Shown: positions 1 through 64,000 of the stretch, piece after piece
How the letters are laid out: each line of letters begins with the position of its first letter
Numbering within the stretch: position 1 is the first letter of the stretch
Source: Archangium violaceum
GTDB taxonomy: Bacteria; Myxococcota; Myxococcia; Myxococcales; Myxococcaceae
Direction of reading: 5' to 3'
Assembly: GCF_016887565.1 (NCBI RefSeq)
Contig: NZ_CP069396.1
Location: 1,639,001 to 1,703,000, forward strand
Length of the DNA: 64,000 bases
Made by a program: the position numbers and the translations under genes
Notes under the pieces: generated by a model
Seen by the model: the letters and a program-made list of their open reading frames with translations, nothing else
Database searches by the model: none
What the model was told of the DNA's origin: nothing

Positions 1-74
1 GGCGTGCTGCCCGCGCACCCCGCGAGCGCGGCGGCACCGAGCACTCCCCACGTCAGACGCTTCCATCCCCGCAT
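1..74 (-). CDS. Lipoprotein, N-terminus only (cut by window edge)
   Basis: Only the first 24 codons lie in the window. The start ATG (74-72) follows a good ribosome site (AGGAGAAG) about 6 bases upstream. The peptide begins MRGWKRLTWGVLGAAALAGC, a basic head, hydrophobic core and LAGC lipobox, so it should be an outer- or inner-membrane lipoprotein. It lies 49 bases downstream of a DUF4398 lipoprotein gene in the same direction. In many proteobacteria DUF4398 genes are followed by an OmpA-family lipoprotein gene, so an OmpA-like peptidoglycan-binding protein is my inference; nothing of that domain is visible here. Confidence 0.6.
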   Translation of the reverse strand, partial: MRGWKRLTWGVLGAAALAGCAGST

Positions 75-123
75 GACCTTCTCCTCTGGCATCGAGTCCT
101 CGATGCGCCTTCACGTGTGGTGG

Positions 124-486
124 CTACTGCTGCACCGGGCCCTGCTGGAGCTGCTGCACCTGCTGGCGGGCTTGATCTGCCTCGGCGCGGGCTGGTGCCT
201 CGCGTGCCAGGGCGAGCGCCAGCGCCGCGTCCGCCTCGGCGCGCTGCAGGAGGAGCGCCGCCTGCTCACGCTTGTTGCGCTCGAGCAGCTTGCGAGCCTC
301 ACGGGCCTGCTCCCGGGCCCAGCGCAGGTGTTGCGCCGCCTGCGGTACCGCCTCGGCCCCGGCCTCCTCCGCCTGGCGGATGGTGACCTCCGAGTCCACC
401 AACTGCTGTGTTGGCGCCACCCGCTGCACGCTCACGCAGCCGGCCAGACCCAGCAGCAACGCCGCGCCCACGATTGCCTTTCGCAT
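124..486 (-). CDS. DUF4398-type lipoprotein
   Basis: A 120-residue protein. The start at 486 is chosen because it puts a GGGGGAG ribosome site about 8 bases upstream and opens directly with a lipoprotein signal (MRKAIVGAALLLGLAGC); the longer reading frame to 765 has no such features. After the lipobox the chain is almost wholly alpha-helical and rich in Ala, Glu, Arg and Gln, with the A-x-x-A heptad-like spacing typical of DUF4398, ending in a Gln-rich tail. The family is periplasmic and of unknown function, often next to OmpA-like genes; a truncated lipoprotein gene follows at 74-1. Family assignment is from pattern only. Confidence 0.75.
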   Translation of the reverse strand: MRKAIVGAALLLGLAGCVSVQRVAPTQQLVDSEVTIRQAEEAGAEAVPQAAQHLRWAREQAREARKLLERNKREQAALLLQRAEADAALALALAREAPARAEADQARQQVQQLQQGPVQQ

Positions 487-678
487 CGCTCGTGACTCCC
501 CCGGTTCGGGCCGCGGGCGGGTCCTGCTTCCGCCGTCCCCATGCAGCCGTCGACGACACCGAGATGTGCACTGGGTGACGAGGCAACAAGCGCGGGCCTT
601 TGAGCGGCTGCTCGGGCTGCGAGCACACGGCCTCACGGTAAATTTGGATTCCCAGGACCTCTCCCCATCACGGCCTGC

Positions 679-695
679 CCCGCATTCCATGCGGG
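679..695. repeat. Short perfect hairpin upstream of hybrid kinase genes
   Basis: CCCGCAT at 679-685 and ATGCGGG at 689-695 form a 7-bp perfect stem with a 3-base loop, 88 bases before the first hybrid kinase gene. It could be an operator half-site pair or a leader hairpin. The rest of 487-782 shows no gene. Confidence 0.35.
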
Positions 696-782
696 TGGGG
701 TTGTCTGCCTGCTCCCGCATCACCACTGATTGGCATCTCCCGACGCCGTTGAACTGGCGGCTCACTCACCCGTGGAGGATTC

Positions 783-2015
783 GTGCGAGCAGGGGATGCG
801 CCTTCCGCCAGCGTCCTGTTGGTGGATGACCAGCCTTCCGACCTGATGGCCCTGGAGCGCCAGCTCTCCGGGTCCGGGCTGCGCGTCGTGAAGGCCACCT
901 CCGGTGAGGAGGCGCTCCGACAGCTGGATGACCAGGACTTCGCCCTCATCCTCATGGACGTCCGGATGCCGGGCCTGGACGGCTTCGAGACAGCCCGGCT
1001 CATCCGGCAGCACGAGCCCCTGCGGCGCGTGCCCCTCATCTTCCTCTCGGGTGCCTCGCGCGAGGAAGCCTCCGTGGTGAACGGGTACGCGAACGGAGCG
1101 GTGGACTACCTGCGCAAGCCGGTGGAGCCGGAGGCCCTGCGCGCCAAGGTGCGTGTCTTCGTGGACCTCTACCTCGAGCGCGAAGCGCTGCGGCGCGAGC
1201 GGGCCCAGGAGCGGCGGTTGCTCGAGGAGCGGCGCCTGGCGGTGGAGAAGGATCGCGAGCGGCTCCTGGAGGAGCTGCGCGAGGCGGTGCGCCTGCGCGA
1301 CGAGTTCCTCTCCGTGGCCAGTCATGAGCTGAAGACCCCCCTCACACCGCTCGCCCTGCGGCTGCGGCTGCTGCTGCAGGAACTGGAGGCGGAGCCGGAC
1401 AGCCCGGGGACGCGGCGCCTGCTGCGGCACCTGGAGACGGCGCGCCAGCAGGTCCGGCGGCTGACGGTGCTGGTGGACGGACTGCTGGACACCACGCACA
1501 TCACCAGCGGGCGGATCGCCCTGTGCCACGAGGAGGACGTCAATCTCGCGGCCATCGTCCGCAACGTGGCCGCCAGCTTCGAGACCCAGGCGGAGCGGGC
1601 GGGCTGCCCGATGGGGCTCGAGGTCCCCGGCCACGTTCTGGGCCGGTGGGATCCACTGCGGTTGGAGCAGGTGGTGTCGAACCTGTTGTCCAACGCCCTC
1701 AAGTTCGGCGCGGGCTCGCCCGTGCACCTGCGCGTGGAGGAGCGGGAAGGGTGGGGGCGGCTGGTGGTGCGTGACCAGGGAATCGGAATGGACGATGGCG
1801 TGCGCGCGCGTCTCTTCCGCCGGTTCGAGCGGGGCGTGTCGGAGCGGCACTACGGTGGCCTGGGTCTGGGCCTCTTCATCTCCCAGCAGATCGTCCAGGC
1901 CATGGGCGGCCGCATCCTCGTGGAGAGCACCCCGGGGCAGGGGGCCACCTTCACCGTCGAGCTGCCGTGCTCGGCCCTTCCGGAGTCGCCACCCCCGGGA
2001 CGGGGGCCGTCATGA
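783..2015 (+). CDS. Hybrid receiver-histidine kinase, cytosolic
   Basis: 410 residues from a GTG start with GGAGG just upstream (about 773-777). The N-terminal receiver domain (about 9-125) has the acidic pair at D15-D16, the phospho-acceptor D59 in LILMDVRMPG and the KP motif near 112. A charged coiled linker (130-172) leads to a HisKA domain with H181 in VASHELKTPL, then a HATPase_c domain with an N-box (LEQVVSNLLSNALKFG), a DQGIGM G1 box and a GLGLGLFI G2 box. There is no signal peptide or membrane span, so it acts in the cytosol and probably takes phosphoryl groups from another kinase. Its stop overlaps the next kinase start by 4 bases (ATGA), so the two are translationally coupled. Confidence 0.92.
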   Translation: MRAGDAPSASVLLVDDQPSDLMALERQLSGSGLRVVKATSGEEALRQLDDQDFALILMDVRMPGLDGFETARLIRQHEPLRRVPLIFLSGASREEASVVNGYANGAVDYLRKPVEPEALRAKVRVFVDLYLEREALRRERAQERRLLEERRLAVEKDRERLLEELREAVRLRDEFLSVASHELKTPLTPLALRLRLLLQELEAEPDSPGTRRLLRHLETARQQVRRLTVLVDGLLDTTHITSGRIALCHEEDVNLAAIVRNVAASFETQAERAGCPMGLEVPGHVLGRWDPLRLEQVVSNLLSNALKFGAGSPVHLRVEEREGWGRLVVRDQGIGMDDGVRARLFRRFERGVSERHYGGLGLGLFISQQIVQAMGGRILVESTPGQGATFTVELPCSALPESPPPGRGPS

Positions 2016-3553
2016 GTCCCCAGGAGCCCGGCTTACAGGAGGGCTCTCACGCGAGGCCCGGGGCATTCCAGGCGCTGCGCATGCTCGTGGTGGATGACAG
2101 CAGGTCCGACCGGCTCATGGCCATCCGCGTGCTCCGGCGGGCCTTTCCCGGCTGCGTCCTGGAGGAGGTGGAGGACGAGGCGCGGTGGAGACAGGTGCTC
2201 ACGGGCCCCCGGTTCGACGCCGCCATCATCGACTACAGGCTCCCCTGGGCCGATGGGATGGAGCTGCTGCAGTCCATCCAGCGGCGGTGGCCGGGCGTCC
2301 CCGTCCTCATGCTCAGCGGGACGGCCGACGAGAATCAGGCACTCGAGGCGGTGCAGGAGGGCCTGGAGGAGTACCTGCCCAAGACGGCCGGGTCCTACGC
2401 CCTGTTGCCGCGCTCGGTGCGCTTCGCCCTGGAGCGGGCCCGCCAGCGTCAGGCCCTCATCGAGGCGAACGAGACGTTGCACCTCGTCATCGAGGGAGTG
2501 CGCGGTCACGCCATCTTCCTGGTGGACCCGGAGGGACGCGTGCTCACGTGGAACGCGGGTGCCCAGGCCATCACGGGCTACCGCGAGGAGGAGGTGGTGG
2601 GGCGGTTCGTCAGGCCCCTGCTGGTGCCCGAGGCCTCACCGGGTGAGCGGCTCGGGCGCGAGGTGGAGGAGGCCGTGCGCCGGGGGGTGTACACGGGCGA
2701 GGGCTGGCGGCTGCGCAAGGGCGGTGGCCGCTTCTGGGCGGACATCTCCGTGAGTGCCCTGCACGGAGAAGGGGGCGCGCCGCGCGGTTTCGTCGTGGTG
2801 CTGCGGGATGTCTCGGAGCGCAAGCGGCTCGAGGAGGAGCGCAGGCAGGCCAGCGAGTTCCGCGAGCGCCTGCTGGGCATCGTCAGCCACGATCTGCGCA
2901 GTCCCTTGCAGGCCATCCTGCTGCAATCCCAGCTCCTGCCGCGCGACGTGCGCCCGGAGCCGGTGATGCGCGCCACCTCGCGCATCAGCCAGGCCGCGGA
3001 GCGCATGGGGCGGATGATCGCCGATCTGCTGGACTTCACGCGGGGACGTCTGGGCGGAGGCATCCCGGTGGAGCGCGTGCCGGGGGACTTGCTGGTCCTC
3101 GTCCGCGAGGTCACCGAGGAGCTGCGGCTGGCCCATCCCCACCGCCGCATCTCGTTCGTCGCCATGGGGGAGGGACACGGCGAGTGGGACAAGGATCGGC
3201 TCACGCAGGTGGTGCAGAACCTCGTGTCCAATGCCTTGAAGCATGGGGCGGAGGACGTGCCCGTGCGGGTGGAGATGCAGGGCGAGGAAGACCCGGTGGT
3301 GCTGTCCATCCACAACGAGGGCCGGCCCATCCCGCCCGAGCTCATGCTCCACCTGTTCGATCCGTTCCGGCGGGGGAAGGACGCTGGCGCCAGCGACAGG
3401 TTGACCACGGGCCTGGGGCTGGGCCTCTACATCGTCCAGGAGATCGTCCACGCCCACGGGGGCACCATCCACGTGACGTCCAGCGCGGAGGCGGGGACGT
3501 GCTTCACGGTGCGCCTGCCGCGTCGCCCTCTCGTGGCCGTGAGCCCGCGGTAA
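2012..3553 (+). CDS. Hybrid receiver-PAS-histidine kinase, cytosolic
   Basis: 513 residues. The ATG at 2012 is preferred over an upstream in-frame start because it overlaps the previous stop as ATGA and follows a G-rich ribosome site. Order: receiver (about 22-140, phospho-acceptor D74 in AAIIDYRLPW), a PAS/PAC sensor (about 152-275, with WNAGAQAITGY), HisKA (H293 in GIVSHDLRSPLQ) and HATPase_c (N-box VVQNLVSNALKHG; G2 box GLGLGLYIV). There is no membrane span. Two adjacent kinases, each carrying its own N-terminal receiver and no separate regulator, suggest a phosphorelay segment whose output protein is encoded elsewhere. The ligand of the PAS domain is unknown. Confidence 0.92.
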   Translation: MSPQEPGLQEGSHARPGAFQALRMLVVDDSRSDRLMAIRVLRRAFPGCVLEEVEDEARWRQVLTGPRFDAAIIDYRLPWADGMELLQSIQRRWPGVPVLMLSGTADENQALEAVQEGLEEYLPKTAGSYALLPRSVRFALERARQRQALIEANETLHLVIEGVRGHAIFLVDPEGRVLTWNAGAQAITGYREEEVVGRFVRPLLVPEASPGERLGREVEEAVRRGVYTGEGWRLRKGGGRFWADISVSALHGEGGAPRGFVVVLRDVSERKRLEEERRQASEFRERLLGIVSHDLRSPLQAILLQSQLLPRDVRPEPVMRATSRISQAAERMGRMIADLLDFTRGRLGGGIPVERVPGDLLVLVREVTEELRLAHPHRRISFVAMGEGHGEWDKDRLTQVVQNLVSNALKHGAEDVPVRVEMQGEEDPVVLSIHNEGRPIPPELMLHLFDPFRRGKDAGASDRLTTGLGLGLYIVQEIVHAHGGTIHVTSSAEAGTCFTVRLPRRPLVAVSPR

Positions 3554-3679
3554 CTCCCTCACCCTGTCACCTCTCCCTCCAGGCCCTCGGCCACCGGGGT
3601 GGGTTGTCGCTCCCTGGGTGTACCCCCAGGTTCCGTGCGACGAGGCCGTCGTCCTGATGGCCTCTGGAGGGGGGAACAC

Positions 3680-4840
3680 ATGACGACTTCATCCCATCAC
3701 CTGGCGTGGCGGAGCCATGCGCTGGCGCTGGCGCTCGCGCTCGCGGCCCTCGCCGTGCCCGCGGCGAGCCACGCCGAGAACTCCTGCCGCAAGCGCAATG
3801 CCTACGCGCAGCGCAACCTCGTCTCCGATGGCGCCGTGCCGGCGGAGCACGTCGATCCGAACCTGGTCAACCCGTGGGGCATCGCGTTCAACCCCTTCGG
3901 GGCCGTGTGGGTCTCCGACAACGCGACGGGCCTCTCGACGCTCTATGACGGCAACGGTGTTCCCCAGTCCCTCGTCGTCTCCATCCCGACGCCTCCTGGC
4001 GACACGGGCCCGGGCAACCCGACTGGCATCGTCTTCAATGGCTCCGACCAGTTCGTCGTCTCCTCGGGGGGACGCTCCGGTCCCAGCCGCTTCATCTTCG
4101 CCAGTGAGAACGGCTCCATCTCGGGCTGGTCTCCCGCCGTCGACCTCACCCACGCCATCCTCGTCGTGGACAACTCCAGGTCCGGTGCCGTCTACAAGGG
4201 CCTCGCCCTCGCGGGCACTGGCACGGGGCTCTTCCTGTACGCCACGGATTTCCGCAACGGGAAGATCGACGTCTTCAACAGCGCGTTCGCGCCGGTCACG
4301 CTCCCGGGTGCCTTCGCGGACCCGTCCATTCCCCGGGGCTTCGCGCCCTTCGGCATCCAGAACATCAACGGCAGCCTCTACGTCACCTACGCGAAGCAGG
4401 ACGAGGACAAGGAGGACGATGTGGCCGGCAGGGGGCTCGGCTTCATCAACGTCTTCGACGCGAACGGACGCCTCATCAAGCGCCTCACCTCGCGCGGCAA
4501 GCTCAATGCGCCGTGGGGGCTGGCCCTGGCGCCGGCCAGCTTTGGCAAGTTCGCCAACCGCCTGCTGGTGGGCAACTTCGGTGATGGCCTCATCAATGTC
4601 TATGATCCCGTGACGGGCCACTGGGAGGGCCGGCTGGAGCGGCCCGACGGGAGCCACGTCCGGATCGACGGTCTGTGGGGGCTGAGCTTCGGCAATGGCG
4701 TGCTGAACCAGCCCACCGACACGCTGTTCTTCACTGCGGGACCGGAGGATGAGGAGCACGGGCTGTACGGCCGGCTCGATCTGGTACGGGGCAACTGCCA
4801 TGAGCTCGCCCCGGCCGACGACGAGGACACGATGGAGTGA
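3680..4840 (+). CDS. Secreted TIGR03118-family protein
   Basis: 386 residues. The ATG at 3680 follows GGAGGGGGGAA and opens a clear signal peptide (hydrophobic ALALALALAALAVPA then ASHAE). The mature part looks like a beta-propeller: repeated stretches of the type NPWGIAFNPFGAVWVSDN, APWGLALAP and LLVGNFGDGLINVYD. This matches the conserved TIGR03118 family of secreted proteins, whose function is not known. It lies 126 bases after the kinases and before a P450 gene, with a strong hairpin in between, so co-transcription with either is unsure. Confidence 0.75.
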   Translation: MTTSSHHLAWRSHALALALALAALAVPAASHAENSCRKRNAYAQRNLVSDGAVPAEHVDPNLVNPWGIAFNPFGAVWVSDNATGLSTLYDGNGVPQSLVVSIPTPPGDTGPGNPTGIVFNGSDQFVVSSGGRSGPSRFIFASENGSISGWSPAVDLTHAILVVDNSRSGAVYKGLALAGTGTGLFLYATDFRNGKIDVFNSAFAPVTLPGAFADPSIPRGFAPFGIQNINGSLYVTYAKQDEDKEDDVAGRGLGFINVFDANGRLIKRLTSRGKLNAPWGLALAPASFGKFANRLLVGNFGDGLINVYDPVTGHWEGRLERPDGSHVRIDGLWGLSFGNGVLNQPTDTLFFTAGPEDEEHGLYGRLDLVRGNCHELAPADDEDTME

Positions 4841-4873
4841 GGACCCCGACACTGTCGCCGCGTCTCGAGTCCA

Positions 4874-4902
4874 GGCCCGGGAGTTCCGCTTGCTCCCGGG
4901 CC
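4874..4902 (+). terminator. GC-rich hairpin between TIGR03118 gene and P450 gene
   Basis: GGCCCGGGAG (4874-4883) and CTCCCGGGCC (4893-4902) form a perfect 10-bp stem with a 9-base loop. It lies 33 bases after the stop at 4840 and ends 23 bases before the P450 start. There is no T-run, so it could end transcription weakly, protect the upstream mRNA or hinder ribosome access to the P450 start. Confidence 0.5.
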
Positions 4903-4925
4903 GCGCGGCGCCCAAGCTCGAGCGC

Positions 4926-6272
4926 ATGAGCGCACCGCGAGAGCAGCTTCCCCCTGGTCCCCGAGGCATGCCCGTGCTCGGGACCCTGCTCGATTACGCG
5001 AAGGATCCGCTGGCCTTCATCACGCGGTGTGTCCGCGAGCATGGCGACGTGGTGTACTTCGACTTCCTGGGCCAGCCCACGTTCTCGCTCCAGAAACCGG
5101 AACACATCGAGCACGTGCTCGTCTCCCGGCACCGGCACTACATCAAGGACAAGCTCCAGCGCCGGCTGCTGGGGGAGCGTCTGCTGGGCAACGGGTTGCT
5201 CATCAGCGAGGGGGATTTCTGGCTGCGGCAGCGGCGGCTCATGCAGCCCGCCTTCCACCGCCAGCGCCTCGCCGCCTACGGGCGGGTGATGGTCGAGCAC
5301 TCCCAGCGCCAGCTCGCATCCTGGCGGGACGGCGAGGTTCGCGACGTCTACCCGGACATGCTGCGGCTCACGCTCGGCATCGCCGTCAAATGTCTGTTCG
5401 ACCTGGAGATGGAGGGCGAGGCGGAGTCCGTGGGCCCGTCGATCGCCCGGGTGATGGAGCACTTCGCCAGGATGCAGTCCCTGCTGCTGCCCGACTGGCT
5501 GCCCACGCCGGAGAACCTCGGCTACCGGGCGGCGGTGGACCGGCTGGACGCGCTCGTCTCCAGCCTCGTCCAGCGGCGGCGCGAGACGGGCACGGACGCG
5601 GGGGATCTGCTGTCGCTGCTGCTCCAGGTCCAGGACGAGGACGGGAGCCGGATGAGCGACCAGCAGATCCGCGATGAGGTGCTGACGCTGGTGCTCGCGG
5701 GCCACGAGACCACGGCCATCACCCTGGCCTTCTGCTGGCACCTGCTGGCCCGGCACCCGGAGGCGCAGGCGGCGCTGCACCGGGAGCTGGACTCGGTGCT
5801 GGGGGGACGGGCCCCCACGGTGGAGGACCTGCCCGCGCTGACCTTCACCGAGCACGTGGTGAAGGAGTCCCTGCGACTCTACCCGCCCGCGTGGTCGCTC
5901 AGCCGCGAGGCGCTGGAGGACGATGAGGTCGACGGCTGGCGCATCCGCGCGGGGGCGATGGTGGTGATGAATCCCTGGACGGTGCACCGGGACGCGCGCT
6001 TCTACGAGGAGCCCGAGGCCTTCCGTCCCCAGCGCTGGGCGGGTGGGTTGGAGCAGCGCCTGCCGCGCTTCGCGTGGTTCCCCTTCGGCGGAGGTCCGCG
6101 GCTGTGCATCGGCGTGGGCTTCGCGCTGATGGAGGCCCGGCTGGTACTGGCCTCGCTGGCCCAACGGTTCCGGTTCGAGCGGGTGCCCGACGACGAGGTG
6201 CAGCTGCTGCCGTCCATCACCCTGCGGCCGAAGCACGGGGTGAAGGTGCGGCTGCGCTCGCGCGCCGTGTAG
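4926..6272 (+). CDS. Cytochrome P450 monooxygenase
   Basis: 448 residues, a normal length for a soluble bacterial P450. The proline-rich start (QLPPGPRGMPVLGTLLDY) is followed by the I-helix oxygen-binding motif AGHETT (258-263), the K-helix ExxR in KESLRLYPP and the heme-thiolate loop FGGGPRLCIG with axial Cys394. The chosen ATG at 4926 has only a weak ribosome site, but upstream codons do not look like P450 sequence. By motif it resembles the CYP102/CYP4-like bacterial group that often acts on fatty acids or terpenoids; the substrate cannot be told here. No ferredoxin or reductase gene is adjacent, so electrons must come from elsewhere. Confidence 0.92.
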   Translation: MSAPREQLPPGPRGMPVLGTLLDYAKDPLAFITRCVREHGDVVYFDFLGQPTFSLQKPEHIEHVLVSRHRHYIKDKLQRRLLGERLLGNGLLISEGDFWLRQRRLMQPAFHRQRLAAYGRVMVEHSQRQLASWRDGEVRDVYPDMLRLTLGIAVKCLFDLEMEGEAESVGPSIARVMEHFARMQSLLLPDWLPTPENLGYRAAVDRLDALVSSLVQRRRETGTDAGDLLSLLLQVQDEDGSRMSDQQIRDEVLTLVLAGHETTAITLAFCWHLLARHPEAQAALHRELDSVLGGRAPTVEDLPALTFTEHVVKESLRLYPPAWSLSREALEDDEVDGWRIRAGAMVVMNPWTVHRDARFYEEPEAFRPQRWAGGLEQRLPRFAWFPFGGGPRLCIGVGFALMEARLVLASLAQRFRFERVPDDEVQLLPSITLRPKHGVKVRLRSRAV

Positions 6273-6358
6273 TGGACGGTGCACTGCCCTCGCGGGTGAT
6301 GGCCGCTCTGGCCGGCAATCCAGACACATACGGACCACCCCCATCGAGGCGCCGTTCC

Positions 6359-6898
6359 ATGCTGAACGTTCGCGCGAGCCGTCCCCTGTTGGACGGCCGT
6401 TCCGCGGTGCTGTTCACACGTCTGGGCCTGCTGTCCGTGTTATGGGCCGCCCTCGTCGAGGGAAACCCCGAGGGGCTCGTCATGGGCCTGCTGGTGGTGC
6501 CCCTGGCCGCCTGGGGGAGTCTCGTCCTCGAGCCTCCCGGTGGTATGCGAGTGAACCCGCTGGAGCTGGTCCGACTCCTGCCCCTGTGCATGTGGCTGGC
6601 GCTTCGGGGTGGACTCGACGTGGCCCGCCGCGCGCTCCACCCCCGGTTGCCGCTCTCCCCGGGCCGGTTGGAGGTGCGCAGCCGGGTGCCGCGAGGCCCC
6701 GCGCGTCTCTTCCTCAACAGCGTGGTGAGCTTCATGCCCGGCACGCTCTCGGTGGAGGCGGAGGGGGACACCCTCTGTCTGCACCTGTTGGACGCGAGCC
6801 CCGAGTCGAGGGCCGCCTCGCTCACCCTGCTTCGCCAGCTGGAGGCGCGCGTGGTGCGCGTCTTCGGTCTTCCCCCGCCGCCACGAGGTCTGCCATGA
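6359..6898 (+). CDS. mrpE: Na+/H+ antiporter subunit E (MrpE-like)
   Basis: 179 residues with two to three hydrophobic segments in the first 80 residues (GLLSVLWAALVEG, VMGLLVVPLAAWGSLVL, LVRLLPLCMWLALRGGLDVA) and the conserved later motif LFLNSVVSFMPGTLSVE plus LCLHLLD, both typical of the MnhE/PhaE family. The start at 6359 follows a GAGG site; an ATG at 6299 is a possible alternative that adds 20 residues. It overlaps the F subunit gene by 4 bases (ATGA). In known Mrp complexes E helps assemble or tune a multi-subunit Na+(K+)/H+ antiporter in the inner membrane; the A-D subunits are missing here. Confidence 0.85.
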   Translation: MLNVRASRPLLDGRSAVLFTRLGLLSVLWAALVEGNPEGLVMGLLVVPLAAWGSLVLEPPGGMRVNPLELVRLLPLCMWLALRGGLDVARRALHPRLPLSPGRLEVRSRVPRGPARLFLNSVVSFMPGTLSVEAEGDTLCLHLLDASPESRAASLTLLRQLEARVVRVFGLPPPPRGLP

Positions 6899-7194
6899 GC
6901 CTGTTCTTCGCCGGAGTGGTCGTGCTCCTGGCCCTCACCGTGCTGAGCGTCCTGTCGTGGTGGGTGCGCGCGTCCACCTCCCATGAGCGCGTGCTGGCCG
7001 CCACCTTCTCCGGCTCGTTGGGCGTGGCCCTGCTGCTGCTGCTGGCGGAGGTCGCGGAGGTGTCGGTGCTCAGGGACGCGGCGCTCGTGCTCGCGGTGCT
7101 GGGCGCCGTGACCGTCTCCACCACCGCCTCGCGTCCCCAGGTGCCGCGCTCCCAGGCCACGCGTCCCGGCGTCGCGGAGGAGCGCGCGCGATGA
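6895..7194 (+). CDS. mrpF: Mrp antiporter subunit F-like membrane protein
   Basis: 99 residues with three hydrophobic helices (residues about 2-23, 37-52 and 58-76) and a polar tail, the size and shape of MrpF. Sequence motifs are weak in this subunit, so the call leans on its place between clear E and G subunits. The start overlaps the mrpE stop (ATGA), and its own stop overlaps the mrpG start (ATGA), so the three are one translation-coupled unit. F is a small inner-membrane subunit of Mrp-type antiporters. Confidence 0.8.
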   Translation: MSLFFAGVVVLLALTVLSVLSWWVRASTSHERVLAATFSGSLGVALLLLLAEVAEVSVLRDAALVLAVLGAVTVSTTASRPQVPRSQATRPGVAEERAR

Positions 7195-7484
7195 ATCCGC
7201 TCGACCTGCTCTCCTCCGTGCTCGTGGGGCTGGGGTGCTGCTTCTTCTTCGTGGGCGCGCTGGGGCTGGTGCGCTTCCCCGATGCCCTCAGCCGCCTGAA
7301 CGCCGTGTCCAAGGCGGCCTCCGCCGGCCTGGGGTTCACGGTGCTGGGACTGCTGCTCCGGGCGGACTCCGTCTTCACCGCCCTGAAGCTGCTGTTCATC
7401 TGGGGCATCATGCTGGTGGCCTGTGCCACCAGCGGTCAGCTCGTGGGCCGCTCCGCGGTACGCGAGGAGCGGCGCGGACGCTGA
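7191..7484 (+). CDS. mrpG: Na+/H+ antiporter subunit G (MrpG)
   Basis: 97 residues with three membrane segments. The family signature is clear: GLVRFPDALSRLNAVSKAAS followed by GLGFTVLGLLL and KLLFIWGIMLVACATSGQL, as in MnhG/PhaG/YufB proteins. It is the last gene of the E-F-G unit and is convergent with a small zinc-ribbon gene 22 bases away. Together E, F and G cannot translocate ions on their own according to known Mrp biology, since the proton and sodium pathways lie in A and D. Confidence 0.9.
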   Translation: MNPLDLLSSVLVGLGCCFFFVGALGLVRFPDALSRLNAVSKAASAGLGFTVLGLLLRADSVFTALKLLFIWGIMLVACATSGQLVGRSAVREERRGR

Positions 7485-7506
7485 GGCCCGGGACGGGCCC
7501 CTCGCG

Positions 7507-7707
7507 TCACTTCTTCGGCTCTCCCACGCCCTTCATGTCGATGGGACCCTGGGAGGGGCCGAGGGGAATCGCGCACGGGTTGCACATCCAGAAGCGCAGG
7601 ATCATCCCGTTGGAGCCCTTGGCGTCGTACCAGGCGCCAAACACCTGGGGTGCCGCCTCACGCTTGCAGGTGAGGCAGACCTCTTTCTTCGCGTTCGTCT
7701 GAGCCAT
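7507..7707 (-). CDS. Small zinc-ribbon-like protein, unknown
   Basis: 66 residues, no signal peptide or membrane span. Two CxxC pairs (C11/C14 and C42/C45) are spaced as in a zinc ribbon. The rest is not recognised. The start at 7707 has only a weak purine-rich site upstream. It sits 22 bases downstream of convergent mrpG and 22 bases downstream of the C39-like peptidase gene (7730-8731), in the same direction, so it may be co-transcribed with that gene. A nucleic-acid or protein-binding role is possible but not shown. Confidence 0.7.
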   Translation of the reverse strand: MAQTNAKKEVCLTCKREAAPQVFGAWYDAKGSNGMILRFWMCNPCAIPLGPSQGPIDMKGVGEPKK

Positions 7708-7729
7708 GTCCCAAACCTAGAGGAGTGGC

Positions 7730-8731
7730 TCAGCCGATCGCAACCTGGTGGCCACCGGCCGGATGCGAGCCGAGGAAGTGGGCCATCTGCTCCGGGGAGA
7801 CGGCGCGCACGTTCGGGTCGGCCGGGTCGCGCACGAGGAAGTTGCCGTTGGCGTCCATGCCCGTGACGGTCACGAAGTGGCCGGAGGTGCGGCTCTCATC
7901 CTGGTGCGGCGGCATGGCGTGGAAGTCGCCGAGCGCGACGACCTGCTTGCCCTGGCGCAGCTGGTCCACCATCCACGACGTGTCCGTGCCCTGGTTGATT
8001 TGAGCGTTCTTGCCCATGGCGTTGGCCATGGCGACGATGCCGTTGACGTTGGTGCCCTCGGAGGAGTTCGTCCCGCCGATCTGGCCCAGGTGGTTGATGA
8101 GCTGGGCGTCGGTCATCCCGGCGCCGAAGCCCATGTCCCGGGCGATCATCGCCATGGCGGTGGGGCCGCAGTTCATGGCGCCGTTGGTGTAGCTGCCATC
8201 GGCACCGGACGGGCTGAGCTGGTTGATGTAGGGCACGTCATGGCCCACCGCGTGCTGCCCGTTGGTGAGGGGGGCGGCGCCGGAGGCACCCGACACCCCC
8301 GAGCCCGGGCCGATCGACGAGGGCCCACCGAGGCTCGGGCCGGAGCGCGTCGAGGCCGGGGTGAAGGTGCTGTCGCCGTTGATGCCGCCGGGGCTGGGCA
8401 GGCGCACCTGCTGGCCGGCCTGCAGCTTGCCGTCCTTGCTCCCGGGATTGAGCGACTTCAGCTGGTTGAGGATCTCCTCCTCCGAGCCCGGGAACCCGAG
8501 CATCTTGAGCAGCTTGGACAGCAGCTCGAGGGTGTCCTCCTTGTCCGCCTTGAACTTGCCCTGCGCATCGCCCGCGCCGTTCTTTCCCCCGAGCGCCTCC
8601 GCCAGCTTCGACAGCATCTTCTCGAGCTTGCCGAGCTCGTTCTTCGGGTTCGGAGCGTCGACCTTGTTGCCGAGAGCCCGGGCCAGGCCGCCGTGGACAT
8701 TGGAGAGGGAAGAGCGGGAGATGATGGACAT
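7730..8731 (-). CDS. C39-like cysteine peptidase without signal peptide
   Basis: 333 residues. The C-terminal part (about 160-333) has papain-like C39 features: an oxyanion Gln in YINQLS (Q171), catalytic C188 in NCGPTAMAM, H285 in TSGHFVTVTG and D302 in VRDPAD. C39 domains cleave Gly-Gly leader peptides or act as bacteriolytic peptidases. The N-terminal half is unusual: no signal peptide, an amphipathic helical region (30-95), the LysM-like end KLQAGQQVRLP (102-112) and a Gly/Ser/Pro linker (113-160). So it may leave the cell by a non-Sec route or act inside. The unit includes the small zinc-ribbon gene downstream. Confidence 0.75.
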   Translation of the reverse strand: MSIISRSSLSNVHGGLARALGNKVDAPNPKNELGKLEKMLSKLAEALGGKNGAGDAQGKFKADKEDTLELLSKLLKMLGFPGSEEEILNQLKSLNPGSKDGKLQAGQQVRLPSPGGINGDSTFTPASTRSGPSLGGPSSIGPGSGVSGASGAAPLTNGQHAVGHDVPYINQLSPSGADGSYTNGAMNCGPTAMAMIARDMGFGAGMTDAQLINHLGQIGGTNSSEGTNVNGIVAMANAMGKNAQINQGTDTSWMVDQLRQGKQVVALGDFHAMPPHQDESRTSGHFVTVTGMDANGNFLVRDPADPNVRAVSPEQMAHFLGSHPAGGHQVAIG

Positions 8732-8840
8732 GGGGGGACCTCGTGACTCTCGGAATCGAGTGGGCTGTGGAATTGTCGGTGTGGGTAGGTGAAAGGTTGC
8801 CTCCCGATGATTTCTTCCTGATTTCCGACCTCATTTTTCT

Positions 8841-8850
8841 GGGGGGGGGG
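8841..8850 (+). repeat. Run of ten G in a divergent promoter region
   Basis: Ten consecutive G lie between the divergent C39-like peptidase gene (start 8731) and the lipoprotein gene (start 8936), 86 bases before the latter. Homopolymer runs this long are prone to slipped-strand length change and to sequencing error. Confidence 0.7.
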
Positions 8851-8935
8851 CCGCCGTTCCCGGCCGGACCGATATGTCCCTCGCGGGCCGGGCGTTCTCC
8901 GGGATGTCTCCAGCCATGGAAACCGGAGGGCTGCC

Positions 8936-9550
8936 ATGTCGCGTCTGATGCTGCTGTCGGGTCTCATCCTCCTGGGAGTGGGGTGCGCGAGCACCGGCTC
9001 CACCGCTGCTCGCGCCGGCGAACCGGCGATGTCCCTGGGGCAGCCCGCGGGCGAGCCGTTGAGGATTCAAGGCCAGTCCATCACCGGCCCCACCTCGTCG
9101 CTGCTCATCTCCGAGGGGTTCATGCGCGGCCGCTTCCGCGACAAGCCGGTGTCGCTGGCGTGGGACTACCAGGAGCTCACCGGCGTGGTGGGCAGCCAGG
9201 GCACGCGGCTGGAGCTCGCCGAGGGGGACGACATGCGCGTCTGGGGCAGCTTCGCGGGCGCGTCGGTGGACATCGTCCTGAACGAGGACTGGCTGTATGG
9301 CCACGTCGCGGGCTGCGGCTATGCGATGAAGCGTGATGCGCGGGGCTTCGTGGGCCGGCGCATCTGTGGCGGCCCGCTGGAGCCGGACTTCCACGTGGCC
9401 TTCCCCCAGGCCCTGCTGGAGCGGCCGCTCGGCGAGAAGGCGGCGCTGATGACGCTCATGCTCGTCAACCATACGAGCACGTACTCGCCCTCGGTCTCCC
9501 TGGACCGCTTCACCCGGCCGCGCAACATCACCGCGTCCAGGGCCCCCTGA
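8936..9550 (+). CDS. Lipoprotein, unknown function
   Basis: 204 residues. The start follows GGAGGG at 7-8 bases. A lipoprotein signal (SGLILLGVGC, Cys17) is clear. The mature part is beta-rich, with paired aromatic/Gly turns (SLAWDYQELTGVVGSQGTRL, DIVLNEDWLYGHVAGCGYAM) and two conserved-looking cysteines. I do not recognise the family. It is monocistronic as far as can be seen, with no close neighbour in the same direction for 149 bases. Confidence 0.75.
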   Translation: MSRLMLLSGLILLGVGCASTGSTAARAGEPAMSLGQPAGEPLRIQGQSITGPTSSLLISEGFMRGRFRDKPVSLAWDYQELTGVVGSQGTRLELAEGDDMRVWGSFAGASVDIVLNEDWLYGHVAGCGYAMKRDARGFVGRRICGGPLEPDFHVAFPQALLERPLGEKAALMTLMLVNHTSTYSPSVSLDRFTRPRNITASRAP

Positions 9551-9632
9551 GCGTGGCCGCTCCCGGGGCAGGCGGGCCCCAGCAGCCCGTTCTTCCTTCG
9601 TGAGAAAGCCCGGCGGAGGGTTGGGTTCGCCG

Positions 9633-9692
9633 CTGTACGATGCGCACGGTCCTGGCGGGAGACACTCCGCCTCTCACCCCGACATCGTACAG
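9633..9692. repeat. 10-bp perfect inverted repeat upstream of small gene
   Basis: CTGTACGATG (9633-9642) and CATCGTACAG (9683-9692) are exact reverse complements 40 bases apart, the second ending 7 bases before the start at 9700. It may be a split operator (centres 50 bases apart, about five helical turns) or a leader stem that would bring the ribosome site close to a helix. Confidence 0.6.
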
Positions 9693-9699
9693 GGACGAC

Positions 9700-10119
9700 A
9701 TGGTCGACTTTCGCAACTTCATCGGACGCGGCACCACGGCGGGCACGAAGCTCAACGTCCTCGCGCAGGTCATCTTCTTCGTGAACGTGGGCAGCGGCGA
9801 GTTCCTCGACGTGGGCGCCACCCAGGCCGCCTTCAAGGGGAAGATCGACACGGTCTTCTACAAGGGGGACCTGTCACTCACGCTGAAGCTGCACGAGGAC
9901 GGCACGGCCGAGGTCAGCCTCAACGGCAACAAGGCGCCGCAGGCCACGTACACCGCCAGCGGCAACAAGCTGACCGTCGAGGCGAAGTTCGGCAGCCGCA
10001 CGCAGGTCATCACCTTCGAGCAGGGCGGCAAGGGCAACGTGGAGACGTACCTGAGCGTGACGGGCTCGCAGAACATCACCGTGCACCTGGCGCCCTCCTC
10101 GAAGCCGGCCGTGGCCTGA
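9700..10119 (+). CDS. Small beta-rich protein, unknown
   Basis: 139 residues from the ATG at 9700 (AGGGAC just upstream); the frame stays open to an ATG at 9640, but that would place the coding start inside an inverted repeat. There is no signal peptide, although residues 10-30 are moderately hydrophobic. The chain reads as successive beta strands with acidic and Asn-Gly turns (DLSLTLKLHEDGTAEVSLNG, TYTASGNKLTVEAKF), like a lipocalin- or META-type small barrel. I do not recognise a family. It is convergent with the aldo/keto reductase-like gene. Confidence 0.65.
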   Translation: MVDFRNFIGRGTTAGTKLNVLAQVIFFVNVGSGEFLDVGATQAAFKGKIDTVFYKGDLSLTLKLHEDGTAEVSLNGNKAPQATYTASGNKLTVEAKFGSRTQVITFEQGGKGNVETYLSVTGSQNITVHLAPSSKPAVA

Positions 10120-10142
10120 GCGCGCCCCGCGTCCCCGGCGCC

Positions 10143-10955
10143 TCAGCCGTGGACGACCTGGCCGAAGCGCCGCATCCACTCCATCTCCTCGGAGGAGAGC
10201 GGGCCCTTCTCCAGCGCGGCGAGGTTCTCATCCAGCTGCGCGAGGCTCGCGGGGCCGTTGAGCACCACATCCACGTGGGGGTTGGAGAGGCAGAAGCGGT
10301 AGCAGTCGCCCGCGGTGGGCACCGGCCCCTCCCATCCGCTGGGTCGCTTGAGCAGCTTGCGCCAGTCGGTGGCGGTGTAGGCCACGATGGCGGGCTTGCG
10401 CTTCTCCAGGTGCGGGAAGATGTCGCGCTCGGCGCCCGGGTGCGCCGCGTTGTAGCGGATCATCAACACGTCCAGGGGCGAGTCCTCGGCGAGGCGGCCC
10501 GCGCGCGGGCGGTCATGGATGGAGACGCCGAGGGCGCGCACCTTGCCCTCCTGCTTGAGCTTCACCAGCTCCTCGACGGTGCCCTCGGTCCAGGCGCTCA
10601 TCCGGCTCAGCCAGTAGAGCTGGTAGAGGTCCAGGTAGTCGACGCCGAGCACCTTGAGGGCGCGCTCGGCGCCGCGGCGCACCTGGCCGGGGAACCAGCC
10701 GAAGCTGGGGCCGGCGGAGATGACGAAGCGCTCGCGGTCACGCTTGAGGGCCTCGCGCAGCACGCGGGTGAAGCGGCCCTGGCGCGGGGTCCAGAAGATG
10801 TAGTTGAGCCCGCGCTCCAGCGCGGCGGACAGGCCGGCCTCGTCGATGCCGTAGTTGCCAGTGAGGCCCAGCCGGTGGACGCGCTTGCCGAAGGCGGGGA
10901 CGTGACGCCAGGTGAAGTCCCGCGACGCGGTGGACGGCTGGGGGGCGGCGCTCAT
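10143..10955 (-). CDS. Aldo/keto reductase-fold protein lacking the usual catalytic tetrad
   Basis: 270 residues. Fold motifs of aldo/keto reductases are present: GLNYIFW (equivalent to GINFFDT), LGVDYLDLYQLYW (equivalent to LGVDYIDLYQLHW), a VRALGVSIHDR segment and a late NPHVDVVLNG region. But the four usual catalytic positions look replaced: Asp by Phe54, the Tyr of VYG absent in a shortened loop, the Lys of TK by Ser/Ala near 80, and His by Tyr114. It may be a pseudoenzyme or use altered chemistry. Its start overlaps the stop of the TerB-like gene (ATGA), and it closes the ExbB-ExbD-TonB run. The alignment is by eye. Confidence 0.75.
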   Translation of the reverse strand: MSAAPQPSTASRDFTWRHVPAFGKRVHRLGLTGNYGIDEAGLSAALERGLNYIFWTPRQGRFTRVLREALKRDRERFVISAGPSFGWFPGQVRRGAERALKVLGVDYLDLYQLYWLSRMSAWTEGTVEELVKLKQEGKVRALGVSIHDRPRAGRLAEDSPLDVLMIRYNAAHPGAERDIFPHLEKRKPAIVAYTATDWRKLLKRPSGWEGPVPTAGDCYRFCLSNPHVDVVLNGPASLAQLDENLAALEKGPLSSEEMEWMRRFGQVVHG

Positions 10956-11287
10956 GGGGTGCTCCCGCTCAGCCGGGCGGTGATGCGTTCGAGCAGGGCC
11001 TTCTCCCCCTCGGCGAGCTTGCCGTCGGAGACGCACAGGGCGCGCGTGGCCTCCAGCACGTCGTCCGGGCGGGTGCGCAGCACCTCCAGGTCCGGCTCGG
11101 GCATGGTGCCACCGGCCTTGAGCTTGTCCATGAGGGTGTGCAGCTCTCCCTCGGGCACGTTCCAGCTGCGGCCCAGGCCCAGGATGACCAGACGCTCGGC
11201 CTGGGTGAGCTCCCGGTCGACCCATGCGACCTGCAGCAACAGCTTGATGACCTCGATGTTGAAGCGGTCCTCGGTGGAGAGCGTCAT
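10952..11287 (-). CDS. TerB-like domain protein
   Basis: 111 residues, all helical, no signal peptide. The pattern LLLQVAWVDRELTQAERLVI followed by a second half ending LCVSDGKLAEGEKALLERI gives the two acidic D-x-x-x-x-x-E helical hairpins of the TerB/DjlA-like domain, which may bind metal. Members were named for tellurite resistance, but most are of unknown function, and no other ter genes are nearby. It is coupled to the aldo/keto reductase-like gene by ATGA and lies 75 bases downstream of tonB. Confidence 0.75.
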   Translation of the reverse strand: MTLSTEDRFNIEVIKLLLQVAWVDRELTQAERLVILGLGRSWNVPEGELHTLMDKLKAGGTMPEPDLEVLRTRPDDVLEATRALCVSDGKLAEGEKALLERITARLSGSTP

Positions 11288-11362
11288 CCGTCGTCCTCGG
11301 CGGGGGGATGGGCGGGACTCTACACCGGCGCCGCCGAGGACGAGGAGGGGAGGGGTCCGGCT

Positions 11363-12163
11363 TCAGTCCAGTAGGAACGTGTACGAGTACTTCATCTCCG
11401 TGGAGACGGGCTCGCCGTTCTTGACGGCCGGCTTGAAGCGGAAGCGCAGCAGGGCCTCGCGCGCCGCCTCGTCCAGGCCATAGCCCAGGCCCTTGACTAC
11501 GGAGGCCTTCACCACGCGGCCCTCGTTGTCGATGGTGATGGAGAGCGTCACCGTGCCCTCGATGCCCGCGCGCCGGGCCTCGTCGGGGTAGGGAATCTTC
11601 ACCTCGGAGGCCACGGAGGGCTCCGTGTCCACCTGGTACACCGGCACGTACTTGGGTGCCGAGTAGGCTTTGACTTCCTTGGGGTCCGTCGCCTTGTCCC
11701 CCGTCTTTCCATAGACGGTGTTGCCCACCGGGGCGGCGAAGCCACCGGCGCTCGTGGTGGAGGACATGGAGATGCCCACCACCAGGGGCACTGGCTTGGA
11801 GGGCTGCTCGGGCGGAGGCGCGTCGTTGGGAGGCGGGGGCGCCGCGTCCGGCGGAGGCGGCGGGGGCGGCTTCTCCGCCTGGGCCACCTTCACGGGCGGG
11901 GGCTTGGGCACCACCTTCGGCTTGGGCGGCTCCGGCTTGGGCTCCTCCTTGGGAGGCGGCGGGGGCGGAGGCGGCTTCTGGACCTCCACCATCACCAGCT
12001 CCACGGGGCGCTGCACGGGGGGCGGCGTGCGCTCGGCCATCCGGGACAGCAGCGTGAAGCCCACGCCGTGCACCATGAGGGACACGAGCAGGAACAACAG
12101 CACCGCGCGCGACGACTGGTCGCGGCGGTCCGGTATCGGGTTGTCGAGCGCGGCCTGGCTCAT
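11363..12163 (-). CDS. tonB: TonB energy-transducing protein
   Basis: 266 residues. A short cytosolic head and one membrane helix (about 20-40, AVLLFLLVSLMVHGVGFTLL) are followed by a long periplasmic Pro/Lys/Glu-rich spacer (about 60-125) and a C-terminal TonB domain (about 185-266) with YPDEARRAGIEGTVTLSITI and the ALLRFRFKPAVKNGEPV segment. It links the proton-driven ExbB/ExbD motor to outer-membrane receptors. It sits 17 bases after exbD in a normal exbB-exbD-tonB order. The SusC-type receptor gene at 29467-32502 is a plausible client within this window. Confidence 0.9.
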   Translation of the reverse strand: MSQAALDNPIPDRRDQSSRAVLLFLLVSLMVHGVGFTLLSRMAERTPPPVQRPVELVMVEVQKPPPPPPPPKEEPKPEPPKPKVVPKPPPVKVAQAEKPPPPPPPDAAPPPPNDAPPPEQPSKPVPLVVGISMSSTTSAGGFAAPVGNTVYGKTGDKATDPKEVKAYSAPKYVPVYQVDTEPSVASEVKIPYPDEARRAGIEGTVTLSITIDNEGRVVKASVVKGLGYGLDEAAREALLRFRFKPAVKNGEPVSTEMKYSYTFLLD

Positions 12164-12180
12164 GGCCTTGGGGACACCCT

Positions 12181-12615
12181 TCAGGGCGCCGCGGGTGCGG
12201 CCGCGGGCGCGACGTCCTTCTCGATGTTGAGCGCGAACTTGGCGATGCCCTCACCCTTCACCACGTCGATGAGCCGCATCACCCGTCCGTACGGCAGGCT
12301 CTGGTCCGCGCTGATGATGGCGCGCGTCTCCTTGTCCTTCGCCAGGGACTCGACCACCTTGCGCCGCAGCTCGTCCTCGCCCACCTCGGCGCCGTCGAAG
12401 AAGAGCTTGCCCTGCTTGTCCAGCACCACGTTGACGAGCCCCTGTACCGTCTCGCCGCCATTGGCCGCCCGGGGCAGGTCCACCTCCACCGTCTCGCGGA
12501 CGATGAAGTTGGCCGTCACCATGAAGATGATGAGCAGCACCAGCACCACGTCCACCAGCGGGGTGACGTTGATGCCGGTGATCTCCTCGTCGTTGTCCTG
12601 CGCGCCGCCCGCCAT
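12181..12615 (-). CDS. exbD: ExbD/TolR biopolymer transport protein
   Basis: 144 residues. One N-terminal membrane helix carries the key acidic residue in the motif [20 protein letters not shown], with the usual ExbD periplasmic domain ([18 protein letters not shown] and the late [16 protein letters not shown]). It forms the proton-driven stator with ExbB. Its start is 3 bases after the exbB stop and its stop is 17 bases before tonB, so the three form an operon. Confidence 0.92.
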
Positions 12616-12618
12616 GGC

Positions 12619-13335
12619 TTAACGCGCCTCCCCGGACGCCACGGCGCGGGGAGCGCCCTCGCTCCGGCCCTGGGCGCGCAGGCTGCCCACCAGCGCATGG
12701 CCCAGCGCGGTGGTGCGCGAGGTGAGCGTCTTGAGCTGGCGGTTGAAGACGTTGAAGGCCACCACCGCGGGGATGGCGACCGCGAGGCCCACCGCCGTGG
12801 CCACGAGCGCCTCGGAGATGCCCGCCATCACCGTCTGCTGGATGGCGGCGCCCTTGGCGCCCATGTTGCCCAGGTCGTGGAAGGCCTTGATGATGCCGAG
12901 CACCGTGCCGAACAGGCCGATGAAGGGGGCGTTGTTGCCCAGCGTGCCCAGGAAGGACAGGTAGCGCTCGTACTGGGGACGCTCGCGCGCCACCGTGGAG
13001 GCGATCACCTGCTCCACCGTGTCCGCTCCCTGCTCCACCGAGGCCAGCGCCTCGCGCAGCACCGCCGCCTCCATGCCCTTGCGGTTGGCCACCGCGCTGC
13101 GCACCGCCTCCAGCTCGCCCCGGGCCAGCCGCACGGCCAGCTTCTCGGAGTCGGGCAGCCGGTGCGTGGCGAAGTACACGGCCCGCTCCAGCATCAGCGC
13201 GATGGAGAGCACCGACAGGACCACGAGCACCCACAGCACCCACTCGGCGCTGGTGAGTGTCACGCCGAGCAGCTTGCGGCTGAGCCAACCGACCTGCTCG
13301 TTGCCCATCTGGGCCAGGAGAACAAAGGACGTCAT
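12619..13335 (-). CDS. exbB: ExbB/TolQ/MotA proton channel protein
   Basis: 238 residues from the ATG at 13335; an ATG at 13401 is in frame, has a better ribosome site (GGGGAAG) and would add 22 polar residues, so the start is open. Three membrane segments are seen: about 20-45, then [20 protein letters not shown] and [19 protein letters not shown], the two family signatures that line the proton path. It works with ExbD and TonB in the inner membrane. It heads the operon, with a 592-base upstream region shared divergently with the M4 protease gene. Confidence 0.9.
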
Positions 13336-13927
13336 GGAGACCTGCGAGAGAGTTGAGGGGGGGAGAAGCGCCCCGGGGTAACGCTGACGCGACGCTTCCA
13401 TTCTTCCCCGGCGACTGCAAAGTCAAATGAAACAGGGGAACTGGCGCTCGTCTTCCCGGCCGCTGGACGACAGCATCCACCGCCTCGTTCTCGGCTTCCG
13501 CGAGTCCAAGAGCCACGCGCCACCTCCCGGAGCCGGCGCGCTTCCAGGAGGTACTTCACGCTCGCCTGGAACGTGGATACGCTTCGAGTCCGGGAATGCC
13601 AGGAATGCCCGAGCGTTCACCATCTGACCCGGCATGACCCTCCGGGGTCGTTTGGGTGCAAAATGACCCGCTCGCCTTGGGGTGTCCTGAATCAGGACAG
13701 TCGTTCTGGATAGAGGAAACGCCCTGTTTTCATGGGGTTGAAGGACGGTTTGTCACGTTGCGTTACAAATGCTGGTGCGGGATTGAGACATCCATGCACC
13801 AGGGTCACAATCCCGTAACCTGGGAGTAGATGGATTTACGCGCCTTTAGGGAACGGCATGCATCCTGCTCAAAGCAGGGCGCGGCTGCGGTGGCATCCCC
13901 GTCACCGGCCAGCAGGAGGTTTCCCCC
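13336..13927. other. Divergent intergenic region, exbB / M4 protease
   Basis: No gene is supported here; short frames on both strands (for example 13423-13635) have no ribosome site or family look. The region gets more AT-rich toward 13700-13860, holds a 17-base palindrome at 13683-13699 and a GACCC/GGGTC hairpin near 13636-13649, and must contain promoters for both flanking units. I could not fix a -35/-10 pair with confidence. Confidence 0.6.
13683..13699. promoter_or_regulatory. 17-base perfect palindrome, operator candidate
   Basis: TGTCCTGA-A-TCAGGACA is a perfect inverted repeat with 8-bp arms and a single central base, in the region upstream of the M4 protease gene (start 13928) and divergent exbB. 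The size and symmetry suit a dimeric helix-turn-helix repressor. No regulator gene lies next to it. Confidence 0.5.
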
Positions 13928-16189
13928 TTGGTTCGTAACCGGATTCTGACCGCGCTCCTCGCCCTGCCCCTCGCGGCGTGCGGCGTGGAGGGCTCGAACG
14001 AGACGCTGCCGGAGAACAACGACGGCATTGGCACCCTGTCTTCGTCGGACGTGAAGTCCGCCCTGAGCGCCATCCCCGGCGCCGAGGTTCTCGGCAAGCA
14101 CGAGGACGGAGTGATTCCCTTCTTCGTGAAGGGTGACTTCGGCACCACGGGCCAGTCGCTGCGGGGCCTGGCGGCCCGTGACGTGAGCGCCCAGATGGGC
14201 GACGCGCTCACCCGCATCGCTCCCATCTTCCGCCTGCAGGCGGCGGATCTGGTGGTGCGCAGCACCCGCCTGGACGAGCAGGGCCACACCCACGTGCGCT
14301 ATGCCCAGACGAAGAACGGGCTGCGGGTGGTGGGCGATGAGCTCGTCGTGCACGTGGACGCCGAGGGCCGCGTGTACGCGGTCAACGGCACGGCCCGCGA
14401 TGGCGAGAACGTGCCGGCCGTGGCGCGCATCTCCCGCGAGGCCGCTACCCAGTCCGCCCTGCGCAACACCGAGGGCACCGGGCTGGCCGCCGAGAGCGCC
14501 CAGCTGGTCTACTTCCGCAACGAGCTCGGCCGGCTCCAGCTGGCCTACGATGTGGTGGTGACGGGCGAGGGCGCGCTGCTGCCCGTGCGTGACCACGTCT
14601 TCGTGAGCGCGCGCGATGGCTCCGTCCTCGGCCGCGACACGGACATCCACACCGCGCTCAACCGCAAGGTGTACAGCGCCAACAACGGCTCCAGCACCCC
14701 GGGCACGCTCAAGCGCTCCGAGGGCCAGGCGGCCACGGGCGACGCCCACGTCGACGGCAACTATGACAAGCTGGGTGGCACGTACGACTGTTACAAGAAC
14801 AACTTCGGCCGCGACTCGTTCGACAACGCGGGCGCCACGCTCATCAGCACGGTCCACTACAGCAGCAACTACGTGAACGCCTACTGGGACGGCACCCAGA
14901 TGGTGTACGGCGATGGCAACGGCACGGACTCGGGCATGCTGGGTCTGTCCGCGGACGTGACCACGCACGAGCTCACCCACGCGGTGACCGAGCACGAGTC
15001 CAACCTCACCTACTCGGGTGAGTCCGGCGGCCTCAACGAGGCGATGAGCGACATCTTCGGCGCCTACTGCGAGAGCTACGCCTCGGGCACCTGGGCCACC
15101 ACCAACGCGGTGTTCATGGTCGGCGACGACATCTGGACGCCCGCCACCCCGAACGACGCGCTCCGCTACATGTACGACCCGGCCAAGGACGGCGTGTCGC
15201 TCGACTACTGGACGAGCAGCGCCGGCAGCAAGGACGTGCACTACAGCTCGGGTATCGCCAACCTGGCCTTCACGCTGCTCTCCAAGGGCGGCACGCACCC
15301 GCGCGGCAAGTCGACCACGGTGGTGACGGGCATCGGCGTGCAGAAGGCGGGCGCCGTCTTCTACAAGGCCAACGTGGACCTGATGACGCCCAGCACGACC
15401 TTCGCCCAGGCGAGGACGTACATGGAGAGCGCCGCGACGACGCTCTACGGCGCTGGCTCGGCGGAGCTGGCGGCGGTGACGGCGGCCTGGCAGGCCGTGG
15501 GCGTGGGCTCTGGCACGACCCCGCCGCCCAGCTGCACGACGACGGTGGTGCTCACCAACGGCGGGACGGTGACGGGCATCTCGGCCTCCGCTGACACCTG
15601 GAGCTGCACCTACACGCTGGCGGTGCCCGCGGGCTCCACCAACCTGAAGTTCGACCTGAGCGGTGGCACGGGTGACGGCGACATGTACGTGAAGTTCGGC
15701 TCCGCGCCGACCAGCTCCTCGTACGACTGCCGTCCGTACGCGGGCGGCAACACGGAGAGCTGCTCCTTCGCCTCCCCGCAGACCGGCACCTACTACGTGA
15801 AGATCTACGGCTACTCGGCCGCCTCGGGCATGAGCCTGAAGGGCGCGTACACCTCGGGTGGCACCGGCGGCGGCAGCGTGCTGACCAGCGGCGTGGAGTC
15901 GGCCCAGTACTCGGGCGCCTCGGCCTCGTGGAAGTGCTTCACGCTGGACGTGCCGGCCGGGAAGACCTCGGTGGTCTTCACGCAGACGGGCAAGACGGGC
16001 ACCTCGGGTGACGCGGACCTGTACGTGAAGCAGGGCTCGCAGCCCACCACCAGCTCCTACGCCTGCCGTCCGTACCTGAGCGGCAACAACGAGACCTGCA
16101 CCATCAGCGCCCCGGCCGCCGGCACCTGGTACGCCTGCTCCTACGGCTACAGCACGTACGCCAACGTGACGATGAAGGGCACCTACTAG
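13928..16189 (+). CDS. M4 (thermolysin-family) metalloprotease with two C-terminal PPC domains
   Basis: 753 residues from a TTG start, chosen because AGGAGG lies 8 bases upstream (13914-13919) and the signal sequence begins at once. The signal ends in LPLAAC (Cys18), so a lipoprotein is likely. Next come an FTP-type propeptide (about 40-220), the peptidase M4 domain with zinc site H347-E348-x-x-H351 (HELTH) and third ligand E371 in GGLNEAMSDIFG, and two C-terminal pre-peptidase (PPC) beta domains (about 530-640 and 650-753), each with a DxxCRPY motif. It would be secreted as a zymogen to digest protein. A strong terminator follows at 16215-16255. Confidence 0.95.
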   Translation: MVRNRILTALLALPLAACGVEGSNETLPENNDGIGTLSSSDVKSALSAIPGAEVLGKHEDGVIPFFVKGDFGTTGQSLRGLAARDVSAQMGDALTRIAPIFRLQAADLVVRSTRLDEQGHTHVRYAQTKNGLRVVGDELVVHVDAEGRVYAVNGTARDGENVPAVARISREAATQSALRNTEGTGLAAESAQLVYFRNELGRLQLAYDVVVTGEGALLPVRDHVFVSARDGSVLGRDTDIHTALNRKVYSANNGSSTPGTLKRSEGQAATGDAHVDGNYDKLGGTYDCYKNNFGRDSFDNAGATLISTVHYSSNYVNAYWDGTQMVYGDGNGTDSGMLGLSADVTTHELTHAVTEHESNLTYSGESGGLNEAMSDIFGAYCESYASGTWATTNAVFMVGDDIWTPATPNDALRYMYDPAKDGVSLDYWTSSAGSKDVHYSSGIANLAFTLLSKGGTHPRGKSTTVVTGIGVQKAGAVFYKANVDLMTPSTTFAQARTYMESAATTLYGAGSAELAAVTAAWQAVGVGSGTTPPPSCTTTVVLTNGGTVTGISASADTWSCTYTLAVPAGSTNLKFDLSGGTGDGDMYVKFGSAPTSSSYDCRPYAGGNTESCSFASPQTGTYYVKIYGYSAASGMSLKGAYTSGGTGGGSVLTSGVESAQYSGASASWKCFTLDVPAGKTSVVFTQTGKTGTSGDADLYVKQGSQPTTSSYACRPYLSGNNETCTISAPAAGTWYACSYGYSTYANVTMKGTY

Positions 16190-16214
16190 CCCTCGGCTGA
16201 AGCAGTGAAGTCCT

Positions 16215-16255
16215 GACGCCCGGGAGCCCATGTGGCCCCCGGGCGTCTTCTTTTT
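16215..16255 (+). terminator. Rho-independent terminator after M4 protease
   Basis: GACGCCCGGG (16215-16224) pairs with CCCGGGCGTC (16238-16247), giving a perfect 10-bp stem and 13-base loop, followed by TTCTTTTT (16248-16255). It starts 25 bases after the stop codon. Confidence 0.9.
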
Positions 16256-16265
16256 GGGGTGCCTG

Positions 16266-16443
16266 GTGGAGTGTCCACGAAATTCTTGGACATCGTCGCG
16301 GAGTAGAGAGGGTTGGCTTCCTGGCGCGAGTTCAAGCAACTGGTCCGATGGTCGGACCAGTTCGAGCCGAGTGCGGCCGGAAGGCCCTCTCTCGCTGGCA
16401 GGACCACCGCCGACGATGTCCAAAAACTTCGCGGACAGTTCAC
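16266..16443. mobile_element. 178-bp palindromic, MITE-like element
   Basis: The whole stretch is an imperfect inverted repeat. The outer arms match over about 35 bases (GTGGAGTGTCC..TTCTTGGACATCGTCG on the left; reverse complement GTGAACTGTCC..TTTTTGGACATCGTCG on the right). The inner arms share a GAGAGGG block, and the centre is an 11-bp perfect hairpin, AACTGGTCCGA (16338-16348) and TCGGACCAGTT (16352-16362). The TGTCC-n11-GGACA ends recall terminal repeats of some insertion sequences. It carries no transposase; the open frames on both strands are by-products of the palindrome. No clear target-site duplication was seen. A non-autonomous element or large intergenic hairpin family is likely. 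Confidence 0.6.
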
Positions 16444-16786
16444 TAGCATGGGCCCGAAGCGCCGCCCGAGGCCGCGGGGGGTCCATGCGCGGTGATGACA
16501 TGACGTGGCGCAGATGCTCGTGGAGGACGGGGTCCCCACCCGGAGGAAGCCCACCTCGCGCTCGAACGGGCGATGCCGGGGAGAAGGGGCGACGCCGGGG
16601 CGGCGGAGCAGGTGGAGCGAGCGGTAAGCGGAGGCCGTGGTCGCGGCGGGCGGCCCGGCGGGGCGGCGAGGAAGCCTTCGCGCCGTCATCATGCGGTGGG
16701 TGCACGAAACGAAACCGCCGGCCACGTCCTGGCTCACTCTCTCGAGGAGCGCCAGGCCGCGCCGGCGGCTTCATCCCGGCTCGGTG
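16444..16786. other. Intergenic stretch with no supported gene
   Basis: 343 bases between the palindromic element and the end of the DUF4215 gene. Open frames run through it on both strands, as expected for GC-rich DNA, but none has a ribosome site, a family motif or normal composition. I see nothing else in it. Confidence 0.5.
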
Positions 16787-19171
16787 CTACGGAGCAGGAG
16801 CCGGAGGCGTGGCGCAGGTGTTGTCCACGCACTCCAGGCCGCGCTCGCAGTCCGCGTCAGCCGTGCACTTCGTGCCTTCCGAGCAGTCGTAGCCTCCGCC
16901 GTTCTTCATCCCGTTCACCTTGAAGTTGCTGTCCTGGACCGTCTCGGTCATGGCCTGGTTGCCGATGGACCCCTCCAGCTTGTGGGTGAGGGTCACGACG
17001 TTCCCACTGGACGTGGCCTTGATCTCGAAGGGGTCGGTCACCCCATTGATGGCGGTCACGATGCCCAGGGCGATCTGATCCGACGGCGTGTTGTTCGAGA
17101 CGGGGACGGGGACCCGGGAGCTGTTGTGGCTGCTGTTCCTGTCGAACTCGAAGGTGATGGGCGGGTTGATGCCGTCGCTGATGGTGAACGTCTGGCCATC
17201 CTGGATGCCGGAGCTCGCCACGGCGGTGATGGTGCCGGTGGCGTACGCGAGCGTCTTCGTCTTGCAGTCGGAGCTGCAGGTGCCGCAGGCGCTGATGTTG
17301 CCGTCGTCACACATCTCGTTGGCCGGGTTCGTGTCCTTCACTCCATCTCCGCAGACGTTGCCCTTGAGCACCAGGACCGTCTTGCAGTCCGAATCACACT
17401 GGTTGCAGTCCGAAACACCGTACCTGCACGCGGTCTCCTTGAGGGTGTTGCCGTCGTCGCAGACCTCGTTGGCCGGATCCAGGTCCTTCGAGCCGTCACC
17501 GCAGACGTTGCCCTTGAGGTTCGGCAGGGGCGTCTTGCAGTCCGCGGAGCACTTGTTGCAGGTCGCGGTGCCGTAGGGGCAATTGATCTCGGTCGTGGTG
17601 TTGCCGTCGTCGCAGGCCTCGTTGGCCGGACTCGGATCCTTCGAGCCGTCACCGCAGACGTTGCCCTGGAGGTTCAGCAGGGGCGTCTTGCAGTCCGCGG
17701 AGCACTTGTCGCAGGTCGCGGTGCCATAGGGGCAACTGGTCTCGGTCGTGGTGTTGCCGTCGTCGCAGGCCTCGGGGTGCGCGGGGCCGGAGACATTGAC
17801 GATGGTATCGCCGCAGACGTTGGGCTGGCACGTGTCGAGACAGTCGTCATCGCTCCGGGTGTTGCCGTCGTCGCACTTCTCGCCCCTGTAGATGTTGACG
17901 AGATGGTCACCGCAGAGCGCCGGCGTGCAGTCGGGGTCGCAAGTGGGCGAGGTCGGACCTTCGTCGCACACCTCGTTGGCCGCCGTGTTGAGGAACCTGT
18001 CGCCGCAAGCGGCGGGGGTGCAGTCGGCGTTGCACGTCGCGGTGTTCCGAGCCCCCGTATCGCACACCTCGCCTCGGACGGGGTTGACCCGGTTGTCACC
18101 GCAGTAGGCGATGGTGCAGTCGCTGTCGCAGCTGGTGGTGTCACCGCCGCCGACGATGTCGCACTGCTCATGGGCGGTGGTGTTCACGATGCCATCGCCG
18201 CAGGCGGCCGCGGTGCAGTTGCTGTTGCACGTCTCCGATTCGCCGCCCGTGTCGCACTGCTCCCCGGCCGTCCGGTTCAGGATGGAGTCGCCGCAGCGGC
18301 GCAGCGTGCAGTTGGCGTTGCAGGTGGCCGACTCGCCCTTGGCGTCGCACTCCTCTTCCGGGTCGCGGACGCCGTTGCCGCAACCCTCGCTCGAGCGGCA
18401 GTCGGCGCTGCAGTTGTCGCCGCTCATGTTGTTGCCGTCGTCACAGACCTCGCCGCGGATGTCGTCGATGATGTTGTTGCCGCACGTCTCGTCGGACCGG
18501 CAGTCGGCGCTGCAGTCGTCGCCGCTCACGTTGTTGCCGTCGTCGCACACCTCGCCCTTGGCGGTGTCCGTGAAGCCATTGCCGCACGTCTCGTTCGACT
18601 TGCAGTTGCCGCTGCAGCCATCACCGCTCTCGTTGTTGCCGTCGTCACAGACTTCGCCCTTGGCGGTGTCGATGATGGCGTTGCCGCACACCTCGGCGGA
18701 CAGACAGTCGGCGCTGCAGTTGTCGCCCGAGCGCGTGTTGCCGTCGTCGCACACCTCGCCCACGGCCGTGTCCACGACGCTGTTGCCACACACCTCGTTG
18801 GACCGGCAGTCGGAGCTGCAGTCGTCTCCGCTCTCGGTGTTGCCATCGTCGCACTTCTCACCGGCGGCGATGTCCACCACCTTGTTGCCGCAGATCTCGT
18901 TCGACGTGCAGGTGCGGCTACACCCATCACCGTCGACGATGTTGCCGTCGTCACAGACCTCGCCGGCCTGGATGATGCCGTCGCCACAGTCGGTCTTGAG
19001 GCAGACCTCCTGTTTGGCGGCGCACTTCTGGCCGGCGGGGCAATAGAGCCCCGAGGGGCAGGCCACGGTGGTGGGCTCGAAGCACGCGGAGAGGAGGGGA
19101 AGGGCCAGGAACACCAGCGCGAGCGTGGCGAGGTGGCCGGAGCGAACCAGGGAAAGAGGCTCTCGTCTCAT
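16787..19171 (-). CDS. DUF4215 cysteine-rich repeat lipoprotein
   Basis: 794 residues. The start at 19171 follows a GAGG site and opens a lipoprotein signal ending FLALPLLSAC. The body is about 16 Cys-rich repeats of the form CGN-x-x-x-D-x-x-x-GE-x-CDDGN-x-x-(S/T)-x-D-x-CS-x-x-C, the myxococcal DUF4215/TIGR02232 repeat; 11 carry a strict CDDGN and five a variant. A later 95-residue beta-rich segment and a Dickkopf-like Cys cluster (CTADADCERGLEC) end it. It should be a long disulfide-bonded surface protein. It lies 8 bases after a TPR/PEGA gene and in the kinase operon, so the kinase may govern its display or sense it. No function is known. Confidence 0.88.
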   Translation of the reverse strand: MRREPLSLVRSGHLATLALVFLALPLLSACFEPTTVACPSGLYCPAGQKCAAKQEVCLKTDCGDGIIQAGEVCDDGNIVDGDGCSRTCTSNEICGNKVVDIAAGEKCDDGNTESGDDCSSDCRSNEVCGNSVVDTAVGEVCDDGNTRSGDNCSADCLSAEVCGNAIIDTAKGEVCDDGNNESGDGCSGNCKSNETCGNGFTDTAKGEVCDDGNNVSGDDCSADCRSDETCGNNIIDDIRGEVCDDGNNMSGDNCSADCRSSEGCGNGVRDPEEECDAKGESATCNANCTLRRCGDSILNRTAGEQCDTGGESETCNSNCTAAACGDGIVNTTAHEQCDIVGGGDTTSCDSDCTIAYCGDNRVNPVRGEVCDTGARNTATCNADCTPAACGDRFLNTAANEVCDEGPTSPTCDPDCTPALCGDHLVNIYRGEKCDDGNTRSDDDCLDTCQPNVCGDTIVNVSGPAHPEACDDGNTTTETSCPYGTATCDKCSADCKTPLLNLQGNVCGDGSKDPSPANEACDDGNTTTEINCPYGTATCNKCSADCKTPLPNLKGNVCGDGSKDLDPANEVCDDGNTLKETACRYGVSDCNQCDSDCKTVLVLKGNVCGDGVKDTNPANEMCDDGNISACGTCSSDCKTKTLAYATGTITAVASSGIQDGQTFTISDGINPPITFEFDRNSSHNSSRVPVPVSNNTPSDQIALGIVTAINGVTDPFEIKATSSGNVVTLTHKLEGSIGNQAMTETVQDSNFKVNGMKNGGGYDCSEGTKCTADADCERGLECVDNTCATPPAPAP

Positions 19172-19179
19172 CGTGGACC

Positions 19180-20391
19180 TCAGAAACGGAACGTGGCCAG
19201 CACGCCACCCGAACCACCGCCGAGGAGGGGTGTGACGCTCACCTTCTCCTTCTCCACGGGCTGGCTGGGGTCGTCGATGCGGTAGGGCTGGGGTTGATTG
19301 AGATAGACGAGCACCGCGCCGGTGATGAGCGCGGCTCCGCCCACGGCGTACCCGCCAATGGCGGCGTTCTGCAGCAGGTTGCCGCGGCTGAGCGTGGAGG
19401 CGAGATCCGGGGTCGGCTTGCAGCCGCCGCACTCCGTGATACCCGCGGAGAAGGCGTCGATGTTGTCGCGGGCCTGCAGGTGGACCCAGGCGCTGCCCGC
19501 CGCCGCGGCCACGCCCGCGCCCATCACCAGCCAGGGCATCGGGGCGGCCCACCTCCGGCGGTAGCGGATGAGCTCATCGGCCTTGAGCATCTTCATGTCC
19601 AGCGTCGTCGTCTCGCCGGGGAGGAGCGTGCGGCTCTGGTCAGTGGTCGCGTAGCCCTGCAGGGTCGCGACGATGCTGTGCGCGCCGGGCCGCACCAGCC
19701 CCGCGTAGCGCCCCGGTCCGGTGAACAGCGTCTGGCCGTCCATCGTCACGGTGGCCCCGGGCGTTTCACAGGTGATGTCCACCCGGGCGAGCTGCTTCTC
19801 GATGAGCGTCTTGTAGTTGCGGGCGTACTCGAACTTCTCCTTCTCGAGCGGATCCGGCCCATAGCGCAGCGCCGCCACCAGGTGCTCGTGCACCTCGATG
19901 GGCTGATCCAGGTTCATCAGCACCAGCGCCAGGTTGTAGTGGATGGCCGGATGGTCCCAGAGCGCGAGCGCCTTGCGGTACTTGTCGGCGGCCGGCACGA
20001 AGACGGACTCCTTGAGCAGGGTGTTGCCCTCCCGGAAGAGCTCGAGCGCGCTGTCCTGCTTCTCCTTCGGGACGCCCTTGGCCCAGGGGCGCTCGCGGAG
20101 CGGCTCGGCCGCGGTGTCCGCCGTGGGGGCATCGAGCGTGGAGGGCTGGGCGGCGACGGGTGGCTCGGCGGCGGGCAGCTCGGCGATGGGCGGCTCGGCG
20201 GCGGGCGGCTCCACGGCGTCGGGCTTCGGCTTGACCCGGGAGCGGCTCTTGGCGCCGGACTGCTTGACGGCGGCTGTCTTCGCGGAGCCCGTCCGTTGCC
20301 GGGCGCCGCTGGGGCGCTGGGCCTCCGCGGGCACCGCCCACAGCGTCAGGAGCGCCACCGATACGGCGAGAGCGATCTTGGACCTGTTCAT
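19180..20391 (-). CDS. TPR and PEGA domain membrane protein
   Basis: 403 residues. The start at 20391 has GAGAAGGG upstream and begins a signal peptide (LAVSVALLTLWAVPAEAQ). A low-complexity Pro/Ala/Glu region (about 30-100) leads to a TPR-like helical part (about 115-195), then a PEGA beta domain (about 205-270: ITCETPGATVTMDGQTLF, GLVRPGAHSIVATLQGY) and two hydrophobic helices near 285-305 and 345-370. PEGA proteins commonly occur with myxobacterial Ser/Thr kinases and are thought to bind surface or envelope parts. It lies between the kinase gene (20-base gap) and the DUF4215 gene (8-base gap). Confidence 0.85.
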   Translation of the reverse strand: MNRSKIALAVSVALLTLWAVPAEAQRPSGARQRTGSAKTAAVKQSGAKSRSRVKPKPDAVEPPAAEPPIAELPAAEPPVAAQPSTLDAPTADTAAEPLRERPWAKGVPKEKQDSALELFREGNTLLKESVFVPAADKYRKALALWDHPAIHYNLALVLMNLDQPIEVHEHLVAALRYGPDPLEKEKFEYARNYKTLIEKQLARVDITCETPGATVTMDGQTLFTGPGRYAGLVRPGAHSIVATLQGYATTDQSRTLLPGETTTLDMKMLKADELIRYRRRWAAPMPWLVMGAGVAAAAGSAWVHLQARDNIDAFSAGITECGGCKPTPDLASTLSRGNLLQNAAIGGYAVGGAALITGAVLVYLNQPQPYRIDDPSQPVEKEKVSVTPLLGGGSGGVLATFRF

Positions 20392-20411
20392 CACCCTTCT
20401 CACGGCTCGTC

Positions 20412-23369
<2,958 letters not shown>

Positions 23370-23482
23370 GTGCGGCCACGTTCCCTACGAAGCATTCACG
23401 AACCGGGGGGAACACGAGAGGGCGCCGGCAACTCCTCCGGAACACGGAGCTTCCGCTCCCATCCTCTTTTTTCCTCACCAGT

Positions 23483-23502
23483 GTCCATGATCATACATGG
23501 AC
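23483..23502. promoter_or_regulatory. Inverted repeat upstream of kinase operon
   Basis: GTCCATG (23483-23489) and CATGGAC (23496-23502) are exact reverse complements around an AT-rich 6-base centre (ATCATA), in an AT-richer stretch upstream of the kinase-nSTAND gene (start 23369). It has the look of an operator. The rest of 23370-23630 shows no gene. Confidence 0.45.
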
Positions 23503-23593
23503 GCGGGAGATCGCATAATGCGTGGCCACCAGAAGGGTCCTCATCCGCGGGTGGGGAGCCGCTCCGAGGGTGTGTGACGCCTGGGCCAGCCCA

Positions 23594-23614
23594 CCTGCCC
23601 CGCTGGAGGGCAGG
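23594..23614 (-). terminator. Possible terminator hairpin after NHL lipoprotein
   Basis: CCTGCCC (23594-23600) and GGGCAGG (23608-23614) make a 7-bp stem with a 7-base loop, 16 bases past the stop of the minus-strand NHL gene. No T-run follows, so it is at best a weak terminator. Confidence 0.35.
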
Positions 23615-23630
23615 CGGGCGGGCGGGGAGC

Positions 23631-25322
23631 TCAACGGCTCTCGAAGACGAGGACGCGGTTGGAGCCGTAGTCCGACACCACCACGTGGGGCCACGCCAGG
23701 AGCAATCCGCTCGGGCTGCGGAGGTTCCGGGCGCTCGTGGTCCCGGTGGCGGGGTCCTGCTGATTGGCGGAGTTGAAGTTCGCCTGTCCGAGGACGAGGT
23801 CCGCCGGGGCGCCGTTGGTGGTGGGGAACTGGTTCCACCCCAGCACCCGGTGGTTCTGGTTGTCGACCACGAAGAGCTGCAGCCCGGTGGCGGCGATGAA
23901 GTAGGGCGAGTTCATCTGGCTCGCGGAGGTGGCCGTTTCACGCGAGGTGAAATCCGGCTGACCCAGCACCACGTCCGCGGGCTGGCCGTTCCGGGTCGGG
24001 AAGCTGTTCCAGACGAGGACGCGGTTGTTCACGTAGTCGGCCACCACCAGGCGGGTGCCGTCCGTCCACACGCCGGTGGGGAGCCACAGCGTGGAGGCGG
24101 AGGGGGTGGCGTCCCGCGTGCCGTCACCATCCGCGTCGTTCTCGGTGCACGTGGTGAACGAGCCCTGCCCGAGGACGAGGTCGGCCGGCGCTCCATTCGT
24201 GGTGGGAATCGTGTTCCAGATGAGGACACGGTTGTGGCCACTGTCCGCCACCACCAGCTTCCCGTGGCCGATGAACACGTCCTCCAGGCCGCGGATCGAC
24301 CTCGAGTCGCAGGGAGGATTGGGCTCCACGTCGGCGAAGCTGACCCGCCCGATGACGGTGGTGGGCATGGCCCCGGTGCTCGCGGGGAGCGCGCTGTAGA
24401 GGAGGACGCGGTTGTTGTCCAGGTCCGCCACCGCCAGCCGGCTGCCGTCGCTGGAGAGGCCCTCCGGGTGCCCGACGCCCGACTGCCCGATACCGGTCAC
24501 GGCGCTCGTGAAGTTCGGCTGTCCGAGGACGAAGCCCGCTTGCGCGCCATTGGCCGCGGGCACTCCGTTGAAGCCGAGGACGCGGTTGTTGCCCTGGTCC
24601 GGGATGTAGAGCCGGCCGCTGGCGAACGTCGGATTGCCCCAGGGCCCGTTCAGGGTGTTCGCGCCCGGGTCGCCTTCCCGGTTGGGGGCATCGCTGGTGA
24701 AGTCGTCCTGCCCGATGACCACCTTGGCCGCCTGGAAGTTGTCCAGCGCGTACCAGTAGGTGCACCGGACGGAGATGTCCGCCACGTTGCCGGCCACCGT
24801 CCCGCTCCCGTTCGACACGGAGCAGCGCTGGCCCTGGGGCAGGGTGGCCACGCTCACCGCGTACGCGCCGCCCTTCGCCAGCTTCGTCGTGAAGGTGAAG
24901 CCGCCCTCCTGGGTGACCCGGAGCACCTCGTCGCCGAGCTTGAGCTCGAGCGTGCCGCCCAGGCCCTGCACGGTGCCCCCGACCGTGTACGTACTCGCCA
25001 CGCAGCTCACCTGGACGGAGCTCACGTCCGCGCCCGACACCTTGCCCGTCCCACCCTGCACCGTGCACTGCTGCTCCGGGGGTTGGGTGGCCACCGTCAC
25101 CGCGTAGTTGCTCTCGTCCACCAGCGGCGTCTCGAACGAGAACGGCCCATCCGCGGTGCGGGTGAGGCGCTGCTCTCCGTTGAGCTGGAGGGTGAGACTT
25201 CCAGAGAGGCCGTTGATGGTGCCGCCCACCCGGTACTGCTTGGGGGCGGGCTCAGGATCCGACCCCGGGCACGCGGTCATCAGCGTGGCCACACTCAAGA
25301 GACCTAGTCGTCCAATGCGCAT
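23631..25322 (-). CDS. NHL-repeat beta-propeller lipoprotein
   Basis: 563 residues. The lipoprotein signal ends LMTAC (Cys18). Two tandem beta-sandwich repeats follow (about 28-105 and 108-187), each starting YxVGGTxxGLxGxLxLxL and ending in a Cys pair. The rest (about 190-563) is a propeller of NHL-like blades with the repeated cores ADLVLGQ, NNRVLxxN and LVVADxxNNRVL. Such proteins are exported binding scaffolds; the ligand is unknown. The frequent VLGQxxFTS motif marks a family common in myxobacteria and other large-genome bacteria. It lies downstream of the SET-domain gene by 54 bases, same direction. Confidence 0.85.
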   Translation of the reverse strand: MRIGRLGLLSVATLMTACPGSDPEPAPKQYRVGGTINGLSGSLTLQLNGEQRLTRTADGPFSFETPLVDESNYAVTVATQPPEQQCTVQGGTGKVSGADVSSVQVSCVASTYTVGGTVQGLGGTLELKLGDEVLRVTQEGGFTFTTKLAKGGAYAVSVATLPQGQRCSVSNGSGTVAGNVADISVRCTYWYALDNFQAAKVVIGQDDFTSDAPNREGDPGANTLNGPWGNPTFASGRLYIPDQGNNRVLGFNGVPAANGAQAGFVLGQPNFTSAVTGIGQSGVGHPEGLSSDGSRLAVADLDNNRVLLYSALPASTGAMPTTVIGRVSFADVEPNPPCDSRSIRGLEDVFIGHGKLVVADSGHNRVLIWNTIPTTNGAPADLVLGQGSFTTCTENDADGDGTRDATPSASTLWLPTGVWTDGTRLVVADYVNNRVLVWNSFPTRNGQPADVVLGQPDFTSRETATSASQMNSPYFIAATGLQLFVVDNQNHRVLGWNQFPTTNGAPADLVLGQANFNSANQQDPATGTTSARNLRSPSGLLLAWPHVVVSDYGSNRVLVFESR

Positions 25323-25376
25323 GCCCGGTTTATGTCACGGGCCCCGAAGGAGCGACAAGCAACAGGCCCGAGGCTC

Positions 25377-25802
25377 TCAGGGCATCTCCTGACCGCGCGT
25401 CTTCCACCAGTTCTCGCCGTAGCTGATGCACAGCTGCTCGCCGGGCTCGATGTCGCGCAGGGCGTAGAAGGTGAAGACGTCCTTGGGCGCCGCCCCCTTC
25501 TGGTAGCCCCGGTAGTACGACACGTTGGGCTCCTGCGCGTGGTTGTAGATCATCCCGAACCCCATCACGATCGACACCCACTCCCCGCCCCGGTCCTCCT
25601 CGTGCGGACCCCACTCGATGTTGAACACGTAGTCCGAGAGCGCGGAGGTGCGCACGGTACGGAAGGGCACCTTCAGGTAGTGGCACTCCTCGATGATGGT
25701 CCCCTCGGGAATGGGCTCGTCCGTGAAGACGCCATAGCCCCACTCGCACGGCCGGACCCTCAGCCCTGGGTGAACGAAGAGCGCCTCTCCTGCCTGCTGC
25801 AT
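25377..25802 (-). CDS. SET-domain protein (putative lysine methyltransferase)
   Basis: 141 residues, essentially a bare SET domain. The N-terminal motif GYGVFTDEPIPEGTIIEE, the central GFGMIYNHAQEPNVSY (NH at 87-88, equivalent to the NHSC knot), and the C-terminal FYALRDIEPGEQLCISYGE with Tyr128 followed by WW are all in order. SET enzymes use S-adenosylmethionine to methylate lysine; bacterial copies are uncommon and their substrates mostly unknown. It lacks pre- and post-SET parts, so it may act alone on a small set of proteins. It has no signal peptide and is followed by the NHL lipoprotein gene. Confidence 0.85.
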   Translation of the reverse strand: MQQAGEALFVHPGLRVRPCEWGYGVFTDEPIPEGTIIEECHYLKVPFRTVRTSALSDYVFNIEWGPHEEDRGGEWVSIVMGFGMIYNHAQEPNVSYYRGYQKGAAPKDVFTFYALRDIEPGEQLCISYGENWWKTRGQEMP

Positions 25803-26219
25803 CCTTGCAACCCTGTCGCGGTGCCGGGGAAGTCCGGCCCGTGGCCCGTGCTACCACGAATGCGCGGCCGTGCGCGGCATCGCCGGGTGGGCCTCACGCA
25901 GCCGCGCCGCTTCGCATCCGGCCAGGCGTTGGGCCCTACTCCCCAGGTGGTTCGGAGCGGGGGTGGAGCTAATATCCGACACCTCCTACAGCCTCCGGAA
26001 GGCGGATCTCTACAAGTGACGCCCAAGGTCACCCCCTCCAGTGAGGTGTCTCGTGGCGCTCTCTGTCCAGTCTGGAATCCTACACTATAGGTTATTTCCG
26101 GAGACGCCCTGCGTACAATAAGTTCTCGTCCAGCCTGATTAGACAGGCTTTCCCGCGAGCCGGGACTGACCCGACTCGCGGCCCCCCACGAAGAAGCACC
26201 CAGTGCCGAGGAGAAGTTC
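25803..26219. other. Divergent intergenic region, SET gene / M28 gene
   Basis: 417 bases without a supported gene. The part from about 26080 to 26150 is markedly AT-richer than its surroundings and holds -10-like elements (TATAGGTTAT near 26094; TACAAT near 26114 with TTATTT 16 bases upstream). This fits a promoter for the M28 aminopeptidase with a leader of about 100 bases. The open frames crossing it look spurious. Confidence 0.5.
26092..26119 (+). promoter_or_regulatory. Candidate promoter for M28 aminopeptidase
   Basis: TTATTT (about 26092-26097), 16 bases, then TACAAT (about 26114-26119) resembles a sigma-70-type pair in an otherwise GC-rich region, 100 bases before the start at 26220. 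Weak match at -35. Confidence 0.3.
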
Positions 26220-27998
26220 ATGGCGATGAGCAAGTTCGGTCCGGTCGCAGTGTGGCTCGCCTGCGCCGCCACCCCCGCTTTCGCGGAGGCCCCGAAGGAC
26301 AAGGAGGTGTGGATCACCATTGGCTCGGACGCGCTGGAGCCCATGCGCGCCTCGTTCCGGTCGCAGGGTGCGGAGCTGCCCGCCGCGGTGCGGGAGAAGG
26401 GAGGGGTGGCGGTGCTGCGCATGCGCGAGTCGCAGATCGACAAGCTCGCGGGGGCCATGCACGACAAGCTCAACCGGTGCGCGGGCTTCATCGCCCATGA
26501 GTCGGAGGCGGAGGCCCTGGCGGCGGTGGAGAAGGCCAGCGCGCCGCAGCAGTCCCTGGCGGCCAGCCTCATCTCCTACAACATCAACAACGGTCCGTCG
26601 GTGAACGCGATGATGGGCTCCGTGCAGGAGCTCAACATCCGCAACACCATCAACTCGCTGTCGACCAACTGGACGACGCGCCGCTACAACGTGCAGTCGG
26701 GCGCGGACGCGGCCACGTGGCTCAAGAGCCAGTGGACCACCATCGCCAACGGGCGCACCGACATCTCGGTGGATTTCTTCACGCACTCCTGGCTGCAGCC
26801 GTCCGTCATCGCCACCATCCAGGGCACCACGCTGCCCGACGAGGTGGTGGTCATCGGCGGGCACCTGGACTCCATCAACCAGAGCAGCTCCACCGGCGCG
26901 GCGCCGGGCGCGGATGACGACGCCTCGGGCGTCGCCTCGCTCACCGAGGCCTTCCGCTCGGCCGTCGCCAATGGCTACAAGCCGGCGCGCACGGTGAAGT
27001 TCATGGCCTACGCCGCCGAGGAGGTCGGTCTGTACGGCTCGTCCGCCATCGCCAACTCGTACAAGAACAGCGCGGTGAACGTGGTGGGCGTGCTGCAGCT
27101 GGACATGACCAACTACAAGGGCTCCAGCTACGACTTCGGCATGGTGACGGACAACACCAACGCCGCGCTCAACAGCCTCACCACCAGCCTCATCACCACG
27201 TACCTGCCGGGGCTGACCTACACCAACATCACCTGCGGCTACGGCTGCTCGGACCACGCCTCGTGGAACAGCGCGGGCTACCCGGCCACGATGCCCTTCG
27301 AGGCGACGATGAGCACGGACAACCCGCAGATCCACACCACGGGCGACACGCTGACCTACATGGGCGGCACCGCGGCCAACTCGGTGAAGTTCGCCAAGCT
27401 CGCCGTGGCCTTCCTGGGTGAGGTGGCCAAGGGCGCGACGACGGGCAACACCCCGCCTCCCACGGGCGGTGACGGTGGTGGTACCACCATCCCCGTGGCG
27501 ACCTACGACGCGACGCTCAAGGCCCCCAAGTGCGCCACGGTGGGCATCGGCTGCGACTCGGGCACGCTGCTCAACGGCCGCGCCAGCCGCGGCCCCGAGT
27601 CGAACGCGCCCAACACCATCAAGTCCACCTGCGCGGACGGCACCTCGGGCACCTACCACTCCGACGAGTCGAACGACGCCCTCAAGGTGTCCTCGGTGGA
27701 CGGCACGAAGCTGACCGCCGGCAAGCAGGTGAAGATCGAGGCCAAGGTGTGGGCCTACTCCACCACGGCGGACACGCTGGACCTGTACTACACGGCCAAC
27801 GCCAACACCCCGAGCTGGACGCTCATCGGCTCGTACAAGCCGAGCGGCACCGGCGCGCAGACGATCTCCGCCACGTACACGCTGCCCACCGGAACCCTGC
27901 AGGCCATCCGCGCCAACTTCCGCTACCAGGGCAGCGCCTCCACGTGCAGCACCGGCGCCTACGATGACCGCGACGACCTGATCTTCGCGGTGCAGTGA
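26220..27998 (+). CDS. Secreted M28 aminopeptidase
   Basis: 592 residues; GAGGAGAAG lies just before the ATG. The signal peptide ends AATPAFA. A propeptide (about 25-110) precedes the M28 zinc peptidase domain (about 115-400), with metal and catalytic motifs in order: GGHLDS, PGADDDASGVAS, YAAEEVGLYGS, LQLDMTNY and GCSDHASW. This is the layout of the Aeromonas/Vibrio leucine aminopeptidase group, which trims N-terminal residues from peptides outside the cell. A Gly/Thr/Pro linker (about 400-425) leads to a C-terminal Cys-containing beta domain (about 430-592). A strong terminator follows at 28025-28065. It fits extracellular protein feeding along with the M4 enzyme. Confidence 0.93.
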   Translation: MAMSKFGPVAVWLACAATPAFAEAPKDKEVWITIGSDALEPMRASFRSQGAELPAAVREKGGVAVLRMRESQIDKLAGAMHDKLNRCAGFIAHESEAEALAAVEKASAPQQSLAASLISYNINNGPSVNAMMGSVQELNIRNTINSLSTNWTTRRYNVQSGADAATWLKSQWTTIANGRTDISVDFFTHSWLQPSVIATIQGTTLPDEVVVIGGHLDSINQSSSTGAAPGADDDASGVASLTEAFRSAVANGYKPARTVKFMAYAAEEVGLYGSSAIANSYKNSAVNVVGVLQLDMTNYKGSSYDFGMVTDNTNAALNSLTTSLITTYLPGLTYTNITCGYGCSDHASWNSAGYPATMPFEATMSTDNPQIHTTGDTLTYMGGTAANSVKFAKLAVAFLGEVAKGATTGNTPPPTGGDGGGTTIPVATYDATLKAPKCATVGIGCDSGTLLNGRASRGPESNAPNTIKSTCADGTSGTYHSDESNDALKVSSVDGTKLTAGKQVKIEAKVWAYSTTADTLDLYYTANANTPSWTLIGSYKPSGTGAQTISATYTLPTGTLQAIRANFRYQGSASTCSTGAYDDRDDLIFAVQ

Positions 27999-28024
27999 GC
28001 CTCGAGCAGGACCCCTGAAGTACA

Positions 28025-28065
28025 ACGGGCGGGCACCTCGTGGAGGTGCCCGCCCGTCTTCTTTT
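28025..28065. terminator. Strong hairpin terminator between M28 and SusD genes
   Basis: ACGGGCGGGCACCTC (28025-28039) and GAGGTGCCCGCCCGT (28043-28057) form a perfect 15-bp stem with a 3-base loop, followed on the + strand by CTTCTTTT. It ends the M28 transcript and sits 19 bases past the convergent susD stop, where it may also serve as a stop hairpin. Confidence 0.92.
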
Positions 28066-28083
28066 CGAAGCGTCAGCCGTGGA

Positions 28084-29460
28084 CTAGTTGCCGCCGCCGC
28101 GAGCCTTCGTCTCCCCGATGGGGATGGGGAACTCCGTGTGGACGCGGTGCCCCGAGACGTCGAGCGGCAGCTCGGTCAGCTTCCCGTAGCGGCGCATGTC
28201 GATCCACCGGTGCCCGCCCTCGAAGAGCAGCGAGTAGCGGCGCTGCTTGAGCAGCTCGGCCACCAGGAGGTCCTTGCTGAGCTCCTCGGTGATGGGCGCC
28301 AGCTTGCCGGAGTTGACGCGGATGAGGTTGATGTCCGCCAGGGCTTCCGGGAGTTTGTCGCTCTGGATGTAGGCCTCGGCCCGCAGGAGGATGAGCTCCT
28401 CGTTGCGGATGATGGGCAGCTTCGAGACGGCCTCCGGGTAGTGCGCGAAGACCTGGTCGGACTCGACGCCCTGCCACCTGCGCACCTCCTTGGCCTTCTT
28501 CACCTTGCGGCCCACGCGGGCATCCGGCGTCGTCCCGTCCGCCTGCTTCTCGGCGCCCGCGGCGATGGACGGGTGCACGAAGATGTCGGCGTCGTTGAGC
28601 TGGTTCTGCGTGTCGCCCGAGCCCGTCCCGAAGGCGTGGTAGACGCCCAGGTCGAGCAGCTTGGGGTCGGCGGCGATGCCGTCGTCGATGAACGAGTCGT
28701 TCAGGTCGGTCAGCGCCTGGGGCCAGTCCTTCCGGTACACGTCCACCCGCGCCTTCACCGCGCGGTTGAACTTGATGAAGGTGTCGGGCTTGCCGAAGCC
28801 TTCGAACCCGCTGCTCAGCGGGAAGGGGAACGTGTCCCCGGCGGCCAGCAGGTGCGCCCTGGCCTGGTCGAGCAGCCCGGCGATGTGCTCCAGCACCTTC
28901 TCCTTGGACTCGATGGGCGGCAGGGGCTCACCGAGCTTGCGGTTCACGTCGATGGGCGCGCCATTGGTGTCACGGGTGTTGATGACGACCAGGAAGTCCA
29001 GGGCCTGGATCGTCTTGGCGAAGCCGCGGATGGCCTCCTTCTCCGCATCGGTGACGCCCGTCACCTTGTCCACCGCGTTGAGCAGCGTGTTGGCGTCACG
29101 GATGCTGGCGTAGGGGTTGGTCCAGAAGCTGCCACCGAAGGCGGGGCTGCCCGGATCCAACCCGCTGCCGGCCAGCATCTCGCTGATGTAGCGCGGGTCC
29201 GCGGTGTCCATCACGTACGCCTCGCGGCCGAGCACGCCGAGCAGGGCCACGTAGCCGTTCTGGGTGGCCATGCCGGTGCGGGTGTCGACGAGCAGACCCG
29301 TGGCGGCGGCCATGACGCCCGAGCGCGTCGGGGTCTCCTCGAGCGACTCGACGCTCGGACGGTTCAGGTCCGGCACCTCGAGGTCGCATCCGCCCAGCCC
29401 CAGCGTGGCGCACAGGGCCAGGGCCACCTTCGTCGTCTTCTTCATGTTGCGGATCTTCAT
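28084..29460 (-). CDS. SusD/RagB-type nutrient-binding lipoprotein
   Basis: 458 residues. The start (29460) uses an AAGGA site that overlaps the end of the susC-like gene, 6 bases upstream. The signal ends LGLGGC. The body is TPR-like and helical, with SusD-family landmarks: an early DLNRPSVESL, ANTLLNAVDKVTG, IRGFAKTIQALDFLVVI, RNEELILLRAEAYIQ and a late RRYSLLFEGGHRWIDMRRYG that matches the family's C-terminal signature. SusD proteins sit on the outer membrane and pass glycans or peptides to a SusC channel. Such pairs are the hallmark of Bacteroidota and are rarer in myxobacteria. No glycoside hydrolase gene is adjacent; the nearest secreted enzyme is the convergent M28 peptidase. Confidence 0.9.
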   Translation of the reverse strand: MKIRNMKKTTKVALALCATLGLGGCDLEVPDLNRPSVESLEETPTRSGVMAAATGLLVDTRTGMATQNGYVALLGVLGREAYVMDTADPRYISEMLAGSGLDPGSPAFGGSFWTNPYASIRDANTLLNAVDKVTGVTDAEKEAIRGFAKTIQALDFLVVINTRDTNGAPIDVNRKLGEPLPPIESKEKVLEHIAGLLDQARAHLLAAGDTFPFPLSSGFEGFGKPDTFIKFNRAVKARVDVYRKDWPQALTDLNDSFIDDGIAADPKLLDLGVYHAFGTGSGDTQNQLNDADIFVHPSIAAGAEKQADGTTPDARVGRKVKKAKEVRRWQGVESDQVFAHYPEAVSKLPIIRNEELILLRAEAYIQSDKLPEALADINLIRVNSGKLAPITEELSKDLLVAELLKQRRYSLLFEGGHRWIDMRRYGKLTELPLDVSGHRVHTEFPIPIGETKARGGGN

Positions 29461-29466
29461 GGTCCT

Positions 29467-32502
<3,036 letters not shown>

Positions 32503-32829
32503 TCGCTCTTCACCTCTATTGCGGATGGAGCGGCCCCCCTGGGAAAGGGCTGCCGTTGGGCGCAGATCGTCTGTGGGCAGGGGGACTACAGTCAACGTTG
32601 CTTATCCGATTCAAAACGGCCTACGATGAGGGCCTCTTTTCGATGGCGCGGGAATTTTCGGCTGACGTTCACGCTGTGACGCCCTGAGTGCGTATCCCGT
32701 TGCTCCCCCAAGGATCGTTTTCGCCTGGAGTGCGAACGGCCGGAGGAGCCCGCCACGCGCATGGGTCGGGTTGGCGAGCGGCGAGCGGGCTCCATCTTTG
32801 GCCTGTCACGCTTTCGAGAGGAGAGGCTC
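32503..32829. other. Divergent intergenic region, susC-like / Gln-rich lipoprotein
   Basis: 327 bases with no supported gene. It must carry promoters for both directions. An AT-richer patch lies near 32595-32660. I found no convincing -35/-10 pair or long repeat. Confidence 0.5.
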
Positions 32830-33642
32830 ATGCACAAGGGCTTGGGATGGTTGACGGCCGGGGTGGCCGCGTTGCTACTCACCTCCGGCTGCAAGCAGCA
32901 GGATCGGCAACAGCAGCAGGATATCCAGGGAGATGCGCGCGCGCAGGTGGAGTCGGCGCAGGAGCGCTCGCAGCAGGCGCTGGAGCAGGCCAAGGACGCG
33001 CAGGCGCGGGCGGCCGACGAGCAGAAGGACGCGGTGGACGCGCGCCAGGACGTCGAGAAGGCCAGCCAGGAGCTCCAGGAGGCGCAGGCCAAGGCCCAGA
33101 AGGAGTCGCAGGAAGCCCAGACGGTCCAGCAACAGGCGAGCAATCAGGCGCAGCAGGCCCAGGCGGAGGTCCAGCAGTCCCAGCAGCAGGCGCTCGAGGC
33201 GCAGCGTCAGCAGCAGCAGCAGCTGGCCGAGGCGCAGCAGCAGTCCGCCCAGCAGCAGGAGCAGCTCGCGCGCAACCAGCAGCAGCAGGCCACCCAGCCC
33301 ATCGCCCAGCAGCAGCTGGTCACGGGCCGCGTGGTGAGCTCCAGCCCGGACGAGTTGCTGCTCAGCAGCTCGGGGGCGCCGGGGCAGCCGCAGATCCGCC
33401 TGCAGGTCAATGAGCAGACGCAGGTGCTGGTGAACGGGCGCCAGGGCTCGGTCGCGGACATCTCGGAAGGCAGCCAGGTGCGCGCCTCGTACCAGGATGT
33501 CGGCGGTGAGCCGACCGCACTGCGCGTGGACGTGACGAGCAGCGGTCAGCAGGGCATCGGCGGCAGCCAGGATACGAGCGGCGGTCAGGACACGAGCGGC
33601 GGTCAGGACACGAGCGGCGGTCAGTTGCAGCCGCAGCAGTAG
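32830..33642 (+). CDS. Gln-rich coiled-coil lipoprotein
   Basis: 270 residues. The start at 32830 follows GAGAGG and opens a lipoprotein signal (AGVAALLLTSGC). Residues about 24-165 are a long helix very rich in Gln, Ala and Glu, likely a coiled coil. A compact beta-rich domain follows (about 170-240: GRVVSSSPDELLLSSSG, RLQVNEQTQVLVNGRQGSV, GSQVRASYQDVGG), resembling the small OB-like domain of some envelope proteins. The end is a Gly/Ser/Gln repeat tail encoded by an 18-base tandem repeat. It is probably periplasmic; no family assigned. Confidence 0.8.
   Translation: MHKGLGWLTAGVAALLLTSGCKQQDRQQQQDIQGDARAQVESAQERSQQALEQAKDAQARAADEQKDAVDARQDVEKASQELQEAQAKAQKESQEAQTVQQQASNQAQQAQAEVQQSQQQALEAQRQQQQQLAEAQQQSAQQQEQLARNQQQQATQPIAQQQLVTGRVVSSSPDELLLSSSGAPGQPQIRLQVNEQTQVLVNGRQGSVADISEGSQVRASYQDVGGEPTALRVDVTSSGQQGIGGSQDTSGGQDTSGGQDTSGGQLQPQQ
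33570..33623 (+). repeat. 18-base tandem repeat, three copies, inside lipoprotein gene
   Basis: GGATACGAGCGGCGGTCA, then GGACACGAGCGGCGGTCA twice, run end to end and keep the reading frame, giving a repeated six-residue QDTSGG unit near the C-terminus. The near-identity points to recent expansion. Confidence 0.9.
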
Positions 33643-33672
33643 GGCCGCCGGGACAGACGCGCTGCCGTGCTT

Positions 33673-33704
33673 CACGGGGCTCCGGTCCAGGCCGGGGCCC
33701 CGTG
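33673..33704 (+). terminator. Terminator hairpin after Gln-rich lipoprotein
   Basis: CACGGGGCTCCGG (33673-33685) pairs with CCGGGGCCCCGTG (33692-33704), a 13-bp stem with one G-U type mismatch and a 6-base loop, 30 bases after the stop. Only a short T-containing stretch follows. Confidence 0.7.
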
Positions 33705-33781
33705 TCGTTCGATGGCATGTGGAGGCTCGTCCGGCCTAGGCTCCGGCTCCCCCACCCATGCGCGCTCGTTTTGGAGAGATC

Positions 33782-35686
33782 ATGTCCGCAGCCCGGAGTT
33801 CCGGGCGGGCCGCCGCCGGCCTGCTGCTCGTCTTCGCCCTGTTGCTCCCCCTCGGTTCGCGGGCCCAGCAGACGTATCCCATCGGGCTCGAGACCCAGAA
33901 GACCGCGAAGCCCGTGCTCCATGGCAGGCACTGGGTGGCCATCACCGGCAAGCCGCTCGCCGCCACCGCTGGCGCCATGGTGTTCCAGAAGGGCGGCAAC
34001 GCCGTGGACGCCGCGTGCGCGATGCTCGCCGCCACCTCCACCATGTGGGACACACTGGGCTGGGGCGGCGAGACCCAGGCCCTCATCTACAACCCGCGCA
34101 CTGGCAAGGTGGTGGGCATCAACGCCCTCGGCGTGGCGCCCTCGGGAGCCACCGTGGACTTCTACAAGAGCAGGGGCATGCAGTACCCGCCCGAGTTCGG
34201 CCCGCTCGCCGCCGTGACGCCCGGCACCCCCGGCGGCCTCATGGTCATGCTCGCCGAGTACGGGAAGCTCTCGCTCGCCGACGTGCTCGCCCCCGCCATC
34301 CAGATGGCCGAGGAGGGCTACCCCATCGAGGCCCAGGCCGCCAACTCGCTCGAGAAGAACAAGAAGCGCATCAAGGAGTGGCGCTATTCGCGCGAGGTGC
34401 TGCTGCCCCACCTGGGCCAGGAGCGCGAGGCCCCCGTGGCCGGCGAGCTGTTCCGCCAGCCGGACCTGGCGGCCACGTTGAAGAAGCTCGTGGCGGCCGA
34501 GAAGGCGGCGCGCGCGAAGGGCAAGAGCCGCAAGGAGGCCATCCTCGCGGCCTATGACCGGTTCTACAAAGGTGACATCGCCCAGGAGCTGGTGCGCGGC
34601 GTGCGCGAGGAGGGCGGGCTCTTCACGCTGGAGGACCTGGCCAACTGGAAGGTCCGCATCGAGGAGCCGGTGAAGACGGACTACAAGGGCATCGAGGTCT
34701 ACAAGCTCACCACCTGGGTGCAGGGCCCCGCGATGCTCCAGGCGCTCAACATCCTGGAGAACATGGACCTGAAGTCCATGGGCTACAACAGCGCCCGCTA
34801 CATCCACGCCCTCTACCAGTCGATGAACCTGGCCTTCGCCGATCGCGACTTCTACTACGGCGACCCGTACTTCCCGCCGGCCGAGCCCATCCAGGGACTG
34901 CTCTCCAAGGACTACGCGAAGGAGCGGGTGAAGCGCATCAACTGGGAGAAGAACGATCCGTCCATCGGGCCGGGGGATCCGTACCCCTTCCAGAGTGGGA
35001 CCAACCCCTTCCTGCCGCTGCTGGAGCGGTGGAACCAGCAGACGCCCGAGAAGAAGGTGCCGGACAACGCGCAGGCGGAGCGGGATTACGAGCGCACCTT
35101 CTACGCGGGCACCACGTCGGTGCAGGCCGCGGACGCGGAGGGGTGGGTGGTCTCCATCACGCCCAGCGGCGGGTGGATTCCAGCCGTCATCGCGGGCCGC
35201 ACCGGCGTCGGGCTGAGCCAGCGCATGCAGAGCTTCGTGCTGGACTCCGCCGAGGGCCCCTTCAACGTGCTGGAGCCCGGCAAGCGGCCCCGGGCCACGC
35301 TGACGCCGAGCCTCGCGCTCAAGAATGGCAAGCCCTACCTCTCGTTCGCCGTGCAGGGCGGGGACAGCCAGGACCAGAACCTGCTGCAGTTCTTCCTGAA
35401 CGTGGTGGAGTTCGGGATGAACGTGCAGGAGGCGTCGGAGGCGGCCAACATCAACAGCTTCCAGATGCGCAACTCGTTCGGCAAGCACGAGTCCAAGCCG
35501 GGCAAGGTGCTGCTGAGCGAGCAGGTGCCCCCCTGGGTCCGCTACGAGCTCAAGCGCATGGGCTACGAGCTCACCTTCGAGCCGCGCACCTCCGGTCCCA
35601 TCAACGCCATCTACTTCGACCGGGAGCACGGCACCTTCTGGGGTGGCTCCAGCCACCACGGCGAGGACTACGGCATCGCCTGGTAG
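33782..35686 (+). CDS. Gamma-glutamyltransferase family protein
   Basis: 634 residues. The ATG at 33782 follows GGAGAG and opens a signal peptide (AAAGLLLVFALLLPLGSRAQ). The family pattern is complete: PLAATAGAMVFQKGGNAVDAA near the start, GLGWGGE-like region (TLGWGGETQALIYN), and the auto-cleavage site with nucleophile Thr444 in AGTTSVQAADAEG, followed by RMQSFVLD and KRPRATLTPSLAL. Such proenzymes cleave themselves into two subunits and hydrolyse or transfer gamma-glutamyl groups (glutathione, cephalosporin acylase-like substrates). Here it should act in the periplasm. It precedes the seven-gene operon by 72 bases but its link with it is unsure. Confidence 0.9.
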   Translation: MSAARSSGRAAAGLLLVFALLLPLGSRAQQTYPIGLETQKTAKPVLHGRHWVAITGKPLAATAGAMVFQKGGNAVDAACAMLAATSTMWDTLGWGGETQALIYNPRTGKVVGINALGVAPSGATVDFYKSRGMQYPPEFGPLAAVTPGTPGGLMVMLAEYGKLSLADVLAPAIQMAEEGYPIEAQAANSLEKNKKRIKEWRYSREVLLPHLGQEREAPVAGELFRQPDLAATLKKLVAAEKAARAKGKSRKEAILAAYDRFYKGDIAQELVRGVREEGGLFTLEDLANWKVRIEEPVKTDYKGIEVYKLTTWVQGPAMLQALNILENMDLKSMGYNSARYIHALYQSMNLAFADRDFYYGDPYFPPAEPIQGLLSKDYAKERVKRINWEKNDPSIGPGDPYPFQSGTNPFLPLLERWNQQTPEKKVPDNAQAERDYERTFYAGTTSVQAADAEGWVVSITPSGGWIPAVIAGRTGVGLSQRMQSFVLDSAEGPFNVLEPGKRPRATLTPSLALKNGKPYLSFAVQGGDSQDQNLLQFFLNVVEFGMNVQEASEAANINSFQMRNSFGKHESKPGKVLLSEQVPPWVRYELKRMGYELTFEPRTSGPINAIYFDREHGTFWGGSSHHGEDYGIAW

Positions 35687-35758
35687 GGACTCGTCCCTCG
35701 AAAGGCCCTTCCCCGGCTTGTGGAGGGAGGGCCGACTGTCCGAGACTCGGGAGCACGC

Positions 35759-37168
35759 ATGCCCGCCAGCGACGAACGCCGCCTGCAGGCCCTCATCCTC
35801 GCGCCCGTCCGGCGCGTCCAGAGGCGCCTCAATGCCGTGGCCTGGGCCGAGGCCGGCATCGCCCCCGTGTGGGCCGCCGCCACCGGCTGCGTGCTCGTCC
35901 GCCTGCTGTTGCGTGACTCCGCCCCCTGGGTGCTTCCCGTGCCGCTGCTCGCCGCGGGCGCCTGGTGGTTCCTCCGCGCCCGCGCTCGCGGCGTGTCCCT
36001 GACGCACGCGGCGGTGCTCGCGGATCGCTCGGCCGGCGCGGGCGGGCTGCTGCTCACCCGCCTGGAGCGTCCCGTGGGAGAGTGGGAGCTCTCCGCCAAC
36101 CAGTTCGCTCGCGCGGTGACGCCTCCCCCAGTGCAGTGGAAGCGCCCCGTCGGCGCGCTGCTCGCGGCGCTCGTCTTCCTCGCGGTGGGCTTCCTCTTGC
36201 CTCTTCCCGCCTCCAAGGCGCGCCCGGCCAATGCGGCCGCCGCCGCGAAGGTGGCCGCCGTGGAGGCCAAGGCCGAGGCGCTCGCCCGCGAGGAGCCGCT
36301 GGGCTCCCCCGTCGAGGAGGAGTTGCGCCGCCTGGCCGAGGAGGTCGCCGAGGGTCGCTTCGACTCCTCCGACTGGGAGGCCGCCGACAGTCTGGAGAAG
36401 TCGCTCGAGGCCCGCGCCGCCAAGGCCGCCGCCGAGCTGGCCTCCGCGTCCGAGGCCGCCAGGGACCTCGAGGAGTCGCTGGACGCCGCCTCCGGTGCCG
36501 AGGCCGCCGCCCGCGAGCGCGAGGCCCTCGAGCGCGCGCTCATGGCCCTGGGTCATGACAACGCGACCCAGCAGGCCCAGCGGGGGGATGACGACAGCAC
36601 CTCCCAGTCCGGCAATGGCAGCGGGGGCGCGGGCGCGGGGGATGGCGGCACCCGCTCGGCCGGGGCGAAGCAGGGCGGTTCCCCTGGCAAGCCCGGTTCG
36701 CGCGACGAGGTGGCCAACCTGCGCGAGACGCTCGAGCGGCGCCAGCGCGAGCTGGAGCAGCGCTTCGGGCAGGGAACCGGGCGGAACGGCAACCGGCCCG
36801 GCAGGGGCCAGGGCCAGGGAGACGGTGAGGGCCAGGGGCAGGGTCAGGAGGGCGGTCATGCGAGCCGCCGGGCGGGGAAGGGCGCCGGTGCGGGGCGGGG
36901 CGGTGAGAGTCAGCCACTCGTCTTCGGCGAGAAGGCGGAGATGGACCCGGAGCGGCTCGCCTTCAAGCCCCTGCCCCAGGGACAGGGCGGTGAGGCGCAG
37001 GGGCTGTGGGGCCTGCGCTCCGCGGACCCCCAGAAGCGCGAGGGCAGTGGAGGCGGTGGCGGGCAGGGGACGAGCGCCCGGGGTGACGCGGAGGCCGGTC
37101 ATTCCGCGGGGCCCCTGCTGCCTCGCAACCGGGAGCTGGTGAAGCGGTATTTCGGGGGGGAACCCTAG
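35759..37168 (+). CDS. DUF4175-like membrane protein, first gene of MoxR-ABC operon
   Basis: 469 residues. The start at 35759 has GGGAG upstream. Three hydrophobic helices lie near 28-50, 58-70 and 135-155; between and after them is a long Ala/Glu-rich coiled coil (about 160-265), then a low-complexity Gly/Gln/Ser region (about 280-430) and a conserved-looking end (LPRNRELVKRYFGGEP). This layout resembles DUF4175-type proteins found with MoxR, DUF58 and BatA genes in several phyla. Function is unknown; it may be a scaffold for the ATPase. It lies 14 bases before the moxR-like gene. Confidence 0.7.
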   Translation: MPASDERRLQALILAPVRRVQRRLNAVAWAEAGIAPVWAAATGCVLVRLLLRDSAPWVLPVPLLAAGAWWFLRARARGVSLTHAAVLADRSAGAGGLLLTRLERPVGEWELSANQFARAVTPPPVQWKRPVGALLAALVFLAVGFLLPLPASKARPANAAAAAKVAAVEAKAEALAREEPLGSPVEEELRRLAEEVAEGRFDSSDWEAADSLEKSLEARAAKAAAELASASEAARDLEESLDAASGAEAAAREREALERALMALGHDNATQQAQRGDDDSTSQSGNGSGGAGAGDGGTRSAGAKQGGSPGKPGSRDEVANLRETLERRQRELEQRFGQGTGRNGNRPGRGQGQGDGEGQGQGQEGGHASRRAGKGAGAGRGGESQPLVFGEKAEMDPERLAFKPLPQGQGGEAQGLWGLRSADPQKREGSGGGGGQGTSARGDAEAGHSAGPLLPRNRELVKRYFGGEP

Positions 37169-37182
37169 GAGAGGAGTCGGCC

Positions 37183-38178
37183 GTGTCGGAACTGTTGAGC
37201 CCCGCCGAGGTGCAGGGCGCGGCGGAGAGGGTGACGCAGCTCCAGAAGGGGCTGAATCAGGTGCTGCTCGACCAGACGCTCGTCGTGGAGCAGGTGACGG
37301 TGGCGGTGCTCGCGCGCGGCCACGTCCTGCTCGAGGGACTGCCGGGCCTCGGCAAGACGGAGCTGTGCAAGGCGCTCGCGCGGCTGCTCGGGCTGCCCTT
37401 CCGCCGCATCCAGTTCACCCCGGACCTGCTGCCCGGCGACATCACCGGCACCTACGTGCTCGAGGGGGAGGGCCGCCGCGAGTTCACCTTCCGCGAGGGC
37501 CCCCTCTTCGCCAACGTGGTGCTCGCGGATGAGATCAACCGCTCCAGCCCCAAGACGCAGTCCGCGCTCCTCGAGGCCATGCAGGAGCGCAGCGTCACCG
37601 TGCTCGGCCAGACGCGCCCCCTGCCCGAGCCCTTCTTCGTGCTCGCCACCCAGAACCCCATCGAGCTGGAGGGCACCTACCCCCTGCCCGAGGCGCAGCT
37701 CGACCGCTTCCTCTTCCGCGTCCAGGTGCCCCCCGTGGGCGCGAAGACGCTCAGCACCCTCCTCACCACGCGCGTGCGCGGCACCCCGCCGGTGCTGCCT
37801 CCGGTGACGGACGCCGAGGGCCTCGCCTCCCTCTTCGCCGCCGTGGACCGCGTGCACCTGCCCGTGCCGGTGGCGGACTTCATCGGCCGGCTCGTGGAGT
37901 CGAGCGACCCTCGTGCCCCGGGCGCTCCGGAGCCGGTGCGCCGCCTCGTGCGCTACGGGGCCAGCCCCCGCGCCGCCCTGGCGCTGGCCTCGGCCGGACG
38001 GGCGCTCGCGCTGATTCGCGGCAAGCCCAACGTCGGCTTCGACGAGGTGGTGGCCACCGCCCCCGCCGTCCTCAACCACCGGCTGGTGCTCGCCTACGAG
38101 GCTTCGCTGGAGAAGGTGGGACCCCAGGACGTGGTGCGCGCCCTGCTCCAGGCCGTCCCCGAGGTGCCCCGTGCGTGA
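37183..38178 (+). CDS. MoxR-family AAA+ ATPase
   Basis: 331 residues from a GTG start with AGGAGAGGAG upstream. Walker A is GLPGLGKTE (about 53-61), Walker B NVVLADEIN, then the MoxR-specific QNPIELEGTYPLPEAQLDRF and a C-terminal lid. MoxR ATPases are thought to act as chaperones that mature or remodel VWA-domain proteins; the DUF58 and BatA-like products of this operon are the natural clients. The stop overlaps the next gene start by 8 bases. Confidence 0.95.
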   Translation: MSELLSPAEVQGAAERVTQLQKGLNQVLLDQTLVVEQVTVAVLARGHVLLEGLPGLGKTELCKALARLLGLPFRRIQFTPDLLPGDITGTYVLEGEGRREFTFREGPLFANVVLADEINRSSPKTQSALLEAMQERSVTVLGQTRPLPEPFFVLATQNPIELEGTYPLPEAQLDRFLFRVQVPPVGAKTLSTLLTTRVRGTPPVLPPVTDAEGLASLFAAVDRVHLPVPVADFIGRLVESSDPRAPGAPEPVRRLVRYGASPRAALALASAGRALALIRGKPNVGFDEVVATAPAVLNHRLVLAYEASLEKVGPQDVVRALLQAVPEVPRA

Positions 38179-40036
38179 GCGCCTCGCCACCGCGCTCCTC
38201 GCCCTCCTGCTGTGCGCCAGCCCCGCGCTCGCGCAGCCGTCAGCGGTGACCGCCCAGGTCCCCGCTCCCGTCCCACCGCCCATCGCGCCCGCGCAGCAGG
38301 AGGTCGTGGAGGAGGATGCCGCGACCGAGGTGCCCGAGCAGGAGGAGATGGAGCCGGCGACGGGAGAGGAGCGCTGGGGCACGGCCCATCGGGGCTACCT
38401 GGAGGTGCAAAGCCAGTCGGTGAACCTGGCCGAGGGAGAACTGCGGGCCACGCTGGCCAACGGCGTGCTGCGCCCCGCGCGCGGGTATGTCCCGATGGAG
38501 GTGACGCTCCAGAATCCGGGCTCCACGCCTCGTGTCGTGCGCATCGGCATCGAGTCCAACCTGACGGGCCGCTCCGAGGTCGCGGCGCGTGAGGTAGAGG
38601 TGGGGCCACACCAGCGGCTGGTGGCCTGGGTTCCCATTCCCGTGGGCGTGAGCGGCGGCATGGTGCGCCTGCGCAGCCCGGACGCCACCTTCCGGCCCTA
38701 CAACTTCTACTCGGTGGACGGCGAGGGCCAGTCCACGCTGGTGCTGGGCTCGGAGAAGTCCTTTCAGTCGGGTACCTCCCTGCCTCGCGTGGAGAAACAG
38801 CCGAAGCTGTCGGTCCGCTTCGTCCCGCCGGAGGACGCGCCGCGCGAGCTCGCCTCCTACGTGGGCCACGCGCTCGTGGTGGTGGCCGGCGACGTCACCT
38901 CCGTCCCGGCGGATGCCTGGAACGCGCTCGAGGCCTATGCCGCCACGGGCGGCCATCTGGTCCTCGTCCGCCCACCGCGCGACGTGGCCGGGCGCCTGCC
39001 GCTGCTCACCTCCAACGACTCGGGGGTGCAGCCCTACGGCTTCGGGGTCGTGCGGCTGTGCGGGAAGGCGGAGGAGTGCGGCGCGGGGTTGCTCTCCGAC
39101 GCGGACGCCATGGAGGCACCGTCCCAGGGCTTCGTGGGGGTCGTCTCTCCCGTGGGGCGGGCCCCCGCGTGGATGCACGGCAGCGCGATGCTGAACAACG
39201 GTGAGCAGCCGTTGCTCCCCGGAGTCCAGGCGCCGGTGGGCCGTTTCCTCATCCTCATCACCCTCTTCGTGCTGGCGGTGGGGCCCGGAGGCCTCGCCCT
39301 GGCCCGGCGCAAGGGGCCCGTGGCGCTGCTCATCGCCGTGCCCTCGGTGGCGCTCGTCACGTGCCTGGCCATCGTCGCCTGGTCGGTGCTGGTGGAGGGC
39401 TTCTCCATCCATGCCGCCCGCTACAGCCTCACCTGGTTGGATCGGGAGCACGACAGGGCGCTGACGGTCGGCGTCGGCGGCTACTACGCCAACCTGGAGC
39501 CCGAGGGCATCCAGATACCAGCGCTGGGCGCGCTCCTGGGGCCGGACCTGAATTGGGACATGCAGGTGCCCGAGGCGGACTGGACGAATGGCATGGTGGT
39601 GACGGGCGGCTTCCTCCCCTCGCGCACCTACCGTGAGTGGGCCGAGGTGGCGGCGGTGCCCTCGCGGGCCCGGCTCATCGTGCGGCGCGAGGGCGAGGTG
39701 CTGCGGGTCCAGAACGCGCTCGGCGCTCCGCTCGTGGCGGGCTACGTGGAGATCGGCGGCAGGGAGTGGTCGCTGCCGGCGCTCGCCGATGGGGCCGAGG
39801 GCGAGGCCACGCAGGCGCCTTCCTCCACGAATCACTCCCTGCCGGAGCTGTTGGGCTTCTCCGAGCCCGTGAAGAACCGCTTCGCCCGGGTCCCCTGGGA
39901 CACGCTCCTGGGGCCGCTGCCGGAGGGCGACTTCATCGCGAAGCTGGAGGGGCGGGGGATGGCGCCCTCGTCAGCGCTCGAGGTGGAGCTGCACGAGGGA
40001 CTGCACGTCGTGCGCGGACGGGTGGACGGATCATGA
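38171..40036 (+). CDS. Membrane protein with large periplasmic domain, GATase-like fold
   Basis: 621 residues from a GTG overlapping the moxR-like stop; the signal peptide (LATALLALLLCASPALAQ) supports this start. The N-terminal part (about 65-365) is exported and contains a beta-sandwich (about 80-170) and a Rossmann-like segment (ASYVGHALVVVAGDV, AYAATGGHLVLVRPP) like the glutamine-amidotransferase-fold domain seen in related operons. Two membrane helices follow (about 357-378 and 385-410), then a further beta-rich domain (about 415-621). It resembles proteins linked with ABC-2 type gliding/export modules, though that is a resemblance of layout only. It probably spans the envelope and works with the ABC pair after it. 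Confidence 0.75.
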   Translation: MRERLATALLALLLCASPALAQPSAVTAQVPAPVPPPIAPAQQEVVEEDAATEVPEQEEMEPATGEERWGTAHRGYLEVQSQSVNLAEGELRATLANGVLRPARGYVPMEVTLQNPGSTPRVVRIGIESNLTGRSEVAAREVEVGPHQRLVAWVPIPVGVSGGMVRLRSPDATFRPYNFYSVDGEGQSTLVLGSEKSFQSGTSLPRVEKQPKLSVRFVPPEDAPRELASYVGHALVVVAGDVTSVPADAWNALEAYAATGGHLVLVRPPRDVAGRLPLLTSNDSGVQPYGFGVVRLCGKAEECGAGLLSDADAMEAPSQGFVGVVSPVGRAPAWMHGSAMLNNGEQPLLPGVQAPVGRFLILITLFVLAVGPGGLALARRKGPVALLIAVPSVALVTCLAIVAWSVLVEGFSIHAARYSLTWLDREHDRALTVGVGGYYANLEPEGIQIPALGALLGPDLNWDMQVPEADWTNGMVVTGGFLPSRTYREWAEVAAVPSRARLIVRREGEVLRVQNALGAPLVAGYVEIGGREWSLPALADGAEGEATQAPSSTNHSLPELLGFSEPVKNRFARVPWDTLLGPLPEGDFIAKLEGRGMAPSSALEVELHEGLHVVRGRVDGS

Positions 40037-40061
40037 CGCGGACTCGAGGCGAGGTGCGGGA

Positions 40062-41045
40062 ATGAGCCTGCTGGAGGTGAAGGGACTGCGGCGCGACTAC
40101 GGCGCCCTGCGCGCGGTGGACAATGTGTCCTTCGAGCTGGAGGCGGGCACCATCCTGGGCTTCATCGGGCCCAATGGCGCCGGCAAGAGCACCACCATGC
40201 GCATCCTCGCCACCCTGGACACGCCCAACGCGGGCCAGGTGACGCTGGATGGGCACTCCCTGGTGGACTCCCCGGACAAGGTGCGGCCGCTCATCGGCTA
40301 CATGCCGGACCGCTACGGCACCTACGACGACGTCACCGTCCACGAGTTCCTCGACTTCTTCGCGCGCGCCTATCGGCTCCAGGGCCGGGCCCGGACGAAG
40401 CGCGTGGACTCGGTGATGGAGTTCACCGGGCTGCTCCCGCTCAAGGACAAGCTCACCAGCGCGCTGTCCAAGGGCATGAAGCAGCGCGTGGCGCTCGGGC
40501 GCACGCTGCTGCACGACCCGAAGCTGCTCATCCTCGACGAGCCGGCGGATGGGTTGGACCCGCGCGCCCGGATCGAGCTGCGCGAGCTGCTGCGCGCGCT
40601 CGCGGACCAGGGCAAGGCGGTGCTCATCTCCAGTCACATCCTCACTGAGCTGGCGGAAATCTGTGACACCTGCGCCATCATCGAGCAGGGCCGGCTGCTG
40701 GCCACGGGCAAGGTGGCGGACATCCTCGCGCAGGCCACCGGGACGGCGGCGGCGGAGCTGTCGGTGCGCCTCTTCCCGGGCACGGAGGGCGAGGCGGTGT
40801 GGCCGCGCGCCGAGCGGCTGCTGTTGGAGCAGCCCCGGGTGAAGCAGGTGACGCGCGAGGGGGACTCGCTCCGGGTGCGGCTGGAGCACGAGGGGGGCAC
40901 GACGGCCGGTGACTGGGTGGACGAGTCGGCGGCGCGGGTGCTCGCGGCGCTCGTGAAGGAGGGCGTGCCCGTGTGCGCCTTCAGCCACCGCGAGCGCAAC
41001 CTGGAGGATGCCTTCATGCACGTGACGAAGGGGAGGGTGGCGTGA
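40062..41045 (+). CDS. ABC transporter ATP-binding protein
   Basis: 327 residues. Walker A GPNGAGKST (about 35-43), Q/D-loop region IGYMPDRYGTYDDVTV, signature LSKGMKQRVALGRTL, Walker B KLLILDEPADGLDP and a late H-loop (LISSHILTEL) are all intact. The first 230 residues are the ATPase; the last 90 are a variable C-terminal domain common in ABC-2 exporters. GAGGTGCGGGA precedes the ATG. It overlaps the permease gene by 4 bases (GTGA). Confidence 0.95.
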   Translation: MSLLEVKGLRRDYGALRAVDNVSFELEAGTILGFIGPNGAGKSTTMRILATLDTPNAGQVTLDGHSLVDSPDKVRPLIGYMPDRYGTYDDVTVHEFLDFFARAYRLQGRARTKRVDSVMEFTGLLPLKDKLTSALSKGMKQRVALGRTLLHDPKLLILDEPADGLDPRARIELRELLRALADQGKAVLISSHILTELAEICDTCAIIEQGRLLATGKVADILAQATGTAAAELSVRLFPGTEGEAVWPRAERLLLEQPRVKQVTREGDSLRVRLEHEGGTTAGDWVDESAARVLAALVKEGVPVCAFSHRERNLEDAFMHVTKGRVA

Positions 41046-42550
41046 GCGCGACAGCCGCCGACACCGCGGGCACCGCCCCGCGCGAGGAGTCCACGCCCCG
41101 GTTGATGGAGCGGCTGGGCGATCGGCTCAACCCGCTCGTGGTGAAGGAGGTCCGCCAGGGCCTGCGCTCCCGCGTCTTCTGGGTGAGCTTCGGGTTGATG
41201 CTCCTGGCCTGCTTCATCATCTCCCTGGTGGCCTACGTGAGCGCGCTCGACGACGGCCTGTCCACCCTGGGCCGGGGCGTCTTCTTCTCCTTCTTCTTCT
41301 GCCTGGGCCTGGTGCACTTCTTCATCATCCCCTACGGCGCCTACCGCTCCCTGGCCCGCGAGCGCGAGGACGAGACCTGGGTGCTGCTCGTCCTCACCGG
41401 CCTGGGGCCCCGGCGCATCCTGCGCGGCAAGGTGGCTTCCTACCTGGTGCAGGCCGCGCTCTACGCCTCCGCCGTGGGGCCCTTCCTCCTCTTCAGCTAC
41501 TACCTCAACGGCATCGACCTCCCCACCATCCTCCTCATCCTCGCGTTGGGGGGCTCCTGGCTCGTCTTCCTCACCGTGGTGGCGGTGTGCGCGGCCACGC
41601 TCGCCGAGGGGCGTCTGGGTCGTGCCTTCCTGCACTTCCTCCTGCTCGGCGTGCTCCTGATGGCCCTGGCGTACGGGCTGACGTCCGCCTTCGTCCTGGG
41701 CGAGCAGGGCTACCGCTTCCTCATCCGCGAGAAGGACCTCCTCTCCTTCGCCGGCTTCTTCCTGTGGGCCATGCTCACCTACGGGTGGCTGCTCTTCGAG
41801 ACGGCCGCCGCTCGTCTGTCCCTGCCCACGGAGAACTACTCCCGAGGCCCCAGGCTGGCGTTCACCCTGCAGATGCTGCTCTCCGGCCTCCTCCTGGTGG
41901 TGCTGTGGATGGCCAAGGACCCCCGGACGAGCCTGGCCTCGGTGGCGAGCATCCTGGGCTCCTTCAACCTGGCCGTCGTCGGCATCTTCGTGGCCACCGA
42001 CATGGACGGTCAGGCCCGGGCGCTGCGTGAGGGCACTCGGCCCTGGTCCTTCCTCCGCCCGGGCGCGCTGCGCGGCTTCCGGCTCGTCGTGCTGCTCCTG
42101 CTCTTCTGGACGGCGCTGTGCACCGGGCTCTTCCTCCTGTCGGAGCCGATGTTCGGCAACATGACCGACTCGTACTTCCTCCAGGTGCTCGCCGCACCGG
42201 CCTACGCGCTCCTCTTCCTCTCGCTGCCGCTGCTGGTGGGACGTCTGCCGCGCTCGGATCGGCTCGCCTCGCCCGCGGTGGTGCGCGTCCTCTTCTTCTC
42301 GATGGCGGGCCTGGCCGGAAGCGTGCCTCCACTGCTGTCCGTCCTCCTCGATCGGCACGTGGACGATCCCCTCCTCAATCTGCTCAACCCCTTCGTCGGG
42401 TTGGCGAACTTCGGCGACTACGACTACTCGCTGAACGAGCCGACGATGAACGTGGGGCTGCTCGCCTGCGTGTGGCTGGTGGCCGCGCTCTGCGCCTTCG
42501 CCACCGACCGGGCCCTCGTCGAGCGCGAGCGGCGGGCCCACGCCTCATGA
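41042..42550 (+). CDS. ABC-2 type transporter permease
   Basis: 502 residues from a GTG overlapping the ATPase stop (GTGA). About twelve hydrophobic stretches are visible, starting with VFWVSFGLMLLACFIISLVA; a conserved N-terminal cytosolic motif NPLVVKEVRQGLRSR is typical of large ABC-2 permeases, and LAREREDETWVLLVLTGL resembles their coupling region. The substrate is unknown. Its stop overlaps the DUF58 start (ATGA). Confidence 0.9.
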   Translation: MSATAADTAGTAPREESTPRLMERLGDRLNPLVVKEVRQGLRSRVFWVSFGLMLLACFIISLVAYVSALDDGLSTLGRGVFFSFFFCLGLVHFFIIPYGAYRSLAREREDETWVLLVLTGLGPRRILRGKVASYLVQAALYASAVGPFLLFSYYLNGIDLPTILLILALGGSWLVFLTVVAVCAATLAEGRLGRAFLHFLLLGVLLMALAYGLTSAFVLGEQGYRFLIREKDLLSFAGFFLWAMLTYGWLLFETAAARLSLPTENYSRGPRLAFTLQMLLSGLLLVVLWMAKDPRTSLASVASILGSFNLAVVGIFVATDMDGQARALREGTRPWSFLRPGALRGFRLVVLLLLFWTALCTGLFLLSEPMFGNMTDSYFLQVLAAPAYALLFLSLPLLVGRLPRSDRLASPAVVRVLFFSMAGLAGSVPPLLSVLLDRHVDDPLLNLLNPFVGLANFGDYDYSLNEPTMNVGLLACVWLVAALCAFATDRALVERERRAHAS

Positions 42551-43413
42551 GTCCCCCCGTGGACTTCGACGAGTCGGAGGTGGCCCGGCTGGCCCCGGGT
42601 CTCGCCCTCGCCCTGCCGCGCACGCCCCACCGGGGCCGCGTGGGCGAGGTGCGCGCGGCCTCGGCCGGCGCCTCGCTGGAGCTCCATGACTTCCGCGCCT
42701 ACCAGCCGGGAGATGACCTGCGGCAGATGGACTGGAACGCGGTGGCGCGCACCGGCGAGCTCATCCTCCGCGTGCGCCAGGACGAGGTGTCTCCCCGCCT
42801 GGAGGTGCTGCTGGACGGCTCGCGCAGCATGGCCCTCTCCCCGCGCAAGGCCGGGTGCGCGCGCGAGGTGGCGCTGCTCGCCACGGAGGTGGGCGCGCAG
42901 CAGGGCCTCGGGCCCACCCTCCTGGTGGGGGGCTCCCGCCCGGAGCGGGTGCAGGGCCAGGTGTGCCGCTCCGCCCTGCGCAACGCCTCCTTCGACGCCC
43001 GGGATGACCTGTACGCCTCCCTTGGCCGTCTGCCGCCGCTGCGCCCGTGCGGCCTGCGCGTGGTGGTGAGCGACTTCCTTTTCGAGGCGCCCCTGCCGTC
43101 GCTGGTGTCCCGGTTGGCCCGGGGGGCCTCGGCCCTCTTCCTGGTGCAGGTGCTGGACGCGGAGGACCTCGAGCCCACCGGTGGTGAGGGCGCGCGGTTG
43201 GTGGACTCGGAGAGCGACGCGGCGCTGGAGGAGCTCCTCACCGAGGACGTGCTGGCCGCCTACGCGCGGCGCTTCGCCGAGCACCAGAAGGCCCTCACGG
43301 CCGCGGCGGCGAGGGCCCGCGCGGTGCACCTGATGGCCCCCGCGCCCCAGGCCCTGCGCGCTCTGGTGGCGGGCCCGCTGCGGCCCCTCTTCCTCCCAGC
43401 GGGGGTGGCATGA
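42547..43413 (+). CDS. DUF58 (VWA-like) protein
   Basis: 288 residues, cytosolic. It carries the DUF58 signature YQPGDDLRQMDWNAVARTGEL (the D-x-x-x-x-D-W core) followed by a VWA-like fold with a DGSRSM (DxSxS) metal site and GLRVVVSDFLFEAPLP. DUF58 proteins are linked with MoxR ATPases across bacteria and may be chaperone clients or adaptors. It is coupled to both neighbours by ATGA overlaps. Confidence 0.92.
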   Translation: MSPPVDFDESEVARLAPGLALALPRTPHRGRVGEVRAASAGASLELHDFRAYQPGDDLRQMDWNAVARTGELILRVRQDEVSPRLEVLLDGSRSMALSPRKAGCAREVALLATEVGAQQGLGPTLLVGGSRPERVQGQVCRSALRNASFDARDDLYASLGRLPPLRPCGLRVVVSDFLFEAPLPSLVSRLARGASALFLVQVLDAEDLEPTGGEGARLVDSESDAALEELLTEDVLAAYARRFAEHQKALTAAAARARAVHLMAPAPQALRALVAGPLRPLFLPAGVA

Positions 43414-45143
43414 GCTTCGGCTTCCCCTGGGGACTGCTGGCGCTGGGCGCGCTGGTGCCGCTGGTGGCGGCGTACTTCCTCCGGCGCAAGCAGAAGCCGG
43501 TGGTGGTGAGCGCCCTCTTCCTCTGGCGCACCCCCAGCCCTCGCGCCGAGGCCGGCCCGCGCTTCGAACGCTTCACCCGCGAGGCCTCGCTGCTGCTGGA
43601 GGCGCTGGCGGTGGTGGCCGCGGCCCTCTTCCTCGCCGACGTGCGCCTGGGCGAGGACGCCCGGACGCGCCACCTGGTGCTGGTGGTGGATGGGAGCCTC
43701 TCCCTGTCCGCGCGCGGGCCCGACGCTCGCCCCGTGCTGGAGAAGGTTCGCCAGGAGGCTGCCCGGCGCGTGGAGGAGGAGAAGGCCACCCACGTGACGG
43801 TGCTCGTCAGTGGCTCGGTGCCGCGCGTGCTGGCTGGACCCGAGGCGGAGCCCTCGCGGGCCCTGGCCTCGCTGGAGTCCTTCCGCGCCCTCGGAGCGGA
43901 CCACGACGTGGCGCCCACGCTGCTGTGGGCCCAGGAGCTCGCCGGCCCGGGCAGGCGCGTGCACTTCTTCACCGATGCCCCTCCCACGCAAGGTCTGGCC
44001 GTGCCCACGGCGGTGCGGTGGACGGCCCTGGGCGCGCCTCGGGACAACGTGGCGCTGGTGTCCGCCTGGCGCCGGGACGAGGGCTCCACGGCCACGGTGA
44101 CGCTGCGGGTGGCGCGCTTCGGCGCGGAGCCTGGGGAGACGGAGGTGCGCGTGGTGGCCCGGCCCGGCCCGGGCGCGAAGGAGGGCACTGAGCGCCGCGA
44201 GCGGGTGGCGCTGCCCGAGGAGGGCGCGGCCACGCTGCGTCTCACCTTCGAGAATGCGGGAGACGTAGAGGTATCCCTGCCTCCGGACGCGCTGCCGGAG
44301 GACGGTGAGGCCCGGCTCCCTCCCGCCCCGGAGCGACGGGTACGCGTGGCGCTAGCGGAGGGCCTGGAGGCGCCAACGCGCTCGGCCCTGGAGCGCTTCC
44401 TCTCGGTGGCGCCCGAGGTGGAGCAGGGGCCCGGTGAGGGGGCGCTCGTGCTCGGCCCTCGGGGCACGGACGCCGGGGTGACGGTGGGCGCGAGCGGCAA
44501 CGTGCGCACCTTCGTGGGCCCCTTCTTCGCGGAGAAGGGACACCCGTTGTTGGATGACGTGCAGCTGGGCGGCGTGCGCTGGGCCGCTGGCAGCGAGGCG
44601 CCTCCGGGCCGGCCGCTGATGACCGCGGGCGACGTGGTGCTCCTCTCCGAGGAGGAGGGCCACCTGCACCTCAACGTGGACCTCTCGCGCTCCAACGTGC
44701 AGCGCACCCCCGCGTGGCCCGTGCTGCTGGGCAACATGCTGCGCGAGGCCCGGCGCGCGAAGGAGGGTTTTCCCCGGCGGCAGCTCTCCCTCGGCGAGCC
44801 CCTGGCGGTGGTGACGCGGGCGGGTGCGCGCTACTCGCTGCAGGGCCCGGACGGAGGCCGTCCCCTCGTGGGCGCGGGGGCGCTGAGCCTGCCTCCACCC
44901 GCGGTGCCCGGGCGCTACGTGCTGGAGCGAGAGGGCGAGCCGGTGGACGCGGTGGAGGTGCTCGCGCTGGATGCCCGCGAGTCGGACCTGCGCGGGCGCG
45001 GCGAGGGGGACAGGCCCGCCGAGGCCGAGGGAGATGACGACGGGGGGGCCGCTTCTCCCGGCCGGGCACGCTGGCCGCTGCTGGTGCTGCTGGCCGCGCT
45101 GCTCGCGGACTTCCACCTCACCAGGCGCACGGACGTGAAATGA
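43410..45143 (+). CDS. BatA-like VWA membrane protein
   Basis: 577 residues. The N-terminus matches the BatA/aerotolerance leader: a membrane helix in GFPWGLLALGALVPLVAAYF followed by RRKQKPVVVSALFLWR, then a second helix (ASLLLEALAVVAAALFLA). A VWA domain with an intact-looking metal site (DGSLSLS) follows. The middle is beta-rich and the C-terminus ends in a helix (WPLLVLLAALLADFHL). BatA-type proteins sit in the inner membrane with the VWA domain outside. It is the last gene of the operon; REP-like repeats follow. Confidence 0.85.
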   Translation: MSFGFPWGLLALGALVPLVAAYFLRRKQKPVVVSALFLWRTPSPRAEAGPRFERFTREASLLLEALAVVAAALFLADVRLGEDARTRHLVLVVDGSLSLSARGPDARPVLEKVRQEAARRVEEEKATHVTVLVSGSVPRVLAGPEAEPSRALASLESFRALGADHDVAPTLLWAQELAGPGRRVHFFTDAPPTQGLAVPTAVRWTALGAPRDNVALVSAWRRDEGSTATVTLRVARFGAEPGETEVRVVARPGPGAKEGTERRERVALPEEGAATLRLTFENAGDVEVSLPPDALPEDGEARLPPAPERRVRVALAEGLEAPTRSALERFLSVAPEVEQGPGEGALVLGPRGTDAGVTVGASGNVRTFVGPFFAEKGHPLLDDVQLGGVRWAAGSEAPPGRPLMTAGDVVLLSEEEGHLHLNVDLSRSNVQRTPAWPVLLGNMLREARRAKEGFPRRQLSLGEPLAVVTRAGARYSLQGPDGGRPLVGAGALSLPPPAVPGRYVLEREGEPVDAVEVLALDARESDLRGRGEGDRPAEAEGDDDGGAASPGRARWPLLVLLAALLADFHLTRRTDVK

Positions 45144-45158
45144 GAGGGTTGCGCATGC

Positions 45159-45278
45159 TCCCTCTCCCCCTGGGAGAGGGCGGGGGGTGAGGGTAGTCGC
45201 CTCCGTGTTCAGATTCCCGTGTGGACCTCGGGATGGGGAAATACCCTCACCCTAGCCCTCTCCCAGAGGGAGAGGGGA
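45159..45278. repeat. Pair of inverted REP-like repeats between convergent operons
   Basis: Two 37-base units, 45159-45195 and 45242-45278, are near-perfect reverse complements. Each contains its own hairpin (CCCTCTCCC..GGGAGAGGG) followed by GGGGTGAGGG. This is the widespread CCCTCTCCC/GGGAGAGGG repeat type found between genes in many proteobacteria. The pair forms a long stem with a 46-base loop and could act as a two-way terminator for the converging operons. Confidence 0.85.
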
Positions 45279-45300
45279 CATACACGGCGGACACTCTTCA

Positions 45301-46323
45301 TCAGGTGCTCGTCCCGGGCTCGAGGAGCGACTCCACCGCTTCCTTCGCCCGCTCGAAGCGCTCGTCCCATGAGCCGCTCAGCTTCACGTAGCGCCGGCCC
45401 CTCGAACGCAGGGCGTTCTCGCAGCGCTCCAGGAACGAGATTCGCTCGTTCGGCAGGTACCGCACCGGGTCCGCCACCCACGGCACGTCCACGTCCGTCA
45501 GCAGGTAGAGGTCATAGTCGCGCCGCTCCGCTTCCTGGCGGATGAACTCCGGACATTCCCCGAAGAACACCTCGCTCCAGATCGTCGTCGTCAGCACGTC
45601 GGTGTCACAGATGATCACCCGGTTCGCGCCGCGCACCAGCGCGTCCTCCGCCGCCACCTGCCCGCGCGCGATGCGCGTCATGTCCGCCAGCTCCATCTTG
45701 TCGGGACCCTTGTGCTCCAGCAGGATCCGCGCGTACTCGGGCACCATCACCGTCTCGAAGTGCTCCGCCAGCCGCTTCGTCAGCGTCGACTTCCCCGTCG
45801 ACTCCGGGCCGAAGACGCACACCCGCCGCGCGAAGTAGGGCCGCACGCACCTCGGCAGGTAGCGCCAGTGTGTCCACGGATCATTGCGGATCGCCGTTCC
45901 GCTCACCGGCACCGCTCCCCGCGCGATGTCCACCGGGACGAACTCGGCTCCCAACACCTCCGCCAGCTTCGCGCCGTACTCCTCCGAGGCGAACACGTAG
46001 TCCGGTTTCACCGGCAGCACCCGCTGCAGACTGTCCCGCCAGATGTCCCAGAATTGGGGGTGCTCATGGGGATACTGCGGGTTCTCGTCCGTCAGGTGCA
46101 CCACCCGCACGTCGGGGAAGAGCTCGCGCATCCACTCGTAGCGCAGCTCCCCCGGGATGGGCTCGGCCTTCAGCGTGCCCACCACCACCGTCAGGTCCTT
46201 CACGTACTCGCGCGCGAAGTCGACCAGGAAGACGTGCCCCAGGTGCGGCGGCATGAACTTCCCGAGGACCATGCCCGTCCCCTGGCGGGCCCCCCCCGCG
46301 ACTCGAATGCTCTTCGTGCTCAT
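45301..46323 (-). CDS. nadR: NadR-like NMN adenylyltransferase / nicotinamide riboside kinase
   Basis: 340 residues, two enzyme domains and no DNA-binding domain. The N-terminal nucleotidyltransferase (about 15-160) has GKFMPPHLGH (21-30, with the HxGH core) and the late SGTAIR (141-146) site. The C-terminal kinase (about 165-335) has Walker A GPESTGKST (172-180), DTDVLTTTIWSEVFFG and DVPWVADPVRYLPNER, as in NadR. The expected reactions are nicotinamide riboside to NMN and NMN to NAD. Its start overlaps the stop of an NRPS-like reductase gene (ATGA), an unusual setting; it may supply cofactor locally or have been given another substrate. Confidence 0.9.
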   Translation of the reverse strand: MSTKSIRVAGGARQGTGMVLGKFMPPHLGHVFLVDFAREYVKDLTVVVGTLKAEPIPGELRYEWMRELFPDVRVVHLTDENPQYPHEHPQFWDIWRDSLQRVLPVKPDYVFASEEYGAKLAEVLGAEFVPVDIARGAVPVSGTAIRNDPWTHWRYLPRCVRPYFARRVCVFGPESTGKSTLTKRLAEHFETVMVPEYARILLEHKGPDKMELADMTRIARGQVAAEDALVRGANRVIICDTDVLTTTIWSEVFFGECPEFIRQEAERRDYDLYLLTDVDVPWVADPVRYLPNERISFLERCENALRSRGRRYVKLSGSWDERFERAKEAVESLLEPGTST

Positions 46324-49300
46324 GGTGTGCTCTCTGCTCGCCCGAACGTATATCGGAGATAGGTGTGCAGCAGTGCCTCGGTGACCGGCGGGCACTCGAG
46401 CCCCGAGCCCGTCAGCCCCGCGCGCGCGTGCTCCATGCCGAACTCCGCCCCCGTCGCCTGGAAGAGATCCATCGTCCGGTGCCGCTCGAAGGCTCCTCCG
46501 GACAGCCCCCGGCAGAGCGCCAGGTACGCGGCGGCCTCCGCCGAGTCCCCTCCCTCCCGGGAGAGCCCGGCGAGCCGCGCCCGCCACTCCTCCTCCGAGA
46601 CGGTGGCGAGGGGGATTCCGAAGGAGCGCAGGGCCTCCACCAGCACGGGCAGCGACAGCGGCCGGGGATTGGCCAGGTGGAAGGTGCGCGAGGGCTCCGG
46701 TGGTGTCGCGTGCAGGGACAGGTGCGCCACCGCCGCCGCCGCGTGGTCCACGGGCGTGACGTCCACCGCCAGCCCTTCACCCGCGCCGCGTGGCACGCAA
46801 CCGAGCGAGGCCACCCCGCGGAAGAACAGGGACAGGAAGTCGGTGGGAGAGGCGTGCCCCGTTCGCGTGTCCCCCGTGATGAGGCCGAGCCGGTAGTACG
46901 TGATGGGCCCCGCCTCGCCCCGGGCGGAGCGCAGGAGGTGCTCGGCGGCCCACTTCGTCTGCGCATAGCCGCCGAAGACACGCTGGGGTCCGCGCAGCTC
47001 GTCCGTCTCCTCCAGCCGCCCCGTGTTCCTGTCCGTGGACACGAACACCGAGAGCGTGGAGATGTGATGCAGCGACTTGCGCCTTCCCTCGGCCAGCAGA
47101 CGAAGCACCTGCTCCGTGCCTCCGACGTTCGCCTCGCGCAGCGCGTGGTACGGGAGCACCATGTTGACCTGGGCCGCGCAGTGGTAGACGTGGCCCACCT
47201 CGCGGGTGAGCCGCTCCCACTCGCGCTCCCCCAGCCCCCACCGAGGGCGTGTCACGTCTCCCCGGATCGCCACCAGGCGCGCGGTCTCGTCCCGCGATGC
47301 CGGGGTGCCTCGTGTCTCCAGGGCGCGCAGCAGCCGCTCCCGGGCGTCCTGGTCATCCCGGCCTCGGACGAGGCAGCGCAGCCGGGCCCCGGTACGTCGC
47401 AGCAGCTCGTGGAGCAGCCGCGCGCCGAAGAAGCCCGTGGCTCCCGTGAGCAGGAGGTCTTCATCGGGAGGTGCCTCGGGCCGCTCCCGCGCCGCACGCA
47501 GGAGTGGTTCCCACTCGGGCCCCAGCGCGACGTCCGCGCGCAGCTCCTCCGCGCTCATGCCTCCGTCCTCGGCGGGCCCTGGATCGTCCGCCTCCAGGTG
47601 GGCCAGCAGCTCGGCGATGGTCGGGTGTTGGAGCATCGCCACCGGCCGCAGCGGCAGCCCGTGGGCCTCGGCCGCCGCGACGACCTTGAGCACCCCGAGC
47701 GAATCTCCACCCAGCGCAAAGAAGTCGTCCGTCACTCCCACGGGCTCCACGCCCAGGACCCGCTCCCAGAGCTCGCACAGCAGTTGCTCCCGCTCGGTGG
47801 TGGGAGGCACCGTGTCTCGCGACTCGCGTCGCGCCGTGAGTGGCAGGCGTGAGAGCGCTTCGAAGTCCACCTTCCCCGTCACTGTGCGGGGCAGGCGCTC
47901 CAGCGGCTCGAAGCGCTGCGGCAGCATCCATCGGGGCAGCACGCCCGCGAGGTGCGCGCGCAGTGTCTCCGGAGTCGGGGCCTCCCCAGTGGCTCGTGGC
48001 ACCACGTACGCCACCAGCACGGGGCGCGCCGTGTCTCCCTCCGCCCCGAGCGAGCGCTGGAGGACCGCCGCGTCCTGGAGGCCCGGATGGCGCAGCAGAT
48101 GCGCCTCCACTTCCTCCGGCTCGATGCGCAGGCCCCGCAGCTTGAGCTGGCGATCCACCCGGCCGAGGAACTCCACTTCCCCCTCCGCGTCCTCCACCAC
48201 GCGGTCTCCCGTCCGGTACAGGCGTTCCCCGCCGCGCTCGATGAAGCGGGCCGCCGTGAGCTCGGGACGGTTCACGTACCCGCGCGCCAACCCCACTCCT
48301 CCGAGGTAGAGCTCACCGGGAGTGCCCGGCGGCACGGGCTCGCCCCGCTCATCGAGCACGTGCCAGTACATGTTGGGAATCGGCCGGCCGAGCAGCGGGC
48401 GCGTCCACGTCTCCGGATCGCACGCGCAGAGGCTGGTGCAGATGGTGGCCTCGGTGGGGCCGTAGACATTCACCACGCGCAGGTGCCGCGCCCAGAGCCG
48501 CACCCGCTCGGGAGGACAGGGCTCGCCTCCAATGACGAGCACGCGCAGGGTCGGGGGCCGTGCCTCCGGCTCGAAGACCCGCAGGAGTGACGGGGGCAGG
48601 TCCGCGTGCGTGATGCGCCACCCGGCCAGCAGCGACATCAGCCCGGGCCCGGGTTGGAGCGCGTGTGCGGGGGGGAGGCAGAGCGTCGCGCCGGATAGGA
48701 GCGCCGTGCCGATGTCGGACAGCGAGGCGTCGAAGCTCGTCGACAGGTAGAGGATGGCGCGGCTCGTCTCATCGAGCGCGAAGGCTCGGATCTGCGCGCG
48801 CAGCAGGTTGACCAGCCCCGTGTGCGGCACGAGCACGCCCTTGGGCGTCCCCGTCGTCCCCGAGGTGTAGATGACGTAGGCCAGGTCATCGGGACGCGGT
48901 GGCTCGCCCGGAGCCTCGTCGGTGGGGGCGCGCTCCGGGACATCCTCGAGCAGGACGACACGGGCCTCCACGCCCTCGAATTGGGGCTCCGCGCCTCGAC
49001 GCGCCAGCACCAGCCGGAGCCCGCAGTCGCGCGCCATGAAGCCGAGCCTCGCGGCGGGCAGCGTGGGCTCCAGCGGCACGAACGCCGCTCCCGCGCACCA
49101 CACCCCGAGCAGGGCGATGACGTACTCGGGGGACTTTTCGATGAACAGCCCGATGATGTGCTCGGGCCCGGCACCGAGCCGCCGCAGGTGCGCCCCGAGC
49201 ACGGTGGCCCGATGGAGCAGCTCCGCGTAGGTGACTCTGGTGTTCTCCGACTCCAGTGCCACCCGGTGCGGGTGCGCGGCGGCGATGGCGCGAAAGTGCT

Positions 49301-49328
49301 CCAGGAAGGTGCCGGCGGGCGGGCTCAG
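46320..49328 (-). CDS. Single-module NRPS-like protein: adenylation-carrier-reductase (A-T-R)
   Basis: About 1002 residues. Adenylation domain (1-495): TSGTTGTPKG at 155-164, VYGPTEAT, YRTGD, GRVDRQLKLRG and catalytic Lys486. D200 in FDAS matches the Asp that binds an alpha-amino group, so an amino acid substrate is likely. A carrier domain (about 510-580) has its attachment Ser543 in GGDSL. A terminal reductase (about 622-1002) has GATGFFG and Tyr788/Lys792 (YAQTK), which would release the acid as an aldehyde or alcohol. There is no condensation domain. No ATG, GTG or TTG occurs at the natural start: the frame emerges at ATC-CTG (49331-49326), overlapping the dioxygenase stop. Start set at CTG 49328; a -1 frameshift fusion is the alternative. 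Confidence 0.8.
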   Translation of the reverse strand: MSPPAGTFLEHFRAIAAAHPHRVALESENTRVTYAELLHRATVLGAHLRRLGAGPEHIIGLFIEKSPEYVIALLGVWCAGAAFVPLEPTLPAARLGFMARDCGLRLVLARRGAEPQFEGVEARVVLLEDVPERAPTDEAPGEPPRPDDLAYVIYTSGTTGTPKGVLVPHTGLVNLLRAQIRAFALDETSRAILYLSTSFDASLSDIGTALLSGATLCLPPAHALQPGPGLMSLLAGWRITHADLPPSLLRVFEPEARPPTLRVLVIGGEPCPPERVRLWARHLRVVNVYGPTEATICTSLCACDPETWTRPLLGRPIPNMYWHVLDERGEPVPPGTPGELYLGGVGLARGYVNRPELTAARFIERGGERLYRTGDRVVEDAEGEVEFLGRVDRQLKLRGLRIEPEEVEAHLLRHPGLQDAAVLQRSLGAEGDTARPVLVAYVVPRATGEAPTPETLRAHLAGVLPRWMLPQRFEPLERLPRTVTGKVDFEALSRLPLTARRESRDTVPPTTEREQLLCELWERVLGVEPVGVTDDFFALGGDSLGVLKVVAAAEAHGLPLRPVAMLQHPTIAELLAHLEADDPGPAEDGGMSAEELRADVALGPEWEPLLRAARERPEAPPDEDLLLTGATGFFGARLLHELLRRTGARLRCLVRGRDDQDARERLLRALETRGTPASRDETARLVAIRGDVTRPRWGLGEREWERLTREVGHVYHCAAQVNMVLPYHALREANVGGTEQVLRLLAEGRRKSLHHISTLSVFVSTDRNTGRLEETDELRGPQRVFGGYAQTKWAAEHLLRSARGEAGPITYYRLGLITGDTRTGHASPTDFLSLFFRGVASLGCVPRGAGEGLAVDVTPVDHAAAAVAHLSLHATPPEPSRTFHLANPRPLSLPVLVEALRSFGIPLATVSEEEWRARLAGLSREGGDSAEAAAYLALCRGLSGGAFERHRTMDLFQATGAEFGMEHARAGLTGSGLECPPVTEALLHTYLRYTFGRAESTP

Positions 49329-50197
49329 GATGCGCCCCCAGCGGAGGCGGCGGCGGGAGGGAGGTAGTCCTCGAGCGCCGAGCCGGTCGAGCGGTTGTCC
49401 ACGTCGGGAGCGCCGAGGCCCCGGCGGTGGTCCTCGAGGTGGACGACGCGGAAGTCGACGCTGAAGCGCGTGCGCCCCGACGTGTGCGGGCGAGTGCCGT
49501 GCAGGTGCGCCGCGGAGAAGACGAGCACCTCGCCCGCCCGGCACGCGAAGCCGAGCTCCCGCAGCCCCTCGAGCGGGACGGTGGCCGTGGGGTACTCGGC
49601 GTTCGCCTTCCGCTTCGGGTTCTGCCACCCCGCCTGGGCCAGCCACGTCCGGTAGTCGAAGGCGGCGGAGGAGTTGGGCACCGGCCGCTCGAAGGCCTCG
49701 GGGTAGAAGGTGAAGGTCTCCTCCTCGGTGGCATCGTGGAGCGCGAGCCACCAGTTGAGCTGCGCTCGCGGGTTGGCGTACCAGGTGTCGCGATGGACGA
49801 AGTAGGCCGGAGCGGCGGCGGGTATCTCATGCCCCCGGTGCAGCACGCCGCGCAGCCGGGGCACGTCGACGGCGTACTCGCCCGGCTCCAGTCCCACCGC
49901 GGCCAGCACCGCACGCGCCCCCTGGTGCAGCCGCGCATCCCCGGCCAGGACGCGGCGCACGCGTCCCAGTCGTTCGAGGTGCTCGGCCGGAGGCAGGTGG
50001 AACTGTGCCTCGCGCGCATCTCCCACGTCCCGGAAGGTCTCCGCGAGCAGCCCGTTCACCTCGCGCGCCAGCCGTAACGACGCCTCATTGGGCGCGAGCT
50101 TGAAGAGGGTCCCTCCGTAGAGCGCCCGACGGAAGGACTCGGGGTCGGACGGTGGATTCGTCTGGATGAGGATGGGAGAGCGGGTGTCCGGGCTCAT
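49325..50197 (-). CDS. Fe(II)/2-oxoglutarate dioxygenase, phytanoyl-CoA hydroxylase-like
   Basis: 290 residues. The start at 50197 has AGGGAGCC upstream. The iron site is visible: HRD in YFVHRDTWYANPR and a distal His in HLHGTRPH, with the Arg for 2-oxoglutarate in GRTRFSVDFR. The fold resembles PhyH-type hydroxylases, common tailoring enzymes in natural product routes. Its gene ends in a TGA that overlaps the A-T-R reading frame; a GGGGG run lies 8 bases before the stop. In this locus it may hydroxylate the amino acid or aldehyde made by the A-T-R protein. Confidence 0.88.
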   Translation of the reverse strand: MSPDTRSPILIQTNPPSDPESFRRALYGGTLFKLAPNEASLRLAREVNGLLAETFRDVGDAREAQFHLPPAEHLERLGRVRRVLAGDARLHQGARAVLAAVGLEPGEYAVDVPRLRGVLHRGHEIPAAAPAYFVHRDTWYANPRAQLNWWLALHDATEEETFTFYPEAFERPVPNSSAAFDYRTWLAQAGWQNPKRKANAEYPTATVPLEGLRELGFACRAGEVLVFSAAHLHGTRPHTSGRTRFSVDFRVVHLEDHRRGLGAPDVDNRSTGSALEDYLPPAAASAGGAS

Positions 50198-50287
50198 GTG
50201 CGGGCTCCCTGAAGGAAAGCACAAGGCGGGTGGACCGATGAAGAGGTGGTGCCTGACCCGGGCGCCCCTGGAATTCACCACGGCAGG

Positions 50288-53200
50288 CTACGGGTCGAGG
50301 GTTTCGCCCCAGCGCTGGCGGGCCAGCTCGAGGACTCGGGCGTTCTCGGGAACCCGCCGCAGGAAGCACTCGCGGACGGCGGCGTCGGGAATGTCACTGG
50401 CGCGGGCACGTACGCACCTCAGGGCGCCCCGCAGGGCTTCCTCTCCTTCGGCGGTGGCGCCCTCGGCGAAGCAGGACTCGGCCAGCACCTGGAGCAGGCC
50501 CACCTTGGCGATTCCCTCGTCACCTATTGCCTTCAGCTCCCGCAGCGCGAGCTCCAACCCGTGGCGGGCCTCGGCCGGGCGTCCCTGGGCGAGCAGGATC
50601 GTCCCCAGCAGCCAGCGAGCCAGGGCGACGAAAGGCCCGAAGGGAGCCAGGGTCTCGCACGCCAGGCGCGCCTGGGCCTCGGCCTCGGTGACGGCGTCTT
50701 CTTCCGCCATCAACCGCGCCAACACCAGCAGCGCGGAGCCCAGGTGCACCCGGTTGGGGATCCGCGCCTCCACCCACTCGAGTGCCAGGGCGCGGGCTTC
50801 CTCCTGGTGGGCCGGCTCGGGACTGGCCGCCAGCACCTGCATCAGGTTGTGCCGCGCATGCGTGATGCCGAAGAGCTGCCCCACCCGCGTCGCCACTTCC
50901 ATGCTCCGCCTCCCCAGTGCCATGGCTCCCTCGACGTCTCCGAGCGCCAGCAGCACCTGGGACTCCCATGAGAGGGCCGCCACCTCGTCGCGTTCCGAGC
51001 CGACCTCGCGGAAGGACTGGCAGGCCTTCCCGGTCCAGGTCAGCGCCTGCCAGGGTCCCCCCGTCAGGCACAGGGTGCGGAAGCCATGGATGACGCATCC
51101 CCAGCCGCGCACGATGGCGTCTCGGGTGATGAGCTCGGAGCCCGTGCGCTCCAGCCGCTCGAAGCTCTCGTCGGCCTCGGCGATGGCGCCCACGTAGCAC
51201 GTCATGCACCCCATGAAGCACAGCGCGAGGTGGTAGGCGCCTCGGGCCTCCGGCTCCGGCTCGGTGTCGAGCAACCGCCGGTGCAGGGCGAGCAGGTGCT
51301 CCTTCTGCCCGCTCTGGCCGTAGCCCAGGCACAGCCCGCTGATCAGATGGCTCCACCGGGCCTCGCCCGGCTTCAGCCTGGGCAGCACGGCGCTTCCCAC
51401 CTCGTGCAGGGTGGCGAAGTCGTCCATCCAGAAGGCCGCGGTGGCCCGCAGCGCATGCAGCCGCACCCGTGCCTCCTCGCCAGGACCAAGTCCCAGGGCC
51501 GCCTCCATGCACCGCTCCATGCCTTGCATGTCGTGGCGCTCGAAGAGCTGCTCGGCGGCTCGGGTGTAGAGGGGGATGGCGCGCTCGGGCTGTTGGCCCA
51601 ACGCGGCATGCTCGGCGAGCACTCGCGGGTCGCGCTCTCCCGCGTTCTCCAACCACGCTCCCGCCACCTGGTGCCCGAAGCGCTTGTGGTTGTCGGCTAC
51701 CAGCCCATGGGCCGCGTCCCGCACCAGCGCGTGGCGGAAGCGGTACTCGGCCTCGCCCGGGAAGCGGCTGTCCTGTTGCGGCTCCACCCATTCCAACTCC
51801 ACGAGTTGCCGGAGCTGTCCGTCCAGCTCCTCGGGGGTGCGCTTGTCGCCGAGCAGCGCGCGCACGCCGCTGGACCAGAAGGTGCGGCCGTAGATGCTGG
51901 CGGCCAGCAACACCCGACGCGCCTCGGGCTCCAGCCGCATCAGGCGAGCCTGGAGCATGGCCAGCACCGTCTCCGGCGCGCTGCCCCCGCGTCCCTCGGC
52001 CACCCCGCGGATGAGCTCCTCGAGGAAGAGGGCATTGCCCGCGGCCTGCTCGACGAGCTGGTGGATGACGGAGTCGGGCACGTCCGCGCCGAGCACCTCG
52101 CGCACCAGGCGGGCTCCCGCCTTTCGACTCAAGCCTCGCAGCGGCATCGGCTGCAGGCGCCTCGATGACAGGGAAGAGGCGAGGAGCTGATCGACCTCGG
52201 GCCGGGCCAGGGCCAGCACCATGAAGGGTTGCTCGGACAGCTCCCGCAGCGCCTCGTCCATCAGCCGGAGGGTGAGGAGATCGCCCCAGTGCAGATCCTC
52301 CAGCACCAGGAGCACCGGATGCCGGGCGCACTCGGCCTGGAGGAAGGATACCAGCGCCCGGCCAACCTGGGCGCTCATCAGCCGCGGATCCCCCCGCGCC
52401 GCGCGCAGGCGTGGGCTGTGTTCGTCGGAGAAGGGAATGCCACACAGCTCTCCGAGGAACTCGGCCACCTCCCGGGCCTGGGCCGCGGGCAGCTGCTGGC
52501 CGAGACGTTGGAGCAGCCGCCCCCGGCGGACCTCGAGCGGCTCCCCGCCGCAGAGGCCGCACAGCCGGCGCAAGGCCTGGGCGAGCAAACCATCCGCCGA
52601 GCCCGCGCTCATGGGGTCTCCACGGCCCAGCAGCACCAGGGGAGGCGGCTGGTGGCGCTCCAGGCGGCGGAGGAACTCGTGGCGGAGCCGGGACTTGCCG
52701 GCGCCAGCTGGAGCCGTCACCAGCACGGCCTGTGCGGTGGACTCCTCCACACAGCTGGTGAAGGTCAGGTCCAGCAGCGCCAGTTCCTGCTCGCGGCCCA
52801 CGCAGGGGGTGGGCTTGCCCAGGAGGGGGCGGGACTCGTCGGCGCCCGACTGCTCGCCCCTGAGCAGGAAGATGCCCGAGTCGTGCCGGGTGAGCAGGAA
52901 GCCGGGGCCGAGCAGCCCCGCCGTCACCTCGTCCAGCAGCACCGGAGTGGAGTCCGGGGGCAGCGACTCCACCTGGCGCAGCAGCAGGCCGGCGCGGTTC
53001 ATGGCCTCACCCACGGGCAGGTGTTGGTCCAGGGTGCCACGGCCAGTGGTGAGCACCACGGCGGCCTCCGGCCAGCGCTCCAGCAGGGAGAGGGCACAGC
53101 GGGCGGCGAGGGCGGCGGGATCCGTGGCGGAGCCGAGGGAGGCCACCAGGGTGAGCACGAGGGCCCCATCGGCCAGCAGCTCCACGCGGGCCCCCTGGGG

Positions 53201-54262
53201 GGCCAGCAGGGTGCGCAGGGAGTCACGCAGCGCCAGACGCGAGTCCTGCTGCCCCGGGGCATGCCCGGCGGTGGCGCGTGGAGCGGCCAGCATCACGGTG
53301 ACGAGCTGTTGCTCGGCATGGGTCAGGCAGGGCGGATGAGTGCCTTGGGGCACGGCGGCGCCAGGTCCCGCCTCCAACCGCGTCTGGAGGTCCTCCAGGG
53401 CGTTCATGAGGCTGGAGGCCTCTGGAGGCCTGCGCGCGGGCTCCTTGGCCAGCATGCGCCCGAGCAACTCCTGGAAGGCCGAGGGGAGCTGGGGACACAG
53501 CTCGCGCACGGGCACGGGCTCGGTGAAGAGAATCTTGGCCAGGGCGGCCATCAGGTGGGGCGCGGAGAAGGGGGGCCGGCCGGTGAGGCACTCGTAGAGG
53601 ACACAACCCAGGGAGAAGACGTCGGCGGCGGGGGTGAGCTGCCCCTGGCCCGACACCTGCTCCGGAGCCATGTAGCCCGGAGTGCCGAGCAACATCTGGC
53701 TGGCCGTCATCGCGGTGGAGGGCTGCACGTGACGGGCCAGGCCGAAGTCCAGCAGCACCACGTCCTCGGGGTGGGCATGGCGCAGGAAGAGGTTGGAAGG
53801 CTTGAGGTCGCGGTGGATGACGCCTTGCTGGTGGGCCGCGGCGAGGGCCTCGGTGGCGCGGCGGAGAAGGGCGAGCGTCTCGTGCAGGCGCAGCGGCTGG
53901 TGGGAGAGGCGCTGGGCGAGGGTCTCGCCCTCCAACCACTGCATGGCGAGGAAGGGCAGCCCCTGCTCGGAGTGGCCGTGCGCGACATGGGCGACGATGC
54001 CGGGGTGGCGCAGGGCGGAGAGCACCTCGGCCTCGCGGGTGAAGCGCCGAGGAGCATTGGCGTCGGAGGAGGGATGCAGCAGCTTGAGGGCCACGCGCTG
54101 GCCGGAGCGGGCGTCGGTGGCGCGATAGACGGTGCCCATGCCGCCGTGGCCCGCGAGAGCTTCCAGGGTGAAGCGGCCGGCGATGACGGTGCCCGCCGGC
54201 AACGAGGGGGCCAATGGCGCGGGTGGCTCGGCCGGTGCCTGGCCGATGGGGCGACTGTCCAT
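50288..54262 (-). CDS. Ser/Thr kinase fused to cyclase-like, AAA ATPase and TPR regions
   Basis: 1324 residues. Kinase (about 30-290): Gly loop GHGGMGTVY, Lys60, HRDLKPSN with D152, DFG with D172. Region 315-470 resembles a class III nucleotide cyclase or its relic (LADGALVLTLV, PVGEAMNRAGLLL, PVLLDEVTAGLL) without a visible metal-binding pair. Next is a large AAA ATPase (Walker A APAGAGKS, 517-524) and then about 500 residues of helical TPR-like repeats. There is no membrane span. Similar kinase-ATPase-TPR proteins act as cytosolic signal integrators and are sometimes found beside natural product genes. It is divergent from a sigma-54 activator and lies 90 bases before the dioxygenase gene. 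Confidence 0.9.
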   Translation of the reverse strand: MDSRPIGQAPAEPPAPLAPSLPAGTVIAGRFTLEALAGHGGMGTVYRATDARSGQRVALKLLHPSSDANAPRRFTREAEVLSALRHPGIVAHVAHGHSEQGLPFLAMQWLEGETLAQRLSHQPLRLHETLALLRRATEALAAAHQQGVIHRDLKPSNLFLRHAHPEDVVLLDFGLARHVQPSTAMTASQMLLGTPGYMAPEQVSGQGQLTPAADVFSLGCVLYECLTGRPPFSAPHLMAALAKILFTEPVPVRELCPQLPSAFQELLGRMLAKEPARRPPEASSLMNALEDLQTRLEAGPGAAVPQGTHPPCLTHAEQQLVTVMLAAPRATAGHAPGQQDSRLALRDSLRTLLAPQGARVELLADGALVLTLVASLGSATDPAALAARCALSLLERWPEAAVVLTTGRGTLDQHLPVGEAMNRAGLLLRQVESLPPDSTPVLLDEVTAGLLGPGFLLTRHDSGIFLLRGEQSGADESRPLLGKPTPCVGREQELALLDLTFTSCVEESTAQAVLVTAPAGAGKSRLRHEFLRRLERHQPPPLVLLGRGDPMSAGSADGLLAQALRRLCGLCGGEPLEVRRGRLLQRLGQQLPAAQAREVAEFLGELCGIPFSDEHSPRLRAARGDPRLMSAQVGRALVSFLQAECARHPVLLVLEDLHWGDLLTLRLMDEALRELSEQPFMVLALARPEVDQLLASSLSSRRLQPMPLRGLSRKAGARLVREVLGADVPDSVIHQLVEQAAGNALFLEELIRGVAEGRGGSAPETVLAMLQARLMRLEPEARRVLLAASIYGRTFWSSGVRALLGDKRTPEELDGQLRQLVELEWVEPQQDSRFPGEAEYRFRHALVRDAAHGLVADNHKRFGHQVAGAWLENAGERDPRVLAEHAALGQQPERAIPLYTRAAEQLFERHDMQGMERCMEAALGLGPGEEARVRLHALRATAAFWMDDFATLHEVGSAVLPRLKPGEARWSHLISGLCLGYGQSGQKEHLLALHRRLLDTEPEPEARGAYHLALCFMGCMTCYVGAIAEADESFERLERTGSELITRDAIVRGWGCVIHGFRTLCLTGGPWQALTWTGKACQSFREVGSERDEVAALSWESQVLLALGDVEGAMALGRRSMEVATRVGQLFGITHARHNLMQVLAASPEPAHQEEARALALEWVEARIPNRVHLGSALLVLARLMAEEDAVTEAEAQARLACETLAPFGPFVALARWLLGTILLAQGRPAEARHGLELALRELKAIGDEGIAKVGLLQVLAESCFAEGATAEGEEALRGALRCVRARASDIPDAAVRECFLRRVPENARVLELARQRWGETLDP

Positions 54263-54325
54263 GAGGGCCGGAGTCTAACAGTCCGCTGATACGGGTGCCC
54301 CCGACGGAACCCGCCCGGTGCTTCC

Positions 54326-54361
54326 ACGATTCCAACAGAGTGAGAGGTGGACGATTCCAAC
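54326..54361. promoter_or_regulatory. Direct repeat in kinase / sigma-54 activator promoter region
   Basis: ACGATTCCAAC occurs at 54326-54336 and again at 54351-54361, 25 bases apart start to start, between the divergent genes. It may be a paired binding site for a regulator, possibly the sigma-54 activator itself. Confidence 0.4.
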
Positions 54362-54454
54362 GGTTGTACCCGTGGTTCCTGGCTCGTTGAGGACGGGGGT
54401 GACATCTTGGATGGCCTCCCAGGATGGGAACGCCGCACCAGGACAGGGGAGGCA

Positions 54455-56206
54455 ATGACCGAGGACATCTCATCCCTCGCCACCGCGTTGCACGCCGCGA
54501 GGCACTTCGAGCAGGCCGCGTTCACGACGTTGCGCACGCTGTTGCGGATGGCCGGGCAGGCGCTGGAGGACAGCCGCTTCGCTGGACGGGGCGCGCTGCT
54601 GCGCGGAGTGGTGCACTTGCGGCCGGCGGATACCTACAGCCGGCTGATGGCGCTGGAGCGGGAGGCGATGGAGACCCCGTCTCCGGAGGAGGCGGCGCTC
54701 TCCCTGGCCAATGAGCCCCAGACGGCGCTGCTGGCCTCCGCTTCCGCCTGGCGCGCGGTGGTGGAGCACGGTTGTGCCGTCTCCATCGACGTGGGACTGG
54801 GCACCTTGCTGCCCCACCAGGCATCGGCCCGCGGCCTCTCCAAGTCGTTCCCGGGGGGGTCCTTCACCTCCGAGAGCCAGCAGCGGCTGCTCAGCCGTCA
54901 GGCCACACACGTGTGCGTCCTCCCCCTGCGCCTGCCCGGTGGGCGTATCGAGGGGATGATCGCCCTGGAGGCGAGCTGCATGGCGGCGCTCGGCCAGGAG
55001 TTCATCTGGTTGGGAGTGGGTCCCCGGCTTCAGCTCGCCGTGGACCTGGCGGCCCCCTTCCTCATGGGCTTGCCACCGCGCCCGGGTGCCATGCTGGAGA
55101 CGGACGAGTACCTGCCCGTCGTCGGCTCCTCCATGGCCAGCCTGATGGCGGTCCTGCGCGTCTTCGCTCAACAGGAGGAGACGCTCCTCATCAGTGGCCC
55201 CACGGGGGCCGGCAAGTCCCGCCTGGCGCGCTGGTGCCACGAGCGCTCCCCGCGCCAGCAACGCCGCTTCGAGAGCCTGGACTTGATGATGATCCCCGAG
55301 GAGCTGCAGATGGCGGAGCTCTTCGGCTGGCGCAAGGGGGCCTTCACGGGAGCGGTGCGCGACAACCCCGGGTGTCTGGCACGGGCCGAGGGCGGCACGC
55401 TCTTCATCGATGAGATCGACAAGCTGTCTCTCAAGGCCCAGGCGGGCCTGTTGCGTGTGTTGGAGGAGCGCGCCTACCGCACGCTCGGAGACGCCGGGAG
55501 CGAGCAGCGGGCCAACGTGCGCTTCATCATCGGCACCAACGCGAACCTGCTCGAGTCGGTCCGCAAGGGCACCTTCCGCGAGGACCTGTACTACCGCATC
55601 AACGTCCTGCCCGTGCGGCTCCCACCGCTGGATGAGCGGCGGGACGAGATTGGCCCCTGGTCGCGCTACATGCTGACGCGCCACCACCGGGAGAAGCGTT
55701 CGGAGGGGGAGGCGCGTCTGGCTCCGGAAGCCGAGAGATGGCTGGAGCAGGGCTCCTGGCCCGGCAACCTGCGGCAGCTCGACAACCTCATTCGTCGCGC
55801 CTACACGCTGGCCCTCGTGGAGCAGGGGAGCACCACCTCGGAGTTGGTGCTGCGCGAGGCCCACATCCGGCAGGCGCTGGCCTACGAAGGAGGAGAGAAG
55901 GCCTCGCCCCTGGTGGAGGCGCTGAGCCAGGCCGCGCGGGCCTTCGTGCGGGAGGCGCAGCGGCGGCGGGCTCCGCTCGACATCGACCTGGCCGAGAGCC
56001 TGCGGGGCTTCGTGCTGGCCGAGGCGGTGCTGCAGGTGGGGCGGGACGAGGCCTTCCGGCTGCTGGGACGGGAGTCGCTGGTGAAGAGCCGCAACCACCA
56101 GAAGGCGCTGAAGCAGGAGCTGAAGAAGGCCGAGGCCCTGTGTCTGGAGTTGGGGCAGTCGGTGCCGCCCGCCCTGGTGCAGGCGGGCGGCGGCGAGCCT
56201 TCTTGA
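54455..56206 (+). CDS. Sigma-54-dependent transcriptional activator with GAF-like sensor
   Basis: 583 residues. The start at 54455 follows GGGGAGG. The first 200 residues look like a GAF-type sensor domain. The AAA+ domain has Walker A GPTGAGKS (248-255), the sigma-54 contact loop GAFTGA (295-300), Walker B GGTLFIDEID and the arginine-finger region FREDLYYRINVLPVRLPPL. The C-terminus (about 500-583) is helical and basic (LVKSRNHQKALKQELKK) and may be an altered DNA-binding helix-turn-helix. It would open sigma-54 promoters in response to a small-molecule or phosphorylation signal. It shares its promoter region with the divergent kinase, so the two are likely one circuit that may govern the dioxygenase/A-T-R/NadR genes. 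Confidence 0.92.
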   Translation: MTEDISSLATALHAARHFEQAAFTTLRTLLRMAGQALEDSRFAGRGALLRGVVHLRPADTYSRLMALEREAMETPSPEEAALSLANEPQTALLASASAWRAVVEHGCAVSIDVGLGTLLPHQASARGLSKSFPGGSFTSESQQRLLSRQATHVCVLPLRLPGGRIEGMIALEASCMAALGQEFIWLGVGPRLQLAVDLAAPFLMGLPPRPGAMLETDEYLPVVGSSMASLMAVLRVFAQQEETLLISGPTGAGKSRLARWCHERSPRQQRRFESLDLMMIPEELQMAELFGWRKGAFTGAVRDNPGCLARAEGGTLFIDEIDKLSLKAQAGLLRVLEERAYRTLGDAGSEQRANVRFIIGTNANLLESVRKGTFREDLYYRINVLPVRLPPLDERRDEIGPWSRYMLTRHHREKRSEGEARLAPEAERWLEQGSWPGNLRQLDNLIRRAYTLALVEQGSTTSELVLREAHIRQALAYEGGEKASPLVEALSQAARAFVREAQRRRAPLDIDLAESLRGFVLAEAVLQVGRDEAFRLLGRESLVKSRNHQKALKQELKKAEALCLELGQSVPPALVQAGGGEPS

Positions 56207-56211
56207 GAGAC

Positions 56212-58320
56212 TCAGGGGCCGTTCGGCACGTCGACGCTGGAGCCCGTCGGAATCCGCTTCACGTTCGCCGGGTCGTAGCTGCTGGAAACGTACTTCCGGC
56301 CGCCCCACACCTCGTACACCGTCGTGCTCCCGAGCTCGGAGATGAGCGTGCCATCGCGCGGGAGCTCCACGCGCGACACGGAGATTTCCTGCCCACCCGA
56401 GAGGGCGACGGTCCAGGCCAGTGAGCCCACGGGAACCATGCGGATGCTGGCACCCGAGACTCCCATGGCCAGCTCCCACTCCGACCAGGCCTGCGGGTTG
56501 GGCACCCAGAAGCGGCCGCCGCCCTGGTACACCCAGATGGCGGCCTGGCCCCGCTCGCGCACCACCGCGCCATCGTGGGCCACGTCCTCGCGCACGCGCA
56601 GCTCGTCGGTGGCCAGGTCCTTCATGACGAGCGTGTGCCAGAGCGAGCCGCGGGGCACGGTCCTGATGGACGCTTCCGTCAGACCGTTGGCGGCCTTGTA
56701 GGCCTCCCACTCCTCGGGATTGGGCACCCAGAAGCGGCCGCCGTCCTGGTACACCCAGATGGCGACCCGGCCCAGCTCGCGCACCACCGTCCCGTTCCGT
56801 GGCGACTGCGGTGTGGACGCGATGAAGCCGCGGGGCGCCCAGCGGATGCTCGAATCCGTCAGACCGTGGGCAGCCTTGTAGGCCGCCCACTCCTGGGGAT
56901 TGGGCACCCAGAAGCGGCCGCCGCCCTGGTACACCCAGATGGCGTTCTGGCCCTGCTCGCGCACCACCGTGCCGTCATTCACGACGACGACGCGGTAGCC
57001 GCCCACCGGATGCCAGGAGATGGTGCCGTACTGGAACCGGTTCTCCCACGAGCCATCCGCGGTCTGCTCCGTGTCCGAGAGGGGATAGCCCAGCACGCCT
57101 CGCTCCCAGCCGAGCTCCTCCCACTTCGGGCGGATCTGCGAGCGGACGACGTGGGCCCCCGTATCCGGATGCCAGTAGATGGAGCCGCCTTCGTAGTGGC
57201 GGTAGCGGCCCCAGTCCTCGGCCATCCCCTCGTCGCTCGTGGAGGCGCCCATCGCCGGGCACCCCTGCGGCGTGAGCCGGCAGAGCACGAGCTCCACGTA
57301 CTTTCGAGACACCCAACTGCCATACATCCGGGTGATGGAAGAGATATCCCCCTCACTCAACCCATTGCGTTGACCCACGTCCACGCCAGGCGGCAGCGTC
57401 TGTTTGACGAGGAACTGCGGCAGCGACCTTCCAGCGGCATCTTTCGCGCTGCATGTCGAGGTGGCCGGGTAGTGCATGATGGAGCCGTAGTCGTAGGCTC
57501 CGATGTTCAGGCCGCTGTCCTCCTTGTCATACTGAGCCTTGCAATGGTCCATCGTCGGATCGGTCGAGAAGTTCTCCCACTTCATGGTGATGAAGTCGTC
57601 CCGGTCCGACCTGGCTTGCTCGTGGTAGAGGCCCAACGCGTGGCCGATTTCGTGGATGAGCGAGCCGGTGCCGCACCAGGTGGCCACGTTCACGTCCTGG
57701 GGGAATGCGACGCCCAGCACGAACAGGGGCCCGACGTGCGAGTTGCACCTGTTGTCAGTGCTGGCCCGGAAGGTCACGCAGTTGCCGCCGAAGAACCCGC
57801 AGCCCTCCACCTGGGAGAAGCGGATGACCGTCCTGCGCTCCCAGTGGGCCATGGCGTCGCGCACCTCTTGCCGCTTGTTGTCGGTGAGCGAAGGGTCGAA
57901 GGCGAACGTCACCACCCCGTTCGGCCACAGATAGTCGGAGTCCTGAATGCCCAAGCCCTCGGCGGACACGCCGCCCTGGCGCGGGCCCCTGGCGACCTCC
58001 TCCCGGAGGCGGGCCGACTCGGCCTCCACGTCCTCCACGCGCCCCAGGACGATGTCTCCTTGCGTGATGGCCCAGCCATCCCTGACGATGTAGTTCACCA
58101 CCTGCGGCTTGTGGCTCCGGCCGAAGCGCAGGAACGCCGAGCCTCGCGCCACGGTGTCTCGTGGCTTCTGCGCGGTGGTCGTTGGCTGCGCGGCGGGCGA
58201 CTCGTCCCCGGTGGGGATGCACCCGTGCAACGCCAACGCCAGGGCACCCCAGCCGAATTTCACGGCGGTCCGGGACAGACGGCCGGTGACAGAACCAGAC
58301 AAGATTGTATCGGGAAACAT
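56212..58320 (-). CDS. Astacin-like (M12A) metalloprotease lipoprotein with LGFP-type repeats
   Basis: 702 residues. The signal ends LALALHGC (Cys34), so a lipoprotein is likely; the start at 58320 has a weak ribosome site. The protease (about 125-315) shows the full zinc signature H223-E224-x-x-H227-x-x-x-x-x-H233 followed by EQARSDR, and the Met-turn SIMHYP (M282). After it come two LGFP-type repeats (about 335-435) and three near-identical repeats with the core AIWVYQGGGRFWVPNP plus one degenerate copy (about 440-702), probably binding cell wall or polysaccharide. It is convergent with the sigma-54 gene, 5 bases apart. Confidence 0.9.
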   Translation of the reverse strand: MFPDTILSGSVTGRLSRTAVKFGWGALALALHGCIPTGDESPAAQPTTTAQKPRDTVARGSAFLRFGRSHKPQVVNYIVRDGWAITQGDIVLGRVEDVEAESARLREEVARGPRQGGVSAEGLGIQDSDYLWPNGVVTFAFDPSLTDNKRQEVRDAMAHWERRTVIRFSQVEGCGFFGGNCVTFRASTDNRCNSHVGPLFVLGVAFPQDVNVATWCGTGSLIHEIGHALGLYHEQARSDRDDFITMKWENFSTDPTMDHCKAQYDKEDSGLNIGAYDYGSIMHYPATSTCSAKDAAGRSLPQFLVKQTLPPGVDVGQRNGLSEGDISSITRMYGSWVSRKYVELVLCRLTPQGCPAMGASTSDEGMAEDWGRYRHYEGGSIYWHPDTGAHVVRSQIRPKWEELGWERGVLGYPLSDTEQTADGSWENRFQYGTISWHPVGGYRVVVVNDGTVVREQGQNAIWVYQGGGRFWVPNPQEWAAYKAAHGLTDSSIRWAPRGFIASTPQSPRNGTVVRELGRVAIWVYQDGGRFWVPNPEEWEAYKAANGLTEASIRTVPRGSLWHTLVMKDLATDELRVREDVAHDGAVVRERGQAAIWVYQGGGRFWVPNPQAWSEWELAMGVSGASIRMVPVGSLAWTVALSGGQEISVSRVELPRDGTLISELGSTTVYEVWGGRKYVSSSYDPANVKRIPTGSSVDVPNGP

Positions 58321-58694
58321 GATGACTCGCTTCAAAGTGAAATGCCTTGTCCTTGGTGACGATGCGTCGCGGTCCCGTTCAGAGGGGCCGTCCAAGGGCT
58401 CTCGGGTTTCTGCTGCCACCCGAGTGACCGCGAGATGAGCAAGGTGTGTGCCGTGTCCCTCTGGGGCTCTCTCTCCGAGAATCTGTGAGGAATACGTGCC
58501 CTGGGCGGGCGGGAAAGGCGACGCGTGTCTGAAATGGTGCCGCCAGATTGGATATGGGAGGGGCGGAGCTGGAGCGAGGCACTGGGGGCCGCGTGGTGAG
58601 GACACGCGGTCGCGTGGGCGCAACACGCGAGCCTTTCCCGCGGCCACCCCCCTTTCACGGCTCTACCCCGGTGGGTAGCATGGTGTGACCCCGA
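58321..58694. other. Divergent intergenic region, astacin / VWA gene
   Basis: 374 bases with no supported gene. It holds a CACGCG-GT-CGCGTG palindrome at 58603-58616 and should contain promoters in both directions. No clear -35/-10 pair was found. Confidence 0.5.
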
Positions 58695-61460
58695 ATGAGC
58701 TTCTCCCTGCCCCAGGCGTTGGTGCTCCTCCTGCCGCTGGGCCTCTTCCTGTGGAAGCTCGGCCGGCGCCCCGGCCCTCCCATGGCCCTGCGTTGGGCGC
58801 TGCTGCTCCTCGGCGTCGGCGCGCTCGCAGGCCCCGAGCTGCTGCTCCGCCGCGCGGGCAGCGACGTGGTGGTGGTGGTGGACCGCTCGCGCTCCATGCC
58901 CGCCGACGCGGGACGGGTGGCCTCGGAGCTGGTGGGCCTCCTGGAGACGCAGCGGCGGCCCGGGGATCGCGTGGGTGTCATCTCCTTCGGGCGCGAGGCC
59001 CGGGTGGAGCAGCCGCTCTCGGAGTCGGGACGCTTCGGTGGCTTCACCCGGCCCGTGGACGCGGAGGCCTCGGACGTGTCGGCGGCGCTGGACGCGGCGG
59101 GCGCCCTCATTCCCCCGGGCCGCACCGGCCGGGTGCTCGTGGTGTCCGATGGCCGGTCCACCGGCGCGGATGCGAGGGGCGCGGCCCGGCGGCTCGCGGC
59201 CCGGGGCATTCCCGTGGACTTCCGCCAGCTCGCCCGCGACGACGCGCCGCTCGACCTGGCCGTCCTCTCGCTGGACGTGCCGTCCTCGGTGAAGGCGCAC
59301 GAGCCCTTCCAGCTGACGGGCGTGGTGCAGGCCTCCCAGCCCGTCTCCGGCACCGTGCGTCTGGAGCGCAATGGCCACGTCCTGCTGAAGGGTCCCTTCG
59401 AGTTCCGCGCCGGGCCCAACCTGCTGCCCTTCCGCGACCTGGTGGAGGAGCCGGGGCTCGCGGCCTACCGGCTCACGGTGGAGGCGCCGGGAGACGGCGT
59501 GGTGGAGAACGACGTGGGACAGGCGGTGCTGCGGGTGGAGGGCCCTCCCCGGGTGCTGCTGCTCACGGATCAGCCCGAGGGCACCCTGTCCAAGGCCCTG
59601 CGCACGGCCGGGCTGGTGCTGGAGGTGCGCGCCCCCTTCCCCCTCACACTGGACGCGCTGGACGGCGTGGGCACGGTGGTGCTGGAGAACGTCGACGCCA
59701 ACCGGCTCGGCGAGCCGGGGCTCGGCGCGCTCGCGGCCTACGTGGAGCAGGCCGGCGGCGGACTGGTGATGACGGGGGGCCGCACCAGCTTCGGCGAGGG
59801 TGGTTACCGCCGCTCGCCCGTGGAGCCGCTGCTGCCGGTGTCGCTGGAGATGCGCGAGGAGCAGCGCCGCACGGCCCTCGCCATGAGCGTGCTGATGGAT
59901 TGCAGCTGCTCCATGGGCGTGCGCGTCCCGGACGGGCGCACGAAGATGGAGCTGGCCGCCGAGGGCGTGGTGAGCGCCCTCACGCTGCTCAACGAGAAGG
60001 ACGAGGTGTCCGTGCACATGGTGGACACCGAGGTGCACGAAATCTTCCCCATGAGTCCCGTGGAGCTGGGGCTGCCGCTGGACGAGGTGTCGCGTGGCTT
60101 CAGCGGCGGCGGTGGCATCTACGTGGGCGAGGCGCTGCGCGAGGGCCAGAAGCAGATTCTCGGCAGCGACAAGGCCACGCGGCACGTGCTGCTCTTCTCG
60201 GACGCGGCGGACTCGGAGGAGCCGGACGACTACCTGAAGACGCTCTCCCGGCTCCAGGGCGAGAAGGTGACGGTGTCCGTCATCGGCCTGGGCTCGAAGA
60301 AGGACCCGGACGCGGCGCTGCTCGAGGAGATCGCCGCCAAGGGTGGAGGCCGCATCTACTTCGCCGAGGACGCGACGAGCCTGCCGCGCATCTTCAGCCA
60401 GGAGACCATCGCCGTGGCGCGGGCCACCTTCGTGGACGAGCCCGCCTCGCTGGAGGCCGCGCCGGACCTGCCGCTGCTCGGGAGGCTGCCGGCGCTGGGG
60501 CTGCCCCAGGTGGGCGGCTACAACCTCACGTATCTGCGGCCGCGCGCGAGCGTGGCCCTGCGCACGCTGGACGACAACGCGGCGCCGGTGCTGGCGCTGT
60601 GGCCGCGCGGCGCGGGGCGCACGGTGGCCTTCATGGCCGAGGTGGATGGGGCCTTCACCGGCGAGCTGCGCTCCTGGAGCGGCCTGCGCCCGGCGCTGGA
60701 GGGCATGGTGCGCTGGGCCATGGGCGGGGCGGGGGAGTCGGGCGAGGCGGTGGCGCGCTCGGAGCGGCGGGGCAACCTGCTGCGGGTGACGCTGGACTTC
60801 GCGCCGGGAGAGGCGCTGCCGGGCGCGCTGCCCTCGCTGGTGCTGCTGCCGGGAGATGGGCGGAGCCAGCCGGTGGAGGTGCCCATGCGTTGGGAGGACG
60901 AGGACCGGGTGGCGGCCGAGTACACCCTGCCGGGCAGTGGCTCGTGGCACCCGGTGGTGAAGCTGGGCGCGCGCGTGCTGCGGGCCCCGCCGGTGACGCT
61001 GCCCTATGCCCCCGAGTTCGAGCCCGGCACCTCCCAGGAGGGCCTCGCGGTGCTGCGCGGGGTGGCGGCCGTGGGCGGTGGCGTGGAGCGGCTGTCCATG
61101 GCGGGCCTCTTCGAGGACGCCCCCGAGTCCGAGGGCCGCGTGCCGCTGGCGCCGTGGCTGGTGGGCCTGGCGGTGGCGGTGCTGCTGGCGGAGGTGGCCG
61201 TGCGCCGCTTCCTCTCCGGGCCCAGGCCCCGACGCGCGGTGGCTCCCTCGGCGGCGGCCGTGGCGGCGCCGGGCATGCCGGCTCCGGCCGTCACGGGCCC
61301 GGCCCCGGAGTCCACCGCGTCCACCGGTGCCGGGAAGGCTCCGGAAGCAGCCCCCACGACGGCAGCCACCTCGGGAGATGCACCGCCACGGGACGAGCAC
61401 GGGGTGGACTCGGCCCTCGAAGCCGCTCGCGAGCGGGCCCGCCGCCGCTTGCGGCGGTAG
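58695..61460 (+). CDS. Double VWA-domain membrane protein, BatA/MoxR-system type
   Basis: 921 residues. Two N-terminal membrane helices (SLPQALVLLLPLGLFLWKL and ALRWALLLLGVGALAG) precede a first VWA domain with DRSRSM (DxSxS) near 63-68. A beta domain and a Rossmann/GATase-like segment (VLLLTDQPEGTL, GGGLVMTGGRTSFGEGGYRR) follow, then a second VWA-like domain with DCSCSM near 406-411. A membrane helix (VGLAVAVLLAEVAVRRFL) lies near 825-845, and a Pro/Ala tail ends it. The design matches the large VWA/amidotransferase-fold proteins found with MoxR, DUF58 and BatA genes. It sits alone here, 13.5 kb from that operon. Confidence 0.88.
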   Translation: MSFSLPQALVLLLPLGLFLWKLGRRPGPPMALRWALLLLGVGALAGPELLLRRAGSDVVVVVDRSRSMPADAGRVASELVGLLETQRRPGDRVGVISFGREARVEQPLSESGRFGGFTRPVDAEASDVSAALDAAGALIPPGRTGRVLVVSDGRSTGADARGAARRLAARGIPVDFRQLARDDAPLDLAVLSLDVPSSVKAHEPFQLTGVVQASQPVSGTVRLERNGHVLLKGPFEFRAGPNLLPFRDLVEEPGLAAYRLTVEAPGDGVVENDVGQAVLRVEGPPRVLLLTDQPEGTLSKALRTAGLVLEVRAPFPLTLDALDGVGTVVLENVDANRLGEPGLGALAAYVEQAGGGLVMTGGRTSFGEGGYRRSPVEPLLPVSLEMREEQRRTALAMSVLMDCSCSMGVRVPDGRTKMELAAEGVVSALTLLNEKDEVSVHMVDTEVHEIFPMSPVELGLPLDEVSRGFSGGGGIYVGEALREGQKQILGSDKATRHVLLFSDAADSEEPDDYLKTLSRLQGEKVTVSVIGLGSKKDPDAALLEEIAAKGGGRIYFAEDATSLPRIFSQETIAVARATFVDEPASLEAAPDLPLLGRLPALGLPQVGGYNLTYLRPRASVALRTLDDNAAPVLALWPRGAGRTVAFMAEVDGAFTGELRSWSGLRPALEGMVRWAMGGAGESGEAVARSERRGNLLRVTLDFAPGEALPGALPSLVLLPGDGRSQPVEVPMRWEDEDRVAAEYTLPGSGSWHPVVKLGARVLRAPPVTLPYAPEFEPGTSQEGLAVLRGVAAVGGGVERLSMAGLFEDAPESEGRVPLAPWLVGLAVAVLLAEVAVRRFLSGPRPRRAVAPSAAAVAAPGMPAPAVTGPAPESTASTGAGKAPEAAPTTAATSGDAPPRDEHGVDSALEAARERARRRLRR

Positions 61461-61475
61461 GGGCCCGCCCCCGGC

Positions 61476-63011
61476 TCACTTCGGCAACGTCTTCGCGATG
61501 GTGATGCCCGAGGTCGCCACCGCGCTCCCTCCCTTCACCCACCGCATGGTGTAGCTGCCCAGGAGCGAGAGTGTCGGGGCGACCGGAACCTCCAGCGAGG
61601 CGCTGAAGCCACCGGACAGCTCGTCGACCATCTGGCCGTTGATGCTGATGTCGCGGAACGGCGCCCACCGCAGCAGGCCCGCGACCCGGAAGACGGTGTC
61701 CGAGGGCATGTCCCGGGACGGCAGCGTCACGCCCAGGCCCGCGGCCGCGTCGAGCAGGAGGCTGGCCTGGGCGTCGCAACCGGAGAAGCGCGAGCACACC
61801 CGCGTGGGATACGCCGACCCCGAGGTCAACACCCGGAAGTTGTAGAGCAACTGGCTCGAGTCGCGGCCGCCCAGCAAGGCTCCGTCGCCCGCCACCTCCA
61901 GGCCGGTGGAGAACAGGTCCGGCAGCTCGGGCACGAAGTCCGGGCGAGGCGTCACGCGCACCCTCAACGCCACGTCCAGATGGAACGGGTACTTCTCCCT
62001 GTCCAGCTCGGGTTGGATGAAGGTCCGGGTGAAATAGGTCTCCATCGTCTCCAGGTAGAACCGCCGGGCCGCCTCGGAGGCCTCCTCCAGTGCCGCCCGC
62101 AGGTTCTCCTGCTCCCGCAGCTTCCGGGCCTGGTCGATCTCCGTCCTCAGTTGCTCTCGTGCCTCCGAGGGGGCCGCGTCGAGCCGCGCCTTCTCCTCCT
62201 GCTGGTTCAGCCTCTCGGCGGGCTGCCGCAGCTCCAGGCTCGCCTGGATGCGCCGGAGGAATTGCTGGGTGGCGAAGAGGCCCTGCTGCTCGGACTTCTT
62301 GATGATCTCCTGCATCCGGTTGCTGACCTCGATGGACCAGTCATACGCCGTGCGCCGGCTGCTGAAGGCCAGCATGGTCTCGGCCGAGGCGAACTGCGGC
62401 TGCCCCAGCTCGGTGGGCTCCGTGCTGTCGGCGGCCCTCACGGGCTGGATGACGAGCAGGCTTCCCGTCAGCGAGGTGTGTCTCGGGATGAAATGCTCGG
62501 AGTGGGGGCTGAGCGCGCCCGCGATGTTCCCCGCGAGCCCGGGTTGCCCCGCCGAGACGATCTGCGACAGGCCCACCTGCAACCTCTGGGGCGCGGGGAT
62601 GCCGCCCACCGCGCCGAGCACCTGCGAGAACACCGGCGAGGAGAGCTGATTCGATGCGACGTATCGCTCGAGCGTCTCCGTCAGCGTCGGGCGGTACCTC
62701 TCGTAGATGCCGTGGAAGGCCGTGCCAGTGGGTGGAGTCAGCGGCTTGTCGGCGTTGCAGGTGGCCAGCACCTGCTGGAGCCGGGTGAGGGCCTCGGCGC
62801 GCAGCGCGGGCCAGTTCTCGAGGGCGACTCCCTCGGGGGGCGTGTCCCACTGCTGGCCGGCCATCAAGGCGGTACCGAGCACGTCGTGGGTGCCGTCGCT
62901 CAGGAATCCCACGAGCGGGTTCGCGGCGCAGGCGGGGCGCTCCTGTGCCGTGGCGTTCGTCGCCGTCAGCAGGAGCCCGAGGGTGAGCAACAGGCGGTGG
63001 GGCGAGCGCAT
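61476..63011 (-). CDS. Exported protein of unknown function with coiled coil
   Basis: 511 residues. A signal peptide is clear (LLLTLGLLLTATNATAQ). The middle (about 225-330) is a long charged helix likely to form a coiled coil; the C-terminal 170 residues alternate polar and apolar residues as in an outer-membrane beta strand set (FHLDVALRVRVTPRPDF, ASLEVPVAPTLSLLGSYTMR). I do not recognise a family. Its start overlaps the stop of the small upstream gene (TGATG), so the two are coupled. Confidence 0.75.
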   Translation of the reverse strand: MRSPHRLLLTLGLLLTATNATAQERPACAANPLVGFLSDGTHDVLGTALMAGQQWDTPPEGVALENWPALRAEALTRLQQVLATCNADKPLTPPTGTAFHGIYERYRPTLTETLERYVASNQLSSPVFSQVLGAVGGIPAPQRLQVGLSQIVSAGQPGLAGNIAGALSPHSEHFIPRHTSLTGSLLVIQPVRAADSTEPTELGQPQFASAETMLAFSSRRTAYDWSIEVSNRMQEIIKKSEQQGLFATQQFLRRIQASLELRQPAERLNQQEEKARLDAAPSEAREQLRTEIDQARKLREQENLRAALEEASEAARRFYLETMETYFTRTFIQPELDREKYPFHLDVALRVRVTPRPDFVPELPDLFSTGLEVAGDGALLGGRDSSQLLYNFRVLTSGSAYPTRVCSRFSGCDAQASLLLDAAAGLGVTLPSRDMPSDTVFRVAGLLRWAPFRDISINGQMVDELSGGFSASLEVPVAPTLSLLGSYTMRWVKGGSAVATSGITIAKTLPK

Positions 63012-63280
63012 CAGTGCACCTCGTAGCGGAGGGTGACCATCTCCTTCTTCGTGGCCGATTCGGTCCGCGGAACCGCGAAACCCTCCTGGCCCTCGAGTGT
63101 CGCCGTCAACGTGCGCATGCGCCTGTCCATGACGGTGAGCGTGTAGAAGCCGGGCTGTTTGGTGGGCAGCTCCTTTTCGAGGCGCACCTCCTCATCGAGG
63201 TTGTCCGGCCCGGTGAGCCTGGCCTTGTAGTCGTCACTGGTGGTCGTGAACGACAGATCGCTTCCTTGCGCTACGCGCAT
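63011..63280 (-). CDS. Small protein of unknown function, coupled to exported protein
   Basis: 89 residues. The ATG at 63280 is chosen for its strong site GGGAGGGGAC; the frame stays open further upstream. No signal peptide. It is a string of predicted beta strands with charged turns (DLSFTTTSDDYKARLTG, GFYTLTVMDRRMRTLTATL). No family recognised. The stop overlaps the ATG of the next gene in TGATG, which suggests that the pair works together. Confidence 0.7.
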   Translation of the reverse strand: MRVAQGSDLSFTTTSDDYKARLTGPDNLDEEVRLEKELPTKQPGFYTLTVMDRRMRTLTATLEGQEGFAVPRTESATKKEMVTLRYEVH

Positions 63281-63482
63281 GTCCCCTCCCGTGGGCCACG
63301 CTTCGTGTGCGGCCCGGAGCCGGAGCCTAGCGAGAGCACCCAAATCTTTCTCAAGGATTGAGTGGCCGACACCCACAAGGATTACTGGAAAATCGGATTT
63401 CTCAGATGTTAAGACGCGCCCTCCCCCACCGTGGGGCGGGGCGACGTGTTGCCCGGCTCCGCGGTCCTACCCGAGGCTCGCG

Positions 63483-64000
63483 ATGAAGCTGCGATACACG
63501 CTGTTCCTGTTGCCGGCGCTGTACCTGGTGGGCTGTGGCCCCGCCAAGGACGAGGTCGTGGTGGATGCGCTCACCGGCGAGGTGCTCGAGCCGGCCACCA
63601 CCGAGTACGACATGCACCGGCTGCTCGAGGACACCGACATCACCGGCGGCCAGTGGATCACCACCGCGCAGGTGCAGCAGTTCCTGGTGCAGAAGGGCTC
63701 GTACCTGGCCACCTACAAGGATCCGGCCTGGAACAACAAGACGGCGGCGGCCCTCATCGTGGAGCAGTCCAAGGCCCAGACCATCAACCCCCTGTACATG
63801 CTGGCGCGCATCCAGACGGAGTCGAGCCTCATCACCAGCGGCACCTCCACCAACCTGGCCAAGGCCACCGGCTGTGGTTGCCCCGACAGCGGCGGGTGCT
63901 CCTCCTCCTATGCGGGCTTCGGCAAGCAGATTGAGTGCTCGGCCAAGAAGATGCGCGGCTACCTCACCGACCTGGACGCCGGCCGCGCCACCGTCTCCGG
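63483..64000 (+). CDS. Lipoprotein with lysozyme-like domain, C-terminus beyond window
   Basis: 172 codons are present and the gene runs off the window end. The signal ends LYLVGC (Cys18). Residues about 60-172 look like a lysozyme/transglycosylase-type domain: FLVQKGSYLATYKD, then INPLYMLARIQTESSL, where the Glu in QTESSL would be the catalytic residue, and FGKQIECSAKKMRGYL. Such proteins cut peptidoglycan. Four cysteines cluster in GCGCPDSGGC. Family identity is inferred from this pattern; the missing end could change it. Confidence 0.7.
   Translation, partial: MKLRYTLFLLPALYLVGCGPAKDEVVVDALTGEVLEPATTEYDMHRLLEDTDITGGQWITTAQVQQFLVQKGSYLATYKDPAWNNKTAAALIVEQSKAQTINPLYMLARIQTESSLITSGTSTNLAKATGCGCPDSGGCSSSYAGFGKQIECSAKKMRGYLTDLDAGRATVS

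Follow-up and report, generated by a model that had tools for sequence, protein, structure and literature searches.

Dioxygenase, A-T-R and NadR genes of Archangium violaceum as part of a conserved six-gene set for a candidate amino acid-derived pathway

Bifunctional NadR enzymes, such as those of H. influenzae (1LW7) and L. lactis (PMC7221760), combine an NMN adenylyltransferase (NMNAT) with a kinase and have HxGH, SGTxIR, Walker A, DTD and lid residues in common. A second kind of enzyme unites adenylation (A), carrier (T) and thioester reductase (R) domains; the nearest NCBIfam profiles to the protein described here are those of MxcG (myxochelin) and AusA (aureusimine), and Lys2-type aminoadipate reductase was also compared. 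Natural-product dioxygenases of the PhyH type are represented by PtlH, the proline hydroxylase H11 and GriE, and AsnB-like tailoring amidotransferases by 7ylz, a 'hydroxyamidotransferase' that is the nearest solved structure to the AsnB discussed below. Enzymes of all four kinds meet in the gene set reported here. We searched the open-access literature on NadR together with NRPS, thioester reductase, AsnB or gene clusters and found no description of such a set, although one may exist in subscription literature or cluster databases. Coralinone, a myxobacterial pyrazinone (PMC10979478), was considered as a match and rejected, as it concerns an unrelated NRPS/PKS.

Three overlapping genes in the window

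In the window, i.e. the whole stretch of 64,000 nucleotides analysed, three minus-strand genes run head to tail from 50197 to 45301 in the order PhyH, A-T-R, NadR (Table 1). The A-T-R and NadR genes overlap by ATGA, and the PhyH and A-T-R genes by CTGA, where CTGAGC runs over the PhyH stop codon TGA. No ATG or GTG lies in frame near the 5' end of the A-T-R gene, the sister species (locus L041, genome G045) likewise has CTGA at this junction, and locus L005 has ATGAGC at the position matching CTGAGC; CTG is therefore most likely the A-T-R start codon. Compared with the sister species, dN/dS was 0.20 for PhyH, 0.19 for A-T-R and 0.09 for NadR, low values that indicate purifying selection and hence real genes. 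A preliminary description, made from sequence alone, had placed three overlapping genes at 45301-50197 and named them as an Fe(II)/2-oxoglutarate dioxygenase, a one-module adenylation-carrier-reductase protein and a two-domain NadR-like enzyme joined by ATGA to the NRPS-like gene. The positions, the overlaps and all three assignments were borne out.

Table 1. Features of the window locus (window positions) and of the second locus in the same genome (G000 positions).
Feature	Positions	Strand	Remarks
PhyH-type Fe(II)/2-oxoglutarate dioxygenase	50197-49325	minus	290 aa, ATG start; PF05721
A-T-R NRPS-like protein	46320..49328	minus	~1002 aa; probable CTG start
A domain including C-terminal subdomain	47871..49292	minus	code DASDVGVICK; domain-match limits converted to DNA
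T (carrier) domain	47595..47783	minus	ALGGDSLGVL
R (thioester reductase) domain	46347..47450	minus	motifs GATGFFG and YAQTK
NadR (NMN adenylyltransferase and ribosylnicotinamide kinase)	46323-45301	minus	340 aa, ATG start
NMNAT domain of NadR	45832..46278 (approximate)	minus	motifs HLGH, SGTAIR
Kinase domain of NadR (AAA_28)	45346..45831 (approximate)	minus	Walker A GPESTGKST, CDTD, lid DPVRYLP
AsnB	G000 2683062-2684978		870 bits to cassette AsnB alignment
Cassette-type MDR	G000 2684997-2685917		directly upstream of AsnB

PhyH matches its Pfam family at 24 bits (cut-off 22) and has the HxD...H iron triad and 2-oxoglutarate arginine of an Fe(II)/2-oxoglutarate dioxygenase; the putative iron ligands H135, D137 and H233 and the 2-oxoglutarate-binding R244 are invariant in 15 PhyH homologues. 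A PDB sequence search with PhyH returned no relative. Its structure model (pLDDT 89.8) is nearest in fold to PtlH (Z 15.7) and shares fold (Z 12.9-15.7) and metal site with PtlH, H11 and GriE, although identity to these is only about 15%. The fold search returned general PhyH enzymes only, which give no clue to the substrate.

AMP-binding, PP-binding and NAD_binding_4/thioester reductase matches are united in the single A-T-R protein, and both the carrier serine (LGGDSL) and the YxxxK reductase motif (YAQTK) are intact. It shares with MxcG, AusA and Lys2-type enzymes the three domains and an A domain of the alpha-amino acid type, so that reductive release would be expected. It differs from MxcG and AusA in being a single module with no condensation domain, in having a conserved code of its own and in its coupling to NadR, AsnB, MDR and PhyH; it also lies far below the equivalog cut-offs (608.6 versus 2300 bits for MxcG). 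When residues are numbered from CTG, an Asp at residue 200 aligns with PheA Asp235. This Asp had been noted in the preliminary description in favour of an alpha-amino acid substrate, and its equivalence to Asp235 makes activation of an alpha-amino acid likely.

A six-gene cassette, split in the window genome

A scan with NadR alone recovered loci from several phyla in which PhyH and A-T-R lie beside NadR, and clustering of the neighbouring open reading frames added three conserved genes upstream, encoding a zinc-dependent MDR dehydrogenase, AsnB (an asparagine-synthetase-like amidotransferase) and a SAM methyltransferase (MT). The conserved set is thus MDR, AsnB, MT, PhyH, A-T-R and NadR. AsnB is full length, with class II glutaminase (Cys2) and synthetase domains and an SGGxDS motif as in the 7ylz-type amidotransferases, from which it differs in its partner enzymes. 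Further cassettes were found by searching genomes with PhyH and MDR alignments, and the hosts now include Planctomycetes, Legionella, another gammaproteobacterium, an alphaproteobacterium, Eremiobacterota and Sandaracinaceae. Complete sets occur at L005, L010, L015, L016, L062 and L064, and one more is divided between L017 and L004, two contigs of the same genome. The Eremiobacterota loci L006, L011, L095 and L096 have five genes and no adjacent PhyH, which the genomes of L006 and L011 hold elsewhere; in L097, a divergent Eremiobacterota cassette, it is NadR that is missing from beside the other five genes. Loci L060, L061 and L008 represent shorter fragments of contigs, and several loci come from metagenome assemblies. 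PhyH homologues at L042 and L065-L071 were rejected as cassettes, the remaining cassette genes being absent, and the plasmid collection yielded no cassette, only ordinary NadRs and remote PhyH homologues with different surroundings (Aminobacter, P. mandelii, rhizobia).

Cassette genes mostly join by overlaps or short gaps. NadR lies beside 16 of the 17 cassettes and follows A-T-R, usually overlapping it, in Planctomycetes, gammaproteobacteria, Eremiobacterota and the window genus. Whether NadR stays attached in other genomes, a question raised with the preliminary description, is hereby answered: it is a long-term partner, conserved well beyond this strain.

Alignment to PheA gave the ten specificity residues of each A domain, and the window code (Table 1) conforms to the pattern DASD(V/I/L)G(V/I/S)(V/I)CK found in 12 of 12 A-T-Rs compared. 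Since this code is nearly invariant across phyla, the cassette A domains probably share a single substrate or at most a very small range of them. The Asp at code position 278 may reflect a polar or cationic side chain on the substrate. The T domains of the Legionella and Eremiobacterota A-T-Rs are degenerate or shortened; that of the window protein is normal.

A whole-genome search with the cassette AsnB alignment located a two-gene MDR-AsnB locus (G000 2683047-2685917) about 1 Mb from the window, and the same pair is present in the sister genome. In cassette MDRs the signature G-x-(N/G/S)-R-(I/L/F)-A-x-L replaces the GxGxxG nucleotide loop, and the copy in the window genome carries it. Across the order, cassette MDR (E 1e-60) occurs in two of 145 genomes, exactly those with PhyH-A-T-R-NadR. 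Both MDR and that block are missing from the four other species of the genus, and the two unlinked loci therefore have the same narrow distribution. The two genomes are closely related, so this co-occurrence counts as one evolutionary event and not two. A second cassette-like AsnB (G000 2727545-2729485) was set aside, its neighbours being ketosynthase-, cyclase- and carrier-synthase-like genes. No MT orthologue was found in the window or sister genome, where the top matches were short and generic, so the window genome holds five of the six genes over two loci. The preliminary description had proposed a three-gene biosynthetic system; the biosynthetic block stands, its completeness does not.

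The missing MT and the distance to MDR-AsnB would also fit a six-gene cassette in decay, with one gene gone and the others split apart. Against this, all five genes are under purifying selection (dN/dS 0.09-0.21), have long open frames and keep their catalytic residues, and we consider decay highly improbable. With NadR missing at L097 and MT missing here, neither gene is indispensable.

Ancestry and likely activity of NadR

The window NadR has the NMNAT and kinase domains and catalytic motifs of the bifunctional enzymes, including the HxGH, SGTxIR, Walker A, DTD and lid residues. Its match to TIGR01526 (315.8 bits) lies below the equivalog-domain cut-off of 341.15, and it is therefore named NadR-like by descent and motifs. 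Compared with the known enzymes it lacks the HTH domain, has no adjoining pnuC and sits in a biosynthetic operon. The gene pnuC encodes a nicotinamide riboside uptake transporter. PnuC at NadR loci was identified by eye from sequence and then by matches to that protein; one annotated pnuC adjoins a NadR homologue. The closest NadRs outside the cassettes (L002, L003, L007 and L009), which are likewise bifunctional and 51-62% identical to the window protein, adjoin pnuC, as do the more remote L012 and L019-L021, whereas cassette loci gave no pnuC match. The linkage of its outside relatives to pnuC marks this NadR subfamily as a salvage enzyme. The NadR tree gives poor resolution on whether the cassette NadRs form one clade.

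Thirteen cassette NadRs share an invariant residue at 69 positions, with the HxGH, Walker A and DTD motifs among them, and each of these residues is also found at its position among the four close pnuC-linked enzymes. The two groups differ at few places: residue 200 is Gly in the pnuC-linked enzymes and mostly Ile, Thr or Leu in the cassettes, residue 287 changes from Gln to Val, and one lid Arg is lost in the Legionella, alphaproteobacterial and one of the Eremiobacterota cassette NadRs. Such changes could mean an altered kinase substrate. In 70 of 78 cassette NadR pairs the NMNAT half has diverged less than the kinase half, the reverse of what is seen in five of six pairs of the close pnuC-linked set. 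We read this as NMN/NAD chemistry being retained while the kinase has become somewhat relaxed or altered; the enzyme probably still makes NMN/NAD.

These data bear on two other accounts of NadR. It might be a housekeeping NAD salvage gene that has hitch-hiked into the operon, unlinked to the pathway, as its nearest outside relatives in pnuC-nadR salvage pairs and its intact catalytic residues would allow. We regard this as improbable, because NadR sits after A-T-R, usually overlapping it and without pnuC, in several phyla and in the window genus, because it is scarce in the order (nine of 145 genomes, only two of these close to the window genome), and because it is the slowest evolving of the five pathway genes in the comparison with the sister species. 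A check of the genome for NadD or a second NadR, suggested with the preliminary description, found NadD above its profile cut-off and no second NadR; with NadD of its own, the organism would not need NadR for ordinary NAD synthesis.

Alternatively, NadR may be a repurposed tailoring enzyme, whose kinase would phosphorylate the A-T-R alcohol or a derivative and whose NMNAT would add AMP to give an ADP-linked, NAD-like product. Its direct coupling to A-T-R, its presence in 16 of 17 cassettes from several phyla, the faster drift of the kinase, the changes at residues 200 and 287 that set the cassettes apart, and the absence of any recurrent exporter gene from the neighbourhood clustering are consistent with such a role. 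The cassette-invariant residues, however, all occur in relatives that salvage nicotinamide riboside, the half that this account requires to take a new phosphate ester as substrate, the NMNAT, is the more conserved, and cassette L097 manages without NadR. We hold this account, the main rival to the one favoured below, to be possible and yet doubtful: it would explain the close link to A-T-R but not the intact residues for nicotinamide riboside and NMN. The earlier suggestion that the kinase and nucleotidyltransferase modify the product is weakened, and the residues held in common with pnuC-linked enzymes favour supply, protection or use of NAD over adenylylation of the product.

A proposed pathway and its meaning

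We favour, with moderate confidence, the reading that the window genes are half of a conserved, horizontally mobile pathway from an amino acid to an aldehyde or alcohol, in which NadR keeps its ancestral chemistry and serves through NAD. This reading links the observed genes, their conservation, their split location, the code and the conserved residues to reactions, a substrate, an order of steps and a reason for NadR that we infer from them. A single, specific alpha-amino acid of polar or cationic character, or a derivative of it, would be activated by A-T-R and released by the R domain as an aldehyde or alcohol. AsnB may install an amide or related nitrogen group, PhyH would add a hydroxyl, MDR would perform an alcohol/carbonyl redox step, and MT, lost in the window genome, would methylate. 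The preliminary description had put forward hydroxylation, activation, reduction and phosphorylation or adenylylation as a candidate order of steps. NadR would continue to convert nicotinamide riboside to NMN and NAD, either as a supply, as a bypass that protects the cell or its NAD pools, or because NMN or NAD is consumed. More tentatively, and in our view rather unlikely, the product might be a new pyridine-nucleotide-like or ADP-linked molecule spread over several phyla, in which an amino-acid-derived alcohol is phosphorylated and adenylylated by NadR or NMN/NAD is built in.

The six-gene pathway is apparently undescribed. The individual enzymes are of known kinds; the new part is their combination. 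The complete six-gene copies are short and could be expressed as a unit. If NadR does act on the product, or if NAD is consumed, NRPS chemistry would be linked to pyridine nucleotides; if NadR is protective, NAD synthesis would be indicated as the target of the product. Retention of this small operon in several phyla, with a single predicted substrate and a near-constant NadR, suggests an undescribed metabolite of general function more than a strain-specific antibiotic.

Surroundings of the dioxygenase, A-T-R and NadR genes

The dioxygenase gene (PhyH) starts 90 bp downstream of a large kinase gene in the same direction, and the two could share one transcript. At the other end, a GC-rich sequence separates NadR from an opposite-strand BatA-like gene.

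Features in the window and at other loci
Feature	Location	Strand
Second large Ser/Thr protein kinase fused to AAA/nSTAND domains	window 20412-23369	-
SusD-like gene and adjoining TonB-dependent SusC-like receptor	window 28084-32595	-
Inverted repeat-like GC-rich sequence, ccctctccc...gggagaggg	window 45143-45301	
Large Ser/Thr protein kinase fused to AAA/nSTAND domains	window 50288-54262	-
Type II PKS-like region with second cassette-like AsnB	G000 (genome containing the window) 2725116-2738000 (L084, L085)	
Divergent cassette, Eremiobacterota	L097 (genome G1148) 6202-13833	
A-T-R with short carrier region, Eremiobacterota	L006:7668-10007; L011:7650-9989	
NadR and B12-binding radical SAM gene, Mycobacterium szulgai / M. 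angelicum	L013:8583-10942 and L014	

Variation among cassettes

In the divergent Eremiobacterota cassette, an FAD amine-oxidase-like gene sits upstream of the dehydrogenase (MDR), NadR is absent and an HD-hydrolase-like gene follows A-T-R, whose A-domain pocket residues, compared by eye, are those of other cassettes. Pfam detected no PP-binding domain in the L006 and L011 A-T-R proteins; their carrier region retains DSL and has apparently lost its first helix.

Legionella and alphaproteobacterial cassettes (L008, L010, L016 and L060) encode an additional protein of ~270 aa (ORF cluster c9) with no Pfam match, located immediately 3' of NadR in Legionella.

AsnB and NadR relatives outside the cassette

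Assigned from sequence starts only, the neighbours of the second AsnB in G000 are ketosynthase-, cyclase- and carrier-synthase-like genes. The mycobacterial NadR belongs to the same subfamily as cassette NadR, occurs without pnuC, overlaps the radical SAM gene and is missing the kinase lid segment; it possibly represents a second biosynthetic use of NadR.
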